From contig NZ_CP154879.1 of assembly GCF_039614765.1 (NCBI RefSeq), positions 1,736,001 to 1,800,000 of the forward strand: 64,000 nucleotides of DNA. Direction: 5' to 3'. The number at the start of each line of letters is the position of its first letter. The first letter of the stretch is position 1. The DNA is from Castellaniella sp. MT123 (GTDB lineage: Bacteria > Pseudomonadota > Gammaproteobacteria > Burkholderiales > Burkholderiaceae_B). Positions 1 through 64,000 of this stretch are shown piece after piece. Both the position numbers and the translations under genes were made by a program. The notes under the pieces were generated by a model that was given only the letters and a program-made list of their open reading frames with translations, had not been told where the DNA came from and did not search any database.

Positions 1-588
1 GGTACGGGCCCGGCCGGCTTTGGCGTTATCGGTTTCCCGCTGGAAACTGGAGCCGACCGCGATGACGCGGGTGCGTTCCAGCACGGTTTCGCTGACGACC
101 TTATGTTTGTCCAGGCCGGTATCGCCCCGTCGCCCCATCTGCTGGGTCAGGATCATGTCCACGTAATCGCCGGGCTGAATCAGCCCGGCATTGCCGGACA
201 CATCATTGATGGGCACGGATACGGCACGCATGCCCGGCTTCAGGGCCGCAGCCAGAAATCCAGGCGCATCAGGCAGAATCATGTCGCTGGGATGCAGGGT
301 GCTGCCGGCCGTCATGGCGTGGCGCAGCAATGCGCCATGCACGGCGGGCTGCTGAGTGCCCTCCACCATTGCATCCTTAGGCACCTTGTTGCGCGGCACC
401 GCCTGCCAGGTCAGGTCACCATCCCGCAACAACAGCCCGGCAGGCAGAGCAGCCGCCGTGACCCGGATCCTGACTTCGGGGTCTGGCGCCGCGGGCCTGT
501 TCAGGCTGCTGATATACATGGCCCGCGCACCCATTGCCAGGATCGCAGCCGCAAACAGAATCAGGGCGAATTTCAGCACAGAGGTCAT
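1..588 (-). CDS. cpaB: Flp pilus assembly protein CpaB (RcpC), partial
   Basis: The reading frame is open from an ATG at 588 to the window edge, so 196 codons are visible and the C-terminus is missing. The protein starts with a single N-terminal membrane segment (LILFAAAILAMGARAMYIS). A SAF/CpaB-like domain follows, with the family-typical stretches RAVSVPINDVSG and IQPGDYVDMILT. CpaB is a periplasmic, inner-membrane-anchored part of the Tad secretion machine that builds Flp pili. It lies downstream of flp and the prepilin peptidase on the same strand, which is the usual Tad order. The secretin gene (cpaC/rcpA) would be expected just outside the window. Confidence 0.85.
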   Translation of the reverse strand, partial: MTSVLKFALILFAAAILAMGARAMYISSLNRPAAPDPEVRIRVTAAALPAGLLLRDGDLTWQAVPRNKVPKDAMVEGTQQPAVHGALLRHAMTAGSTLHPSDMILPDAPGFLAAALKPGMRAVSVPINDVSGNAGLIQPGDYVDMILTQQMGRRGDTGLDKHKVVSETVLERTRVIAVGSSFQRETDNAKAGRART

Positions 589-695
589 GGTTCAAGATTC
601 CTACGTTTGCCTGGGTGAGACCCGTGAAGATCTGGATCCACACCCGTATGGGTTACGACTGCAACAGGCCACAACCGTCTTTCTGCATACAAGCG

Positions 696-1193
696 CTACA
701 TTCGCTGCCACAACACATATAGTCCCCCCGCTGCCAGTGCCACCCCATAAGGCACCCCTCGACGAGCCGAAAGTGCTTGGCGCCATCGGTTCAGCGAACG
801 GCTGGCACACGCCTCGCGCCGAGTCCAGCCGAGGTCAACCAACCAACCCAATACAGCCACCACCCCCCCGGACCAAGCGATGACAGCAACTGTCGGAATC
901 ACAAAAGACGGTCCCGCCCATAACATCACTGCGGCCCCCAGCTTGACATCTCCTCCTGACATCGCACCGATCACGAAGAGGCCAAGGAACACCAGAAAAG
1001 CTAAACCCGCTATGACGAGATGCCCGCCTACTTGACCGAGCGTCAGCTCAACCAAGTAGGCATGGACGAGAAACAACAGCGCATAAATTCCCACCTTACG
1101 GTTCGCCAAGCGTCGCCGACTCAAATCCTCGCCCACCAACAGAACCAGCAGACAAGCGGGGAGAGCGGAAAATATGGTGCTCGGCGATATCAA
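696..1193 (-). CDS. cpaA: Prepilin peptidase of the Tad pilus (CpaA/TadV, A24 family)
   Basis: This small integral membrane aspartic peptidase should cleave the Flp prepilin encoded just upstream. The second conserved Asp lies in a GxGD-type motif, seen here as SGGDVKL. The first lies in EDLSRRRLANR, which matches the usual D-x-RxRRIPN region after the first helix. At about 165 residues it has the short TadV length and lacks the N-methyltransferase domain of PilD. I chose the TTG at 1193 because a purine-rich GGCGGGAAG precedes it and hydrophobic helix 1 follows at once. The frame stays open upstream to 1325, but that extension is not membrane-like. The gap to cpaB is about 107 bp. Confidence 0.8.
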   Translation of the reverse strand: MISPSTIFSALPACLLVLLVGEDLSRRRLANRKVGIYALLFLVHAYLVELTLGQVGGHLVIAGLAFLVFLGLFVIGAMSGGDVKLGAAVMLWAGPSFVIPTVAVIAWSGGVVAVLGWLVDLGWTRREACASRSLNRWRQALSARRGVPYGVALAAGGLYVLWQRM

Positions 1194-1236
1194 AGCGGGC
1201 TTCCCGCCGCAATGTGATGGCTCAACTGACGGTGGA

Positions 1237-1434
1237 TTAAACAGGTGCCTTTGCGTTAAAGAGGTCTTGGATATGGGTAAAAAAGGGCGTAAAAAAGTCA
1301 GTCCCGATAGCTGTCGCGAGCGCAATAATGATCAGTGCCGCCAGTATCGAATATTCAATCGCCGCCACCCCACGCTCGTCGCGCTTCAAACCATCCATCG
1401 CAACCCACAGCTTCGTGCATAGTTGTGTGTACAT
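1237..1434 (-). CDS. flp: Flp/Fap pilin component
   Basis: A 65-residue type IVb prepilin. A short charged leader ends at Gly in ERGVAAIEYSILAALIIIAL. Cleavage after that Gly puts Glu at +5 and Tyr at +6, the Flp hallmark, at the head of the hydrophobic assembly helix. The start at 1434 is backed by GGAGAAG seven bases upstream. An internal Met (MDGLKR) would give a leader closer to the usual length but has no comparable ribosome site. It is the major subunit of the Tad pilus, used for surface attachment, and the first gene of the locus that continues with the prepilin peptidase and cpaB. Confidence 0.88.
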   Translation of the reverse strand: MYTQLCTKLWVAMDGLKRDERGVAAIEYSILAALIIIALATAIGTDFFTPFFTHIQDLFNAKAPV

Positions 1435-1872
1435 GTTTGCTTCTCCAAATGTCGGTCAGAAAGGACCCGGCCCCGTATGCCCCAGAAAATGGAAAAGAAA
1501 CAGGACAAAATGGACACAGGCAAACACAGGCTACAACAAAATTATTCAAATGAAACACGGCCAAACTCCTGATGGGGAAAGCCCTAAGGAAAGTGTCGTT
1601 ATTTAACATATTATTATTTATCAATGGCTTAATGACATAAAAAATTTTTCTAACAGGAAAATTGATGTCTCGATTAGCAGTCTTCAGGTTTCATCCATGC
1701 AAAAATAAGATACATACTGCTTTTCAGTCCCCTGAAAGATTTCGGCCCTCGTGATGCCTGATTGCGCCACAAACAGGGCTTCGATATCCTGAGCCACAAA
1801 AACCGACATATCGGAACACACCGGGATGACGCCGTCCGAATGGCACGACAAACCCCGCACCAGGAGAAGCGG
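1435..1872. promoter_or_regulatory. AT-rich divergent intergenic region (flp / lipoprotein)
   Basis: These 438 bp hold no supportable gene. The stretch from about 1550 to 1680 is strikingly AT-rich for this genome, with TATTTAACATATTATTATTT and AAAAAATTTTT runs, and so is the likely promoter and upstream control region of the Tad locus on the minus strand. No clear operator was recognised. Short open frames on both strands here have no ribosome sites and overlap each other. Confidence 0.5.
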
Positions 1873-2505
1873 ATGATCAGGACCATCGTTGCGATTGCCT
1901 TTGCAGCAATTCTGGTCGGATGCGCCGGCCGGCTGACCTACACCGGTCCGGCCGTCCAGCAGGTCGGGGCCCATGACAAGACCCTGAACCAGCCATTCGA
2001 CCGGGCCTGGGCGGCATCCATCCAGTCATTCGAACGTCACAATCTGGTCGTGGCCAGCATGGACAGGGCAGCCGGCGTCGTCAGCCTCGACCTGACGGGC
2101 AATCCGGAACGCTATCTGGATTGCGGGCAGGTGGAATCCATGGTGGTTAATCCCCGCTCACCTGCCAGACGCATCTACCAGTTTCCAGCGGCATCCGGCC
2201 ATCAGGTCTATGAACAGCTGATGCGGGGCAATCTGTACGAGGTGGACCGCCGTCTGGAACTCGGCGGGGCTATCAACGTGATATTTCAGCGCGACGGGCG
2301 CAACCGGACGCGAGTCACGGTGAACACCCTGTATCAACTAACGCGCACGATCCACGTCGGCAATGTGGTGGGTCGGCATTACGAACCAGTCAGCGACACG
2401 ATCGCCTTCACCACCAGTTCGCGTGGCACCTTCCCAGGCTTCGAGCAATCCACGCAATGCATCGCCAACGGCCAGCTGGAAAAGGAAATCCTGGGATTGC
2501 TCTGA
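1873..2505 (+). CDS. Predicted lipoprotein, unknown function
   Basis: A 210-residue protein with a lipoprotein signal: MIRTIVAIAFAAILVGCAG, with lipobox LVGC, so Cys17 is the predicted acylated residue. I chose the ATG at 1873 rather than an in-frame start 111 bp upstream because AGGAG sits eight bases before it and it places the signal peptide at the N-terminus. The mature part has no domain I recognise. It contains two further Cys residues that could form a disulphide (DCGQVES and STQCIANG). It stands alone, divergent from the Tad genes. A role at the cell envelope is inferred only from the signal. Confidence 0.7.
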   Translation: MIRTIVAIAFAAILVGCAGRLTYTGPAVQQVGAHDKTLNQPFDRAWAASIQSFERHNLVVASMDRAAGVVSLDLTGNPERYLDCGQVESMVVNPRSPARRIYQFPAASGHQVYEQLMRGNLYEVDRRLELGGAINVIFQRDGRNRTRVTVNTLYQLTRTIHVGNVVGRHYEPVSDTIAFTTSSRGTFPGFEQSTQCIANGQLEKEILGLL

Positions 2506-2570
2506 ACAGGCCAGACAAATGGCAGGCAGATCTGGTGGCGGGCAGGAATCTCCCGACGGGAAACATCCAT

Positions 2571-2615
2571 AAAAAACCGCCCCAGCGGGCCGGATCGGAA
2601 TCCACCTGCTGGGGC
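2571..2615 (-). terminator. Rho-independent terminator after the OsmB-like gene
   Basis: The arms GCCCCAGC (2579-2586) and GCTGGGGC (2608-2615) form an 8-bp perfect stem. On the minus strand the stem is followed by a run of six T (2571-2576 on the plus strand reads A). It lies 78 bases past the stop of the OsmB-like lipoprotein gene and is oriented to end that transcript. Confidence 0.8.
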
Positions 2616-2692
2616 GAGGTGCAAAGCCGGATTTGAATCAGGCTTTCAGCACAATATCGAAAGGGCGCGGGCAATGCCCCTTCCGGAAGAAA

Positions 2693-2920
2693 TCAGCGGT
2701 TCTTGCCGATCTGATCCCCGATGACGCCGCCGATGGCGGCACCACCAACCGTACCCAGGATGCCGCCGCCCGTGATCACAGCACCCGCCACACCGCCCAG
2801 GCCGGCGCCGGTGACGGCCGACTTCTGGCGATGGCTCATGTTGTCCCAGGAAGAACAGCCTGCCATAGAGGCGGCCAATACCAGAACGGCACCCAGTTTT
2901 CCAATCGTCGTGATTTGCAT
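2693..2920 (-). CDS. osmB: OsmB-like glycine-zipper outer-membrane lipoprotein
   Basis: A 75-residue lipoprotein. The signal ends in SMAGC, so Cys is lipidated. A Gly-rich glycine-zipper pair follows (GAGLGGVAGAVITGGG, then LGTVGGAAIGGVIGDQIG). Length, lipobox position and the LGT-GGAA-GGVIG-Q-GK pattern match E. coli OsmB, an osmotically induced lipoprotein. The start at 2920 is set by AAGGAG upstream; the longer open frame adds residues with no signal character. It is a single-gene unit with its own terminator. Stress control is expected from the family but not shown here. Confidence 0.8.
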   Translation of the reverse strand: MQITTIGKLGAVLVLAASMAGCSSWDNMSHRQKSAVTGAGLGGVAGAVITGGGILGTVGGAAIGGVIGDQIGKNR

Positions 2921-3199
2921 GGTGGATTCTCCTTTTCGTGCTCCCTGCCAGGTCGGCGCATCAGCCATTGGAATGATCGGGCCGCCGGCAGCCATGGATG
3001 TCAAGCACCCTACAGTGCCATTAAGTCTTTTATAAACCATCACGGTTGTGAGAACTGTGAACCCTGATGACCAGGAATGAGACTTGTAACAGCGACACGC
3101 CGGACCCCGTGCCTGGCCTGTCCATGCGCCTGTAACAGGGAGATCCAGGAATCTGTCGTAAAAAAACCCGTTTCAGTCCGCGACAGGTATTCCTGTGCC

Positions 3200-3741
3200 C
3201 TATTTCACCAGCTTCAACACATCCCGGAATGCCGGATGGGCGGGGGTTTCCAGCCACTCGTAGATGGCCATTTCGGAGGTGACGGTCTCCAGACCATGAT
3301 GGCGCCAGCGCTCGCTGGCGGCGAGCTGGTCGGACGTGCGCCGGGAACCGATGCCGTCCAGCACCAGGACCGGTTCATACCCGGCCTGCGCCAGCCCAAG
3401 GCCGGTTTGCAGCACGCAGATGTGCGCTTCGGTGCCGGTCAGCAGGATGCGGGTGCGGCCTGCGGACCAATGCGCCAGGAAGTCCACCTCGCGACAGGCG
3501 TTGAAGTGGGTCTTGGAAACGACCCGATCCACATGCAGGGCCAGATCGGCGTGGGTCGCGCCGATCTTTTGCGGCCAGTGCTCGGTCGCCCAGACCGGCA
3601 CGGACAGCAGACGGGCCACCTGCGCCAGGCGCGCCACACGACCTCGCAGAGCATCTGTGTCATGGATCGCCGGCAGCAGCTTGTCCTGCATGTCGACGAT
3701 CAGCAGCAGGCTGGCGGATGCGGTCAACATGGATGCGGTCC

Positions 3742-3745
<4 letters not shown>
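3200..3745 (-). CDS. Isochorismatase-family cysteine hydrolase
   Basis: A 181-residue protein of the isochorismatase/YcaC fold. The catalytic triad expected for the family is visible: Asp18 in LLIVDMQDKL, Lys78 in RVVSKTHFNA and the nucleophile Cys110 in GTEAHICVLQT. The first Met overlaps the ettA stop as ATGA (3742-3745), so translation is probably coupled to ettA. A second Met five residues on is possible. The substrate cannot be read from sequence: members hydrolyse amides such as nicotinamide or ureido compounds, or have unknown targets. Confidence 0.82.
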
Positions 3746-5415
<1,670 letters not shown>

Positions 5416-5548
5416 GGCGCAACCGTGAAAGCGCGGGCCGAGGAATTCAGCCGCATAAAGGGTCGATTGTAGGCCAGCAGGCACTTCTTGCCAGCCTTGG
5501 AAAGTACAATGACGGAAAACCGATTTCCGTGATTTCCAGGTGCGCACC

Positions 5549-5992
5549 ATGGCCCATACGCTGACCTTCACCCCCACTGAAACCGACCTGCTGGGTCGCA
5601 CGGCGGACGCCCTGTGCGCCTATCTGGGCAAACCCGTGATCGCCGAGATCGTGACCGAGTCCGACGAGGGCTTCGAATGGACGCTTTTCGCCGTCCCGCT
5701 GGGTCCCGACGACGAGGACGAGCATCCGCGCGTGCAGGCGGGCGGACCGGGCGCCCGATTCCTGGGCAATTGCGGCGGCCTGGACCTGAGCGACGGCCAG
5801 GCGGTCGACTGTGAATTCCTGTGGGCGATCCAGCTGTCCAGCCTGACCGGCAGCCGCTACATCAAGGTCGATGCCAGCGGCGAGGAAACCGGCTGGTCCG
5901 ACGACCTGACCGAGCTGCTGCCCTTCGAACTGTCGGCGACCGAACAGCCCGACGACGAAGACGACACCACGGACATCGACGAAGCAGACTGA
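5549..5992 (+). CDS. Conserved-type acidic hypothetical protein
   Basis: A 147-residue, strongly acidic soluble protein with no domain I recognise. The last 15 or so residues are almost all Asp, Glu and Thr (PDDEDDTTDIDEAD). There is no signal peptide or membrane helix. It is divergent from ettA across 133 bp. The ATG at 5549 has AGGTG upstream; an in-frame GTG three codons earlier is an equal alternative. GC-rich third positions along the whole frame and the absence of an overlapping gene support coding. Confidence 0.6.
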   Translation: MAHTLTFTPTETDLLGRTADALCAYLGKPVIAEIVTESDEGFEWTLFAVPLGPDDEDEHPRVQAGGPGARFLGNCGGLDLSDGQAVDCEFLWAIQLSSLTGSRYIKVDASGEETGWSDDLTELLPFELSATEQPDDEDDTTDIDEAD

Positions 5993-6038
5993 GGATACTC
6001 CGGACAGGACGCGACACGACGACGTGCCCGGGATGTCC

Positions 6039-7025
6039 TTAAGGCTTGCGATCCGTGGTCAGATTGGCGACCGGCCTTTTGGCTGGGGCTGCCGGGCCAC
6101 GCAATCGATCGCGCAGGTATAACCCCAAGCCCGCCGGCCACATGACCAGCACCAGCAGCCGCGACGTCAGGTGCGTCAGGCGCCGCCCCTGCGGCCGTGC
6201 GACGCCCTGGGCACGCAGATGCAGGGCAAAACGGGTATAGCGGGCGGCAGCGGCAAAAAAAGAAAGCGGCTGATACCGGAACCAGGGCAGGCAGTTTTCC
6301 ACCGTGTCGTGGGCCAGCAGCCACAGGCCCATGGCATGACGCTCGCTGTCGGCCGACCGGTCCTGGCGCGACAGACTGTCCGCGCTGTCGTGATAAACAC
6401 GGAAAACCTGATTGACGAAACGCGTCAGGTAACCGGCACGGGCGATGGCCCGCCACACCAGGCTTTCGGGTACGAAGCCAGGGATGTCTTCAGGAAACGG
6501 AAACTGTCGCAGGACGTCCGTGCGCAGGCAGCCGAATTTTTCGCCCCGCACGTGTTGGCGGAAGATCATGTCCAGCGAGGTGATGTCCATGACATCCTGG
6601 GGGTACATGTCCCCCACCACCCGTCCGTCAGTGCGGGCGCACAGCCCCGTGATCGCCACATAGCGGCCACGCTCGGCCGGAGGCACCTGCCCCCACACCA
6701 GCGCCATCTGATACAGCGCATTGGGATCGAGCTCATCGTCGCTGTCGATGGCGACCAGCCATTCGCCCCGCGCTTGCCGCACGCCGTTGTTGAAGGCTGT
6801 TTTCTTATGTTGATTGGGTTGCCAGACGTAACGGATAGGGAAACTGGCTTCCTGCTGCCATCCACGTACCAGAGCGCCGGTATGGTCGGTCGACCCATCA
6901 TCCACCACGACCCATTCGAAATCCTGAAAGGACTGCTCTCGCAGCGAACGATAGACACGTTCCAGGGTATGCGCCCGATTGAAGGTGGGGGTGATGACGG
7001 AAAATAAATGACGCCAGCAAGCCAT
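6039..7025 (-). CDS. Family 2 glycosyltransferase
   Basis: A 328-residue GT-A fold enzyme. The N-terminal nucleotide-sugar site reads FSVITPTFNRAHTLERVY, VVVDDGSTDHT and the metal-binding IDSDDEL (DxD type). The C-terminal third is basic and has a hydrophobic segment (LLVLVMWPAGLGLYL) that may sit on the membrane. The start at 7025 follows AAGGAGGAG at about ten bases; the frame extends 11 codons further to 7058, but that stretch contains the ribosome site itself. Surface-polysaccharide or lipid A decoration is the usual job of such enzymes. No partner genes lie nearby, so the acceptor is unknown. Confidence 0.82.
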   Translation of the reverse strand: MACWRHLFSVITPTFNRAHTLERVYRSLREQSFQDFEWVVVDDGSTDHTGALVRGWQQEASFPIRYVWQPNQHKKTAFNNGVRQARGEWLVAIDSDDELDPNALYQMALVWGQVPPAERGRYVAITGLCARTDGRVVGDMYPQDVMDITSLDMIFRQHVRGEKFGCLRTDVLRQFPFPEDIPGFVPESLVWRAIARAGYLTRFVNQVFRVYHDSADSLSRQDRSADSERHAMGLWLLAHDTVENCLPWFRYQPLSFFAAAARYTRFALHLRAQGVARPQGRRLTHLTSRLLVLVMWPAGLGLYLRDRLRGPAAPAKRPVANLTTDRKP

Positions 7026-7067
7026 GCCGGTGAACTCCTCCTTTTTGCTTCGTTCCATGATACCGGC

Positions 7068-7101
7068 AAAAAAAAACCACGGACCGTCAGGTCCGTGGTT
7101 T
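7068..7101 (-). terminator. Rho-independent terminator after the 42-residue basic protein gene
   Basis: A perfect 12-bp inverted repeat, AAACCACGGACC (7074-7085) and GGTCCGTGGTTT (7090-7101), closes a GTCA loop. On the minus strand nine T follow (7068-7076 reads A on plus). It sits between the small gene at 7149-7277 and the glycosyltransferase, so it should end the small transcript before the glycosyltransferase begins. Confidence 0.88.
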
Positions 7102-7148
7102 CCCGGATGCCGAATTGTATGGAAACAATACGGCAGGCCTGGCGCGAA

Positions 7149-7277
7149 TCAGACGCGCTTGACCTTTTCCAGCATCTTGAAGACGCCCTTGGGTGCGCGC
7201 ACGAAAAGACGCTTGAACGCTTTGCCAAGGCAGCGGCGTTCCAGCGTATTGCGCCGCGTGCGTTTGATTTCTGCCAT
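7149..7277 (-). CDS. Small basic protein (42 residues), unknown function
   Basis: A 42-codon frame begins MAEIKRTRRNTLERR and ends VKRV. A good ribosome site (AGGAGATCC, about four bases before the ATG at 7277) precedes it, and a strong terminator lies 48 bases after the stop. About one third of residues are Lys or Arg. Charge and size resemble a ribosome-associated or nucleic-acid-binding peptide, but it does not match L36 or L34. A dedicated ribosome site plus terminator make it a credible single-gene unit. Confidence 0.65.
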   Translation of the reverse strand: MAEIKRTRRNTLERRCLGKAFKRLFVRAPKGVFKMLEKVKRV

Positions 7278-7445
7278 GAGGATCTCCTGGGGATAAGGCG
7301 GGCTTTGAAGCTAAACGCGCTATTTTAGCAAAGATCGGAAATCGATCCGGAATCCGGATACCGGCCCGGGATTCCGGCGGAGGGCGGGCGCGCCCGATCA
7401 TCGGGATGTGCGCCCTGCCGTGACAAGAACGGCCGGTGGTATTGC

Positions 7446-8006
7446 CTACTGACGCACACCCTCGACTTCGATCTGCAGGCGCACCGCATCGGGAATCCCG
7501 GGCACTCCGAACTTCATGCCCCATTGGCTACGCGTCAGGTCCGCCTGGAAATCACCCCCACACACTTCCTTGCCAAGTCGCTTGTTCTGGTAACAATTGA
7601 ACCGCACCGCCTGCAGGGTCACAGGATGGGACTGGCCCAGCAGTTCCAGCGTCCCGTCGATCGAGCGGACCACCTGGCCATCGAAGCGGAATGCCGTGGA
7701 GGTGAATGTCGCCTGCGGATATTTGGCCACCGCGAAGAAATCCGGCGTCTGCAGATGTTCATCGAATCCCTTGGAGCCGGTATTGATGGAAGCCATGTCC
7801 ACCGTGATCCGCGCATCGCCGGTCTTGGCGGCCGGATCGAACCGCACCAGCCCGTCCATCGTGTCGAAGCGCCCGCGGACGGTGGATGTGCCGTTGTGCA
7901 GGACCTCAAACGTGACGAAGGTGTGGTCGGGATCGAGGCGGTAATCCGCAGCCTGCGCCAGCCCGGCGGCACAGAGCAATGGAATCGCAATCCAGGTCTT
8001 TTTCAT
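7446..8006 (-). CDS. YceI family periplasmic protein
   Basis: A 186-residue protein with a Sec signal peptide (MKKTWIAIPLLCAAGLAQA, cleavage after AQA) and the YceI lipocalin-like barrel: YRLDPDHTFVTFEVLHNG at the mature N-terminus, then FDTMDGLVRFD and VTLQAVRFNCYQNK. YceI proteins bind polyisoprenoid or other amphiphilic ligands in the periplasm. Two Cys (FNCYQ and KEVCGG) could form a disulphide. It is divergent from uvrA across 179 bp. Confidence 0.88.
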   Translation of the reverse strand: MKKTWIAIPLLCAAGLAQAADYRLDPDHTFVTFEVLHNGTSTVRGRFDTMDGLVRFDPAAKTGDARITVDMASINTGSKGFDEHLQTPDFFAVAKYPQATFTSTAFRFDGQVVRSIDGTLELLGQSHPVTLQAVRFNCYQNKRLGKEVCGGDFQADLTRSQWGMKFGVPGIPDAVRLQIEVEGVRQ

Positions 8007-8185
8007 GGCGTGAGCTCCGAAGGGTTTGAGGTCCGATTCCAGAGAGGAATCGGATGATTCAGTTTACTGTAAGATTTCGGTCTGCCCACGGCCTGTGGCC
8101 ATCCGGCCGATGACTGATCTCGATCAACCCCAGCCCGATCGTGGCGCGCGCCCCTGCCCCCAGGGGGGCGGATTATGATGGCGCA

Positions 8186-11100
8186 ATGAACGCACCCATC
8201 CGTATTTTCGGCGCCCGCCAGAACAACCTGAAGAACCTGGATGTCACCATCCACACCGGTGAACTGCTGGTCGTCACCGGCGTATCCGGCTCGGGCAAGT
8301 CCTCGCTGGCGTTCGACACCCTGTATGCCGAGGGGCAACGGCGCTACGTCGAAACATTTTCGCCCTATGCGCGCCAGTTTCTGGACCGCATGGACAAGCC
8401 GCAGGTCGACCGGATCGAAGGCATCCTGCCCGCCATCGCCATCGATCAGATCAACCCGGTGCGCAACTCGCGCAGCACCGTCGGCACCATGACGGAGCTC
8501 AACGACCACCTGAAACTGCTCTACGCCCGCGCTGGTCATCTGCACTGCGCTGGCTGCGCCCGGCCCGTGGTGCGCGACAACCCGGCCAGCATCCGGCAGC
8601 AGCTCGACGTCCTGTGCGCGGCGGCCGACCCGCGCCTGGTGATCACGTTCCCTGTTACGGTACCGGGCAATTTCACCGAGGACGAGGTGCGCGGCTTTCT
8701 GGAGCAGCAGGGCTACACGCGCGTCCACGAACCGGCCGCGCCCTCCGGGAGCCCAGGCCCGACGGATCCGGCCAATCGCGGCAAGGGCACCGAAGAACCG
8801 ACGCCGGGATCCAGCGGCGAAAGCACGACGAAAGCCGCCCGTGCCTCCAAGGGCAAGGTAGCGGGGACGACCCGCCGGCTGCACGTCATCCAGGATCGCT
8901 TCCGGCTAGGCAATGCCGAAGCCGCCCGCGTGGACGAGGCGCTGGAAACGGCCCTGCGCCAGGGCAATGGCCGGCTGACCGTGTACGCGCTGTTCGACGA
9001 TCATGAAGAAGCCTGGCGCTTCAGCGCCGGCCTGCATTGCGCGCACTGCGACATCGAGTACGCCACACCCTTGCCCAGCACGTTTTCCTTCAATTCCCCG
9101 CTGGGCGCCTGCGAAGCCTGCAAGGGCTTCGGCCGCGTGATGGGAATCGATTACGGCCTGGTGGTTCCGGACGAGACCCGCACCCTGCGCGGGGGCGCCG
9201 TCAAACCGTGGCAGACCGCCAGCTATAAGGAATGCCAGGAGGAAATGGAACGCTATGCCGCCCGGATCGGCATCCGCCTGGATACCCCCTGGCGCGACCT
9301 GACGGCAGCCGAAAAGACCTGGGTCATCCACGGCGCGCCGGACTGGAAAGGCGGGCCTTCCGCCTGGAAGCACCAATGGTATGGCATCCAGCGATTCTTC
9401 GACTGGCTGGAGACAAAAGCCTACCGCATGCACGTGCGAGTCCTGCTGTCCAAATACCGCAGCTACACGCCCTGCCCCACCTGCCGGGGCGCGCGCCTGA
9501 AGCCGGACGCCACGCTCTGGCGCCTGGGCCGCAACGCGGACGCCATCCCGGGATATCCCCGCTTCATGCCGGCAAGCGCCCGCTGGACGGCGGACCAGCT
9601 GGCCGCGCTGCCCGGCCTGGGGCTGCACGACCTGATGCGCCTGCCGATCGAGCGCGTGCGCTACTGGTTCGAAGGCATCGAACTGGGGCAGACGCTGGAC
9701 GAGGCCCTGAACGAGCTGCTCGACGAGGTCCGCACCCGGCTGCGATTCCTGTGCGACGTGGGGCTGGGCTATCTGTCGCTGGACCGCCAGAGCCGCACGC
9801 TGTCGGGCGGCGAGGTCCAGCGGATCAACCTGACGACGGCCCTGGGCACATCCCTGGTCAACACGCTGTTCGTCCTGGACGAGCCATCGATCGGCCTGCA
9901 TCCCCGCGACATCCACCGCATCGTGCAGGTCATGCAGCGCCTGCGCAACCACGGCAATACGCTGGTGGTGGTCGAACACGACCCGCAGGTGATGGTGGCG
10001 GCCGACCGCGTGCTGGACATCGGCCCCGGCCCTGGCGAACGGGGCGGGCACATCGTCTTCGACGGCACCCCCGCCGAACTCGCAGCCGCCGACACTTTGA
10101 CCGGGCGCTATTTCGGCGGCCGTCTGCGCATCGAGGCCCCGCGCCCGATGCCGGTCGCCGACAAGACCCCGCGCCTGCTGCTCCAGGGCGTGCGGGCCAA
10201 CAATCTGAAGAACATCGACTTTTCCCTGCCGCTGGGACGGCTGGTATGCCTGACCGGCGTGTCAGGATCGGGCAAGTCCACCCTGGTCCAGGATGTCCTG
10301 TATCCGGCGCTGCTCAAACGACTAGGCCGCCCGACAGAGGCGCCTGGGGACCACGACGCCTTGCTGGGCGCCGAGCAGATCGCCGATGTGGTACTGGTGG
10401 ACCAGGCCCCCATCGGCAAGACGGCGCGGTCCAACCCGGCCAGCTACGTCGGCGCCTTCGACGCCATCCGCAAACTGTTCGCGGCGGCACCCATGTCGCA
10501 GGAACGCGGCTACACCGCCGGCACGTTCAGCTTCAACACCGGTGACGGCCGCTGCCCGGGCTGCGGCGGCACCGGTTTCGAACACGTCGAAATGCAGTTC
10601 CTGTCCGACGTCTACCTGCGCTGCCCGGACTGCAACGGCCGCCGCTTCCGCCCGCAGATCCTGGAGGTGCGCATCGAGCACCTGGGGCGCACGGCCTCGA
10701 TCGACGAGGTGCTGGACATGACGGTCAGCGAGGCTCTGGATTTCTTTCAGGGCCTGCGCGACGTGCAGTGGGGACTGGCGCCCCTGGCCGACGTGGGCCT
10801 GGAATACGTGCGTCTGGGCCAGCCCGTGCCGACCCTGTCGGGCGGCGAGGCCCAGCGCCTGAAGCTGGCGGGCCACCTGGCCGAGGCAGCCCGGTCGCGC
10901 GCGCCGCAGGGGATGCTCAAAGGCAGCCTGCTGCTGTTCGACGAACCCACCACAGGCTTGCACTTCGACGACATCGCGCGGCTGATGCGCGCCTTCCGCA
11001 AGCTGCTGGCGGCCGGCCATTCCCTGCTGATCATCGAACATAATCTGGACGTGATCCGGGCCGCCGACTGGATCGTCGATCTAGGCCCCGAGGGCGGCGA

Positions 11101-13903
11101 CCAGGGCGGACGCATCCTCGTCCAGGGCACCCCCGACACTGTGATGCAGGATCCGGAATCCCATACCGGCCAGGCGCTGAGCGACTATGCCCGCCAGCTG
11201 GACAATCCCGGGCTGGCCCTGAAGGAACCGGCAACGCGCCTGCCTGTGCCGGCCGGCAGCCCGGACATCCACATCATGAATGCCCGGGAACACAATCTGA
11301 AGGGCATCGAGGTCCACATCCCGCGCAATGCCTTCACCGTCGTCACGGGGGTATCGGGCTCCGGCAAGTCCACGCTGGCCTTCGACATCCTGTTCAACGA
11401 AGGACAGCGTCGCTATCTGGAATCGCTGAACGCCTATGCCCGCGCCATCGTCCAGCCGGCCGGCAAGCCCGACGTGGACGCCATCTACGGCATTCCGCCG
11501 ACCGTCGCGATCGAACAGCGCACCAGCCGGGGGGGACGCAAGTCCACCGTCGCCACGATGACGGAAATCCATCATTTCCTGCGCCTGCTGTACGTGCGCC
11601 TGGGCACGCAGATGTGCCCGGACTGCCACGTGCCGGTGGCGCCGCAGACACCCGAACAGATTGTGGCGCAGCTGCTGCGCGATCACACCGGCGAACACAT
11701 CGGCCTGCTGGCCCCGCTGGTGATTGCCCGCAAGGGCTATTACACGGATCTGGCCAAATGGGCCGCATCGCACGGGCATACGCACCTGCGGGTGGACGGC
11801 CAATTCATCCCCGTGAGCCCCTGGCCGCGCCTGGACCGCTATCAGGAACACACCATCGAATTGCCGGTGCGCGACCTGATCGTGGATGTGCGTGATGAAG
11901 CCGGCCTGCGCGACGCCGTGCGCGCCGCACTGGCCCTGGGACACGGCAGCTTCCGTGTCCTGACCGGCCTGACCGGGGCCGGGCCCGCCACCATCGAGGC
12001 ACGCCGCGCCGCCGGCCTGGCGGCGGATCCGGGGCTGCTGACCTTCTCCATCAAACGGGCCTGCCCGAGCTGCGGCACCAGCTTCCCCGAACCGGACCCG
12101 CGCCTGTTCTCCTACAACTCGCGCCACGGCTGGTGTCCGGGGTGCTTCGGCACCGGCCTGTCCCTGGTCGGCTTCACCGAAGACCAGACCGGCGAGGAAG
12201 CCGGCTGGCTGGAAGGCGGCGAGGCTGGCTTGCAGGTCTGCCCGCAATGCCATGGCCAGCGGCTGAATCGTGTCGCCCTGGCGTTTCGCTGGCATGATCG
12301 CTCCATCGCCGAACTGGCGGCCCTGCCGGTCAGCGATGCACAGCGGTTCTTCCTGGGCCTGGGCACCCAGGGACGCGAAGCCGAGATCGCCCGCGACATC
12401 CTCACGGAAATCCGGGGCCGCCTGAACTTCATGATGGACGTGGGCCTGGGCTACCTGGCCCTGGATCGCGCGGCCCCTACCCTGTCGGGCGGCGAGGCGC
12501 AGCGCATCCGCTTGGCCGCGCAACTGGGGTCCAACCTGCAGGGCGTCTGCTACGTCCTGGACGAACCCACCATCGGCCTGCATCCGCGCGACAACCGCAT
12601 CCTGCTGGATGCCCTGAGCCGCCTGGAAGGCAACGGCAACACGCTGGTGGTGGTGGAACACGACGAAGACACGATCCGCCGCGCCGAGCACGTCATCGAC
12701 ATCGGCCCCGGCGCCGGAACCCGGGGCGGCATGGTGGTCGCCCAAGGCACGGTCGCCGACATTGCCGCCAACCCGGCATCCCTGACCGGCCGCTATCTGC
12801 GCGAGCCGCTGACCCATCCGATGAACGGCCGCCGCCCGGTGGATGACGACACCCCCGCCCTTGAGATCGTCGACGCGACCCTGCACAACCTGCGTCATGC
12901 GCAGGCCCGCATCCCGCTGGAACGACTGACCGTGGTCACCGGCGTGTCCGGATCCGGAAAATCCACGCTGGCGCGCGAAGTCCTGCTGGACAACCTGACG
13001 CGTCGCGTCGGCAGCCGCCTGTCCGTTCCCTGGACGGGTTGCCACGATATCCGCGGCTGGGAAGCCATCGACCGGGTGCTGGAAGTGGACCAGACCCCCA
13101 TCGGCAAGACACCCCGGTCCTGCCCCGCCACCTATGTGGGCTTCTGGGACGACATCCGCAAACTGTACGCCAGCACGCGAGAATCGCGCCTGCGCGGCTG
13201 GACGGGCTCCCGATTTTCCTTCAACACCGGCGATGGCCGCTGCCCGGAATGCGAGGGCCAGGGCATGCGTACCATCGAGATGAGTTTCCTGCCCGACGTC
13301 AAGGTGCCCTGCGACGCCTGCCACGGCGCCCGCTTCAACCAGGAAACGCTGGGCGTGCAATGGAACGGCAGCAGCGCCGGTGATCTGCTGCGCATGGAAG
13401 TCGACGACGCCGTCGGCCATTTTTCCGCGCATCGCAAGATCGCCCGCGCCCTGCAGCTGATGCAGGACGTGGGGCTGGGCTACCTGACGCTGGGACAGCC
13501 CTCGCCCACCCTGTCCGGCGGCGAGGCCCAGCGCATCAAACTCGTCACCGAACTGACCAAGGCGCATCTGGACGAGGGCATTCTGCGTACCGGGCGCGCC
13601 TCGCGGACGCCTCACACGTTGTATGTTCTGGACGAGCCCACCGTGGGCCTGTCCACCGCCGATGTCGAGAAGCTGATCCGTGTCCTGCACCGGCTGGTCG
13701 AGGCCGGCCACACAGTGGTGGTGATCGAACACAACCTGGACGTGATCGCGGAAGCCGACTGGGTCGTGGATCTGGGTCCGGAAGGCGGCGATCAAGGCGG
13801 CCGGGTCGTGGCCCAGGGCAGCCCGGAACAACTCTGCGCCAGCGACACCCATACCGGCCGGATCCTGGGCGAATTCCTGTCGCGGGCTACGGCATCGACA
13901 TGA
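8186..13903 (+). CDS. uvrA: Tandem double-length UvrA excinuclease subunit (UvrA-like ATPase)
   Basis: A 1905-residue protein made of two complete UvrA modules in one chain. It has four Walker A sites (GVSGSGKSS near residue 31, then GVSGSGKST near 690, 1054 and 1585). Four LSGGE signatures (near 538, 883, 1433 and 1775) and four Walker B sites match them. Each half keeps a CxxC...CxxC zinc module in its first nucleotide-binding domain (near 284 and 1290) and the GDGRCPxC zinc module (near 789 and 1685). A Ser/Gly/Thr-rich insert lies near residues 190-230. UvrA dimers scan DNA for bulky lesions, so this protein may act as a covalent dimer. The start at 8186 matches the family start MNAPIRIFGARQNNLKNL. 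Burkholderiales commonly carry such a long paralogue besides the standard uvrA. Confidence 0.92.
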   Translation: MNAPIRIFGARQNNLKNLDVTIHTGELLVVTGVSGSGKSSLAFDTLYAEGQRRYVETFSPYARQFLDRMDKPQVDRIEGILPAIAIDQINPVRNSRSTVGTMTELNDHLKLLYARAGHLHCAGCARPVVRDNPASIRQQLDVLCAAADPRLVITFPVTVPGNFTEDEVRGFLEQQGYTRVHEPAAPSGSPGPTDPANRGKGTEEPTPGSSGESTTKAARASKGKVAGTTRRLHVIQDRFRLGNAEAARVDEALETALRQGNGRLTVYALFDDHEEAWRFSAGLHCAHCDIEYATPLPSTFSFNSPLGACEACKGFGRVMGIDYGLVVPDETRTLRGGAVKPWQTASYKECQEEMERYAARIGIRLDTPWRDLTAAEKTWVIHGAPDWKGGPSAWKHQWYGIQRFFDWLETKAYRMHVRVLLSKYRSYTPCPTCRGARLKPDATLWRLGRNADAIPGYPRFMPASARWTADQLAALPGLGLHDLMRLPIERVRYWFEGIELGQTLDEALNELLDEVRTRLRFLCDVGLGYLSLDRQSRTLSGGEVQRINLTTALGTSLVNTLFVLDEPSIGLHPRDIHRIVQVMQRLRNHGNTLVVVEHDPQVMVAADRVLDIGPGPGERGGHIVFDGTPAELAAADTLTGRYFGGRLRIEAPRPMPVADKTPRLLLQGVRANNLKNIDFSLPLGRLVCLTGVSGSGKSTLVQDVLYPALLKRLGRPTEAPGDHDALLGAEQIADVVLVDQAPIGKTARSNPASYVGAFDAIRKLFAAAPMSQERGYTAGTFSFNTGDGRCPGCGGTGFEHVEMQFLSDVYLRCPDCNGRRFRPQILEVRIEHLGRTASIDEVLDMTVSEALDFFQGLRDVQWGLAPLADVGLEYVRLGQPVPTLSGGEAQRLKLAGHLAEAARSRAPQGMLKGSLLLFDEPTTGLHFDDIARLMRAFRKLLAAGHSLLIIEHNLDVIRAADWIVDLGPEGGDQGGRILVQGTPDTVMQDPESHTGQALSDYARQLDNPGLALKEPATRLPVPAGSPDIHIMNAREHNLKGIEVHIPRNAFTVVTGVSGSGKSTLAFDILFNEGQRRYLESLNAYARAIVQPAGKPDVDAIYGIPPTVAIEQRTSRGGRKSTVATMTEIHHFLRLLYVRLGTQMCPDCHVPVAPQTPEQIVAQLLRDHTGEHIGLLAPLVIARKGYYTDLAKWAASHGHTHLRVDGQFIPVSPWPRLDRYQEHTIELPVRDLIVDVRDEAGLRDAVRAALALGHGSFRVLTGLTGAGPATIEARRAAGLAADPGLLTFSIKRACPSCGTSFPEPDPRLFSYNSRHGWCPGCFGTGLSLVGFTEDQTGEEAGWLEGGEAGLQVCPQCHGQRLNRVALAFRWHDRSIAELAALPVSDAQRFFLGLGTQGREAEIARDILTEIRGRLNFMMDVGLGYLALDRAAPTLSGGEAQRIRLAAQLGSNLQGVCYVLDEPTIGLHPRDNRILLDALSRLEGNGNTLVVVEHDEDTIRRAEHVIDIGPGAGTRGGMVVAQGTVADIAANPASLTGRYLREPLTHPMNGRRPVDDDTPALEIVDATLHNLRHAQARIPLERLTVVTGVSGSGKSTLAREVLLDNLTRRVGSRLSVPWTGCHDIRGWEAIDRVLEVDQTPIGKTPRSCPATYVGFWDDIRKLYASTRESRLRGWTGSRFSFNTGDGRCPECEGQGMRTIEMSFLPDVKVPCDACHGARFNQETLGVQWNGSSAGDLLRMEVDDAVGHFSAHRKIARALQLMQDVGLGYLTLGQPSPTLSGGEAQRIKLVTELTKAHLDEGILRTGRASRTPHTLYVLDEPTVGLSTADVEKLIRVLHRLVEAGHTVVVIEHNLDVIAEADWVVDLGPEGGDQGGRVVAQGSPEQLCASDTHTGRILGEFLSRATAST

Positions 13904-15159
13904 CGCGGCGTACTGACACAGGTCCTGACGTGGACCCGATATGCCTGTTCGAGAACCGTCTGGCCGGCTGGTCGCTACGGCTGGACAATCCGGTCGGCCG
14001 GATCGCCGTGCATCACCGAAGTGAACTGCCCGCCGCCTGGAATGCCATCGAAGCCGCGCGCCAGGCAGGCCACTGGGTGGCGCTGCTGCTGGATTACGAA
14101 CTGGGGGAATGGCTGGACGACAGTGCACTGCCCACTCCCCGCCTTGACGTCGATCCCGAGGCGCTGCCCCGGCTGACCGCCCTGGTCTTCGCCCGGGCAC
14201 GGGAACAGGGTCCCCGCGACCGGGCGCCGGAGAGCCCGGCCACCGACGTCCGCACCTTGCCGGAACCCGCCGCTCAGCCGGGTTGGGCGGCCTCCACCAA
14301 ACCGGATCGACGGATCCGCAGCGACCGAACCCCAGCCGACCATGCCCACGCCATCGACAGCATCCGCGCCGGCATCGCGCGCGGCGACTACTATCAGGTC
14401 AACTACACGGTGCCCCTGCAACTGGACTGGCCGGACGATCTGGATCCGGCAGGTGTCTACCGGCAGCTGATCGAACATCACCCGGTGGCCCAGGCTGCCT
14501 GCATCCGGGACGGCGACCGCTGGATCCTGTCCCTGTCGCCAGAACTGTTCGTTGCCCGTCACGGCAGCCGGCTGCTGACCCGGCCCATGAAGGGCACGGC
14601 GCCGCGCCACGCCGATCCGGCCCACGACAGCCGATCCGCCCAGGGTCTGCTGCACAGCGCCAAGAACCGGGCGGAAAACCTGATGATCGTCGATCTGCTG
14701 CGCAACGATCTGGGGCGCATCGCCGTGCCTGGCAGCGTTCGCGTGCCTGCCCTGTTCAACCTGGAACGCTATCCTTCGGTCTGGACCCTGACCTCGTCAG
14801 TGCAGGCGGAAGCACCCGACGTTCCGCTGCGGGACGTCCTGCAAGCCCTGTTTCCCTGCGGTTCGGTCACGGGGGCGCCGAAGATCGCCGCCATCCGGGC
14901 GATCCGCGCGCTGGAAGACCGGCGGCGCGGGATTTATTGCGGCAGCGTGGGCTGGCTGGCACCTGACGGGGACTTTTCCCTGAACGTCGCCATCCGCACC
15001 ATCGAATTGCGCGACGGACAAGCGCAATTTGGCGTGGGCGGCGGCATCGTATCCGACTCCCTGGCCGGCGAGGAATGGCAGGAATGCCTATGGAAGGCCC
15101 GTATTCTGAATGGTTGGACGATCGATGACACCCTTGCCATCACCCCCCGCCCTGATTGA
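13900..15159 (+). CDS. pabB: Aminodeoxychorismate synthase component I (PabB)
   Basis: A 419-residue chorismate-binding enzyme that converts chorismate and ammonia to 4-amino-4-deoxychorismate for folate synthesis. The C-terminal chorismate domain carries GDYYQVNYT, LTRPMKGTAPR, NLMIVDLLRNDLGRI and FPCGSVTGAPKIAAI, all hallmarks of PabB. The N-terminal 140 residues are poorly conserved. Its ATG overlaps the uvrA stop as ATGA (13900-13903), so the two are translationally coupled, an odd pairing of repair and folate genes. The amidotransferase partner PabA is not in the window. Confidence 0.92.
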   Translation: MTRRTDTGPDVDPICLFENRLAGWSLRLDNPVGRIAVHHRSELPAAWNAIEAARQAGHWVALLLDYELGEWLDDSALPTPRLDVDPEALPRLTALVFARAREQGPRDRAPESPATDVRTLPEPAAQPGWAASTKPDRRIRSDRTPADHAHAIDSIRAGIARGDYYQVNYTVPLQLDWPDDLDPAGVYRQLIEHHPVAQAACIRDGDRWILSLSPELFVARHGSRLLTRPMKGTAPRHADPAHDSRSAQGLLHSAKNRAENLMIVDLLRNDLGRIAVPGSVRVPALFNLERYPSVWTLTSSVQAEAPDVPLRDVLQALFPCGSVTGAPKIAAIRAIRALEDRRRGIYCGSVGWLAPDGDFSLNVAIRTIELRDGQAQFGVGGGIVSDSLAGEEWQECLWKARILNGWTIDDTLAITPRPD

Positions 15160-15886
15160 GACAATGCGCCTGTGCCAGGGCCGCATTGCCCGCTGGCCGG
15201 GCCATCGGGCACGGCTGCAGGCTTCGGCCCACGCCCTGGACTATCCACTGGACATCAACGACCTGGAAGATCGCTTGGCCAGGGCCACGGCCGAGATTTC
15301 CGCCCGCACAAACCACCTACCGCCTTCAGCGGATGAACCTGCCGGTAACGCCGACCATGCACCAGCCTGGCGCATCCGGTTGCTGCTGGCCGCCGATGGA
15401 CAACTGTCGCTGGAAGTCAGCCCGCTGCCGGACACACACACACCGGTCCGCATCGCCCTGGCCCGTGACACGATCGGAACATCCGACCCACTGGATTCCA
15501 GCAATCCCTGGCTGCGGCACAAAACGACCCACCGCGTGTGGTTCTCCGAGGCGCAGCGCTGGCTGGCGGCACACCCGGACCATTTCGATCTGATTTTTGG
15601 CAACCAATCCGAAGACCTATGCGAAGGCAGCCGCTGCAATATCTACATCCAGGACGACCATGGCCGGTGGCTGACGCCGCCGACGAGCTGCGGTCTGCTG
15701 CCGGGAGTGGAGCGTCAGTGGCTGTTGGGCCAGGGCCTGGCGCACGAGGCCCGCGTGAGCCTGAACGACCTGCGCCAGGCCCCCGCCTGGCGTATCTCGA
15801 ACGCGCTGCGCGGCTGGCAGGACGCCTGTCTGGAAACACAGACTGGTCGAATAAACAGCCTTTACCCCAGCCGCTTGATCCGATAG
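15125..15886 (+). CDS. pabC: Aminotransferase class IV, probable 4-amino-4-deoxychorismate lyase (PabC)
   Basis: A 253-residue PLP enzyme of fold type IV. The candidate PLP lysine lies in WLRHKTTHR. The C-terminal half has FGNQSEDLCEGSRCNIYI, LTPPTSCGLLPGVERQWLL and VSLNDLRQA, matching the PabC family. The start at 15125 gives ALIETMRL near the N-terminus, as in many PabC proteins, and overlaps pabB by 35 bases. It would split aminodeoxychorismate to p-aminobenzoate and pyruvate, completing the pathway begun by PabB. The region around residues 60-75 (sequence SADEPAGNADHAP) looks like a low-complexity insertion. Confidence 0.82.
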   Translation: MTPLPSPPALIETMRLCQGRIARWPGHRARLQASAHALDYPLDINDLEDRLARATAEISARTNHLPPSADEPAGNADHAPAWRIRLLLAADGQLSLEVSPLPDTHTPVRIALARDTIGTSDPLDSSNPWLRHKTTHRVWFSEAQRWLAAHPDHFDLIFGNQSEDLCEGSRCNIYIQDDHGRWLTPPTSCGLLPGVERQWLLGQGLAHEARVSLNDLRQAPAWRISNALRGWQDACLETQTGRINSLYPSRLIR

Positions 15887-15994
15887 AATCGAACGGTTGC
15901 CCGCAGGGCGGGCAGCTTTTCAACCTTCAACTGGCGTTTGCCACAGGCCTGACACAGGCCCGCGAAAGACACCAAAGAACGACAAAAACCGCCC

Positions 15995-16660
15995 ATGCCA
16001 CCGCCACATTCCGCCTCAGCCCAGCACATTCTGTCCACGCTATCCGTGGCCCGTTTCCTGAAACTGATGTTGTGCGCCGGCGCCGTGGCCCTGGCGGGAT
16101 GCGCGACCCAACCCAAACAGACCGCGGACGCTTCATTCTCGAATCATCTGCTGCGCGACAGCTACCTGCTCAGCACCCAGTCCGACCCGCTCGGCGCCTG
16201 GATCGACAGCAAAGACAGCTTTGCGATCGACTACCCGCAGTCGGAATCCAATCCCACCTCGTCCACACCGAAGACCCTGGTGACGACCGCCATGAAGTTC
16301 CTGGGGGTCAAATACCGCTATGGCGGTGACGCCCCGGGCCAGGGCTTCGACTGCAGCGGTCTGGTGGCCTATGCCGCCGAGAAGTCCCTGGGCCTGAAAC
16401 TGCCGCGCACCGCCAGCGAGCAGGCGCGGACCGGGATCTCGATCAAACAGAATGAACTGCGCCGGGGCGATCTGGTGTTCTTCAACACCCTGGGCCGTCG
16501 CTACTCGCACGTCGGCATCTATCTGGGCGATCACAAATTTGTCCACGCTCCCCGCACCGGGGCCGCGATCCGCGTCGACAACATGGACATGGCCTACTGG
16601 CGTAAACGCTATAACGGCGCCCGACGCCTCGAAGTCAAGCACGAGACCGCCCGGCGCTGA
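15995..16660 (+). CDS. NlpC/P60 family lipoprotein, probable murein endopeptidase
   Basis: A 221-residue predicted lipoprotein (lipobox ALAGC, Cys36) with a C-terminal NlpC/P60 domain. The catalytic residues are visible: Cys120 in FDCSGLVAY, His172 in YSHVGIYLG and a third His184 in FVHAPRTG. Such enzymes cut peptide stems of peptidoglycan in the periplasm. The start at 15995 leaves a long n-region before the hydrophobic core; no good ribosome site is visible there, and an internal ATG (MLCAGAVALAGC) would give a very short signal. It is convergent with the DUF2325 gene. Confidence 0.85.
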   Translation: MPPPHSASAQHILSTLSVARFLKLMLCAGAVALAGCATQPKQTADASFSNHLLRDSYLLSTQSDPLGAWIDSKDSFAIDYPQSESNPTSSTPKTLVTTAMKFLGVKYRYGGDAPGQGFDCSGLVAYAAEKSLGLKLPRTASEQARTGISIKQNELRRGDLVFFNTLGRRYSHVGIYLGDHKFVHAPRTGAAIRVDNMDMAYWRKRYNGARRLEVKHETARR

Positions 16661-16702
16661 TACCGCGCCCGGCCGCTTTCAACGACTAACCGCCTCGACG
16701 GC

Positions 16703-17068
16703 TCAGTGTGGCCTGACCCCGGCCGACACAGACCCATCCGCCTGCCCCCGCAGTGGGCAGGTCTGACAGTAGCCGCACTGATCCAGCGCCTGCCGCATGC
16801 TGCAGACAGAACGCCGGCAGGTCAGCACACGGACGCCGGCGCGCTGCGCAGCGGCACGGAAGGTCTTCATCACGTTGTGCCCCAGGAAATCCGTCAGCAG
16901 GATCACCAGATCCGTCCCCGAGGGCAGCGAAGGCATTTTCTTCTGATGTGCGGGATCCCGCCCGCTGATGTGATGGCGGACCGCGATATTGTGGTCGCGC
17001 AGCAAATCGGGAATATTGCCTAGCCGGTCCGCGCCGACGATCAATGCACTGACTTGAGACTGCGCCAT
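16703..17068 (-). CDS. DUF2325 domain protein with Cys-rich tail
   Basis: A 121-residue protein of the DUF2325 family: SALIVGADRLGNIPDLL at the start, then TDLVILLTDFLGHNVM and FRAAAQRAGVRVLTCRRS. The C-terminus holds five Cys (84, 89, 98, 101, 104) including CGYCQTCP, which could bind a metal or an iron-sulphur cluster; His32, His33 and His41 are also present. The start at 17068 has CAGGAG eight bases upstream; the frame extends 24 codons further without family similarity. A Fur-box-like palindrome lies 73 bases upstream, so iron control is plausible. Molecular function is not established for the family. Confidence 0.8.
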   Translation of the reverse strand: MAQSQVSALIVGADRLGNIPDLLRDHNIAVRHHISGRDPAHQKKMPSLPSGTDLVILLTDFLGHNVMKTFRAAAQRAGVRVLTCRRSVCSMRQALDQCGYCQTCPLRGQADGSVSAGVRPH

Positions 17069-17373
17069 GGGAGCGGCTCCTGAGGAAAATGGGATCGACT
17101 GGATTCCGGCACGTCGGGTCGGACTCCGATCAACATTCATGAATAATAATCATTCCCATTATCTAATGCAATACGACACGGTTGTCCGCACCCCTCGGCG
17201 CCGCTTTTCAGCATGTGCGGGCGTCGGCCACCCAGGCAACATCTGCTGGCATGTTATCGGGAGTTCAGCACCAGATTCCAGTTGTATTCAGGGTGATGTC
17301 AGGTTTTGTTCAGATATTTGTTACGTTTGGACGCGCACAATGGAACCTAAAACAACCCGTAGGAGACTGTTCC
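17069..17373. promoter_or_regulatory. Divergent intergenic region, DUF2325 / liv operon
   Basis: These 305 bp separate two divergent units. Apart from the Fur-box-like palindrome at 17141-17155 and its AT-rich surroundings, I see no gene. TTTTGTTCAGATATTTGTTACG at 17303-17324 is AT-rich and may belong to the livK promoter, but clear -35 and -10 boxes were not assigned. Confidence 0.45.
17141..17155. promoter_or_regulatory. Fur-box-like palindrome
   Basis: GAATAATAATCATTC is a 7-1-7 near-palindrome with six of seven arm positions paired. It resembles the Fur core TGATAAT-N-ATTATCA; the neighbouring CATTATC adds a further half-site-like hexamer. It lies 73 bases upstream of the DUF2325 start and about 219 bases upstream of livK, so control of the DUF2325 gene is the more likely role. 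Confidence 0.5.
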
Positions 17374-18591
17374 ATGCATACCCTATTTCGGCATGGCCTG
17401 ACGTGTGTGGCCGCCGCCGTGGCCCTGGGACTCGGCAGCGGTGTCAGCCTGGCGGCGGACAACCAGATCGTGCTGGGCGCGTCCGTGCAATTGACAGGGC
17501 CGGTGGCCAACACCGGGCGCTACTACAAGGACGCCTATCAACTGGCCGTCGATCAGATCAACCGCAAGGGCGGCGTCACCGTCGGCGGCAAGAAATACAC
17601 GCTGGCGCTGAAAATCTATGACAACCAGTCCGACGTCAACCTCAGCGTGCGGCAATACACCCAGCTGGTGACGCAGGACAAGGTCAACTTCCTGCTGGGA
17701 CCCTTCGCCAGCAACTTCGCCCTGGCGGATTCCGCCGTCTCGGAAAAATACCAGATCCCCATGGTGCAAGGCGGCGGCGCGTCCGACCAGATCTTCTCCC
17801 GCGGCTTCAAATACGTCTTCGGGACTCTGGCGCCGGCCAGCGACTACTTCGGCAGCACGATCAAGATGTTCAAGCAGCTGAAGCCGGAACCCGCGAAGGT
17901 CGCGCTGCTGTATGCGGATGACTCCTTCGACGTCTCCGTGGCCAAGGGCACCCGGCCTCTGCTCAAGGACGTGGGGGCGGACACGGTCCTGGACGAACGC
18001 TACAGTTCGAACGCCAGCGACTTCAACACGCTGCTGTCCCAGATCAAGGCCAAGCAGGCCGATGCCGTGCTGGTCGCCGGCCACGAGACCGAGATCCTGA
18101 ACTTCATCCGCCAGGCCAAGAGCCTGGACGTCTCACCCAAGATCTACTCATTCACGGTCGGTGTGCCCAGCGAGGACTTCCGCAAGGCGCTGGGCAAGGA
18201 TGCCGACTACGCGTTCGGCATGACGGCCTGGCTGCCCACTGAAAACCTGAAGGACGACTGGTTCGGCGATGCGGCGCAGTTCGCGAAATCCTGGGGCGCC
18301 CAATACCGCTACGAGCCCGACTACCACGCGGCATCGGGCGTGGCGGACGTGGAAACCATCGTCAAGGCCATCGAGAAGGCCGGCACGCTGGATCCCAAGG
18401 CCGTGCGCACCGCCCTGGCAGCCAGCGACTTCGGCAGCCTGTACGGGCACATCAAGTTCGCCGAAAACGGCCAGATCCATCTGGACCAGACGGTGATCCA
18501 GGTCCAGAACGGCAAGCCGGCGGCGATCTTCGACGGCAGCAAGTTCCTGACCCAGCCGCAATATCCGATGCCCGACTGGTCGAAACGCTGA
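17374..18591 (+). CDS. livK: Branched-chain amino acid-type ABC transporter, substrate-binding protein
   Basis: A 405-residue periplasmic receptor. It has a Sec signal ([12 protein letters not shown], probable cleavage before [11 protein letters not shown]) and a Peripla_BP_6 fold starting [22 protein letters not shown]. The start at 17374 has AGGAG upstream; the frame is open further upstream but without a signal. It is first in a livKHMGF-type operon. The ligand is uncertain: this family also takes aromatic acids, amides and urea, and the gene is not a close copy of classic LivK. Confidence 0.85.
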
Positions 18592-18617
18592 ACAGGCCTT
18601 AACCCGGAGCGCCCGCC

Positions 18618-19481
18618 TTGGACCTTTTGCTGCAAGTCCTCATCAACGGCATCCTGCAGGGCGGGCTGTACGCCATCGTGGCGCTCGGCCTTGCCCTGGT
18701 CTGGGGTGTGCTCAACATAGTCAACCTGTCGCATGGCGCCTTCATCATGCTGGGCGCCTATATTTCCTGGTATAGCTTCCATTGGCTGGGCGTCGATCCG
18801 TTCCTGGGGCTGCCTATCACGGCGGTCCTGATGTTCCTCGTCGGCTACGCCATCCAGCGGGGCATCCTGAACCTGATCGTGCGCTCGCCGATGTTCAATA
18901 CCCTGCTGATCACCTTCGGCCTGGAGGTCGTGCTGACCTACCTGGCGCAGTTGGTGTTCTCGGCCGACTTCCGCACCATCAACCCCAGCTATTCCGGCCG
19001 GAACATGACCGTGCTGGGGATCACGATCCCGCTGGTGCGGCTGGCAGCCTGCGTCATGGCCATCGTGCTGACCCTGATCATGTGGTATTTCCTGCTGCAC
19101 ACCCGCCTGGGGCGGGCGATCCGGGCCACCGCCCAGAACCTGTCGGCGGCTCGCCTGTACGGGGTCGAACCGCGCCACCTGTACGCCGTCACCTTCGGCC
19201 TGGGGCTGGCCCTGGCCGGGGCCGCGGGCGGTCTGTACGGCACCGTGTCCCAGATCAACCCCTACATCGGCGCCACGCTGACCGCGAAGTCCTTCGCCAT
19301 CGCCATCATCGGCGGCCTGGACACGCCGCTGGGCGTGATCGCCGGCGGCCTGATCCTGGGCCTGATCGAATCGCTGACCACGCTGTACATCGGCCCGACG
19401 TTCGCCGACGTCGCCAGTTTCGGCGTCCTGGTGCTGGTGCTGATCATACGGCCCACCGGTCTGCTCGGGAGGACCGCATGA
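18618..19481 (+). CDS. livH: Branched-chain amino acid-type ABC transporter permease LivH
   Basis: A 287-residue inner-membrane permease with about eight hydrophobic segments. It opens with LLQVLINGILQGGLYAIVAL and keeps the family stretch NIVNLSHGAFIMLGAY and the EAA-like loop RLYGVEPRHLYAVTFGLG. The start is TTG at 18618 with CGGAGCG upstream, giving the conserved N-terminus. It should pair with LivM to form the channel, and its stop overlaps livM as ATGA. Confidence 0.9.
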   Translation: MDLLLQVLINGILQGGLYAIVALGLALVWGVLNIVNLSHGAFIMLGAYISWYSFHWLGVDPFLGLPITAVLMFLVGYAIQRGILNLIVRSPMFNTLLITFGLEVVLTYLAQLVFSADFRTINPSYSGRNMTVLGITIPLVRLAACVMAIVLTLIMWYFLLHTRLGRAIRATAQNLSAARLYGVEPRHLYAVTFGLGLALAGAAGGLYGTVSQINPYIGATLTAKSFAIAIIGGLDTPLGVIAGGLILGLIESLTTLYIGPTFADVASFGVLVLVLIIRPTGLLGRTA

Positions 19482-20425
19482 AAGCCCTGCGCATCATCCT
19501 GATCCTGATTGTCCTGGCGGCGCTGGCCCTGCTGCCGGAATACGGCTCCGACACCGTGATCCAGTTCGGCATCAGCACCCTGCTGCTGGCGGTGCTGGCC
19601 CAGGGCTGGAACATCATCGGCGGCTACACCGGGTATCCGTCCTTCGGCAATTCTGTGTTCTACGGCCTGGGCGCCTACGGCGTCGGCATCGCCATGGTGC
19701 AATGGCAGCTGCCCTTCGCCGTCGGCATGATATTCGGCGTTGTGCTGGCGGTCGTGTTCGCCTTCCTGCTGGGGGTACCCGTTCTACGCCTGAAGGGCCA
19801 CTACTTCGCCATCGCCACCCTGGCGCTGGGGCAGATCATGGCCGCCATTGTGTCCAACGTGCCGCTGGCGGGGCAGAACATCGGCCTGGTCCTGCCCCCG
19901 CTGAACGATGACCGCCTGTTCTACGAACTGTCGCTGATCCTGCTGGTGGCCGCCACGCTGACGGTCTGGTGGCTGACCCGCAGCCGTTTCGGTTTCGGCC
20001 TGATCGCGATCCGCGAGAACGAGGAAGGTGCGGTCGTCATGGGGGTGGACACCACCCGCTACAAGGTGCTGGCGTTCGCGCTGGCCGGAATCTTCAGCGC
20101 GCTGGCGGGTGGCATCCATGCCTACTGGATCACGTTCCTGGACCCGGAAAGCGCTTTCGACCTCACGCTAAACGTGAAGATGATCATCATGGTGGTGTTT
20201 GGCGGCCCGGGCACAGTCCTGGGGCCCATCGTCGGATCCTTCATCCTGTCCGCCATCTCCGAGCTGCTGTCCAGCGAAGTCACCAGCATCGCCGGCCTGT
20301 TCTTCGGTATCGTCATCGTCGTCGCCGTGGTCCTGATGCCGCGCGGCCTGGCCGACGTCATCCGGCGCTTCCACCGCCTGGGCTGGCATTATTTCATCGA
20401 CAACATCCGGACCAACCGCATATGA
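19478..20425 (+). CDS. livM: Branched-chain amino acid-type ABC transporter permease LivM
   Basis: A 315-residue polytopic permease. Typical segments are GWNIIGGYTGYPSFGNSVF, VLRLKGHYFAIATLALGQI, TRSRFGFGLIAIRENEEGA and VVFGGPGTVLGPIVGSFIL. It starts at the ATG overlapping the livH stop (19478-19481) with GGGAGG just before. A longer open frame running from 18782 in this phase is the out-of-frame shadow of livH and was discarded. It pairs with LivH. Confidence 0.9.
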   Translation: MKALRIILILIVLAALALLPEYGSDTVIQFGISTLLLAVLAQGWNIIGGYTGYPSFGNSVFYGLGAYGVGIAMVQWQLPFAVGMIFGVVLAVVFAFLLGVPVLRLKGHYFAIATLALGQIMAAIVSNVPLAGQNIGLVLPPLNDDRLFYELSLILLVAATLTVWWLTRSRFGFGLIAIRENEEGAVVMGVDTTRYKVLAFALAGIFSALAGGIHAYWITFLDPESAFDLTLNVKMIIMVVFGGPGTVLGPIVGSFILSAISELLSSEVTSIAGLFFGIVIVVAVVLMPRGLADVIRRFHRLGWHYFIDNIRTNRI

Positions 20426-21156
20426 GCCCGATTCTGGAAGCCCGCCAGCTCACACGCCGCTTTTCCGGACTGCTGGCGGTGCATGACGTCAGCTTTTCCC
20501 TGTCGCCCGGCGAGATCCTGGGGTTCATCGGCCCCAACGGGGCCGGCAAGACCACCCTGATCAGCCTGCTCAGCGGCACCCTGGCACCCTCCGAAGGCGA
20601 AGTCTGGTTCGATGGCCGGCGCATCGACCGCATGGCGGCTTTCCGCCGCGCACGGCTGGGCATCGGACGCACCTTCCAGATCATGCAGCCCTTCCCAGGG
20701 CTGTCGGTGCTGGACAACGTGGCCGTGGGCGCCCTGTTCGGACGCGGCCAAGGGCAGGCAAAACTCGCCAAGGCACGCGACAGCGCACGGGAATGCCTGC
20801 GGTTCGTGGGCCTGGAAAAGCACATCGACCACCGGGCCGAAGACCTGGGCGGCCCTGACCGCAAACGACTCGAACTGGCCAAGGCGCTGGCCATGCAACC
20901 CCGCGTGCTGCTGTGCGACGAAGTCATGGCCGGCCTGAATCTGGTCGAGATCGACGAGGTGATCGACATCATCCGCAAGGTGCGCGACACGGGCATCAGC
21001 ATCATCGTCATCGAGCACGTGATCAAGGCCATCCGCAACCTGTCGGACCGCATCATGGTCCTGCACCACGGCGAGAAGATCGCCGACGGTTCCCCCGACA
21101 GCGTCCTGAGCGACCCGCGCGTGGTCGAAGCCTATCTGGGAAAGAAGCGCACATGA
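20422..21156 (+). CDS. livG: Branched-chain amino acid-type ABC transporter ATP-binding protein LivG
   Basis: A 244-residue ATPase with Walker A GPNGAGKTTL (about residue 36), Walker B RVLLCDEVMAGLN and the H-loop VIEHV. The ABC signature is degenerate: DLGGPDRKRLELAKAL in place of LSYGQQRRLE. As I recall, LivG proteins with an (L/P)xxxxRKRLExARAL signature form a known subgroup, so this is likely functional in a heterodimer with LivF, whose SGGEQQ signature is canonical. Coupled by ATGA to livM before it and livF after it. Confidence 0.88.
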   Translation: MSPILEARQLTRRFSGLLAVHDVSFSLSPGEILGFIGPNGAGKTTLISLLSGTLAPSEGEVWFDGRRIDRMAAFRRARLGIGRTFQIMQPFPGLSVLDNVAVGALFGRGQGQAKLAKARDSARECLRFVGLEKHIDHRAEDLGGPDRKRLELAKALAMQPRVLLCDEVMAGLNLVEIDEVIDIIRKVRDTGISIIVIEHVIKAIRNLSDRIMVLHHGEKIADGSPDSVLSDPRVVEAYLGKKRT

Positions 21157-21887
21157 GTTCCGACTCTTCGACACAAGCCCCCCTGCTGCGAATCCGGAAT
21201 CTGTCGGCGGGCTACGGTCTGGTGCAGGTTTTGCACGACATCACCCTGGAAGTGCGCGAAGCGGAATTCCTGGCCCTGGTCGGCAGCAACGGCGCGGGCA
21301 AGACCACCCTGCTGCGCGTGCTATCGGGCCTGCTGCCACCCCAATCGGGCAGCATCCTGTGGCAGGGCACCGAAATCCAGGGGCACACCCCGGACGCGAT
21401 CTTCCGCCACGGCATCGTTCAGGTCCCGGAGGGCCGGCAGCTGTTTCCCCGGATGTCGGTGCAGGACAACCTGCTGATGGGCGCCTACCGGCGTCACGAT
21501 ACGGCGGCGATCCGCGCCGACCTGGACCAGGTCTACACGCAATTTCCCCGCATGGCCGAACGTCGGCGCCAGCTGGCGGGCAGCATGTCGGGGGGCGAGC
21601 AGCAGATGTGTGCGATGGCCCGCGCCCTTATGGCGCGCCCCCGCCTGCTGCTGGTGGACGAAATGAGCCTGGGCCTGGCGCCGATCATCGTCGATCAGCT
21701 GATGGAAAATCTGGCCACCATCCGCGACCAGGGTGTCACGGTCCTGCTGGTGGAACAGGACATTCACCTGGCGCTGGCGGCAGCCGATCGCGCCTACGTG
21801 CTTGAAACCGGAAACATCGTGCGGGAAGGGCCGGCCCGCGACCTGATCGAGGATCCGGAACTGAAGCGGGCGTATCTGGGCGTCTGA
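21153..21887 (+). CDS. livF: Branched-chain amino acid-type ABC transporter ATP-binding protein LivF
   Basis: A 244-residue ATPase with Walker A GSNGAGKTTLLRVLSG, the LivF-typical VPEGRQLFPRMSVQDNL, signature SGGEQQMCAMARAL, Walker B LLLVDEMSLGLAP and switch VEQD. It overlaps livG by ATGA and ends only 3 bp from the convergent cysB-type gene, so the two transcripts must overlap at their 3' ends or share an unseen terminator. Confidence 0.92.
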   Translation: MSSDSSTQAPLLRIRNLSAGYGLVQVLHDITLEVREAEFLALVGSNGAGKTTLLRVLSGLLPPQSGSILWQGTEIQGHTPDAIFRHGIVQVPEGRQLFPRMSVQDNLLMGAYRRHDTAAIRADLDQVYTQFPRMAERRRQLAGSMSGGEQQMCAMARALMARPRLLLVDEMSLGLAPIIVDQLMENLATIRDQGVTVLLVEQDIHLALAAADRAYVLETGNIVREGPARDLIEDPELKRAYLGV

Positions 21888-21890
21888 CGC

Positions 21891-22853
21891 TCAGGCGGCC
21901 TCGCGCACTGAGGGCGCCGGCTGCGCAATGGCCTGGGCGATCTGGTCGCGGGTCAGCTCGGGCGCCAGCATCTCCATCAGCACATAGACGAAATCGCGCA
22001 GGAATACCCCGCGCTTGATGGCCACGCTGGTCGTATGCCGGCCAAACAAGTGCCCGGCCGGCAGGCCGACCAGCCCCTTGTCCCGCCGGGGATCGAAAGC
22101 CACTCCCGCGATGATCCCGATACCCAGGCCGATGTCCGCATAGGTCTTCACCACGTCCGCATCGATGGCTTCCAGCACGATGTCCGGGGTGATCCCGGCG
22201 CGCTCGAACGCGGCATCGATCGCCCGCCGCCCGGAAAAAGCCCGGTCATAGGTCACGATGGGGTACTGCGCCAGATGTTCCAGCGACAGATTGCGCGCGG
22301 CGCTGGAAGTCAGGCTGGTCAGGGGGTGATCCGGAGGCACCACCAGCGTGTGTTCCCAGGAATAGACCGGCAGCGCCACCAGGCCCGGCGTTTCGGCCAG
22401 GGTTTCCGTGGCGATCGCCAGATCGGCCTGTTCATGCAGCACCAGCTTGGCCAGGTGTTCCGGATTGCCTTCGGCCAGGGACACGTGGACCTTTGGAAAA
22501 CGCGCGCGAAACGCCGGGATCACGCGCGGCAGCCAATAGCGCGCCTGTGTGTGGGTGCAGGCGATCACCAGGGCGCCCTCGTCACGCTGGGCGAATTCGT
22601 CGCTGACCTTTTTCAGGTTGTCCACCTCGCGCATGATGCGATCGATGACGGTGGACACTGCCTGCCCCGGCTTGGTCAGGCCCTTGAGGCGCTTGCCGTG
22701 GCGCTCGAAGATCTTGAGGCCCAGCTCGTCCTCGAATTCGATGATGGCCTTGGACACCCCCGGCTGCGAGGTATACAGCGCCCGCGCAGCGTCAGTCAGG
22801 TTGTAATTGCGCCGGATGGTCTCGCGGACAAAACGAAATTGCTGAAGGTTCAT
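21891..22853 (-). CDS. cysB: LysR-family regulator CysB/Cbl type
   Basis: A 320-residue LysR-type regulator. The N-terminal helix-turn-helix reads MNLQQFRFVRETIRRNYNL then AALYTSQPGVSKAI-type residues, diagnostic of CysB. The effector domain has ACTHTQARYWLPRVIPAF and ADVVKTYADIGLGIGIIAG, both CysB hallmarks. It should activate sulphate assimilation or sulphonate use in response to O- or N-acetylserine. The start at 22853 is the conserved one; the frame runs nine codons further. It is preceded by its own AT-rich promoter region, so it is probably not part of the haem/cyclase operon upstream. Confidence 0.92.
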   Translation of the reverse strand: MNLQQFRFVRETIRRNYNLTDAARALYTSQPGVSKAIIEFEDELGLKIFERHGKRLKGLTKPGQAVSTVIDRIMREVDNLKKVSDEFAQRDEGALVIACTHTQARYWLPRVIPAFRARFPKVHVSLAEGNPEHLAKLVLHEQADLAIATETLAETPGLVALPVYSWEHTLVVPPDHPLTSLTSSAARNLSLEHLAQYPIVTYDRAFSGRRAIDAAFERAGITPDIVLEAIDADVVKTYADIGLGIGIIAGVAFDPRRDKGLVGLPAGHLFGRHTTSVAIKRGVFLRDFVYVLMEMLAPELTRDQIAQAIAQPAPSVREAA

Positions 22854-22954
22854 ATGCCATGGCCCCATAGGAAAGACCATTATATGGAATATGAAACGCT
22901 CTTTATATTACTTTTTGTTATTTGTTTAGCATACGGACGCTGGGTCGAGGAACC
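22854..22954 (-). promoter_or_regulatory. AT-rich promoter region of the cysB-type gene
   Basis: The segment 22876-22935 is markedly AT-rich (ATTATATGGAATATG and CTTTATATTACTTTTTG), unlike the genes on both sides. It lies between the UbiA-like stop and the regulator start on the same strand. CysB proteins bind such AT-rich sites and repress their own genes, so autoregulation is plausible. Confidence 0.45.
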
Positions 22955-23848
22955 TCATCCCGACAAGACGGACCCCGCCATGATCACGAGCATCACCAAG
23001 GGATACAGGCTGGCATGGTCGAACGATCGCGCCGCATCACGGCCGTCCAGCGTGCGAGCCAGTCTGACCGCCGGCAAGACCAGCAGGACGATGCCAGCGG
23101 CCAGAGCGGCCAGCCTGAACGGCCATCCCAGCGGCAGCGGCGACATGACGGGCAGCCACAGGCTCAGCAGGACGACACAGGACTGCAGGACCAGCACCAG
23201 TCCGCCGGAAAACGGCAGCCCGAATGCCAGCGGAATGGTGGACGCCCCCACGCGCCGGTCCTCTTCCAGGTCGTTCCAGTCCGCCAGTATGTTCTGGCCG
23301 CCGATTTCCCACACCATCAGCCACAGCACCATCAATGCCAGCCAGGGCCATGACGGCTGTTCGACCACGGCGAATACCGCGGCTGTCGGGCCGGCGGATT
23401 TCACCAACCCGCTGACCAGCGTGCGCAGCCAGGTGACCTTGAGGAGCTTGACGTACACGATTTCGAGCACGACGGCGGCCAGAAGAATCAGCAGGATTTT
23501 CGGATTCAACAGCCAGATGCCCGCCACGGCAAGGATCAGCCAGAAACCGAACCAGGCCAGCGCGCCCTTCATGCCGATCAGATTCTGCGCCAGGGGGTAG
23601 CGCATCCCGGAGGCTTCCACGGCATAGCCGGGCTTGATGCCGCCCGCGACTTTTTCGCGGTCATCCTTGACGCCAACGATGTCATTGAGCGCGTAAATCG
23701 CGGTGTAGCCCGCCAGGGCGGTGAACAGGCCCAGCGCGAGCACCCGCCCGCCAGGAAATTCCCCGAGCCAGAGCAATGCGACAAAACCCGGCATGGCGAT
23801 GTCGAGCACGCCATGGATGGACCGCGACAAAGCAAGGAATCGCTTCAT
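22955..23848 (-). CDS. UbiA-family prenyltransferase
   Basis: A 297-residue integral membrane protein with about eight or nine hydrophobic segments. Both Asp-rich Mg-prenyl-diphosphate motifs are present: NDIVGVKDDREK (Asn55, Asp56, Asp62, Asp63) and DWNDLEEDRRVG (DxxDxxxD). UbiA enzymes prenylate aromatic or other acceptor rings. It lacks the RPxRP stretch usual after motif one in classic UbiA, so the acceptor is uncertain. It is the last gene of the nine-gene operon, five bases after the UbiG-like gene. EboC, the UbiA-like protein of ebo clusters, is one possible counterpart; I cannot confirm orthology. Start at 23848 (MKRFLALSRSIHG). Confidence 0.85.
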   Translation of the reverse strand: MKRFLALSRSIHGVLDIAMPGFVALLWLGEFPGGRVLALGLFTALAGYTAIYALNDIVGVKDDREKVAGGIKPGYAVEASGMRYPLAQNLIGMKGALAWFGFWLILAVAGIWLLNPKILLILLAAVVLEIVYVKLLKVTWLRTLVSGLVKSAGPTAAVFAVVEQPSWPWLALMVLWLMVWEIGGQNILADWNDLEEDRRVGASTIPLAFGLPFSGGLVLVLQSCVVLLSLWLPVMSPLPLGWPFRLAALAAGIVLLVLPAVRLARTLDGRDAARSFDHASLYPLVMLVIMAGSVLSG

Positions 23849-23853
23849 GATGA

Positions 23854-24567
23854 TCAGCCTTTCTTGCGGAAGCAGGCCATGTAATTGATGTCTTCCCGCC
23901 CCGGCGCCACTCGGAATCGGCGCAGCAAGGGGTTGTACATCAGGCTGGCGACGGACTGAAACTCGAGTCCGGCCGCGGCTGCCCACGTCCGCATCTCATC
24001 GGGACGGATCAATTTGCGGTAGTGATGGGTGCCGCGCGGCAACAGACGAAGGATATATTCGCCGGCAACGATGGCGAACAGGAAGGCCTTCGGCGTGCGG
24101 TTGATGGTGGAAAAGAACGCCATCCCGCCCGGTTTGAGCAAGCGGCCGCAGGCCGCGATGACCTGGTCGGGATGCGGCACATGCTCGAGCATTTCCATGC
24201 AGGTGACGGCATCGAAGCCGCCGGCTTCGGCTTGCGCCAGGGCTTCCGCGTCCATCAGCCGATAATCGATCCCGATGCCGCCGGCCTCGGCATGCTGGCG
24301 CGCAACGCGCAGCGATAATTCCGACAGATCGATCCCGGTGACGCGGGCGCCTGAACGCGCCAATGCCTCGGCCAGGATGCCGCCGCCGCAGCCGATGTCC
24401 ACGACGCGCGGCGCGGCGTCCTGCGTCAGGCGTCCGGTGATGAAGCCCAGGCGCAGCGAATTGATCGCATGCAGCTGACCCATCTTGCCAGCCGGATCCC
24501 ACCAGAGCGCCGCCATGCGGTTGAAATGCGCGATTTCCGCAGCATCGACGTTCCGTGATTCATTCAT
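23854..24567 (-). CDS. UbiG-like SAM-dependent O-methyltransferase
   Basis: A 237-residue class I methyltransferase closely patterned on UbiG. It has WWDPAGKMGQLHAINSLRL, motif I VVDIGCGGGILAEAL, DAVTCMEMLEHVPHPDQV, FFSTINRTPKAF and GEYILRLLPRGTHHY. UbiG methylates catechol and hydroquinone oxygens in ubiquinone synthesis. Here it sits between a sugar-phosphate-cyclase-like gene (ATGA overlap at 24564-24567) and a UbiA-like gene, far from the usual gph/ompA neighbourhood. It may be a paralogue serving this operon's product. It could instead be the genome's only UbiG; the rest of the genome would decide. Confidence 0.85.
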   Translation of the reverse strand: MNESRNVDAAEIAHFNRMAALWWDPAGKMGQLHAINSLRLGFITGRLTQDAAPRVVDIGCGGGILAEALARSGARVTGIDLSELSLRVARQHAEAGGIGIDYRLMDAEALAQAEAGGFDAVTCMEMLEHVPHPDQVIAACGRLLKPGGMAFFSTINRTPKAFLFAIVAGEYILRLLPRGTHHYRKLIRPDEMRTWAAAAGLEFQSVASLMYNPLLRRFRVAPGREDINYMACFRKKG

Positions 24568-25694
24568 CGTTCTGTCCATGTTGTATGCAAAGTGTGAATG
24601 GCCGCTTCGATGTCCGCGCGGCTGATGTCGTCGACGAATACGCACTGACCGATCACCGATGGCAGGGGCACACGCTGCCGGCCATTGCGATGTTCGATCC
24701 GGTCGAGCAGCGACTGCCACATCAAACCGGCGTCCAGCAAGCCGATTTCCGGTTCGATGCCGAGATGCCGGACCAGGGCGAAAATGCGCGCCATCGACGG
24801 CGTGTCCAGCAGCGCCCGGTCCCGCGCGATCACGGTGGAAACCAGGATATCGAGCAACACCGACTCGCCATGCAGCAGGCGATCCTCGAAACGCGTCTCG
24901 AGGCCATAACTGAATGTATGGCCGAAATCGACGCAGCGCGCAAGCTCGTCTTCGTACAGGTTGGGGGATAGTTCCTCGAGCATGCCGCCGATGGCACGAT
25001 CGAGCAGGTCGCCCGCGGACTCATCCTGAAAGGCCGTGGCCAGGCAAGAGACCCCGATGTCTTCGAGCCAGGCGAACAGTTCGGCATCCCGGATGACCGC
25101 GAGCTTGAGGATCTCGCACAGGCCATTGCGCAAGTGCCGCACATCGAGCGTGGACAGCAGCCGGCGATCGAGCAGGACCAGGCGCGGCGGCTCGAAGCTG
25201 CCCAGCCGGTTCTTGTGGCCATTGAAGTTGACCCCGGTCTTGATCCCCACAGAGGCATCGACATAGCCCATCAGGGTGGTTGGCACCTTGATGTGCGGCA
25301 CGCCGCGGCGGTAGCTCGATGCCACGAACCCCACGATGTCGGTCAGTACCCCGCCCCCGATGGCGATGATCGGTTCGTCGCGCCGATGGATCGGGAAATC
25401 GTCCAGCGCGCCAGCCACATCCAGCCAGGCATCGACTGTCTTTGCGGATTCTCCGCCGGGCAGGACGAACAGGCGCGCATCGATCCCATGGTGTCTGAAG
25501 TAAGCCGCGATGCGGGCGCCATGGTACCGATGCACCTGCTCGTCGACCACCACGAAGCGGCGACCGCCGTGCCGGCGCCCCACCGACAGCAGCGCATCAT
25601 TGCCCGGATCGAAAATGCCGTCCACCGTGCGCAATTCGTACTCGACGCTGCGCGTCGCACGCACCTGCCAGTACATGGCGGTCACCGCGCTCAT
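24564..25694 (-). CDS. Sedoheptulose-7-phosphate-cyclase-like enzyme (3-dehydroquinate synthase superfamily; EboD-like)
   Basis: A 376-residue NAD- and metal-dependent sugar phosphate cyclase. The NAD site is AIGGGVLTDIVGFVASSYRRG. Metal ligands are kept: Glu in GLCEILKLAV, His in VDFGHTFSYG and His in LLHGESV. The substrate loop reads DASVGIKTGVNFNGHKNRLG. The FxGHKNRLG part is the form seen in sedoheptulose-7-phosphate cyclases (2-epi-5-epi-valiolone synthase and relatives) rather than the NHPxGKNxIG of true AroB. The likely reaction is closure of a C7 sugar phosphate to a cyclitol. Coupled by ATGA on both sides. EboD proteins belong to this superfamily. Confidence 0.83.
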   Translation of the reverse strand: MSAVTAMYWQVRATRSVEYELRTVDGIFDPGNDALLSVGRRHGGRRFVVVDEQVHRYHGARIAAYFRHHGIDARLFVLPGGESAKTVDAWLDVAGALDDFPIHRRDEPIIAIGGGVLTDIVGFVASSYRRGVPHIKVPTTLMGYVDASVGIKTGVNFNGHKNRLGSFEPPRLVLLDRRLLSTLDVRHLRNGLCEILKLAVIRDAELFAWLEDIGVSCLATAFQDESAGDLLDRAIGGMLEELSPNLYEDELARCVDFGHTFSYGLETRFEDRLLHGESVLLDILVSTVIARDRALLDTPSMARIFALVRHLGIEPEIGLLDAGLMWQSLLDRIEHRNGRQRVPLPSVIGQCVFVDDISRADIEAAIHTLHTTWTER

Positions 25695-26173
25695 GCGATC
25701 TCTCCCCATTGCGCACGACAGTCCAGCACTTCGCGGGCCACCGACTGGGCAAGCGCAAGATCATGGTTCCGCCAGCGCCCGCACTGGTCGATGCGGGCAT
25801 AGGGCACGGCGGTCGCCGTCAGCATGTCGTCAAAGACGCGCCACAGCACATCCTCGATGACCCGGCGCCGGCCCTCGTTCAACAACGTCAGGTAAAACCC
25901 GGTCTGGCACCCCATCACGCCCACGCCGATGAAATGCTCCGGCAACCGGCGCTGAAAACCTTCCAGCAGGAAATGCTCGATGGAATGGGCCTCGGTGTCG
26001 GACAAATACGCATCCGCATTCGGCAGACGCAAGCGCAAGTCGATACAGTAGACGACGTCGCCCGCCGTCCCCGCATGGGCGCCACGCAGCTTGACGCTGG
26101 GCGCCTTGAGCAAGCGATGATCGAGCTCGCCGACCGTATCCGGATCCCAGCCCAGTGCCGTCACATCGATCAT
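25691..26173 (-). CDS. LuxS-family protein (S-ribosylhomocysteinase-like)
   Basis: A 160-residue protein that keeps the LuxS metal and catalytic set. The HxxEH motif reads AHSIEHFLLEGF (His63, Glu66, His67), the third metal ligand is Cys131 in DQCGRWRNHDL, the catalytic Cys89 lies in VMGCQTGFY, and Arg47 in CIDLRLRLPN. The N-terminus has GELDHRLLKAPSVKLRG, matching LuxS xxxxDHxxxxAPxVR, but the Ser of the LuxS SFxxDH motif (Ser6) is replaced. Classic LuxS splits S-ribosylhomocysteine to homocysteine and the AI-2 precursor. Its place inside a cyclase operon suggests a changed substrate, but true LuxS activity is not excluded. ATGA overlaps on both sides. Confidence 0.82.
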   Translation of the reverse strand: MIDVTALGWDPDTVGELDHRLLKAPSVKLRGAHAGTAGDVVYCIDLRLRLPNADAYLSDTEAHSIEHFLLEGFQRRLPEHFIGVGVMGCQTGFYLTLLNEGRRRVIEDVLWRVFDDMLTATAVPYARIDQCGRWRNHDLALAQSVAREVLDCRAQWGEIA

Positions 26174-27438
26174 GACGCCACCTGGTTCGTCGAAGTCCGA
26201 CCGACTCCGTCCAGGCCGGCAAGATGGCGGTAGCTGTCATCGAGCGCCTGCTGCCAGGAGCTTACGTGGTGATAGAGCTCGACCGCGCCATAGCCGTCGA
26301 AGCCGTTCGCATCGAGCGCCTTGAAGCTGGCCGCCAGATCGAGCGTGCCCGATCCGGGGATCTCGTGGAAATGTGCAACGCCGGTCAGCGTATTGGCCAC
26401 CATCCGGCCGATGCGCGCCGGCCCGCGCACACCGCGCATGTAGGCGATGATCGGCCAGGCCCGCTCCAGCACTTCGAACGACAGGCCAGGGACGGAAATC
26501 AGATAAGTGAAGATCTCGTCGTCCAATGGCGACTGGCCGGCGTAGAGACCGCCATAATCGACCAGTTCAGGAGCGGCCGTCATGCCAGCGCGGGCCAGGT
26601 GCGCATCGATCCGGGCGCGCTGCTTCGCATTCGGCGCCCCGTCGCAGAAAACCAGGGGGTGATCGCGGTCCACCAGCAGAAAATCCGCGGATTCCGGGAA
26701 ATACACTAGCGTGCTGGCGAAATCAGGCCGGAATTCCAGATCCGGCGCATCTTCGACGATCTTCAGGTTCCAGCCTTCGCGCGCATCGGAGATATGCAGA
26801 TAGCGCGCGGACGCGGCGGCGCGGGCCAGCGCGCCCACATAGTCAGTTTCCGAACAATACGCATGGCAAATGTCGATGTGCAAGGCAAAGCGGCTGGAGC
26901 CGACCGCGTCGATCAGGGCCAGGCCCTGATCCAGCGTTTCGATGAGCATGCCGGGTTCGGGCTCGATCAGCAGCGTGATGTCCTCGCCGTCGTGAATCTC
27001 GCGCAGGCACTCATGGATGGATTCGGCCAGCAGCGCATGCGCATCCACAGCGGGATGACGCATGTGCTCCTCGCGCAGGAAACCGCTGCCGAAGGTCACC
27101 AGTTTGACACCCAGCCGGCGAGCCACCCGGATGCCGCGCTTGACCAGATCGATGCGGCGCTTGCGCCCCGCCAGATCCAGGGTCATCAGCGAAGGTTCAT
27201 GCGGCCGCGAAGGGGTGAAGAAATGCGAAGCCGTCGCCACGCAGGCGGGCACGATGGCGGCCTTGCGCAGGCACGCTTGCACCGCATCGAGATCCGCGTC
27301 GCCAAGATTGAAGGGATTGAACTGCCTGCGGTGAAACGAAAGCTCGATCCCCTCGTAGCCTGCCCGCGCAACCGCCTCGATCGCCTCGAGGAAGGACAGA
27401 TTGGTAAGACCGAAAGTGCTATAAGCCAATTTGATCAT
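26170..27438 (-). CDS. Xylose-isomerase-like TIM-barrel protein (possible EboE counterpart)
   Basis: A 422-residue AP-endonuclease-2/xylose-isomerase-like protein. The barrel starts IKLAYSTFGLTNLSF and AGYEGIELSFHRRQ. It has LLIEPEPGMLIETLDQG, HIDICHAYCSETD and a final VELYHHVSSW, with Glu, Asp and His positions typical of metal-binding barrels. The EPEPxxLIET stretch recalls EboE of ebo clusters, whose biochemical function is unknown. It is longer than simple sugar epimerases (about 280 residues); the C-terminal third may be a partly repeated half-barrel. Nine bases separate it from chdC; ATGA overlaps the LuxS-like gene. Confidence 0.75.
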   Translation of the reverse strand: MIKLAYSTFGLTNLSFLEAIEAVARAGYEGIELSFHRRQFNPFNLGDADLDAVQACLRKAAIVPACVATASHFFTPSRPHEPSLMTLDLAGRKRRIDLVKRGIRVARRLGVKLVTFGSGFLREEHMRHPAVDAHALLAESIHECLREIHDGEDITLLIEPEPGMLIETLDQGLALIDAVGSSRFALHIDICHAYCSETDYVGALARAAASARYLHISDAREGWNLKIVEDAPDLEFRPDFASTLVYFPESADFLLVDRDHPLVFCDGAPNAKQRARIDAHLARAGMTAAPELVDYGGLYAGQSPLDDEIFTYLISVPGLSFEVLERAWPIIAYMRGVRGPARIGRMVANTLTGVAHFHEIPGSGTLDLAASFKALDANGFDGYGAVELYHHVSSWQQALDDSYRHLAGLDGVGRTSTNQVAS

Positions 27439-27447
27439 GTCGTCTCG

Positions 27448-28116
27448 TCACACATATTGCATCAGGGCATCCCGCAGGTCGAAATGGCGCCCGACGATGA
27501 ACGGATGCTCGTCCTGCATGTACAGTCTGGACTTGGATTCCCGAAGCTTGCGGACGCAATCCACCAGACGGCTGAGGTCGTTCGTCTCGAAGGTTAACAG
27601 CCATTCGTAATCCCCAAGACCGAAACCGTACACGCCATTGGTCAGGATATCCGGCACGAACTCGTGGCCGATCTGCCCATGATCCCCGATGACGGCGCGC
27701 CGTTCCCAGGCTGGCAGCAGATAGTATTCCGGCGTCCTGATAAACGGGTAAAAGCACAGGAATTTCCTGGGCGTCATGCCGACGGCAAAGGACGTCGGAT
27801 GTTCGGAAAACTCGAAGGGCTTGGTGATCCCGATGAACGCATGCGGCGTGTCGATATAGGCGCCCAGCGGCGACCGGCGTATTTCCAGTTGAAGATCCTG
27901 AATGTCCTCGACGTGGTCGCCGAACATCCAGAACAGGATGTCGGTATGGCCCTGAAAGCCCTGCACCACGTAAGTGCCGCGCAGGCCGACCCGATCCTGG
28001 TATTTCTCGAAGATGGCGACCGCCGCGTCCACGGCGGCCGATTTTTCAGACTTGCCCAGCGGATTCCATTGTGATGTGAACTTGATGGCGAATTGTGATG
28101 TGAACTGTTCCTGCAT
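27448..28116 (-). CDS. chdC: Coproheme decarboxylase ChdC (HemQ; chlorite-dismutase family)
   Basis: A 222-residue protein of the chlorite dismutase fold, clearly of the HemQ type found in Actinobacteria. Conserved features are FYPFIRTPEYYLLPAWERR, with candidate catalytic Tyr123, then DHGQIGHEF with proximal haem ligand candidate His146, GLGDYEWLLTFE and HPFIVGRHF. ChdC converts coproheme to haem b with peroxide, the last step of the coproporphyrin-dependent route. True chlorite dismutases carry a distal Arg and have a different pattern. In this operon it follows cgoX and cpfC homologues, completing that branch. The first 20 residues hold an 8-codon duplication. Confidence 0.9.
   Translation of the reverse strand: MQEQFTSQFAIKFTSQWNPLGKSEKSAAVDAAVAIFEKYQDRVGLRGTYVVQGFQGHTDILFWMFGDHVEDIQDLQLEIRRSPLGAYIDTPHAFIGITKPFEFSEHPTSFAVGMTPRKFLCFYPFIRTPEYYLLPAWERRAVIGDHGQIGHEFVPDILTNGVYGFGLGDYEWLLTFETNDLSRLVDCVRKLRESKSRLYMQDEHPFIVGRHFDLRDALMQYV
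28068..28106. repeat. Direct repeat of 15 bp inside the start of chdC
   Basis: ATTGTGATGTGAACT occurs at 28068-28082 and again at 28092-28106, a 24-bp period. It is in frame and repeats FTSQ in the protein (residues 5-8 and 13-16). It looks like a small recent in-frame duplication in the non-conserved N-terminus. Confidence 0.8.
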
Positions 28117-28134
28117 GGCATTTTCCTGCTTGGG

Positions 28135-28659
28135 TCATGATATATCCTGGATCGAACGCGCGGGTTCCCCGGATGGATCGCATGCCGCCCGGATGCCGTC
28201 GATGCGCTGGATGCCGTGCCGGTCATGCAGCCACACCAGATCCACCAGGTTTTTCAGGCTGATCCGGCCGTACAGGGGGTGCGGCGCGGACCTCTCGGCA
28301 AGTTCGCGTTCGTGCGTTTCATTGAAGACTCGCTGCAGATGCCGGAATCTGGACTCCTCCAGCTGCTGGATCAATGCCGATTTGGTCAGAAACTCGATCC
28401 GGGGCGGCTCGTCGCCGTCGAATTGCTCGATCGCCGGAGACAACGCGTCGGGGCTCAATTCCGGGACTTTCCCGCCCCGGGACTCCAGCGAGCCCAGAAT
28501 ATCCGCCGCCAGCCCTTGCTCGACTGTGGCAATGTGGTGAAGTATCTGCGCGGCGCTCCAGCCCCGCGCGTCCTGGCGCTGGTTCAACTGCTCGTCGGTC
28601 CAGGCCTCGAAGCTGGCCAGAAGCCCGAGCCTCGCCTTGCCGAGATGGGTGATCAACAT
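28135..28659 (-). CDS. DinB-like four-helix-bundle protein
   Basis: A 174-residue protein of the DinB/YfiT superfamily. It starts MLITHLGKARLGLLASF and has WSAAQILHHIATVEQGL and LVWLHDRHGIQRI. The His residues of HHIATVEQ and HDRHGIQRI are candidate metal ligands, as in DinB_2 thiol-transferase-like proteins. The start at 28659 lies 14 bases past cgoX; the longer frame is a shadow of cgoX. It is held between cgoX and chdC in the operon, so a part in haem handling or thiol-dependent chemistry is possible but unproven. Confidence 0.75.
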   Translation of the reverse strand: MLITHLGKARLGLLASFEAWTDEQLNQRQDARGWSAAQILHHIATVEQGLAADILGSLESRGGKVPELSPDALSPAIEQFDGDEPPRIEFLTKSALIQQLEESRFRHLQRVFNETHERELAERSAPHPLYGRISLKNLVDLVWLHDRHGIQRIDGIRAACDPSGEPARSIQDIS

Positions 28660-28672
28660 CGTAGCGACTCCG

Positions 28673-30097
28673 TCAAATTTCGAGAAGACGCGCCAGGGCC
28701 GCCTGAGCGGCCTCCCCGCCCTGGCGCGCGCAATCGGCAAGACCCACGCCCCCGTAGGGCGCGCCAGCCAGCTGGACGCCGGGGAATTTCCCCGCGACGC
28801 GGCGCCTGAGCGCAGCCACGCGCGCCACATGGCCGACCGCGTAGCGCGGCATGGCCTTGTGCCAGCGTGTCACCAGCTGGAATTCGGGTTGGGCGTCGAT
28901 GCCCATGATGCGCTTGAGGTCGCGCAGCACCGTCTGCACGATCGCGCGCTCGTCCGCGGACACCAGGCTGTCGTCATCCGGACGCCCGACATAGCTGCGC
29001 AGCAGCGCATGGCCTTGCGGTGCCGACCCAGGCCATTTGAGATGGCTCCAGGTGCATGCGGTGATGGCGCAGCCCGATTGCCGCGCGACGACAAAGCCTG
29101 TGCCAGGCGTATGCGTGCGAATTGCCTGGCTGCGAAAGCCCAGCACGACATTGGCGACGGACGCGGGCGGACTTTCATGCAGACTCTCGAAATCCGTCGA
29201 CATATCCAGCAGTTCCGCCGCGGTTTGACTGGGAACCGCCAGGATGACGGCATCCGCATCCAGTGCCTCGCGCCCCCGCAGAGTCAGGCGATACCGTCCC
29301 CCAACCGGCCGGATGTCCGTCACGGCGGCGTCGCGGATGATGGCTGCGGGGGGCAGTTGGGCTTCCACCGCACCGACCAGGGATTGCAGGCCGCCTCTGA
29401 AGCTGGCGAAGGCGGCGGGTTTCTCCGCACCGGAGGCCGCCTGTTCGCTGCGGGCGCGCTGGGCACGCACACGGCGCAGGCCCAGGATCAGGCTGCGGTG
29501 CTGCCGCAGCAGCGCCGTCATGCGCGGCATGACGGCCTGCATGCTCAGCCGCTCGACCGTCTCGCCATAAATGGCGGCGAACAGAGGGTCGATCAACTGA
29601 TCGACGAGTTCTCCGCCAAAGCGCCGCCTGAAAAAACTGCCCACGGACTCGTCGTCGGCGCAGGCGCCGCGCCAACGCAACGCCTCGAACGCCACGGCGA
29701 GCTTGCCGCCCGGCGACAACAGCCCGGATCGCAGGAAGGGCATCAGCTTCGTCGGCACCCCCATGACCATGCCGTCCGGGATCGGCCGAAGCGCACCCCG
29801 GGCATAGATATAGGCCTGCTTGGCCGCGCCATGGACAAGGTGCGGCCCCATTCCGACCGCGTCGGCGAGCTCCAGCAGGCTGCCGCCACCCGGATGAAAG
29901 GAATCGGGCCCCGTCTCGATCAGAAAATCCCCGTGGCGCACCGTCCGGATCTTTCCACCCAGACGGTCCTGGGATTCCAGCATCACCCAGTCCAGCGGGA
30001 CGCCGGACCGGTGGATTTCCTGGTGGATCCGGAATGCCGCGGACAACCCCGTGATGCCCCCGCCGATGATGGCCACCCTTCGTACGGCGCCGCTCAT
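28673..30097 (-). CDS. cgoX: Coproporphyrinogen III oxidase CgoX (HemY-type flavoprotein)
   Basis: A 474-residue FAD amine-oxidase-fold enzyme. The N-terminal dinucleotide site is VAIIGGGITGLSAAFRI, followed by RLGGKIRTVRHGDFLIETGPDSF. FASFRGGLQSLVGAVEAQL, WSHLKWPGSAP and the C-terminal AGAPYGGVGLADCARQG are the marks of Bacillus-type HemY. In Gram-positives this enzyme oxidises coproporphyrinogen III to coproporphyrin III; HemY proteins of Gram-negatives make protoporphyrin. Genes for CpfC and ChdC homologues in the same operon favour the first reaction. ATGA overlap with hemH at 30094-30097. Confidence 0.88.
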   Translation of the reverse strand: MSGAVRRVAIIGGGITGLSAAFRIHQEIHRSGVPLDWVMLESQDRLGGKIRTVRHGDFLIETGPDSFHPGGGSLLELADAVGMGPHLVHGAAKQAYIYARGALRPIPDGMVMGVPTKLMPFLRSGLLSPGGKLAVAFEALRWRGACADDESVGSFFRRRFGGELVDQLIDPLFAAIYGETVERLSMQAVMPRMTALLRQHRSLILGLRRVRAQRARSEQAASGAEKPAAFASFRGGLQSLVGAVEAQLPPAAIIRDAAVTDIRPVGGRYRLTLRGREALDADAVILAVPSQTAAELLDMSTDFESLHESPPASVANVVLGFRSQAIRTHTPGTGFVVARQSGCAITACTWSHLKWPGSAPQGHALLRSYVGRPDDDSLVSADERAIVQTVLRDLKRIMGIDAQPEFQLVTRWHKAMPRYAVGHVARVAALRRRVAGKFPGVQLAGAPYGGVGLADCARQGGEAAQAALARLLEI

Positions 30098-31041
30098 GCC
30101 GCGATTCGTTCCGTTTGGCCCAGCGAGCCGGCAACGGCATCGGCCAGGCACGAGATGAACCCGCGATCCGCATTGGGCATGGGGGGGCGCAGGTAACGGC
30201 CGCCGAGCGTCTCGATCAGAGAGCGGCATTCGATGTCGTCGTCGTAGAGGACCTCGAGGTGGTCGGATACGAAACCGATCGGGCAGACGATGAAATTGCG
30301 ATAGGCCCCGCTGTCCCAGGCATCGCGGACGACGTCCCGGATATCGGGGCCCAGCCAGGGTTCCGGGGTTCGGCCAGCGCTTTGCCATGCGATCGCGTGA
30401 TTGCCCACGCCCGCGGCAGCCGCGATCAGATCCGCGCTCTCGCGCACCTGCGTGGGATAGGGGTCCCCATCGAGCACCCGCATCGGCAGGCTATGGGCGG
30501 AAAACACCACGAGCGTCCGGCGTGATTCGGCGAGGGGCAGCGAAGACAGCAGCGTGCGGATGCGCGTCGCCCAGAACTGGATGAAGCCCGGTTGACGGTA
30601 CCAGCCTGACACCGCCGGGCGCAGGGTCAGTCCCAGCGCCCCGGCCGCCTGAGCCGCCCGGTCAAAATAGGGACGAATGCCGCTTCCCGAATCGTGCGGC
30701 GCCATGACGACCGCAATCACGGTCCGGATACCCTGCGCAACCAGGGTCTCGACCGCGTCTTCGATAAAGGGCCGGGCATGTTTGAAGCCGACGACCGATC
30801 TGAAACCCGTGTCCGGGAACCGGGCCTGCAGTTCCGCAGCGAGCCCGTCCGCCTGAGCGCGGGTCACGCGCCCCAGCGGCGACGATCCGCCGATGGCCTG
30901 GTACCGGGCGCTCAGTTCTTCGAGTTGTGCCGCCGATGGCGGCCTGCCTTGGCGGATGTGGGTGTAGTAGGCGGGAAGTTCCGCAATGTGGTCCGGCGTC
31001 CCGTAAGCCATGACCAGGATGCCAACCAATTTTCGCGACAT
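30094..31041 (-). CDS. cpfC: Coproporphyrin III ferrochelatase CpfC (HemH, Gram-positive type)
   Basis: A 315-residue ferrochelatase that follows Bacillus subtilis HemH closely in length and motif numbering: MAYGTP with Tyr13, GGSSPL, FSAHSLP with His183, PYPTQVRESADL, WQSAGRTPEPWLGP and DHLEVLYDDD with Glu263. Tyr13, His183 and Glu264 are the known metal-site residues in B. subtilis. Proteobacterial protoporphyrin ferrochelatases are normally longer, membrane-associated and have other flanking sequence. It is the first gene of the nine-gene operon and 34 bases downstream of a perfect inverted repeat. In a betaproteobacterium this type is unexpected. Confidence 0.9.
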   Translation of the reverse strand: MSRKLVGILVMAYGTPDHIAELPAYYTHIRQGRPPSAAQLEELSARYQAIGGSSPLGRVTRAQADGLAAELQARFPDTGFRSVVGFKHARPFIEDAVETLVAQGIRTVIAVVMAPHDSGSGIRPYFDRAAQAAGALGLTLRPAVSGWYRQPGFIQFWATRIRTLLSSLPLAESRRTLVVFSAHSLPMRVLDGDPYPTQVRESADLIAAAAGVGNHAIAWQSAGRTPEPWLGPDIRDVVRDAWDSGAYRNFIVCPIGFVSDHLEVLYDDDIECRSLIETLGGRYLRPPMPNADRGFISCLADAVAGSLGQTERIAA

Positions 31042-31074
31042 GTTCCAGCACGACCGTGAGCAAGCCTGAATGAA

Positions 31075-31102
31075 GGCGCAACGCGCTATCGCACGTTGCG
31101 CC
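31075..31102. promoter_or_regulatory. Perfect 9-bp inverted repeat upstream of the cpfC operon
   Basis: GGCGCAACG (31075-31083) and CGTTGCGCC (31094-31102) are separated by 10 bp, so half-site centres lie 19 bp apart, about two helical turns. It sits 34 bases before the cpfC start. No T run follows on either strand, so a dimeric-regulator operator is likelier than a terminator. It could still be an RNA hairpin after mmsA. Confidence 0.5.
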
Positions 31103-31208
31103 CAAGTCTGCTCAGTATGGTCTATTCTCGCCGCGAGAGAGGCCGAAACAGTGAGGGATCTTGCGAATCATCAACAAGAAGAGCCTATTTTCACCGCAGG
31201 AGGCCCTG

Positions 31209-32702
31209 TCACTTCATTGCGATCGTCGTGTTGATGTCCGTCGGGTGCGCCTGCCAGCGGGCAGTGATCGTCTTGGTTTGCGTCCAGAAATAGATCGACT
31301 GACGGCCATTGGGACCCAGATCGCCCAGTTTGGAAGCCCGCGACCCCGTGAAGCTGAACCAGGCCACCGGCACCGGAATGGGAATGTTGATCCCCACCTG
31401 CCCGACATCGACGTGGTTCTGGAAATAGCGGGCATGACCGCCATCCTGCGTGAAGATGGATGTGCCATTGCCGTTCGGATTGGCGTTGATGAATTCGACG
31501 GCTTCTTCCAGCGTGTCCACCAGCACGACCGACAGCACCGGCCCGAAGATTTCCTCGTGATAGATGGTCATGTCGGCCTTGACCTTGCTGAAGATCGTAG
31601 GGCCCACGAAATTGCCTTTTTCGTAACCTGGAACCGTGATCCCACGGCCATCGAGCACCAGATCGGCGCCTTCGTCCACGCCTTTCTGGATCAGGCCCTC
31701 GACACGCTTTTTGGCCGTCGGGGAAATCAGGGGCCCCAGATCCGCGTGGCGGTCTGTGCCGATATTGACCTTCAGTTTGCGGGCCCGTTCGGCAAAGTCA
31801 GGCAGCCATTTCTGGGCTTCGCCCACCAGGACCAACACGGAAATGGCCATGCAGCGTTCCCCCGCTGCGCCGAAGGCCGCGCCCAGCATGGAATTCAACG
31901 CGGCTTCACGGTCGGCGTCAGGCATGATGACGCTGTGGTTCTTCGCGCCCATCATGGCCTGGCAGCGCTTGCCGGCATTGGAGGAGCGGCGGTAGATTTC
32001 CGTACCGACCCGGGTCGACCCGATGAAGGACACTGCCTTGATGTCCGGATGATCGCACAATGCGTTGGCCACGTCGGGCCCGCCATGGACGACATTGAGC
32101 ACGCCGGGCGGCAGGCCGGCTTCCAGGGCCAGCTGGGCCACCATCAGCGATGCGGTAGGGTCCTGCTCGGACGGCTTATAGACGAAAGTATTGCCCATGG
32201 TGACCGCGATCGGGAACATCCAGCACGGCAGCATCACCGGAAAATTGAAGGCCGTGATGCCCGCGCACACCCCCAGTGGCTGCAGCACGTTGTAGACGTC
32301 GATGCCGGTGGCCGCGTTTTCAGCGTAATCGCCAAGCTGCAGGACATTGGCGGACACGGCGTGTTCCACGCCCTCGAGGCCGCGACCGACCTCGCCCTCG
32401 GCATCGGGCAGGGTCTTGCCGTGTTCACGCGACAGCGCCTCTGCGATCCTGGTGGTGTTGTCGCGCAGCAGCCGGGCCAGATCGGTCATGATCTGGCGGC
32501 GCTTTGCCTGGCTGACATTGCGCCAGGTCTTGAAGGCTTCTTTGGAGTTGGCAATGGCCCGTTCGACCTCGGCCGGCGTGGCGAACGGCACCCGCGCCAC
32601 GACTTCCTGAGTGGCCGGGTTGATGACGTCACGCCATTCTTTCGTTTCGGACTGGACCAGTTTCCCGTCGATCAGTAGCGGGACGCGTGGAATATCGCTC
32701 AT
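31209..32702 (-). CDS. mmsA: CoA-acylating methylmalonate-semialdehyde dehydrogenase
   Basis: A 497-residue aldehyde dehydrogenase. Catalytic Cys284 lies in GAAGERCMAIS; the family-specific NPATQEVVARVPF, AGITAFNFPVMLPCWMFP and GRQSIYFWTQTKTIT are present. It converts methylmalonate or malonate semialdehyde with CoA and NAD to propionyl- or acetyl-CoA in valine and inositol breakdown. It is divergent from a LysR gene with shared repeats between them, so that regulator probably controls it. No mmsB or other valine genes are adjacent. Confidence 0.93.
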   Translation of the reverse strand: MSDIPRVPLLIDGKLVQSETKEWRDVINPATQEVVARVPFATPAEVERAIANSKEAFKTWRNVSQAKRRQIMTDLARLLRDNTTRIAEALSREHGKTLPDAEGEVGRGLEGVEHAVSANVLQLGDYAENAATGIDVYNVLQPLGVCAGITAFNFPVMLPCWMFPIAVTMGNTFVYKPSEQDPTASLMVAQLALEAGLPPGVLNVVHGGPDVANALCDHPDIKAVSFIGSTRVGTEIYRRSSNAGKRCQAMMGAKNHSVIMPDADREAALNSMLGAAFGAAGERCMAISVLVLVGEAQKWLPDFAERARKLKVNIGTDRHADLGPLISPTAKKRVEGLIQKGVDEGADLVLDGRGITVPGYEKGNFVGPTIFSKVKADMTIYHEEIFGPVLSVVLVDTLEEAVEFINANPNGNGTSIFTQDGGHARYFQNHVDVGQVGINIPIPVPVAWFSFTGSRASKLGDLGPNGRQSIYFWTQTKTITARWQAHPTDINTTIAMK

Positions 32703-32800
32703 GCAAACCTCCTCGGTGAAATCAAATGGATTCTGTCTTAGGGGTATGGCGGGCAGGCCGGGACACAGGCACCGACGCCAGCTTCATGATCCAGTGTAGT

Positions 32801-32858
32801 TGTGTAAAAAACCTAAAGCCAGCAAAATATTTGCACATCCGTTGACGATATTTGCACA
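32801..32858. promoter_or_regulatory. LysR-type operator repeats between mmsA and its divergent regulator
   Basis: ATATTTGCACA occurs at 32827-32837 and 32848-32858, a 21-bp spacing that puts both on one face of the helix. TGTGTAAA at 32801-32808 is a near-inverted match to the TTTGCACA half-site. The set lies just upstream of the LysR start (32868) and faces the mmsA promoter, as expected for a LysR regulator controlling itself and its target. Confidence 0.6.
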
Positions 32859-32867
32859 AGGAAAACC

Positions 32868-33830
32868 ATGGTCGACTGGGACTCCATCCGCTACTTCCTG
32901 GAGGTCGCCCGCACCCAGCGGGCCAGCGCTGCGGGACAGCGGCTGGGGGTGCGGCACAGCACTGTCACCCGCCGCATCCGCACGCTGGAGCTCGGCCTGG
33001 GGGCGACACTGTTCGAGAAGTCTCGGGCCAACGGCTTTACCCTGACCGAGGAAGGCCAACAGTTCTTCACGTACGCCGAACAGGTCGAAAGCACGCTGCT
33101 TGCCGCCCATGACATGCTTTCAGGGGCGGCAGGCCAGCCCACCGGACACCTGCGCATCGGATCCACCGAAGGTTTCGGCAGCACGGTGCTGACCCCGCTG
33201 ATGGTGGATTTCCAGCGCCGCCACCCTGGCATGACCCTGGACATCATGCCGGTGCCCCGCTACATCAGCCTGTCCAAGCGGGAAGCCGACATCGCCATCG
33301 CCCTGGAGCGGCCGCAGCGCGGCCCCTACCTGTGCACCAAACTGGCCGACTACACGCTCAAGCTCTACGGAACGCGGAATTATCTGAATACGCATCCTGC
33401 CATCGGCCGCCGCGCCGACCTGGGACAGCACACCTTCATCGGCTACGTCGATGAACTGCTGTTCAGCGACCGGCTGCGCTACCTGGATGACCTGGTGCAG
33501 CCGGAACGCGTGGTGTTTCGCAGCACCAGCATCCTGGCGCAGTATCAGGCGGCGCTGGGCAACCAGGCGCTGGCCATCCTGCCCTGTTTCCTGGCCGCCC
33601 AGGACACGCGTCTGGTGCCCGTGCTGGAACACGAGATCCGCGTCAGCCGCGGTTTCTGGATGTATTGCCACGAGGATCTGCGTCACACACGGCGCGTCAT
33701 GGCGATCTGGGACTATCTGAAGCAGGCCGTCAGTCTGAACCGCGAACTGCTGCAGGGCGACGGCCGCGTCCTGCGGACACCCGCCGAGACCTGGACACCG
33801 GCTTATACGGCGGACCACCCGGGGCATTGA
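32868..33830 (+). CDS. LysR-family transcriptional regulator, probable mmsA regulator
   Basis: A 320-residue LysR protein. The helix-turn-helix spans about residues 5-60 (IRYFLEVARTQRASAAGQRL, then STVTRRIRTLELGLGATLF). The effector domain starts at HLRIGSTEGFGSTVL. It belongs to the subgroup starting MVDWDSIRYFLEVARTQRA that often sits beside semialdehyde dehydrogenase genes. The tail after residue 295 is Pro/Thr-rich. It is divergent from mmsA with operator-like direct repeats between. Confidence 0.85.
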   Translation: MVDWDSIRYFLEVARTQRASAAGQRLGVRHSTVTRRIRTLELGLGATLFEKSRANGFTLTEEGQQFFTYAEQVESTLLAAHDMLSGAAGQPTGHLRIGSTEGFGSTVLTPLMVDFQRRHPGMTLDIMPVPRYISLSKREADIAIALERPQRGPYLCTKLADYTLKLYGTRNYLNTHPAIGRRADLGQHTFIGYVDELLFSDRLRYLDDLVQPERVVFRSTSILAQYQAALGNQALAILPCFLAAQDTRLVPVLEHEIRVSRGFWMYCHEDLRHTRRVMAIWDYLKQAVSLNRELLQGDGRVLRTPAETWTPAYTADHPGH

Positions 33831-33877
33831 ACCACGGGCCGGGTGCGGAACCCCCCGCGACCCGCCATGGCAAGCGG

Positions 33878-34999
33878 TCAGCCCGCCACGGCCCGCATGG
33901 TTTTGCGCCGGCGTCGTGGGACACGGATCCGGCGCCACAACAAGAATAGCCCAAGCGCCAGGAACAGCCCATGCACCAGCCAGACGCCAACGCCAAACGA
34001 CAGGGCGCCGCTGCCGATCCAGCCACGCGACAGATTGATCAGGTTCATGTAGAGCAAGGCCAGAAGGCCTGCCATGAGCAGATCGCCGGACCGCCCGAGG
34101 CGCGGGTTCACCGCCCCCAGCGGCAGCGCGATCAGCGCCAGGTTCAGCACGGCGATGGGCAGGGCCAGGCGCCACATGAGCTGCGACAGGGACTCGCGGT
34201 CGCCCAGACGCGCCAGATCCAGTGTCGGGCGGGCCTTGATCTCTTGCAAGGCCCTCTGGCGGGCGGCGTCCAGAGACGCCGGATCGGTGCGGCTTTCGAT
34301 CCGCACCCCGTAATGATCGAAGTCCAGCAGGCGAAGTTCGGGGGTGCCGGGCTTCAGGTCGTAGCGGTGCCCCCGCCCCAGGACCAGAAACCGGTCGCCG
34401 TTGGGTTCCGTGCGGATGGCCGCACTGTCGGCGGTGACGACGCTGAGCCAGTCGGGTTCGATGATGCGCGCCACGACCCTGCCCAGTTCGTCGCCCGGAT
34501 GAGTCGGTGATTCGGCGAAGAACACGCGCCGGCCCTCATCGGTTTCGATGAACTGCCCGGCGGTGACTTTAGACAGGTCCGAGCGCTGTTCGAAACGCTG
34601 GCGATATTCCGCGATCTGACCATAAGCCCACGGCGAAGCGTACAAGGTCAGGGCCGCCACCACGACGGCCACCGGCAGCGCGAACCGCATCACCGGACGC
34701 AGCCAGTCGGCCAGCGACAGCCCGCTGGCGAACCAGACCGCCATTTCGGATTCGCGGTAACTGCGCGTCACGGTCGTGAGGACTGCGACGAACAGGGCGA
34801 CACAAATGATCACGGGCAGGGCCGTGATGCTGGAAAATGCCGCCAGGCCCAGCACGACGTTGGCGCCGATGTCGCCATTGGCCGCCTCGCCCAGCAGGCG
34901 CACGATGAGCACGCTGAGCCACACCACCAGCAAAGTGGAGAACACAATCCCGGCGTGGCTGGTGATCTCGGAAAAGACGGCGCGCTTGAACAATGACAT
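33878..34999 (-). CDS. lptF: LPS export ABC transporter permease LptF
   Basis: A 373-residue inner-membrane protein with the YjgP/YjgQ arrangement: three membrane helices near the N-terminus, a periplasmic beta-jellyroll of about 170 residues, then three helices. The N-terminus [17 protein letters not shown] is typical of LptF. With LptG, LptB2 and LptC it extracts lipopolysaccharide from the inner membrane. The start at 34999 was taken from that conserved opening. It is divergent from pepA across 61 bp, the usual lptF/pepA arrangement. lptG is not visible next to it (a LysR gene follows convergently). Confidence 0.92.
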
Positions 35000-35060
35000 G
35001 GGAAAATGCGGAATAATGGACCGTCTGCCCCAGGCTGGTACCGCACCCAAGGAAAAACGA

Positions 35061-36563
35061 ATGGAATTTAGCACAACGACGACCGCCGTCCTGCATACCC
35101 TGAAAACTCAGGCCCTGGCGGTCGGCGTCTTTCAGGACGGCATCCTGAGCCCGGCGGCCGATGCCCTGGACCAGGCATCGGGCGGTGCCCTGCGCTCGGT
35201 CATCCAGTCGGAATTCGACGCAGCCCCCGGCAATTGCCTGACCCTGCATGCCCCCGCCGGCATCGCTGCCAGCCGGGTCATTCTACTCGGACTGGGCGCG
35301 CAGGACAGCCTCACATCGGCGATTCTGGCGCGCGCGCACGAAGCCCTGGCGGCCTATTGCGTGCGCGCCGGCGTCAGCACCGCCGTCTCGACGCTATGCG
35401 CCCTGGAATGCGCGGATGCCGACCTGACCGACCGTGCCCGCACGACAGCCCGTCTGGTCAGTGCCGCCATCTACCGTTACGACCAGACCTTCAGCAAGGC
35501 CAAGCCAGCCGTCAAACTGCGCAGCTTCGCGCTGCATCTGTCCCGTGCCCAGGTCGCCAAGGCCAGGACGGGCCTCGACCAAGGCGCCGCCATCGGCGCG
35601 GGCATGAATCTCGCCCGACTGCTGGGCGATCTGCCGCCCAACGTCTGCACCCCGACCTATCTGGGCAAGACAGCCAAGAGCCTGGCCAAGCAGTTCAAGA
35701 CGCTGAAGGCCGAAGTCCTGGATCAGAAGAAGATCGAAGCGCTGAACATGGGGTCATTCCTGTCGGTGGCACGCGGCTCGGCCGAACCGCCCGCCTTCAT
35801 CGTCCTGCGCCACACCCCCAGCCAGGCGGCCGCGCGCAAGGCAGCCCCCATCGTGCTGGTCGGCAAGGGCATTACCTTCGACGCCGGCGGCATTTCCCTG
35901 AAGCCCGGGCCGGGCATGGATGAAATGAAGTTCGACATGTGCGGCGCCGCCAGCGTGCTGGGCACGATGCGCACCGTCGCCGAACTCGACTTGCCGCGCG
36001 AAATTATCGGCATTGTGCCCAGCTGCGAGAATCTCCCCAGCGGCACCGCCAACAAACCGGGCGACATCGTCACCAGCATGTCGGGCCAGACCATCGAAAT
36101 CCTGAACACGGACGCGGAAGGTCGCCTGATCCTGTGCGATGCACTGACCTACGCGGAACGCTTCAAACCGGCCGCCGTGATCGACGTCGCCACGCTGACC
36201 GGCGCCTGCGTCATCGCGCTGGGCCACGTCAACAGCGGGCTGTTCACCCGGGACGACACCCTCGCGGCCGATCTGCTGGCCGCGAGCCGGCAGGCCCAGG
36301 ACCCGGCCTGGCGCATGCCCCTGGACGAGGCCTACCAGGATTTGCTCAAATCGAACTTCGCCGACATGGCCAATATCGGCGGCCGGCCGGCGGGTTCCGT
36401 CACCGCGGCCTGCTTCCTGTCCCGCTTCACCGGCAAATATCCCTGGGCGCACCTGGACATCGCCGGAACCGCCTGGCTGGAAGGCAAACAGAAGAGCGCC
36501 ACCGGCCGCCCCGTCCCGCTGCTGGCGCAGTATCTGCTGGGACAATGCCTGGCGGAACACTGA
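35061..36563 (+). CDS. pepA: Leucyl aminopeptidase PepA
   Basis: A 500-residue M17 metallo-aminopeptidase. The C-terminal domain holds the two-metal site: [16 protein letters not shown] (near residue 267), [12 protein letters not shown] and the hallmark [10 protein letters not shown] (near 348). It forms cytosolic hexamers and, in E. coli, also binds DNA at cer and carAB. The start at 35061 follows AAGGAAAAACG; the frame extends upstream into the lptF promoter without similarity. One base separates its stop from holC. Confidence 0.95.
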
Positions 36564-36564
36564 C

Positions 36565-37008
36565 ATGTCCCGGGTGGATTTCGCCTACGGGGCCACGCAC
36601 CGTCTGCGAGCAGCCTGCCGCACGGCGGCGCGCCACGTGCGAGCGGGGCACCGCCTGCTGGTCTATTGCACCGATCCGCGGCGGCTGCGGCGCTTCGACG
36701 GCCTGCTGTGGGACTTCGATCCGGTCAGCTTCATCCCGCATGCGTTGGTCGACGACCCGCTGGCCGACCAGGCGGACGTGGTGCTGATCCCGGATACCAC
36801 CGCCCTGGCCGCCATCACCTCGACCGGCTGGCTGCTCAATCTGGATCTGGATTGCCCCCCTGGGGCGGAGCGCTTCGAGCGCATCCTGGAGATCGTATCA
36901 GGGCACGACGCCGATCTGCAGGCCGCGCGCACCCGCTGGGCAGCTTATCAGCAGGCCGGGCACGAAGTCCGGGGGCATCGGCTGACGCCGGGAACCCTGA
37001 AGCCCTGA
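36565..37008 (+). CDS. holC: DNA polymerase III chi subunit HolC
   Basis: A 147-residue HolC protein: RVDFAYGATHRLRAACRTA at the start, VYCTDPRRLRRFDGLLWDFDPVSF-type core, then DVVLIPDT and LLNLDLDCPPGAERFERILEIV. Chi links the clamp loader to single-strand-binding protein. Its position one base after pepA is common in Gram-negatives, where holC follows pepA and precedes valS; here a membrane protein gene follows instead. Confidence 0.93.
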   Translation: MSRVDFAYGATHRLRAACRTAARHVRAGHRLLVYCTDPRRLRRFDGLLWDFDPVSFIPHALVDDPLADQADVVLIPDTTALAAITSTGWLLNLDLDCPPGAERFERILEIVSGHDADLQAARTRWAAYQQAGHEVRGHRLTPGTLKP

Positions 37009-37118
37009 ACCGGTCCAACAGGTGTCGCGATGGACGATATCGTTCAGCTTATTGTAAGATTGTAGTATCCACGATCCCGCATTCACGGGTCGATTCGATA
37101 AAAGGCAGGAAAAATACC

Positions 37119-37820
37119 ATGTCCGATTTTCGCCAAACACTACCCCGGTCCGGCACCTACGACGTGTCGGCCGTCGCACGCAACCGCGTGCTGCGCAACA
37201 CCTACTGGCTGCTGGCCCTGTCCCTGATCCCCACCGTGCTGGGGGCGGCCGTCGGCCTGCATTCCGGCATCAACAGCATCATGGCGACCAGCCCCGGCGT
37301 CAGCACCGTGGTGTTCCTGGTCGGCGCCTTTGGCCTCATGTTCATGATCGAACGCAACAAGAACTCCTCGCTGGGTGTCGCCCTGCTGCTGGGTTTCACG
37401 TTCTTCATGGGCATCATGCTGTCGCGCATGCTGGGCTTCGTGCTAGGCATGGGCAACGGCACCCAGCTCATCATGCTGGCCTTCGGTGGCACTGCCGCCG
37501 TCTTTGGTACGATGGCGACCGTCGCCACGACCACGAAACGCGATTTCACCCACCTGCAGAAATTTCTGTTCGTGGGCGTGGTGCTGCTGCTGGTCGCCAT
37601 GGTGGCGAACATCTTTCTGCAGATCCCGGCCCTGATGCTGACCCTGTCGGTGCTGGCCATCGGCATCTTTTCCGCCTTTCTGCTGGTCGACCTACAGCGC
37701 GTGGTTCAGGGTGGCGAAACCAACTACGTCACAGCCACGCTGGCGGTCTATCTGGATCTGTACAACATCTTCACCAATCTGCTGATGCTGCTGGGCATCT
37801 TGGGCGGCAACCGGGACTAG
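37119..37820 (+). CDS. Bax-inhibitor-1/YccA family membrane protein
   Basis: A 233-residue protein with seven hydrophobic segments after a soluble N-terminus (RSGTYDVSAVARNRVLRNTYW). The last segments carry the family's Asp-rich end (FLLVDLQRVVQGGETNYVTATLAVYLDLYNIF). YccA in E. coli binds and inhibits FtsH. The start at 37119 has AGGCAGGA upstream; the long open frame from 36666 is a holC shadow. It ends 8 bp from the convergent rarD gene. Confidence 0.9.
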   Translation: MSDFRQTLPRSGTYDVSAVARNRVLRNTYWLLALSLIPTVLGAAVGLHSGINSIMATSPGVSTVVFLVGAFGLMFMIERNKNSSLGVALLLGFTFFMGIMLSRMLGFVLGMGNGTQLIMLAFGGTAAVFGTMATVATTTKRDFTHLQKFLFVGVVLLLVAMVANIFLQIPALMLTLSVLAIGIFSAFLLVDLQRVVQGGETNYVTATLAVYLDLYNIFTNLLMLLGILGGNRD

Positions 37821-37828
37821 TGCCCCGT

Positions 37829-38740
37829 TCAGGCCCGCTCGCCGGGCCGCGACGCCGGATGGCGGGCCTCGGCCCGCCATTTTTGCAGGCCTTCGAAAGC
37901 CACCAGCGCGACCGCCAGCCAGATGGGGCCGTACGTCAGCCACTGCGCCGGGGTGACCGGCTCTCCCATCAACAGGAAGGCAACCCAGAACAACAGCACC
38001 GGCTCGGCATAGCTCAGCAGCCCGAACAGGGTCATGGGCAGTTGCCGGGCAGCCGCCAGATACATCGACAAGGAAACAGCGCTCAGCAGTCCCAGCAACG
38101 GCACCTGCAGCAGCAGGCGCGGATGCGCCATAAAAATGCGCGCGGCCTCGGTGGCCTGCGACTGCAGGATCAGGATCGCGGCCGGCAGCAGAAACAGCAT
38201 ATCGAACCACAGGCTGCTCAGGGCATCGACCCGCAGACGCCGGCGCAGCATGAAATACGGCGGGTAGCCCAGCGCCACCAGCAGCGTCGCCCACGACACC
38301 GTGCCCAGGCGCCACCATTCGTGCCCTACCCCGAGCAGTGCGAAACCCACCGCCCAGGACTGCCAGCGGCTGAGGCGTTCGCCATAAAGCACCCGGCCCG
38401 CCAGCACCATCACCAGCGGCAACAGGAAATAGCCCATCGAAACATCCAGCGCATAGCCATGCAGGGGAGCCCAGACGAACAGCCACAGCTGCACGCCCAG
38501 CAACGCGGAACACAGCAACATGGCGGCAAGGAACCGGCCATGCATGAATCGCCGCGTGGTTTCACGCAGATTGCCCCAGCCTCGCGCCCGCTGCACAACC
38601 AGCGCCATCATCGGCAGACCCATCAGGATCCGCCACGCGAAGACGATGTCGCCGTCAAACGGCTGCATCAGCGTCGCATAGAAGTACATGGCGGCAAACA
38701 GCGCCGAGGATGCGACAGACAGGACGATGCCTTGCTTCAT
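37829..38740 (-). CDS. rarD: EamA/RarD-type permease
   Basis: A 303-residue transporter with ten predicted membrane segments in two EamA repeats. It starts MKQGIVLSVASSALFAAMYFY and has FDGDIVFAWRILMGLPMM, typical of RarD. These proteins export metabolites of unknown identity. It follows recO with 21 bp between, where relatives usually have pdxJ. The substrate is unknown. Confidence 0.85.
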   Translation of the reverse strand: MKQGIVLSVASSALFAAMYFYATLMQPFDGDIVFAWRILMGLPMMALVVQRARGWGNLRETTRRFMHGRFLAAMLLCSALLGVQLWLFVWAPLHGYALDVSMGYFLLPLVMVLAGRVLYGERLSRWQSWAVGFALLGVGHEWWRLGTVSWATLLVALGYPPYFMLRRRLRVDALSSLWFDMLFLLPAAILILQSQATEAARIFMAHPRLLLQVPLLGLLSAVSLSMYLAAARQLPMTLFGLLSYAEPVLLFWVAFLLMGEPVTPAQWLTYGPIWLAVALVAFEGLQKWRAEARHPASRPGERA

Positions 38741-38761
38741 GAGGGCCGGCGCGAGAAAGGT

Positions 38762-39352
38762 TCAGTACCGCTGCAGATCCAGCAGGACCTGACGGGTGCG
38801 CAGCGGGGTGTCCAGCAGCTGGTCCAGGCGTTCCCGCAACGCCTGTCTGAGGGCGGGTTCGGCTGCCGCGTCATCGAAATCGGGCGGTGGAACATCCAGC
38901 CCGTAACCCGCCTGCTCCAGCAACAGCCACTCGAAGCGGCGCAAAGCGGGCGCATGCGAACGGGCCTGCGGATCCACCAGCGCGTCCAACGCCCTTTCAT
39001 AGGCATCGTAAACCCCTGGATGCGGGTCCTCCCGGGGCATCAGGCGCAGGATCAGTTCGTTCAGGTACCAGGCGGACATCATGGCGCGGCCAGTCAGCAG
39101 GCGTACGGGACCGGATTCCGCCCGCACGAGGGTATGGATTTCCGCCGCTCCCGACCAGGACAGCCAAAGCGGCTGGAAGGCAACAAGGACCGGGCGCAGA
39201 ACCGAATAGGGCCGTTTTGCGCCCTTGGCCACCAGGGCCACGCTGCCCTGGTCGCGCGCGAAACACTGGACGATCAGGGATGTTTCCCGCCACGGGCTGG
39301 CGTGCAGGACGTAGGCGCGCGCATCCTGGATGCGCTGGCCCCGTCTACTCAT
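38762..39352 (-). CDS. recO: DNA repair protein RecO, short form
   Basis: A 196-residue RecO. The N-terminal OB domain reads RIQDARAYVLHASPWRETS, then GSVALVAKGAKRPYS and LRPVLVAFQPLWLSWSG. It is about 45 residues shorter than E. coli RecO (242). The central part after AGYGLDVPPPDFDD runs straight into the final LDTPLRTRQVLLDLQRY, so a middle segment of the C-terminal domain is missing. RecO loads RecA with RecR. It overlaps era by eight bases in the conserved rnc-era-recO order, and both ends look intact, so I regard it as functional. Confidence 0.88.
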   Translation of the reverse strand: MSRRGQRIQDARAYVLHASPWRETSLIVQCFARDQGSVALVAKGAKRPYSVLRPVLVAFQPLWLSWSGAAEIHTLVRAESGPVRLLTGRAMMSAWYLNELILRLMPREDPHPGVYDAYERALDALVDPQARSHAPALRRFEWLLLEQAGYGLDVPPPDFDDAAAEPALRQALRERLDQLLDTPLRTRQVLLDLQRY

Positions 39353-40232
39353 ACCCCAGTTCCCGGAGGGTGGCTTCGCGCGCCGACCAGCCCTTGCGGA
39401 CCTTGATGTAGACGTCCAGGAAAACAGGTTTTTCCAGCAGCTTCACCATGTCCTGGCGCGCCTCGGTGGCGATCCGTTTCATGTGCTGGCCCCCCGCTCC
39501 CAGGAGGATGGGGCGATGGCTCTCGCGTTCGATGACGATGCAGGCGGCGATCCGCACACCGGCTTCGTTTTCTTCCCATTGCTCGATGACGACTGTGCAG
39601 CCATAGGGCAGCTCGTCGCCGACCAGACGGAAGATCTTTTCCCGGATCAGCTCGGACACCAGGAAGCGCACCGGGCGATCGGTCAGGGACTCCGCCTCAA
39701 AGAGGTGTTCGCCTTCGGGCAAATATTGGGCGATTTCCCCGATCAGGACATCGAGCTGCGTCCCGCGCGCGGCGCTGACCGGCACCACGGCCGCATAGGA
39801 AAATTCCTGCGTCAGACGTGTCACGTAGGCGAACAGGGCGTTTTTGTCCTTCAGCGTGTCGATCTTGTTGACCACCAGGACGACGGGGCGCTGCGTCGGC
39901 AGCAGCGGCACCACGGCGGCGTCGCCCGCCGACCATTTCCCGGCCTCGACGACGTGGACCACCACGTCGACCTCCGCCAGCGCCTGGGTGACGACCCGGT
40001 TCATCATGCGGTTCATGGCGCCGCCATGCCGCGTCTGAAAGCCGGGCGTATCGACGAAGACGAACTGGTCCGCATCGCGGGTCAGGACGCCGTGGATGCG
40101 ATGACGGGTGGTCTGCGCCTTGCGCGAAACGATGGAGAGTTTGGCGCCGATCAGGGCGTTGCTGAGCGTCGACTTGCCGACGTTCGGCCGCCCCACGAGG
40201 GCTACGAAACCGCAACGGCTGGGTGTGCTCAT
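39345..40232 (-). CDS. era: GTPase Era
   Basis: A 295-residue GTPase. G1 is [14 protein letters not shown] (about residue 14), G3 [14 protein letters not shown]4 VNKIDTL, and the C-terminal KH domain has [18 protein letters not shown]. Era binds the 3' end of 16S rRNA and helps 30S maturation. Its start overlaps the rnc stop (ATGA, 40229-40232). Confidence 0.97.
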
Positions 40233-40987
40233 TTTTTCTCCTGGGGGACTGCGACGGGCAGCGACAACTGGGCTGGCTTATGGTGACGCCGCGACGAGCG
40301 GCGCGCCGGACCCAGCGCCTCGATGGCCGCGATGACCTGTCGGGCCGCGGCCTGCTCGGCGGCCCGCCGGCTGCTGCCGGAAGCCTGGATGCGGATGTCG
40401 AGCTGCGCGGCCTCGCAGAGCACGTCGAAGGTCTGATCATGCGCGGCACCGTGGGTGGAGACGACTTCGTAGCGTGGCAGGCCCAGCCCCCGCCCCTGCA
40501 TGATTTCCTGCAGCAGAGTTTTTGGATCCTTGCCGAAGGTGCGCACGTCGATCTGGGACAGGATCGGGCGATAGAGACGCTCGATCACGCGGCTGACCTG
40601 CGGATAACCACCATCCAGATACAGGGCGCCGAAGATGGCCTCCAGCGCGTCGGCCAGGATCGACGGCCGGCGGAATCCGCCGCTCTTGAGTTCGCCCTCG
40701 CCCAACCGCAGATAGGTGGACAGGGATAGTTTCTGGGCGATGTCGGCCAGGGCGGCCTGCTTGACCAGGTTGGCCCGCACACGCGACAAGTCGCCTTCGT
40801 CCATCTCGGCGTGCTCGGTGAACAGCAGCGTGGAGACGACGAAATTCAGCACCGAATCACCCAGGAATTCCAGCCGTTCGTTGTGCGGCATGCCGTGGCT
40901 GCGATGCGTCAGCGCCTGCTCCAGCAGGTGCTGATCCTGGTAATGGTAATCCAGGGCGGCTTGTAGCGTATCGAGCCCGGCCATCAT
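40229..40987 (-). CDS. rnc: Ribonuclease III
   Basis: A 252-residue RNase III. The catalytic signature [16 protein letters not shown] lies at about residues 40-55, with [16 protein letters not shown] downstream supplying the second acidic pair. The dsRNA-binding domain follows ([14 protein letters not shown] to [15 protein letters not shown]). A basic tail extends past the domain. It processes rRNA precursors and other duplex RNAs. ATGA overlaps link it to lepB and era. Confidence 0.97.
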
Positions 40988-41871
40988 TCAAACCCGCCGA
41001 TCCGGCTGGGCGAACTGAAATTCATCCAGATGAAGAAAGCCCGCCCGACGATGTTGCGATCCGGCACGAAGCCCCAGTAGCGGCTGTCCAGGCTGTTGTC
41101 ACGGTTGTCGCCCATCATGAAGTAGTGATTGGCCGGCACGGTGCAGCGCACCCCATCGCTCAGGTACGTGCAATCCTGGAAGTCGGGGAACCGCGTAATG
41201 GGCATGAAATCCTGGGACACGTTCGCGTTCAGCAGGACGCGGTGCGACACGTCACCCAACTGTTCGCGGTACTGGCCCACGTAGGCTGCCCGGTCGGGCT
41301 CGTAATAATCGCCATCGCGTTCCCGGGGCACCGGCTTGCCGTTGATGGACAGGGTCTTGCCGCGGTATTCGACCACGTCGCCCGGCACACCCACCACCCG
41401 CTTGATGTAATCCACGGTGGGGTCCACGGGGTAGCGGAACACGACCACATCACCGCGGTGCGGCGACCCGAGGTCGATGATCTTGCGATCGATCACGGGT
41501 AGACGGATGCCGTACTGGAACTTGTTCACCAGAATCAGATCGCCGTTTTCCAGGGTGGGCAGCATGGAGCCGGAGGGAATCCGGAAGGGTTCGACCACGA
41601 AAGACCGCAGCACGAACACGAACAGGATGACCGGAAAGAAGCTGACGCAGTATTCCACCCACCAGGGGGCGCGGTTGGCGCGTTCGTATGCCTGTTCGCA
41701 TTCGGTGCGCAGGGCGTCGGGATCCAGGCCGGCCGCATTGTTGCGGCAGGCGTGCTCGGCCGCCTGCGCGCGCGCGCGCCGCCTCCCCCGCAGCAGGAAG
41801 CGGTCCAGCAACCAGACCAGCCCCGTGATGACCAGGGCAATAAACAGCAACAGCGCGAAATCCCAGCTCAT
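40984..41871 (-). CDS. lepB: Signal peptidase I
   Basis: A 295-residue type I signal peptidase with two N-terminal membrane helices. Catalytic Ser102 lies in [10 protein letters not shown] and Lys157 in [11 protein letters not shown]; the [14 protein letters not shown] box is also present. It cuts Sec and Tat signal peptides on the periplasmic side. I chose the ATG at 41871 (AAGG seven bases upstream) over a TTG two codons earlier. Confidence 0.96.
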
Positions 41872-41880
41872 CGGCAATCC

Positions 41881-43674
41881 TTATTTGTCCTCGACCTGCA
41901 GGACAGCCAGAAAGGCCTCCTGCGGGATTTCCACGTTGCCGACCTGTTTCATGCGTTTCTTGCCGGCCTTCTGTTTTTCAAGCAGTTTTTTCTTGCGTGT
42001 GATGTCGCCGCCATAACATTTGGCCAGTACGTTCTTGCGCATCGCCTTGACGTTCTCGCGGGCAACGACCTCGGCGCCGATGGCCGCCTGGATGGCGATA
42101 TCGAACATCTGGCGCGGAATCAGCCCGCGCATGCGCGTCACCACGTCCCGGCCCCGATGCCGCGCATTGGCGCGGTGCACGATCATGGACAGGGCATCGA
42201 CCTTGTCGCCGTTGATGAGCAGATCGACACGGACCACGTCGGCGACACGGTATTCCTTGAACTCGTAGTCCATGGACGCATAGCCGCGCGACACGGATTT
42301 CAGCCGGTCGAAGAAGTCCAGCACGATCTCCGCCAGCGGGATCTCGTAGCTGAGATGCACCTGACGGCCGTGGTAGCTCATGTTGAGCTGCACCCCGCGT
42401 TTCGATGTGCACAGCGACATCACGGGCCCGACGTATTCCTGCGGCATGAACAGCGTGACGTTCATGATCGGCTCACGGATTTCCTGGATATGGCCGACTT
42501 CCGGCATGCGGGCCGGACTGTCCACCATCAGCAGGGTGCCGTCCCGATGCAGAACCTCGTAGACCACCGACGGCGCGGTGGTGATGATGTCCATGTCGAA
42601 TTCGCGCTCGAGCCGTTCCTGGACGATGTCCATGTGCAGCAGACCCAGGAACCCGCAGCGAAAGCCAAAACCCAGCGCCTGGGAGACTTCCGGTTCGAAC
42701 ATCAGGGACGAATCATTGAGCTTGAGTTTTTCCAGCGAATCGCGCAGCTGATCATATTCGCTGGACTCGACGGGATAGACACCGGCGAAGACCTGAGGCT
42801 TGACTTCTTTGAAGCCGGGCAGCGCCCCCGCGGCGGGTTTGTTGGCCAGCGTGACGGTGTCGCCGACCTTGGCGTGTTCGAGTTCCTTGATGCCGGCGAT
42901 GACGAAGCCGACTTCTCCGGCGGACAGCACGTCGCGCGGCTGGGACTTGGGGGTGAAGACCCCCAGCTGTTCGCACAGGTGCGTGGCGCCGGTCGCCATC
43001 AGCAGGATTTTGTCCTTGGGCCGCAGCGTGCCATTGACGATGCGCACCAGCATCACCACGCCGACATAATTGTCGAACCAGGAATCGATGATCAGGGCCT
43101 GCAGAGGCGCCTGCGGGTCGCCCTGGGGGGGCGGCACGCGGGCGACGACGGCCTCGAGGATCTCGTCGATCCCCAGGCCGGTCTTGGCGCTGGCCTGGAT
43201 GGCGTCGGTGGCGTCGATGCCGATGACGTCCTCGATCTCGGCCGCCGCCGCATCCGGGTCGGCGGAGGGCAGGTCCATCTTGTTCAGGACCGGCACGACC
43301 TCGACGCCGAGTTCGATCGCGGTGTAGCAGTTCGCCACCGTCTGGGCCTCGACGCCCTGGGTCGCATCGACCACCAGCAAGGCGCCTTCGCAAGCCGACA
43401 GGGAGCGGCTGACCTCGTAGGAGAAGTCCACGTGGCCCGGTGTGTCGATCAGGTTCAACGCGTAGACGCGGCCATCGGCCGCCACATACCGCAGCGCCGC
43501 CGTCTGCGCCTTGATGGTGATGCCCCGCTCGCGCTCGATGTCCATGGAATCGAGCACCTGGGCGGCCATTTCGCGATCCTGCAGCCCTCCACAGCGCTGG
43601 ATCAGACGGTCGGCGAGGGTCGATTTGCCATGATCGATGTGCGCAATGATGGAAAAGTTGCGGATATGGTCCAT
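41881..43674 (-). CDS. lepA: Elongation factor 4 (LepA)
   Basis: A 597-residue translational GTPase. G1 is [11 protein letters not shown] at residues 8-18, G3 DTPGHVDF, G4 NKMDLP, and the LepA-specific C-terminal domain ends in [20 protein letters not shown]-type sequence. LepA back-translocates or remodels stalled ribosomes. The start at 43674 is the conserved [16 protein letters not shown]. It precedes lepB by nine bases. Confidence 0.97.
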
Positions 43675-43742
43675 AGACGGAAAGCAGGAATCGGGAGAAT
43701 CGGAAGGCCCGGGGAACGAGAAATCCCCTGCCCGCAAGTCAA

Positions 43743-43770
43743 AGAGGGGACGCCGCAGGGCGCCCCCTCT
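43743..43770 (-). other. Stable hairpin between mucD and lepA
   Basis: AGAGGGG (43743-43749) pairs with CCCCTCT (43764-43770), with CGCC/GGCG pairing inside. On the minus strand only TTTGACTT follows, so it is not a classic intrinsic terminator. It could be a weak terminator or a processing site separating the sigma-E genes from lepA. Confidence 0.4.
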
Positions 43771-43808
43771 CGTTCAGCTGGTATTTTAGCTTTTTCCCGC
43801 CGGGGGGA

Positions 43809-45296
43809 TCACTGGAGCTTCACGATCACCCACTGGGACTGTTGATCCCGGCTGACCAGCAACACGACCGGGTGGGACTTGTCCAGACCCTTGACGACCT
43901 TTTCGTACTGCTGGGGGCTGGTGATGTCGGTCTCGTTGATCCGCAGGATGAGGTCGCCCGCCTCGATGCCGGAATCCGCCGCGGGGCTCTGGGACTGGAC
44001 CACGACCACACCCTGATTCGTGCCGGAATCCGCCGGCAGCGCCTTGACGCTCAGGCCCAGGCGGTCGACCCCGGTCTGGGACGGCCGTTCCTGGTTTTGC
44101 GGGTTGGCGACCTTTTGATCGAGTTCGGCGACTTTGGCCTTCAGGTCAAGAGTCTTGCCCTTGCGCCAGACCTGGAGAGTGGCTTCAGTACCCGGCCGGG
44201 TCGCACCCACCAGACGCGGCAGATCGGTCATGTGTACGATCTTCTGGCCATTGAATCCCGTGATCACGTCACCGGCATGGACCCCGGCTTTGGCGGCCGG
44301 ACCATCGGGTTCCACGCTGCTGACCAGCGCGCCGTGGGCGGTGCCCAGACCCAGCGCCTTGGCGACATCATCCTGGACTTCGGTGATCTGCACGCCAATG
44401 CGCCCACGGGTGACCTTGCCGTGCGCCTTGAGTTGATCGACCACACGCATGACCTCGTCGATCGGAATGGCCAAGGAGATCCCCATGAAACCGCCACTGC
44501 GTGAAATGATCTGGGAATTGATCCCCACGACCTGTCCCTGCAGATTGATCAGCGGGCCACCGGAATTGCCCGGATTGACCGCCACATCGGTCTGGATGAA
44601 GGGCAGATAATCACCCGTGTCGCGGTTGATGGCGCTGACGATGCCGGCCGTCACGGTCGAATCCAGACCAAAGGGCGAACCGATCGCCAGGACCCACTGG
44701 CCTTTCTTCAGTTTGTCGGAATCGCCGATGGGCAGGGGTTTGAGGTCCTTGGCATCGATCTTCAGCAGGGCGATGTCGGTACGCGCATCCGTCCCGATGA
44801 CCTTGGCCTTGTATTCCTTGCCGCTGGTCATGGTGACGAAAATGCCGTTGGAATTGTCCACCACGTGATTGTTGGTCAGGACATAACCATCGCTGGAGAG
44901 GATGAAGCCGGAACCGATGCCGCGCGGCACCGTGCGTTCCTTGGGGGTCGGCTGATTGGGCTGGCCGTGGGGTTTCTGCTGCTGCGGGCCGAACCCCGGC
45001 GGCATGAAGTCGGGGCCGAAGAACCAGCGGAACAGATCGGAGGGATCGCCGTTACCCCCGGGCCCCACCGGAGAACGCCGTACCGGGACGGCCTCTGTCG
45101 TGCGGATGTTGACGACCGACCCTTCGGTTTCCGCCACCACCTGGGTGAAATCGGGCAATGCCACCTTGGGCGCGGGCGCGGTCGGTGTCTCGGCCCAGGC
45201 CACGCCCATGGGCAGCGTCGCCGCCAGCAGCAGGCCGGCAGCCGCACCCGCCATCATCCGCTTGACGCCGTCAGCACTCGGCAAATTGAAAGCCAT
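43809..45296 (-). CDS. mucD: Periplasmic Do-family serine protease (MucD/DegQ)
   Basis: A 495-residue HtrA protease with a signal peptide (AAAGLLLAATLPMGVAWA) and two PDZ domains. The catalytic triad is His144 (LTNNHVVD), Asp174 (RTDIALLKID) and Ser245 (NPGNSGGPLI). A Pro/Gln/Gly-rich loop lies near residues 95-125. It degrades misfolded envelope proteins and sits in the sigma-E operon after rseB, as mucD does in Pseudomonas and Bordetella. The start at 45296 follows AAGGAG. Confidence 0.93.
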   Translation of the reverse strand: MAFNLPSADGVKRMMAGAAAGLLLAATLPMGVAWAETPTAPAPKVALPDFTQVVAETEGSVVNIRTTEAVPVRRSPVGPGGNGDPSDLFRWFFGPDFMPPGFGPQQQKPHGQPNQPTPKERTVPRGIGSGFILSSDGYVLTNNHVVDNSNGIFVTMTSGKEYKAKVIGTDARTDIALLKIDAKDLKPLPIGDSDKLKKGQWVLAIGSPFGLDSTVTAGIVSAINRDTGDYLPFIQTDVAVNPGNSGGPLINLQGQVVGINSQIISRSGGFMGISLAIPIDEVMRVVDQLKAHGKVTRGRIGVQITEVQDDVAKALGLGTAHGALVSSVEPDGPAAKAGVHAGDVITGFNGQKIVHMTDLPRLVGATRPGTEATLQVWRKGKTLDLKAKVAELDQKVANPQNQERPSQTGVDRLGLSVKALPADSGTNQGVVVVQSQSPAADSGIEAGDLILRINETDITSPQQYEKVVKGLDKSHPVVLLVSRDQQSQWVIVKLQ

Positions 45297-45324
45297 GAAA
45301 TTCTCCTTGGAGGAAGAGCGATGT

Positions 45325-46332
45325 TTAATGGGCGGCCTGCGGGACGTATTGCACGGCGTGGGCCAGATCACGAACGGTCCGGGCCGGAACCTCGCCGACG
45401 GCGGTCAGCCAATAGGATGCCAATCGCATCCGGTAAATATTGACTGCGCCCTGTCGCAGGTCTCCCTGTCTGATGGTTTGATCGCGTTTCGGATCAAAGG
45501 TTTCAATGAAGATCGAAATCGCCGACAAACCGTCGGACACGACCATCTGGTCCACGGCGTGATCGGGGCCGATCTGGCGGGATAATTCGGCGACCGGCCG
45601 GAAGCCGGCCGGCAGGGAAAAACGCCAGCCCCGGGCGTTCAGATCGATCGGCGTGCTGGTTTCAGTCAGCAAGCGCCAGTCACGCGTATCCCATTGGGAA
45701 GCCAGCGATCCGGGCTTGACATCGGCCCCCATCCGGATACTGCTGAATGCGACCTGATCCACCAGATGTCCGGCCGGGTCCAGGGTCTGGGATTTCAGCA
45801 ACAGATGGGTCTTGAGATCGGTGCAGATCCGATAACTGTAGCGCAGGCGATCCCTGGCCTTCAGTTCGGATACCGAACAGTTCCGCCCCGCGATCCGATA
45901 GGTGCGGGACGAGGGCAGCCAGTCGTAATGCTGTACGATCGCCTGTTCGTTGCCCAACAGCAGGCCGGGGAAATGGTCGCTGCGCGCGGGCTGGATGACG
46001 ACGATCTTGTGTTCCGGCTGCAGGCATTGCTCGACCCCGTTTTCGCGCATGCATTCCCGGGGGGCGCCGTCGAGCATCTCGAGGCGTTCATGTTCTCCGG
46101 TGCCGTCGACCACGTGGACCAGACGGGACGCCTGTAGAAGATGGCCCTGCTGGTAGACATAGATGCCGGAATAATCCAGTGAACGCGCGGCGGACTGAAC
46201 CTGCTGCAGAAATGCCAGTGTGTCCTTGCCGGATGCGGCGGCCTGCGCGCCAGCCGACATCAGGACGCCCAGGCCGAGAATCAGCCCCAGGCCCCATCCA
46301 GTCGGCCGCACCGAGAGCCGCCACGACACCAT
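45325..46332 (-). CDS. rseB: Sigma-E regulatory protein RseB/MucB
   Basis: A 335-residue periplasmic protein with a signal peptide (LGLILGLGVLMSAGAQA). The RseB lipid-sensing domain reads FLQQVQSAARSLDYSGIYVYQQG, then HERLEMLDGAPREC. A C-terminal domain starts near ARGWRFSLPAGFRP. It binds the periplasmic part of RseA and shields it from proteolysis until misfolded outer-membrane proteins or LPS displace it. Its start shares a base with the rseA stop region. Confidence 0.92.
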   Translation of the reverse strand: MVSWRLSVRPTGWGLGLILGLGVLMSAGAQAAASGKDTLAFLQQVQSAARSLDYSGIYVYQQGHLLQASRLVHVVDGTGEHERLEMLDGAPRECMRENGVEQCLQPEHKIVVIQPARSDHFPGLLLGNEQAIVQHYDWLPSSRTYRIAGRNCSVSELKARDRLRYSYRICTDLKTHLLLKSQTLDPAGHLVDQVAFSSIRMGADVKPGSLASQWDTRDWRLLTETSTPIDLNARGWRFSLPAGFRPVAELSRQIGPDHAVDQMVVSDGLSAISIFIETFDPKRDQTIRQGDLRQGAVNIYRMRLASYWLTAVGEVPARTVRDLAHAVQYVPQAAH

Positions 46333-46838
46333 CAGCGAGACCCCATGCCGTCGTACGACACCTGACGCACGGGGCCGGCGCCCGCCATGTCCTGATGGGC
46401 GGCCATGTAATCCGTCAGGGTCGGATCAGCGGAGTCGGTTTCGGCTGCCTGAGCCAATACCGGCGTCGTCGCCTGCGGTGCGCCAGGTCCGGACAGTAAA
46501 GGCCGGACGATCCAGACCACCGACGCGACAGCGGCTGCCACCGCCAGCCCGGACAAGCCAAGACGCCAGGCATGCCGCCTGGACAGCGGGGCCGGCGCCA
46601 GCACGGCGGGTTCCGCGTCCAGCGCCGCCGACACCCGCGCATAGAAGCGTTCGGACGGCTGGATGGCCAGATCCCGACTGCGCATGACATCGCCAATCAG
46701 GTGATAGGTATCCCAGACCTGGCGTCCATAAGGGGTATCCAGTTCTTCCGCGCGCAGATCGGCTTCGCCATCGACCCAGGCCGATACCGAAGATTCCCAA
46801 GAAGCCTCTGCCGCGAGCGGTTCGCGATCGGTATTCAT
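46332..46838 (-). CDS. rseA: Anti-sigma-E factor RseA/MucA
   Basis: A 168-residue single-pass membrane protein. The N-terminal cytoplasmic sigma-binding domain has WESSVSAWVDGEADLRAEEL and WDTYHLIGDVMRS. One membrane helix follows (LGLSGLAVAAAVASVVWIV, about residues 92-110), then a short periplasmic tail. It holds RpoE inactive until regulated proteolysis. It lies nine bases after rpoE. Confidence 0.92.
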   Translation of the reverse strand: MNTDREPLAAEASWESSVSAWVDGEADLRAEELDTPYGRQVWDTYHLIGDVMRSRDLAIQPSERFYARVSAALDAEPAVLAPAPLSRRHAWRLGLSGLAVAAAVASVVWIVRPLLSGPGAPQATTPVLAQAAETDSADPTLTDYMAAHQDMAGAGPVRQVSYDGMGSR

Positions 46839-46847
46839 GATGACTCC

Positions 46848-47447
46848 TTACCAGCGATGTGCCGGGTCCTGATCCATGATGGGCCGCAAGCGGCTGGCAA
46901 TCGCTTCCCGTGCCCGAAAAATCCGGGACCGGACAGTCCCGATCGGACACTGCATGGTGCTGGCGATATCTTCATAACTCATCCCTTCGATCTCTCGCAA
47001 CACAATCGCCGTTCGCAAATCGTCTGGCAAGGCCTCGATGGCCTCGTTGACAGTCTCTGCGATCTGACGGCTGGCCATCATCGATTCGGGTGTGCTGTGG
47101 TCACTTAGGCCATCAATCTGGTCAAAAGTTTCACCGTCTTCGCCTTCCAGGGGAGAGACGGTCGCCGGCCTACGGAAACTGGCCGATTGCCAGTTGCGCG
47201 CGGTATTGACGGCGATACGGTACAACCAGGTGTAGAACGCGCTATCGCCCCGGAATTGAGGCAATGCCCGATAGGCCTTGATGAAGGCCTCCTGGGCGAC
47301 GTCCTCGATTTCGGCGGGATCGTGGATCATGCGCGAAAGCAGGCGCATGATCTTGCGCTGGTATTTGATGACCAGCAGATCGAAGGCATGCCGGTCGCCG
47401 CGCCGCACGCGCTCGACCAGCGCGAGGTCGACCTCGCGCTCGCTCAT
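46848..47447 (-). CDS. rpoE: Extracytoplasmic-function sigma factor RpoE (AlgU)
   Basis: A 199-residue ECF sigma factor with region 2 (DLLVIKYQRKIMRLLSRM, DVAQEAFIKAYRALPQFRG) and region 4 (LPDDLRTAIVLREIEGMSYEDIA and GTVRSRIFRAREAI). It directs envelope-stress transcription. It heads rpoE-rseA-rseB-mucD and lies 10 bases after fabF, an order shared with Bordetella. Confidence 0.95.
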   Translation of the reverse strand: MSEREVDLALVERVRRGDRHAFDLLVIKYQRKIMRLLSRMIHDPAEIEDVAQEAFIKAYRALPQFRGDSAFYTWLYRIAVNTARNWQSASFRRPATVSPLEGEDGETFDQIDGLSDHSTPESMMASRQIAETVNEAIEALPDDLRTAIVLREIEGMSYEDIASTMQCPIGTVRSRIFRAREAIASRLRPIMDQDPAHRW

Positions 47448-47457
47448 GCCGGTTCCC

Positions 47458-48687
47458 TTACAGGCGTCCCACGATCATCGACCCATTGGTGCCGCCGAAC
47501 CCGAAGGAATTCGACAGCGCCACGTCGATCTTCAGATCGCGCGCCTGATTGGCACAATAATCCAGGTCGCATTCGGGATCCTGGTTGAACAGATTGATGG
47601 TCGGCGGAGAAACCTGACGCTGCACCGCCAGGGTCGTGAAGACAGCCTCGATCCCGCCGGCGGCACCCAGCAGGTGGCCGGTCATGGATTTGGTGGAATT
47701 GACGACCAGTTTGCGGGCATGGTCGCCAAACGCCAGTTTCAAGGCTTCAGTCTCGTTTTTGTCGCCCAGCGGGGTGGACGTGCCATGAGCATTGATGTAA
47801 CTGATCTGGTCGGCATTCACACCGCTGTTGCGCAGCGCATGCAGGATCCCGCGACGCGGACCATCCTGATCCGGGCTGGTGATGTGATGCGCGTCGGAAC
47901 TCATGCCGAACCCCAGAAATTCAGCGTAGATGCGGGCGCCACGGCGTTTCGCATGTTCGTATTCTTCCAGCACCAGCACACCGGCACCCTCGCCCAGGAC
48001 GAAACCGTCCCGGTCCCGGTCCCAGGGGCGCGAAGCCGTGGTCGGATCATCATTGCGGGTGGACAGCGCGCGCATCGCGGCGAACCCGCCCATGCCCAGG
48101 GGCGAAACGGAGCTTTCCGCCCCGCCGGCCACCATGACGTCGGCATCGCCGTATTCGATCAGGCGGGCCGCGTCGCCAATGGAATGCAGGCCGGTCGTGC
48201 AGGCGGAGACCACGGCGTAGCTGGGGCCCTTGAGGCCCAGCATGATGGACAGCTGCCCCGAAATCAGGTTGATCAGCGAAGCCGGCACAAAAAACGGCGA
48301 GATACGCCGGGCACCCCGCTGCAGGTATTCGGTCTGGGTTTCCTCGATCCGGGGCAGGCCGCCGATACCCGAGCCGATGATGGTCCCGATGCGATCGGCG
48401 TTTTCGCCATCGATGTCCAGCCCCGAGTCGCGCCAGGCCTGAATACCGGCCGCCACACCATAATGGATGAAGGTATCCATCTGTTTGGCTTCTTTGACGC
48501 CGACGTAGGACGTCACATCGAACCCCCGCACTTCCCCGGCGATCTGGCTATTGAGAGCCGAGGCGTCGAACCGTGTCACCGTCCCGATGCCGGAGCGGCC
48601 ATGGATGAGGTTTTCCCAGGCAGTCTCGACATCGTTGCCCACGGGCGACACAATGCCCAATCCGGTTATGACGACACGTCGTTTCAC
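47458..48687 (-). CDS. fabF: Beta-ketoacyl-ACP synthase II (FabF)
   Basis: A 409-residue condensing enzyme. Active-site Cys163 (VVSACTTGLHS), His301 (NAHGTSTPLGD) and His338 (KSMTGHLLGAAGG) match E. coli FabF. It extends acyl-ACP chains. The start is GTG at 48687 with AGGAG upstream; the overlapping ATG two bases away is out of frame and stops at once. A terminator-like hairpin separates it from acpP. Confidence 0.96.
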   Translation of the reverse strand: MKRRVVITGLGIVSPVGNDVETAWENLIHGRSGIGTVTRFDASALNSQIAGEVRGFDVTSYVGVKEAKQMDTFIHYGVAAGIQAWRDSGLDIDGENADRIGTIIGSGIGGLPRIEETQTEYLQRGARRISPFFVPASLINLISGQLSIMLGLKGPSYAVVSACTTGLHSIGDAARLIEYGDADVMVAGGAESSVSPLGMGGFAAMRALSTRNDDPTTASRPWDRDRDGFVLGEGAGVLVLEEYEHAKRRGARIYAEFLGFGMSSDAHHITSPDQDGPRRGILHALRNSGVNADQISYINAHGTSTPLGDKNETEALKLAFGDHARKLVVNSTKSMTGHLLGAAGGIEAVFTTLAVQRQVSPPTINLFNQDPECDLDYCANQARDLKIDVALSNSFGFGGTNGSMIVGRL

Positions 48688-48703
48688 ATACGGCTCCTGA
48701 AAT

Positions 48704-48781
48704 AAAAAAGGCAGTTCATGGCAGATCACCAGGTCGGACACGCAGACTGGCCTGCCCGATGATCACCTGTCACGAACTGCC
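48704..48781 (-). terminator. Terminator/attenuator between acpP and fabF
   Basis: GGCAGTTC (48710-48717) and GAACTGCC (48774-48781) close a long imperfect stem that continues inward with mismatches. On the minus strand it is followed by TTTTTTATTT. It lies after acpP and only 17 bases before the fabF start, so it should uncouple a high acpP transcript from lower fabF expression. Part of transcription must read through or fabF must have its own promoter. Confidence 0.72.
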
Positions 48782-48826
48782 CGAGACCCAAACGCGGCAG
48801 GATGCCCACGTCGGGTCGGAATGAGA

Positions 48827-49066
48827 TTACTGTTTGCTATGCGAGGTGATGTAATCGACCGCCTGCTGTACCGTCGTGATCTTCTCGGCTTCCTCGTCGG
48901 GGATTTCCGTTTCGAATTCGTCTTCCAGCGCCATCACGAGCTCGACCATGTCGAGCGAATCGGCACCGAGGTCGTCAAGGAACGAAGATTCGTTTTTGAT
49001 CTCGGCTTCGTTGACGCCAAGTTGCTCAGCGACGATCTTCTTGACGCGCTGTTCGATGCTTTCCAT
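48827..49066 (-). CDS. acpP: Acyl carrier protein
   Basis: A 79-residue ACP. The 4'-phosphopantetheine attachment Ser lies in [19 protein letters not shown]. It begins [17 protein letters not shown] with GGAG upstream of the ATG at 49066. It carries growing acyl chains for the Fab enzymes on either side. Confidence 0.97.
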
Positions 49067-49138
49067 GCATATCTCCAGTGAGAGAAAAATCCCGCGAATT
49101 ATAGCCAAACGAGAACAGCTAGGCTGCGGGTTGTGATC

Positions 49139-49202
49139 AAAAAAAAGCAGCTCGGGCTATCCGATGGAATCCGTACCGGACGGTTGAAGCCCCGAGACCT
49201 GC
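49139..49202 (-). terminator. Rho-independent terminator after fabG
   Basis: GCAGCTCGGGCT (49147-49158) pairs imperfectly with AGCCCCGAGACCTGC (49188-49202). Eight T follow on the minus strand (49139-49146 reads A on plus). It ends transcription of the plsX-fabHDG unit before acpP. Confidence 0.75.
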
Positions 49203-49256
49203 CTACTAAGTTTGAACGGATTTTACCTTAGACGGCTGTGATCCGTTCCCGGTACT

Positions 49257-49997
49257 CTACATGTACATACCACCATTGACGTGCAGCGTCGTGCCTGTTA
49301 CGTACCCGGCCTGGGGGCTGGCCAGATAAGATACGGCATGGGCGATTTCCGCCGCGGAGCCCAACCGGCCCAGCGGAATCCGCTCCAGGATCGCAGCCGT
49401 CTGGGTCTCGTTCAGGGCGCGGGTCATGTCGGTGTCGACAAAGCCCGGCGCCACGCAATTGACTGTGATCCCACGGCTGCCGAGTTCCTGCGCCAGCGCG
49501 CGCGACATGCCGGCCACACCGGCCTTCGCCGCCGCATAATTGGCCTGCCCGGGATTTCCGCTATAGCCGACCACCGAGGTGATATTGATGATGCGGCCCC
49601 AGCGGGCCTTCATCATGATTTTCGCGACCCCCCGTGACAGACGGAAGACAGCCGACAGATTCGTGCTCAGTACGGCGGCCCAGTCTTCGTCTTTCATGCG
49701 CAGGATAAGCCCGTCTCGGGTGATCCCAGCATTGTTGACCAGGACGTGCGGCCCGCCCTGCGCAGCCAGTTCCGCCAACAGCGCGTCGCAGGTGGCCGCA
49801 TCGTCCACATTCAGCACCGCGCCGCGCCCGCCCATCGGAGCCAGCACTTCAGTGATCGCATCCGCGCCCGCTGCCGACGTCGCCGTGCCCACCACGGTGG
49901 CGCCCGCCGAGGCCAATTCCAGCGCGATGGCGCGGCCGATGCCGCGCGACGCGCCCGTCACCAGGGCAATCCTGCCCGTCAAAACCGGTTCTGACAT
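49257..49997 (-). CDS. fabG: 3-oxoacyl-ACP reductase FabG
   Basis: A 246-residue short-chain dehydrogenase. NADPH site TGASRGIGRAIA at about residues 14-25; catalytic Ser141, Tyr154 and Lys158 (NITSVVGYSG, ANYAAAKAG); NNAG at 88-91. It reduces beta-ketoacyl-ACP. It follows fabD by one base. Confidence 0.96.
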   Translation of the reverse strand: MSEPVLTGRIALVTGASRGIGRAIALELASAGATVVGTATSAAGADAITEVLAPMGGRGAVLNVDDAATCDALLAELAAQGGPHVLVNNAGITRDGLILRMKDEDWAAVLSTNLSAVFRLSRGVAKIMMKARWGRIINITSVVGYSGNPGQANYAAAKAGVAGMSRALAQELGSRGITVNCVAPGFVDTDMTRALNETQTAAILERIPLGRLGSAAEIAHAVSYLASPQAGYVTGTTLHVNGGMYM

Positions 49998-49998
49998 A

Positions 49999-50931
49999 TC
50001 AGCCTCCCAGTGCTTCCAGCGTCCGTTGCAGAGACGCCGGATCGGTCACGTTGAACGTGACCAGTTCCCGATCGATACGCTTGACCAGACCGGACAGGAC
50101 CTTGCCGGGGCCACACTCGACGAGGTGTGTGACGCCCTGCCGTTTCATCGCCTGGATGGTTTCCACCCAACGCACCGGATGCCAGGCCTGACGCACCAAT
50201 GCATCACGGATGGCTGCCGGGTCCGTCGGCTGGGCGACATCGACATTATTGATCAAAGGCACGACCGGGGCCCGCAGGTCGATGCCAGCCAGCGTGCGTT
50301 CAAGCACCTCGGCCGCCGGTTTGAGCAGCCGGGAATGGAACGGCGCCGAGACCGGCAGGGTCACGGCGCGCTTGGCCCCGGCGGCGCGCGCCAGTTCGCA
50401 GGCGCGCTCGACCGCGGCAACATGGCCAGCGATCACGACCTGTGCCGGCGCGTTGTAATTGACCGCCTCGACCACCTGGTCGCCAGCCGCCTGCTCACAG
50501 GCCCGACGCACGGCATCGTCATCCAGGCCCAGGATGGCCGCCATACCGCCTTCCCCCACCGGGACGGCCGACTGCATGGCCTGCGCACGCACCCGGACCG
50601 TGCGCACGGCGTCCGCCAGGTCCAGGGATCCGGCAGCCACCAGGGCGGAATATTCGCCCAGGCTGTGGCCCGCCACCAAGGCTGGTGCCGACCCGCCCGC
50701 CTGCAGCCAGGCGCGGTACATCGCCACCGAGCACAGCAACATGGCCGGCTGGGTGTTGGTGGTCAGATTCAGGGCTTCGGCGGGGCCCTGGCCGATCAGA
50801 CCCGTCAGGTCCTCGTCCAGCGCCTGGTTGCCCTGCAGCAGCGTCGCCTGGACGCCGGCGTCCAGCGCCCAGGCATCCATCATGCCGACGGTCTGAGAAC
50901 CCTGGCCGGGAAAAACGAAAGCGATCTTCAT
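49999..50931 (-). CDS. fabD: Malonyl-CoA:ACP transacylase FabD
   Basis: A 310-residue acyltransferase. The start MKIAFVFPGQGSQ, nucleophile Ser90 in GHSLGEYSAL and the His in SAPFHSRLL are diagnostic. It loads malonyl units onto ACP. The ATG at 50931 is the conserved start; the frame continues upstream into fabH without similarity. Confidence 0.96.
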   Translation of the reverse strand: MKIAFVFPGQGSQTVGMMDAWALDAGVQATLLQGNQALDEDLTGLIGQGPAEALNLTTNTQPAMLLCSVAMYRAWLQAGGSAPALVAGHSLGEYSALVAAGSLDLADAVRTVRVRAQAMQSAVPVGEGGMAAILGLDDDAVRRACEQAAGDQVVEAVNYNAPAQVVIAGHVAAVERACELARAAGAKRAVTLPVSAPFHSRLLKPAAEVLERTLAGIDLRAPVVPLINNVDVAQPTDPAAIRDALVRQAWHPVRWVETIQAMKRQGVTHLVECGPGKVLSGLVKRIDRELVTFNVTDPASLQRTLEALGG

Positions 50932-50942
50932 GGGTACGAGCC

Positions 50943-51917
50943 TCAGAGTCTCACCAGGACGGAGCCCCAGGTGAAGCCGCCGCCCACGCCCTGCAGCAGG
51001 ACCAGTTGGCCCGGCTGCAGGCGCCCGTCGCGCCAAGCGACATCGAATGCCAGCGGCACGCTGGCCGCCGATGTATTCGCGTGCCGGTCCAGCGTGACGA
51101 TGAGCTTGTCCTCGGGCAGGCCGAGCTTGCGGCTGATGAAATTCAGGATGCGGATGTTGGCCTGATGCGGCACCATCCAGTCCAGATCGGACACCGCGAC
51201 GCCGGCTTCCTCGCAGACCTCGTGCGCCGAGCGGGTGAGGGAATTGACCGCCAGCTTGAAGACCGCCTGGCCATCCATGCGCAGAAAGGGATCGCCGGTG
51301 ACCTGTCCACCCACCACATTACCGGCCGCGTGGAGGATATGCTGCTGACGGCCATCGGCGTTCAAACGCGCGGCGAGAATGCCGGGTTTGTCCGAGGCGC
51401 TGAGCACCATGGCGCCCGCGCCGTCGCCAAACAGCACGCAGGTGCGGCGGTCGTTCCAGTCGAGGATATTGGAAAAGACCTCGGCGCCAATAACCAGGGC
51501 ATGGCGCGCGCTGCCGGCGCGGATCAGCGCATCGGCGATCGTCATGGCATACACGAATCCGCTACAGACGGCCTGCACGTCGAAGGCGGCCGCGCCGCCG
51601 ACGCCCAGATTGGCCTGCACCAGGCAGGCCGTGCTGGGAAAGATGAAATCGGGCGTGGATGTGGCGACGATGATCAGGTCGATGTCGCTGGCCTGCAGAC
51701 CGGCACTGTCCAGCGCGGCACGGGCCGCGGCCGTGGCCAGCGTGCTGGTCTTGGTGCCCGGCTCGGCGATGTGGCGCTGGCGGATGCCGGTGCGTTCCAT
51801 GATCCAGGCGTCGGAGGTTTCGACACCTCGTGTGGCCAGATCGGCAGCCAGATCGTCGTTACTGACGATGCGAGGGGGCAGATAGCCGCCCGTTCCGGTG
51901 ATCCTGGCGTAAGGCAT
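50943..51917 (-). CDS. fabH: Beta-ketoacyl-ACP synthase III FabH
   Basis: A 324-residue initiating condensing enzyme. Cys118 in [12 protein letters not shown], His in [11 protein letters not shown] and Asn in [12 protein letters not shown] form the FabH triad. It condenses acetyl-CoA with malonyl-ACP. It lies between plsX and fabD. Confidence 0.96.
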
Positions 51918-51937
51918 ATCGATTCCGAAAAAAGAGA

Positions 51938-52996
51938 CTAGACCGCTTGCGGGGCGTCGCCCGTCCGCGACGACGGTATCCGGCTGCGCAGAACATCGAG
52001 CCGCTGGATGGTCCCCTGGAGCAGGTCATTGAGAACCGCCTCGCGGGCGCGCAGCAGCGCCTGTCCGAAGGCATAGGCATCGGCGGAGCCGTGGCTCTTG
52101 ATCACGATGCCGCGCAAGCCCAGCAAGGCGGCGCCATTGTAGCGGCGATTGTCGACCCGGGCCCGGAAGCGCTGCAGGACCGGCATAGCCGCGAGGCCCG
52201 CGGTCATGGTGAACACATTGCGACGGAATTCCTCGCGCATCATGGTGCTGATCATGCGCGCCAGGCCCTCGACGGATTTCAGGACCACGTTGCCGACGAA
52301 ACCGTCGCAGACCACGACATCCACCGTACCCCTGAAGATATCGTCGCCTTCCACGTTGCCATAGAAATTCAGGCCACTGGTGCGCAGGAGTTCGGCGGCT
52401 TGCTTGACGACCTCGTTGCCCTTGATGAGTTCTTCGCCAATGTTCAGCAGCCCCACGGATGGTTGAGTCGTGCGATCCACCGCAGAAACCAGCGCAGCCC
52501 CCATGAGGCCGAACTGCAACAGATGTTCCGCCGAGCAATCGACGTTGGCACCCAGATCCAGGACCGTGGTCGCCCCGCCCTTCTGATTGGGCAGTGCTGT
52601 GGCGATGGCGGGCCGATCGATGCCGTCGAGCGTCTTCAGGACATAGCGAGAGATCGCCATCCAGGCACCGGTGTTGCCGGCTGACAGCGCCGCATCGGCG
52701 CGGCCATCCTTCACGGTCTGCACGGCCACCCGCATGGAGGAGTCCTTCTTGCGGCGCAAGGCGACTTCCACGGGGTCGTGCATGGTGACGACCTCGGATG
52801 CGTGCAGGATCTCGAACTGCCCGACGGGCGCGGCGTTCTGCTGCAGCGTCTGGCGGATCAGGGATTCATCGCCCACCAGCAGGCAGCGGGTATCGGGATG
52901 AGCCTGGACGAACGCCATCGCCGCCGGCACGGTGACCGGCAGGCCATGGTCGCCGCCCATGCAATCGATGGCGACGGTAATATTGCGATCGGGCAT
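51938..52996 (-). CDS. plsX: Phosphate acyltransferase PlsX
   Basis: A 352-residue Pls[20 protein letters not shown] at the N-terminus, [30 protein letters not shown] and [14 protein letters not shown]. It makes acyl-phosphate from acyl-ACP for membrane lipid synthesis. It lies between rpmF and fabH in the conserved order. Confidence 0.95.
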
Positions 52997-53024
52997 TGGG
53001 CGCGACTGAAACCGTGGCGCCGGA

Positions 53025-53207
53025 TTACTCGTCGTTCTTGGTCTTCAGGACCTTGCGGCCACGATACACGCCGTTGGGGCTGATGTGGTGACGCAGATGC
53101 AGTTCACCCGTGGTCGGTTCGATCGCCGTGGCCGGGGCCACCAGAAAATCGTGCGAACGATGCATGCCGCGCTTGGACGGACTCTTTTTGTTTTGCTGAA
53201 CAGCCAT
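53025..53207 (-). CDS. rpmF: 50S ribosomal protein L32
   Basis: A 60-residue L32: [20 protein letters not shown] at the start, then [15 protein letters not shown]. It lacks the Cys pairs of zinc-binding L32 forms. It lies between yceD and plsX, the standard order. Confidence 0.96.
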
Positions 53208-53270
53208 GATGACTCCTGTGATCGGGGCCGCTCATTGTAAAGTAAGCAAACCCGCATGTTGAATGAAAAT

Positions 53271-53777
53271 TCAGTGTTTCCTGAGCTGTTCCAGTACGGC
53301 GAACGGCGAAGGTTTGGCCTGCCCCGGCCGAGGCGAACCATCGGATGCGTCCGGACAGACGTCATGCCGGGGCGCATAAGGCAGAACCAGAATCAGTTCG
53401 TCCTCGATGAGCGCCGGCACATCCAGGTGCCTGTCGGCCACCACGTATTCCGGACCGGGATCATCATCCTCGGTTTCCAGCGCGTCCATGGCTTCCAGCT
53501 GAGCCGTATCCCTGACCAACCCCAGGGTGTTGTCCACCCGCAGAGCCAGTTGAAAAGGCCTCATGCAGCGCTGGCAGATCACGCGGACATTGCCCTGCGC
53601 CCGCACGTCAAGCCACATCAGGCCAGACACGGCATCCTGCCGCCCTGCCAGGCACCAGGAAAACCCGGCATCCTGCGGCTCTGGCAGATCCTGGCACAAA
53701 CGCGTGAATTCGCGAGCCACCACCGTGCCTTCCAGCACCTGGCCGGCGCGCGCAAATTCCAAAGCGTCGATGACCAT
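53271..53777 (-). CDS. yceD: YceD/DUF177 family protein
   Basis: A 168-residue protein of the DUF177 family, thought to help 23S rRNA accumulation. The conserved core VRVICQRCMRPFQLAL carries the CxxC pair, and the acidic stretch ETEDDDPGPEYVV follows. It precedes rpmF with 63 bp between and is divergent from the Maf gene. Confidence 0.9.
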   Translation of the reverse strand: MVIDALEFARAGQVLEGTVVAREFTRLCQDLPEPQDAGFSWCLAGRQDAVSGLMWLDVRAQGNVRVICQRCMRPFQLALRVDNTLGLVRDTAQLEAMDALETEDDDPGPEYVVADRHLDVPALIEDELILVLPYAPRHDVCPDASDGSPRPGQAKPSPFAVLEQLRKH

Positions 53778-53927
53778 GAGATCTGTTTTCCAGGGAAACT
53801 CTAGATTCTACTGAGCAATGGCGGGTGAAGTCAATTTGACCGTCCGCAGAAACCTGCCGACGATCACCTGGATCGCCCGAACAGGCGCGCAGTACACTTC
53901 CGATTCCCGTCCATTCCCGTCTTCACG

Positions 53928-54512
53928 ATGCTCATTCTGGCCTCCAGCTCTCCCTATCGGCGCGAACTGCTGCAACGGCTGCGGCTGCCCTTCGAATCCC
54001 GATCACCGGACATCGACGAACGTCCGCATGCGGGCGAAACCCCACTGGACCTGGCGTTGCGGCTGGCACGGGAAAAGGCGGCGCGCATCGCGGCCGGGCA
54101 GCCCGGCGCCCTCGTGATCGGATCGGATCAGGTCGCCGTCTTCGCAGGCCAGTCCATCGGCAAACCCGGATCGCACGAGGCCGCGACCGCGCAGCTGCGC
54201 CAGTTCAGCGGGCAGACCGTCATCTTCCAGACGGCGGTCTGCGTCACGGACGGCCGACACCAACTGCTGGAATGCGTCCCGACGGAATGCGAATTCCTGC
54301 CACTGACCGCCGCGCAGATCGAACACTATCTGCACGCCGAACGCCCTTACGACACCGCGGGCAGCGCCAAGGCGGAAGCCCTGGGCATCGCCCTGATGGC
54401 CCGCATGCGCAGCGATGACCCCACCGCGCTGATCGGCTTGCCGCTCATCACTGTCTGCCGCATGCTGCGCGCCTTCGGCCTGGACCCCCTGCAACCCACA
54501 CCCCTGCCCTGA
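53928..54512 (+). CDS. Maf-like nucleotide pyrophosphatase (YceF type)
   Basis: A 194-residue Maf protein. It starts LILASSSPYRRELLQRL, has VIGSDQVAVF and IGKPGSHEAA, and ends with ERPYDTAGSAKAEALG and DDPTALIGLPLI. The YceF subgroup hydrolyses 7-methyl-GTP and keeps the rpmF region as neighbour, as here. It is followed two bases later by the methylase-fold gene. Confidence 0.92.
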   Translation: MLILASSSPYRRELLQRLRLPFESRSPDIDERPHAGETPLDLALRLAREKAARIAAGQPGALVIGSDQVAVFAGQSIGKPGSHEAATAQLRQFSGQTVIFQTAVCVTDGRHQLLECVPTECEFLPLTAAQIEHYLHAERPYDTAGSAKAEALGIALMARMRSDDPTALIGLPLITVCRMLRAFGLDPLQPTPLP

Positions 54513-54514
54513 TC

Positions 54515-55222
54515 ATGACCACTTTGCACCTTATCCCCGTCGGCCTGGGGCACTCGGCACCCGAGCACTGGCTGCCGCAGGCGGCCCGCGAGATCACCGT
54601 GCGGCTACGCTATTTCATTGCGGAAAACGCCAAGTCCGCCCGCGCCTTTCTCAAGCTCGTGGGGACCACCATTCCGCTGCAGGACATCACCATCCACACC
54701 CTGAAACCCGACAGCACCGCCGCGGAAATCCGCAGCTGGCTGGACGCGATACCGTCGGATCAGGACGTCGGCCTGGTATCCGAGGCGGGCTGTCCAGCGG
54801 TCGCCGACCCCGGCGCCCTGGTGGTTGCCCAAGCCCACGCCAAGGGCCTGCGGGTGGCGCCCTGGACGGGGCCGTCCTCGATCATGCTGGGACTCATGGC
54901 CAGCGGCCTGCAGGGCCAGCGCTTTGCATTCCACGGCTATGCGCCAGTCAAGGCTCACGAGCGCGATGCGCAGTTGCGCGCCTGGGAATCGGCTTCACAC
55001 AAGCAGCAACAGACGCAGATCCTGATTGAAACACCCTATCGCAACGCGGCCCTGTTCGAAGCCCTGCTGGCGACGCTGCGCGAGACGACGCGGTTGTGCA
55101 TCGCCAGCTCGCTGACCTGCGAGGATGAATCGATTCATACCCGCACGATCGCGCAATGGCGCAAGGCGGGGGCGCCGGACTTCGACAAGAAACCGACGCT
55201 GTTCCTGTTTCTGGCAAGCTGA
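54515..55222 (+). CDS. SAM-dependent methyltransferase of the RsmI/tetrapyrrole-methylase fold
   Basis: A 235-residue protein. It starts LHLIPVGLGHSAPEHWLPQ and has LVSEAGCPAVADPGALVV, VAPWTGPSSIMLGLMASGL and IETPYRNAALFEALL, all RsmI-like. It is shorter than RsmI (about 285) and lacks the usual N-terminal LYVVATPIGNLxD, so it belongs to the RsmI-like SAM-dependent methyltransferase group that commonly follows maf in Betaproteobacteria. The target is not known. Confidence 0.85.
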   Translation: MTTLHLIPVGLGHSAPEHWLPQAAREITVRLRYFIAENAKSARAFLKLVGTTIPLQDITIHTLKPDSTAAEIRSWLDAIPSDQDVGLVSEAGCPAVADPGALVVAQAHAKGLRVAPWTGPSSIMLGLMASGLQGQRFAFHGYAPVKAHERDAQLRAWESASHKQQQTQILIETPYRNAALFEALLATLRETTRLCIASSLTCEDESIHTRTIAQWRKAGAPDFDKKPTLFLFLAS

Positions 55223-55230
55223 CGACGACG

Positions 55231-55953
55231 TCAACCCACACGTGCCCGGATCCACGCCTGCATGTCCGGCACCGTGTTGACGAGCGCCGTCGGCTGGGCG
55301 GATTCCAGCAGCGACGCCCGATGCGCCCCATAGGACACCGCCAGACTATCCACCTGAGCCGCGCGGGCCATCAGCACATCGTGCGTCGTGTCGCCCACCA
55401 TCAGGACCGATTCCGGCGCCAGCGCCAGTTCGAACAGCAACTGCTCCAGCATGTCCGGATCCGGCTTGCCACGGGCCTCGTCGGCAGTGCGCGTCGCCTG
55501 AAAAATGCCCTGCAGCCCAAGCAACTGGATCGACCGGTCCAGCCCCAGGCGAGTCTTCCCGGTCGCCACCCCCAGAACCACGCCTTGCGCATGCAGATCG
55601 CGCAGCAACACCGCCTGCCCATCGAAAAGGGTCATATCCGACTGCAATCGCATGAAGTGGGATTTGTAGCGTTCGACGAAATGTTCCGCCTGGTCGCCCG
55701 TCAGGTCCGGCACCAGTTTGTACAAAGCCGCCTGCAGCGACAGCCCGATCACCCAGCCCGCCTCTTCGCGCGACGGTTCGCGCAGGCCCAGGTCGCGGCA
55801 GGCACCCAGCAAGGCACCGACGATATGATGGGTCGAATCCAGCAAGGTCCCGTCCCAGTCGAAGATGACAGCGCGATACCGCCCCGCCCGGGACAGACGG
55901 TCGGTGCGTTCCGGGCTCATGGGTTCAATCATTGTTTCCACAGGGCTTTCCAT
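55231..55953 (-). CDS. HAD-IA hydrolase, phosphoglycolate-phosphatase-like
   Basis: A 240-residue HAD phosphatase. Motif I is FDWDGTLLDST (Asp32, Asp34), motif II GVATGKTRLGL, motif III KPDPDM and motif IV LMVGDTTHDVLMA. It begins right after the rluC stop; later in-frame Met residues (MIEPMSPE) are alternative starts. A Gph-like role is plausible but the substrate is not certain. Confidence 0.85.
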   Translation of the reverse strand: MESPVETMIEPMSPERTDRLSRAGRYRAVIFDWDGTLLDSTHHIVGALLGACRDLGLREPSREEAGWVIGLSLQAALYKLVPDLTGDQAEHFVERYKSHFMRLQSDMTLFDGQAVLLRDLHAQGVVLGVATGKTRLGLDRSIQLLGLQGIFQATRTADEARGKPDPDMLEQLLFELALAPESVLMVGDTTHDVLMARAAQVDSLAVSYGAHRASLLESAQPTALVNTVPDMQAWIRARVG

Positions 55954-55954
55954 A

Positions 55955-56914
55955 TCAGCGACTTCGTTGCTCGAGCCGGTCCAGCAATTCCTGACAGGCG
56001 GCGGGTAGCGGCGATTCCAGCACGAGCGGATCCCCGGTGACCGGATGGGGGATTTCCAGCCTGTGCGCATGCAGGAACATCCGCCGAAAGCCCTGCGCGA
56101 ACAGATCGGCACGGATTTCGTCGCGGCCGTATTTTTCGTCGCCGGCAATGGGATGGCCCTGGGATGCCAGGTGTACCCGGATCTGATGGGTGCGCCCGGT
56201 GCGCAGTTCGGCCCCCACCAGGGAATAAGCGCCGCCATAGCGATGCCGCAGAGTCACGATGGTGTGCGCCGGTTTTCCCAGAGGATCCACGCGGACCCGG
56301 CGCTCGCCATCCGGCGTCAGGTATTTCAGGAGCGGCAGGCGAATGTGCTGGCGATCGTTCACCCAGTCGCCGACCACCAGGGCCAGATACTGTTTGCGTC
56401 CCTCGCTGCGCCGCATCATGTCATGCAATGCCACCAGCGCCTTGCGGCTACGCGCCACCATCAGCACACCGGATGTTTCCCGGTCCAGACGATGGGCGAG
56501 TTCGAGCAGACGCTCTTCGGGGCGCGCCGACCGAAGCTGCTCGATGACCCCGAACGAAATGCCGCTGCCGCCATGGACGGCCACACCCGCCGGCTTGTCG
56601 AGGACGAGCAGATGGGCGTCCTCGTAGAGAACTGGAAAGGTGGCGGCGGGCACCGGCGGCCGGGCAGCCGGGTCTGGCATCCGCAAGGGCGGTATCCGCA
56701 CGCAATCGCCGGGCTCGAGGCGGGTTTCGGCACGGCAGCGCCCCTTGTTGACCCGCACCTGGCCGTCCCGGATGGCCTTGTAGAGATGGCTTTTGGGCAC
56801 GCCTTTGGTCAGGCGCAGCAAAAAATTGTCCAGTCGCTGACCAGCCGATTCCGCGTCCACCACGACCTGGCGAACGGAGGGTCTGTCATCCGGTGAAACA
56901 ACAATTTTGCGCAT
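55955..56914 (-). CDS. rluC: 23S rRNA pseudouridine synthase RluC
   Basis: A 319-residue RluA-family enzyme with an N-terminal S4 domain (RLDNFLLRLTKGVPKSHLYKAI). Catalytic Asp144 lies in AHRLDRETSGVL, the same number as in E. coli RluC. RTGRTHQIRVHLASQGHPI is also present. It modifies 23S U955, U2504 and U2580 in E. coli. Start at 56914 (MRKIVVSPDD); an ATG five codons earlier is equally open. It is divergent from rne, as in other bacteria. Confidence 0.92.
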   Translation of the reverse strand: MRKIVVSPDDRPSVRQVVVDAESAGQRLDNFLLRLTKGVPKSHLYKAIRDGQVRVNKGRCRAETRLEPGDCVRIPPLRMPDPAARPPVPAATFPVLYEDAHLLVLDKPAGVAVHGGSGISFGVIEQLRSARPEERLLELAHRLDRETSGVLMVARSRKALVALHDMMRRSEGRKQYLALVVGDWVNDRQHIRLPLLKYLTPDGERRVRVDPLGKPAHTIVTLRHRYGGAYSLVGAELRTGRTHQIRVHLASQGHPIAGDEKYGRDEIRADLFAQGFRRMFLHAHRLEIPHPVTGDPLVLESPLPAACQELLDRLEQRSR

Positions 56915-57393
56915 AGGGAAAAGCGTCATATAATCGCAACAGCCTATGAAGGCCGAAAACCGTCCTACGTAGAGACGCAATGGATGCATCTCCGTCGGGC
57001 CCCGCAGGGACTCTATTGTACTGCCTGGATTTCGGCCTCCGGGTCCTGGGTCGCCGGTACTGTCCTGGTTCTCTCTTCCGCTCCATCATGTTGAACAGAA
57101 GAATCGACAGCCTGCCGCGTGCGACGCTGCAGATTTCTGCTCGCTCTTCCGCACCGAACGCCGCCATTCGCGCGTTCGCCGTTCACAGCAACTTTTTGTC
57201 AACCACAATCGTGCCCTTGACCTCCCTGCTGACAGAACCTCGCGCTCACCAGCGCGCCGTGCCACTCACCCCGGAGACTGGCGCGGCCTGATTTCGTCCG
57301 CAGCCACCTCCCCGCAGACTGCCGCATTGCACACCGAGTGACCCGTGGTCGTGCGCCGAACCCGGCGCGCCATGACAACGGAGAAACCCACTC
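56915..57393 (+). promoter_or_regulatory. Long leader and promoter region of rne
   Basis: These 479 bp contain no gene. TATAAT at 56929-56934 is a good -10 candidate for rne, which would give a leader of roughly 450 nt. Long leaders that sense RNase E level are known for rne in enterobacteria. Several short GC-rich inverted segments occur, but I did not resolve a conserved fold. Confidence 0.5.
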
Positions 57394-60267
57394 ATGAAAC
57401 GCATGCTATTCAATGCGACGCACCAAGAAGAACTACGCGTCGCCATTGTCGATGGCCAGAAATTGATCGATCTGGATATCGAAACCGCCGGGCGCGAACA
57501 GCGCAAAGGCAACATCTACAAAGGCGTCATCACCCGCATCGAACCCGGTCTGGAAGCCTGCTTCGTCAGCTATGGCGAAGAACGGCACGGCTTTCTGCCC
57601 TTCAAGGAAGTCGCCCGCAGCTACTTCAAAGACGGCGTGGATGTGCGCACGGCGCGCATCCAGGACGCACTGACCGAAGGTCAGGAACTCATCATCCAGG
57701 TCGAAAAAGAAGAACGCGGCAACAAGGGCGCCGCCCTGACCACGTTCATCTCGCTGGCTGGACGCTACCTGGTTCTGATGCCGAACAATCCGCGCGGGGG
57801 CGGCGTCTCGCGCCGCGTCGAAGGCGAGGACCGCCAGGAACTGCGCGACACCATGGATCAGCTGGAAATCCCCTCCGGCATGAGCATGATCGCCCGCACG
57901 GCAGGCATCGGCCGCAGCGTGGAAGAACTGCAATGGGACCTGAACTACCTGATGCAGCTCTGGACCGCCATTGACGGCGCCGCCAAGGAAAACAAGGCAC
58001 CGATCCTGATCTACCTGGAATCCAGCCTGGTGATCCGCGCCATCCGCGATTATTTTTCGCCCGAGATCGGCGAGATCCTGATCGATACCGACGACATCCA
58101 CGATCAGGCCACCGCATTCATGAGTGTGGTGATGCCCGACAACGTCAACCGCGTGAAGCGCTACCGCGACGACGTCCCCCTGTTTTCCCGCTTCCAGATC
58201 GAACACCAGATCGAGACGGCCTATTCCCGCACGGTTACGCTGCCCTCGGGTGGCGCCATCGTGATCGACCATACCGAAGCGCTGGTCGCCGTGGACGTGA
58301 ACTCCGCACGTTCGACACGCGGCGCCGACATCGAGGAAACCGCTCTGCGCACCAACGTCGAAGCGGCCGACGAAGTCGCCCGCCAGTTGCGCCTGCGCGA
58401 CCTGGGCGGCCTGATCGTGATCGATTTTATCGACATGGAAGAAACCAAGAACCAGCGCGCCGTCGAAACACGCCTGCGCGATGCGCTGCATTTCGACCGC
58501 GCACGCGTGCAGATGGGCAAGATCTCGCGCTTCGGCCTGATGGAACTGTCCCGCCAACGCCTGCGCCCCGCCCTGAACGAAGGCTCGCATGTCACCTGCC
58601 CGCGCTGCACCGGCACCGGCGTGATCCGCGACGCCGAATCCAGCGCCCTTCACGTCCTGCGCCTGCTGCAGGAAGAAGCCATGAAGGAAGGCACGGCCGC
58701 CCTGCACGCCCAGGTACCCGTCGATGTGGCGACGTTCCTGCTGAATGAAAAGCGCCGCGACATCAGCCAGATCGAGTCGCGCCTGAAGGTCAATCTGGTG
58801 CTGATTCCCAACAAATCGCTGGAAACGCCACACCATCACATCGAACGCCTGCGCCACGACGACCCGCGCCTGGACGAGAACAAGACCAGCTTCGAACTGG
58901 TCCAGGAGCCGGAAGAAAAACTGATCTGGCAACCGAACAAGGCCCAGGAAACCAAGGCCCGTCCGGAAGCCCTGGTCAAGGGCATCCAGCCGGCCGAGCC
59001 CGCGCCGCCCCACGTCGAACGGCCCACCAAGGCCACCGTGCCAGAGGCCAGCCCTGTGGCTACGCCCGCCACCGGCACCTCGGGCGGCCTGATCAAGCGC
59101 ATCCTGGGTTGGCTGACCGGCACCGCCCCATCCACAGTCCAGACGCAGGAAACGCCGGCAGCGCAGGCCACCCCGGCCCGCCACGAGGACGGACGCCGCC
59201 GCAACGGTGCCGGCCGCAACGGTCGTCGCCCGGATCAGCGCTCCGGTGGCCGAACCGAGCGTCCTGCGCGAGCGGAAAAATCCGAACAGCCGGAACGCGG
59301 CGAGCGCCAGGAACGGCCGGCTGACAGCCGTGGCGGTTCGCGACGCGAGCGCCCGGCCGAAGAACGCGCCGCGCAACAGACGGCGAAACCCGTGGTCGGC
59401 GACGAAGCCCCGCAGGACACGACGGAACCGCGCCGCAACCGCAACCGGCGTGGTCGTGGCCGCGCGCATGGCGAAGACACGCAGGATCAGGCCGGCATCG
59501 AAGCCGTCGCCCTGACGGCGGCCGCTTCGGAAGCCCTGCCGGTGTCCGAGCCAACCCCCGCCCCGCAAGCGCCCCGGGTCGCCCTGGAACCGATCGATGA
59601 CGATCTGCTGGAAGACACCACCGTTGCCGGTCCGGCCGTGGACGTGGACACCGACGGCAGCCTGGATACACCCGATCCGGAACGCAAGCGCCGCCGCCGT
59701 CGTGGTCGCCGTGGTCGCCGTGGCACCGAGGCTGGCGAATCCCTGTCGGCCGAAGGCCAGGACATGACGTCGGAACAGGACGCGGACATCGAGACGCATG
59801 AAACACCGCGCTTCGATCCCGAGGCCCTCGACGCACAGGCACAGGCCCTGGCACACGCCGAGGAAACCCCTCAAGCACGCGAACAGTCGGACCAGCCAGC
59901 ACCGACGGTGACGATCCACGAGCAGGCTCCCGCCCCGGCACTGCAGGCGGAACTCCCACCCGAAGAGGTCAAGGCCGAAGCTTTGCCCGAGACAGCCGAA
60001 GAACCCGCGCCAGCCGCCCAGGCGACCGCCGCCGCGTCCCACACCCCGGCACCCGCGGTGACCGTACAGGATCGGGGCACTCACCCTATCGTCCTGCCAC
60101 CCATCGACGAATCGCTGCAGGCCGCTGGCATGCAGATGGTGGAAACGCGGGCCAGCTCGGCGTCGTCCTACACGCCGCCGGCCACGCCCAAGCCCCTGGG
60201 GCGCGCGCGCAAGACGGTCACCAAAGAGCAGGATGAACCCCTACAACAGGTGGAAACCACGCACTGA
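57394..60267 (+). CDS. rne: Ribonuclease E
   Basis: A 957-residue RNase E. The catalytic half has the S1 domain ([20 protein letters not shown], about residues 37-56), the DNase-I-like site ([24 protein letters not shown]) and the zinc link Cys402/Cys405 in TCPRCTGTG. Residues from about 520 are a low-complexity tail: Arg-rich blocks ([28 protein letters not shown]) separated by acidic and Ala/Pro-rich stretches, as expected for RNA binding and degradosome docking. It is the central mRNA decay and rRNA/tRNA processing enzyme. A bidirectional terminator follows. Confidence 0.95.
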
Positions 60268-60280
60268 GTCGCGGTGGAAA

Positions 60281-60304
60281 GGCCACCCTCCCCGGGGGGT
60301 GGCC
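60281..60304 (+). other. GC-rich hairpin just after rne
   Basis: GGCCACCC (60281-60288) and GGGTGGCC (60297-60304) form a strong stem 14 bases after the rne stop. No T run follows. It may protect the 3' end against exonucleases ahead of the true terminator. Confidence 0.5.
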
Positions 60305-60364
60305 TACCGGCCCTACCGTCGCCAGTCCTTGGGTCCACATCCAGGCAGCGATACGACAGCCACC

Positions 60365-60408
60365 AAAAAAATCCCGGATCAGTTTATCGACTGATCCGGG
60401 ATTTTTTT
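60365..60408. terminator. Bidirectional rho-independent terminator between rne and accD
   Basis: ATCCCGGATCAGT (60371-60383) and ACTGATCCGGGAT (60390-60402) are perfectly complementary around a TTATCG loop. The hairpin is flanked by A on the left and T on the right (60365-60370 and 60403-60408), so it works for both convergent transcripts. Confidence 0.93.
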
Positions 60409-60444
60409 GCCGCTGGGCCGGGCCAACGGGGAAATCCGCGAGTC

Positions 60445-61326
<882 letters not shown>

Positions 61327-61328
61327 GT

Positions 61329-62156
61329 TCAACCTTTCTGAATGTGGTCGAGGGCCTGGCGGACTTCAGCCAGCCATGCGGCGGCCGCGTCGATAGCCGC
61401 CTGCGGGCCATCCCGGCGCGAGGCCTCTTCGATGATTTGAATGAGTTTGCTGCCGATGACCACGGCATCGGTATGCGGTGCCAGTCGTGCCGCGCTAGCG
61501 GCATCACGGATGCCGAAGCCTACACCCACCGGAATCGACACGTGGCGCCGGATCGTGGTCAGATGCCGGGCCACGTCATCCGTATCCAGGTACCCGGCGC
61601 CGGTCACGCCTTTCAGGGACACGTAGTACACATAGCCCCGCGCCAGCCTGGCGACCTGGTCCATCCGGGATTCAGTGGACGTGGGTGCCAGCAGATAGAT
61701 CGGATCGACCCCCGCCGCAGTCAGCGCGGCCGCGAAATCGGCGGATTCCTCTGGGGTGTAATCCACCACCAGAACGCCATCCACGCCGGCCTGGGCGGCC
61801 CGTTGCACGAAGGCGTCGCGCCCCATGCATTCGATCGGATTGGCGTAGCCCATCAGAACGACCGGGGTATTCGCATCCTGACGGCGGAATTCGACGACGA
61901 GTTCCAGTACGCGCGTCAGGCTGACGCCAGCCGCGATGGCGCGTTCACCGGCCTGCTGGATCACGGGACCATCGGCCATGGGGTCGGAGAATGGCACGCC
62001 GAGTTCAATGACATCGGCGCCGGCCGTCACCAGCGCGTGCATGAGCGCAGGAGTGGAGCCGGCGAGCGGGTCGCCCGCCGTGACGTAGGGGATCAATGCG
62101 GTGCGCCCGGACAGCGCGCCAAAACAGTTTGCCAAGCGAAGATTCGATGCGGTCAA
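61329..62156 (-). CDS. trpA: Tryptophan synthase alpha chain
   Basis: A 275-residue TrpA. Catalytic Glu51 ([12 protein letters not shown]) and Asp62 (PMADGP) correspond to E. coli Glu49 and Asp60; [12 protein letters not shown] binds phosphate. It cleaves indole-3-glycerol phosphate and passes indole to TrpB. It lies 10 bases after trpB. Confidence 0.97.
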
Positions 62157-62166
62157 GGCGCAACTC

Positions 62167-63366
62167 CTAAAGCGTGATGCCGCTTAATTTGGCTACGGTA
62201 TCCATGTCCTTGTCGCCGCGACCCGACAGATTGACCAGGATGATCTGGTCACGCGCCAGGGTGGGCGCAAGTTTGGTCGCATAGGCGATTGCATGGGCGG
62301 ATTCCAGCGCCGGCATGATGCCTTCGATGCGGCAGCAGTCGTGGAACGCGGCCAGAGCCTCGCGATCGGTGATGCCGACATACTGGGCCCGGCCGGAATC
62401 CTTCAGCCAGGCGTGTTCCGGCCCGACGCCGGGATAATCCAGGCCGGCGGAAATCGAATGGGTTTCAGTGATCTGGCCGTTGGCATCCTGCAGCAGATAG
62501 GTGCGGTTGCCGTGCAGCACCCCGACCACGCCCCGGTTCAGGGACGCGGCATGATGCCCGCTGTCCAGGCCTTCGCCGGCGGCTTCGACGCCAACCAGGC
62601 GCACGGATTCGTGTTCGATGTACGGATGGAAAATGCCGATGGCGTTCGATCCCCCGCCCACAGCGGCCACGATGTAATCGGGCTGCCTGCCGGCATCGCG
62701 CGGCATCTGTTCCAGGCATTCACGCCCGATGATGGTCTGGAAATCGCGCACCATCAGTGGATACGGATGCGGGCCGGCGACCGTGCCGATGATGTAGAAG
62801 GTGTTTTCGACGTTGGTCACCCAATCGCGCATGGCCTCGTTGAGGGCGTCCTTCAGGGTGCGCGAGCCAGATTCCACCGGGACCACCGTGGCGCCCAGCA
62901 GCTTCATGCGGTAGACATTCGACGCCTGACGGCGCACGTCCTCGCTGCCCATGTACACCACGCACTCCAGGCCATAGCGGGCAGCCACGGTGGCGCTCGC
63001 CACCCCGTGCTGTCCGGCACCGGTTTCGGCGATGACGCGCGGCTTGCCCATGCGGCGCGCCAGCAGCGCCTGGCCAATGCAGTTGTTGACCTTGTGGGCG
63101 CCAGTGTGATTCAGATCTTCGCGCTTGAACCAGATCTGCGCGCCGCCAAGACGTTCGGACCAGCGCCGCGCGTGATACACGGGGCTGGGGCGGCCGACGA
63201 AGTGTTCCAGTTCGTCGGCGAATTCGCGCAAGAATTCCGGGTCGTCGCGATAGTGTTCATAGGTCTCGCGCAGGGCATCCAGCGCGTGCACCAGGGTTTC
63301 GGCCACGAACGAACCGCCAAACTGGCCGAAATGCCCGTGGACATCCGGCAAATGATAGGGTTTCAA
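62167..63366 (-). CDS. trpB: Tryptophan synthase beta chain
   Basis: A 399-residue PLP enzyme. PLP Lys92 in [17 protein letters not shown], the phosphate loop [12 protein letters not shown] and [11 protein letters not shown] are typical of TrpB1. It joins indole and serine. No trpF is visible upstream; a RelA-type gene comes next after 142 bp, so a promoter for trpBA-accD probably lies at 63367-63508. Confidence 0.97.
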
Positions 63367-63508
63367 ATCCAGACTCGCTTCAAAGGTGCCCGATCGGGGC
63401 GGTCAGACCACACCGGTCAGCCAAAAGATCATTTTAGCAGCGCGGACAGACGACACACGTCGCCCGTCCCGTCGCCGTTGTATCCCCGGCGGGGAATCCG
63501 CCACCCTG

Positions 63509-64000
63509 TCACTGGCGGCTGGCCTGGACCCCCGACAGCTCGTTGACCGCGTCCAGCGCCTGGCGGATCTGGGCGCCGTCCCGCACCTCGATGGTGAACA
63601 CCATGTGAGCCAGCGACCGGCGGCTGTGCGTGGTGACCCGCACCACCCGCAGGCGCAGGCGCGCAAAGACTTCGGACAGATCACGCAGCAGATTGGGCCG
63701 ATCCTGGGCATGGATGCTGAGATCGACCGGATACAGCGCCTGCCCCGTATCCCCCCAGGCCACCTGGATGCAGCGTTCAGGGTGGCGCTGCGCCAACACG
63801 GCCCAGGATGCGCAGTCACTGCGGTGGATGGAAACCCCCCGGCCCCGGGTGACGAAACCCTCGATGGCGTCCGGCGGCGCCGGACGGCAGCAACGCGCCA
63901 GTTGTGTCAGCAAGGAATCGACCCCCACCACCAGCACCCCGCTTTTGCCCGTGCGCGCCACGCTGCCGGCATCACTGGCATACACGCGAGCGGCATCGGC
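63509..64000 (-). CDS. relA: RelA/SpoT-type (p)ppGpp synthetase, C-terminal part
   Basis: The last 163 codons of a RelA/SpoT homologue; the frame is open through the window edge, so the N-terminus lies outside. A Cys-containing zinc-finger region (LTQLARCCRPAPPDAIEGFV, then GVSIHRSDCASW) precedes a C-terminal ACT domain (PVDLSIHAQDRPNLLRDLSEVF). These sense ribosome and amino acid state. The degenerate CxCP area and the adjacent position to trp genes favour RelA over SpoT, but the catalytic half is needed to tell. Confidence 0.85.
   Translation of the reverse strand, partial: ADAARVYASDAGSVARTGKSGVLVVGVDSLLTQLARCCRPAPPDAIEGFVTRGRGVSIHRSDCASWAVLAQRHPERCIQVAWGDTGQALYPVDLSIHAQDRPNLLRDLSEVFARLRLRVVRVTTHSRRSLAHMVFTIEVRDGAQIRQALDAVNELSGVQASRQ

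Follow-up and report, generated by a model that had tools for sequence, protein, structure and literature searches.

RESULTS

Layout of the nine-gene unit

The window, which is the whole 64,000-nucleotide stretch of Castellaniella sp. MT123 DNA that was analysed, contains a run of nine genes on the minus strand between positions 22955 and 31041. Gene families were assigned with Pfam and NCBIfam. In the direction of transcription, the genes encode a coproporphyrin III ferrochelatase-like protein of 315 aa (cpfC, 31041–30094), a HemY-type coproporphyrinogen III oxidase of 474 aa (cgoX, 30097–28673), a DinB-superfamily protein of 174 aa with no assigned role (dinB-like, 28659–28135), an actinobacterial-type coprohaem decarboxylase of 222 aa (chdC, 28116–27448), a xylose-isomerase-like TIM barrel of 422 aa that carries an insertion (27438–26170), a LuxS-like metalloenzyme of 160 aa (26173–25691), a sugar-phosphate cyclase of 376 aa (25694–24564), a UbiG-like O-methyltransferase of 237 aa (24567–23854) and a UbiA-superfamily prenyltransferase of 297 aa that belongs to no named subfamily (ubiA-like, 23848–22955). 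The first four genes, or haem quartet, are referred to here as module A, and the remaining five-gene cassette as module B.

Four ATGA overlaps join neighbouring genes (start/stop pairs 30097/30094, 26173/26170, 25694/25691 and 24567/24564), and the remaining gaps are 13, 18, 9 and 5 bp. These coordinates were re-derived and agree with those of an initial annotation of this DNA, which had also proposed that the genes form one compact unit. The proposal is strengthened by recurrence of the same nine-gene order, between other flanks, in a second species of the genus. As the order is kept in other genomes, the arrangement is not due to chance, and it is probable from the gene layout that the two modules share one transcript. 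The segment upstream of cpfC on the minus strand (31042–31208) is gene-free up to an aldehyde dehydrogenase gene and is the likely promoter region. A consensus scan of positions 22600–31400, including this segment, gave no match to a sigma-70-like promoter.

Module B is a self-standing cassette

The order TIM barrel, LuxS-like, cyclase, ubiG-like and ubiA-like was complete and unchanged in 24 other loci, mostly without the module A genes, in Chloroflexota, Gammaproteobacteria and Betaproteobacteria. Judged by this distribution, module B is an autonomous five-gene cassette, and it probably specifies a membrane lipid pathway that spreads by horizontal transfer. Comparison of 23 loci identified no further gene conserved beside the cassette. 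Neighbours that did not recur were HemN-FNR-NadA in genome G187, a NadB-like flavoprotein at locus L009 and UbiD in genome G111. A haem-copper oxidase subunit I gene and a cytochrome c gene also lie near the cassette in G187. Carriage of the cassette or of a close ChdC on plasmids was rejected, as no match exceeded 60% identity.

The initial annotation knew of no described system with the content of the nine-gene operon. The five cassette genes have appeared in print once, as the neighbours of nirS in Anaerolineales SURF MAG 42 (PMC8756737, appendix table). The genes given there (xylose-isomerase-like, LuxS, EEVS, UbiG and UbiA) are the cassette's own five in the same order, but they are reported as nirS neighbours only, with no pathway or function discussed. 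We rejected a general link to denitrification, since nirS in this genome and the oxidase and cytochrome neighbours in G187 are isolated cases.

The cassette is not an ebo cluster

The initial annotation had compared the locus with ebo clusters. These clusters (eboA–F) are widely transferred and encode a sugar-phosphate cyclase together with a UbiA-like prenyltransferase and a TIM barrel related to xylose isomerase (PMC5133447, PMC6282210). The cassette has three components of these general kinds, and its TIM barrel has in common with EboE the local short motif ITLxIEPEP...ET. However, it differs from ebo in containing LuxS-like and UbiG genes and in lacking EboA, EboB and EboF, none of which was found among the nine genes or as a conserved gene beside cassettes elsewhere. 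The EboE model (NCBIfam NF035939) had no match in the window genome at an E-value of 0.001, whereas two other genomes of the order scored well above the cut-off. Profile comparison of EboC, represented by two rows only, with the cassette prenyltransferase gave no meaningful match. Assignment of the cassette to ebo was rejected because its TIM barrel does not match the EboE model and its EEVS-like cyclase falls outside EboD in the tree; the earlier comparison was not sustained.

The top PDB match of the cyclase was ValA (4p53, 321 bits). All 28 cassette members examined contain Leu, Asp and His at the three residues that we take to be the EEVS fingerprint positions; a DDGS has Glu, Ala and Thr, and AroB has Val and Asn at the first two. 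In a tree built from a small sample, the cassette cyclases, EEVS and DDGS were split from EboD and AroB with support of 100/99. The cassette cyclases formed their own clade (97/100) on the sedoheptulose-7-phosphate-cyclase side, and EEVS and cassette sequences were not joined as one clade. Identity as a second AroB was rejected because the genome has its own AroB and the tree separates the two. By fingerprint and phylogeny, then, the protein is an EEVS-like sugar-phosphate cyclase. The cassette resembles the C7-cyclitol pathways for validamycin, acarbose and gadusol in cyclase branch and residue fingerprint. Unlike those routes, it is without a kinase, dehydrogenase or aminotransferase and has LuxS-like, UbiG and UbiA proteins instead.

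Features of the other cassette proteins

The TIM barrel matched PF01261 with 121.9 bits. Its AF2 model (pLDDT 90.4) has a ketose-3-epimerase fold (Z 29.9, rmsd 2.1, 251 aligned residues), and residues E159, E161, D189, H215 and E387 were invariant in 18 sequences. The protein is probably an isomerase, epimerase or dehydratase; its match to dehydratases is no better than that to epimerase and isomerase folds.

The LuxS-like protein matched PF02664 with 98.5 bits. Residues H63, E66, H67, C89 and C131, comprising the HxxEH motif, the catalytic Cys and the third metal-binding Cys, were present in 20/20 cassette members. However, an Asp that occurs in 61/61 ordinary LuxS proteins is Ser or Gly in all 20, and the cassette clade carries other residues in place of a Lys and a Ser-Phe pair of ordinary LuxS. 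The lost Asp (D78 in B. subtilis numbering) belongs to the homocysteine side of the LuxS site. The LuxS-like gene stays between those for the TIM barrel and the cyclase across phyla, and in two bacteria (L025 and L027) the LuxS-like protein and the TIM barrel form a single fused protein. Desulforadius has a TIM–LuxS fusion and a cyclase without UbiG or UbiA.

The UbiG-like protein scored 255.3 bits against TIGR01983 (curated cut-off 102.95), and its residues 5–232 align with E. coli UbiG (4kdc, 238 bits), making it a full-length UbiG-like protein. The UbiA-like protein matched PF01040 with 85 bits but reached the curated cut-off of none of the NCBIfam models, including those for the UbiA, MenA, MqnP and CtaB subfamilies. 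Both of its Asp-rich motifs, ND...D and ADWND..ED, were invariant in 27 sequences.

Module A is a predicted coproporphyrin-type haem branch

CpfC belongs to PF00762, and its closest solved structures were Bacillus/Listeria-type ferrochelatases, including 'Coproporphyrin III ferrochelatase'; scores against this type were about 300–315 bits, compared to about 112 bits against mitochondrial ferrochelatases. CgoX scored 322.7 bits against TIGR00562 (cut-off 97.85) and 401 bits against 3i6d. ChdC matched PF06778 with 166 bits, its top PDB matches were actinobacterial-type coprohaem decarboxylases, and the Tyr and two His residues that align with these enzymes are retained. The DinB-like protein matched PF12867 above cut-off (41.9 bits), and its gene is a constant third member of the haem module, occupying the same position in genomes G002, G073 and G187. 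In these genomes ChdC is 80–84% identical to that of the window, whereas the partner proteins are 36–60% identical.

CgoX, a Bacillus-type CpfC and an actinobacterial-type ChdC encoded together are the right types for the coproporphyrin-dependent pathway of Bacillota and Actinomycetota. The haem branch that had been proposed for these genes is supported as coproporphyrin-type. It differs from the known pathway in the added DinB-like gene and in its proteobacterial host, which encodes its own HemF and a second, different ferrochelatase elsewhere in the genome. On these type features, module A would form a coproporphyrin-dependent haem branch alongside the host enzymes, in Proteobacteria that already have a different route to haem.

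DISCUSSION

A predicted route to a quinone-like lipid

Starting from families, conserved residues, gene order, module B autonomy and co-occurrence, which are read directly from the sequences, we infer all of the cassette reactions, the aromatic product and any functional link between the modules. The cyclase would form 2-epi-5-epi-valiolone from sedoheptulose 7-phosphate. Carbonyl migration and dehydration would then fall to the TIM barrel working together with the LuxS-like metalloenzyme; with two molecules of water lost and no redox step, the result would be a trihydroxybenzyl-alcohol-type ring (C7H8O4). The cassette has no oxidoreductase, which fits because a redox-neutral aromatisation would need none. 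UbiA would then attach a prenyl chain to the ring and UbiG would methylate one ring hydroxyl adjacent to another. The predicted product is a quinol/quinone-type lipid made without chorismate, alongside the ubiquinone or menaquinone of the host. As in ubiquinone biosynthesis, a prenyltransferase and a UbiG-type methyltransferase would act on a ring; in contrast, the cassette has no chorismate-derived head, the ring is predicted to come from a C7 sugar and the UbiA protein falls outside the known subfamilies. The sugar-derived, prenylated, O-methylated compound proposed in the initial annotation is a likely output.

The cassette probably uses a seven-carbon sugar and a repurposed LuxS-type enzyme to build a quinone-like membrane lipid. 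The full reading, in which module B makes a quinol/quinone-type lipid and module A is an extra late haem branch, is favoured tentatively, at slightly under an even chance. The detailed version, a shikimate-independent lipoquinone-type route with a sedoheptulose 7-phosphate-derived head and a LuxS-fold ring isomerase/dehydratase paired with the TIM barrel, is possible but rather unlikely.

Gadusol/mycosporine-type routes are built around an EEVS or DDGS and an O-methyltransferase, as in the DDGS, O-methyltransferase and ATP-grasp set of Nostoc, and the TIM barrel could act as an epimerase. The product could then be a non-aromatic, prenylated and methylated cyclitol or cyclohexenone that serves as an antioxidant or protectant lipid. 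We consider this unlikely, as the cassette has no oxidoreductase or ATP-grasp gene and its methyltransferase is UbiG-type; known UbiG-type substrates are prenylated catechols. A different simplification would give the LuxS-like protein the usual LuxS activity, S-ribosylhomocysteine cleavage, to recycle the by-product of UbiG's methyl donor, leaving the product to the cyclase, TIM barrel, UbiG and UbiA. Retention of every known metal and catalytic residue of LuxS would suit this role, as would the result of a genome search, which found no second LuxS in the window genome. However, replacement of the Asp, the Ser-Phe pair and the Lys, fusion to the TIM barrel and the fixed gene position make it highly improbable.

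Relationship between the modules

Under the quinone-type reading, module A would be a complete extra late haem branch alongside the host's own route, most likely supplying additional haem to respiratory enzymes under the same conditions as module B. The modules adjoin in two species of one genus, with the same nine-gene order at different chromosomal sites and between different flanks, and are 35 kb apart in a third species. Two Rhodanobacteraceae genomes hold both modules at a distance from each other, and all four close ChdC carriers found also have the cassette. Among 197 genomes, two have ChdC and nine the cassette, and the probability of the overlap arising by chance is 0.002, or 0.04 when the centre genome, itself selected because it carries both, is omitted. 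Conservation of the haem and cyclase halves together extends to a second congeneric species and two Rhodanobacteraceae, but not to most cassette carriers, which are without the haem module. The haem half is therefore no integral part of the pathway, and a functional link may not exist.

These observations also bear on hitch-hiking, in which two separately moving modules meet in common hosts or habitats with no functional link. The window's five cassette genes are closest to those of Rhodanobacteraceae (up to 75%) rather than to those of genus mates (62–66%), whereas its ChdC is closest to that of a genus mate, and the two modules of G073 lie on separate contigs. Against this stand the recurrent adjacency or proximity, the four-of-four carriage and the low chance of overlap, and we regard hitch-hiking as a substantial possibility that is nevertheless somewhat improbable. 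It is very doubtful that the nine genes form a single pathway in which one step depends on haem or the product is a prenylated haem derivative. The one gene order at two sites within a genus and the unusually strong conservation of ChdC relative to its partners would fit such a pathway, but the cassette stands alone in most carriers and the haem module is by itself a complete known pathway.

Implications for quinone diversity

To our knowledge, the ring in the known isoprenoid quinone routes always comes from chorismate or its products, and the LuxS fold is known only from the methyl cycle. If the proposed route is correct, the LuxS fold would serve a second type of reaction. In a survey of 26,264 genomes, many lineages, chiefly of Bacillota and Chloroflexota, had no known quinone pathway, and the survey suggested that further quinones await discovery (PMC13386864). 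With its repeated occurrence in Anaerolineae, the five-gene cassette offers a concrete candidate pathway for a new redox lipid. Such a lipid would be an addition rather than a replacement, because ordinary routes seem to be retained in the carriers examined, and the idea that hosts depend on the cassette alone for quinones is unsupported. The window genome has two UbiA-superfamily genes besides that of the cassette, and the Anaerolineae carriers encode MenA (in at least four) and haem O synthase.

A self-contained, mobile five-gene cassette

The strand, overlaps and gaps of the nine genes all matched the initial annotation when checked on the sequence, and the gene families assigned there were borne out by Pfam and NCBIfam. 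Judged from gene packing, the predicted co-transcription of all nine genes is likely. The 3.37 Mb genome that carries the locus is complete. An aldehyde dehydrogenase gene lies upstream of the nine genes and a LysR-type regulator gene downstream. Elsewhere in the window, a UvrA-like reading frame of 1920 codons (8141–13903) is about twice the usual length. Judged by its relatives, the genome is Burkholderiales-like, and Candidimonas belongs to the same family as this organism.

The strong finding of our analysis is the cassette of TIM-barrel, LuxS-like, cyclase, UbiG-like and UbiA-like genes (22955–27438, minus strand). Species genomes were surveyed with the LuxS-like protein as the query, which returned a tight group at 45–69% identity followed by a fall to ordinary LuxS. 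Complete cassettes in the same order were found in Chloroflexota (loci L008, L011–L013, L015–L017, L019, L021 and L022), in Gamma- and Betaproteobacteria (loci L009, L014, L020, L023 and L024, and genus mates G002 and G006), and as 7 further full copies in the family of Rhodanobacter genome G073, for a total of 24 beyond the window copy. Cut cassettes were present at L026 and L010/L088 in the Proteobacteria and at a contig end in Chloroflexota (L018). With every neighbouring ORF at the first 23 loci compared, no additional gene recurred, and thus the cassette is self-contained. At one locus (genome G111, L130 3902–5401) a UbiD gene ends against the cassette ubiA, an arrangement not seen at the other loci. 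In a concatenated tree the window cassette grouped with those of Rhodanobacteraceae genomes G187, G098, G119 and G230 (support 100/100; 71–75% identity) and apart from those of its genus mates G002 and G006 (62–66% identity), indicating that the cassette moves horizontally.

Cassette enzymes and proposed chemistry

The initial annotation had compared the locus with ebo clusters and proposed a prenylated, O-methylated, sugar-derived ring compound. That reading was right in outline, except for the ebo comparison. EboE model NF035939 had no match in the window genome, and the TIM barrel shares just one local motif with EboE. Reference cyclases for a tree were taken from annotated records: the sedoheptulose 7-phosphate (S7P) cyclases from Streptomyces clavuligerus and from Agrobacterium, the cyclase of a mycosporine-type set in Nostoc, EboD and AroB. 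The cassette, EEVS and DDGS cyclases separated from EboD and AroB (support 100/99). These two results rule out an ebo cluster. The cassette cyclases formed their own clade in this tree (97/100). Positions equivalent to ValA Leu267, Asp281 and His360, which we take to separate EEVS from DDGS, are L, D and H in 28 of 28 cassette cyclases and E, A and T in the Nostoc protein. The host encodes a separate true AroB.

The 20 cassette members compared all keep the LuxS metal-binding and catalytic residues (H63, E66, H67, C89 and C131, numbered as in the window protein), and H19 and R47 are likewise invariant. One site, occupied by Asp in 61/61 ordinary LuxS proteins from the same scan (a set weighted toward Bacillota), holds Ser (19) or Gly (1) in the cassette members, which have also lost one Lys and a Ser-Phe pair close to the N terminus. 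The replaced residues presumably line the homocysteine side of the LuxS pocket. No other LuxS was seen in the window genome. The TIM barrel and LuxS-like domain are naturally fused in one continuous reading frame in Desulforadius tongensis (L025 8699–10477; 592 aa) and Zooshikella harenae (L027 8837–10444; 535 aa). The Desulforadius fusion is accompanied by the cyclase, without adjoining UbiG or UbiA, a gene content suggesting that head-group enzymes act first and decoration follows.

An AlphaFold2 model of the TIM barrel built from 18 sequences (pLDDT 90.4) was closest to the solved folds of ketose 3-epimerases (Z 29.9, rmsd 2.1, 251 aligned residues), and Foldseek matches included the dehydroshikimate dehydratase AsbF and keto-glucal hydratase; the modelled fold leaves the choice of reaction undecided. 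E159, E161, D189, H215 and E387 are invariant, and such residues are expected at the divalent-metal site of this superfamily. UbiG scored far above the curated cut-off of its model and aligned with E. coli UbiG over nearly its full length. Both Asp-rich motifs of the UbiA-like prenyltransferase are kept in 27/27 proteins; no named NCBIfam subfamily fits it, and sequence searches found no solved relative.

We infer every step of the chemistry. EEV (C7H12O6) would lose two waters to give C7H8O4, a trihydroxybenzyl alcohol, with its redox state unchanged, in agreement with a cassette that has two enediol/elimination enzymes and no oxidoreductase. After ring formation, UbiA would prenylate and UbiG would then methylate, yielding a ubiquinone-like quinol. 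Because the Anaerolineae carriers examined have MenA genes (four carriers) and haem O synthase genes, this product is probably additional to the host's ordinary routes, as judged from gene content. Among the papers searched, PMC8756737 alone mentions both LuxS and valiolone; an appendix table there lists the same five genes, without comment, as nirS neighbours in an Anaerolineales genome. A quinone-pathway survey found many Chloroflexota without known routes (PMC13386864).

A separate haem module associated with the cassette

CpfC and CgoX (module 27448–31041, minus strand) are Bacillus-type; ChdC is of the actinobacterial type and retains Tyr and His at the aligned positions. As the host also encodes HemF and another ferrochelatase, this haem branch is additional. 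The co-occurrence of chdC and the cassette, which the initial annotation had put forward as a check, was found in the window genome, G002, G073 and G187. The same four haem genes, in the same order, adjoin the cassette in G002 (with other flanks and a spacer of ~280 bp), lie 35 kb from it in G187, and occupy another contig in G073. The DinB-like protein (window 28135–28659) is a constant member of the quartet in the four genomes. Identity among these genomes is 80–84% for ChdC versus 36–60% for its partners.

A close ChdC was found in only G000 and G002 among 61 relatives, both with the cassette; in the window genome only among 399 genomes of the order, where two others reached 22–23% identity; and in two of 197 genomes of the G073 family, both among the nine with a cassette or cut copy. 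The latter overlap would arise by chance with a probability of 0.002; leaving out the centre genome, picked for having both, raises this to 0.04. Neither value takes shared ancestry into account. These counts therefore show close ChdC only with the cassette, and the cassette mostly without close ChdC. The haem genes, which the initial annotation had joined to the cyclase set in one coupled operon, are associated with the cassette but constitute a separate module. HemN, an FNR-like regulator, NadA and a haem-copper oxidase subunit lie between the two modules of G187, and an apparent oxidase/SCO/cytochrome c peroxidase set, identified by eye, flanks the G073 haem module; these neighbours suit a haem supply for respiration.

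The G187 interval (contig C6, 97–129 kb; L167, L168) also contains a NadB-like gene, a multicopper oxidase and an efflux-like set, and its oxidase gene, which encodes subunit I, is accompanied by one for cytochrome c. By eye, the G073 set (L110 4696–9209) consists of cytochrome c peroxidase, haem-copper oxidase-like subunit and SCO-like genes convergent with chdC. One cassette-bearing Anaerolineae genome has a coproporphyrin-type haem operon elsewhere in the genome (L111 4330–11907; by eye hemB, radical SAM, chdC, hemE, cpfC, cgoX and hemL), with a ChdC that is only 30% identical.
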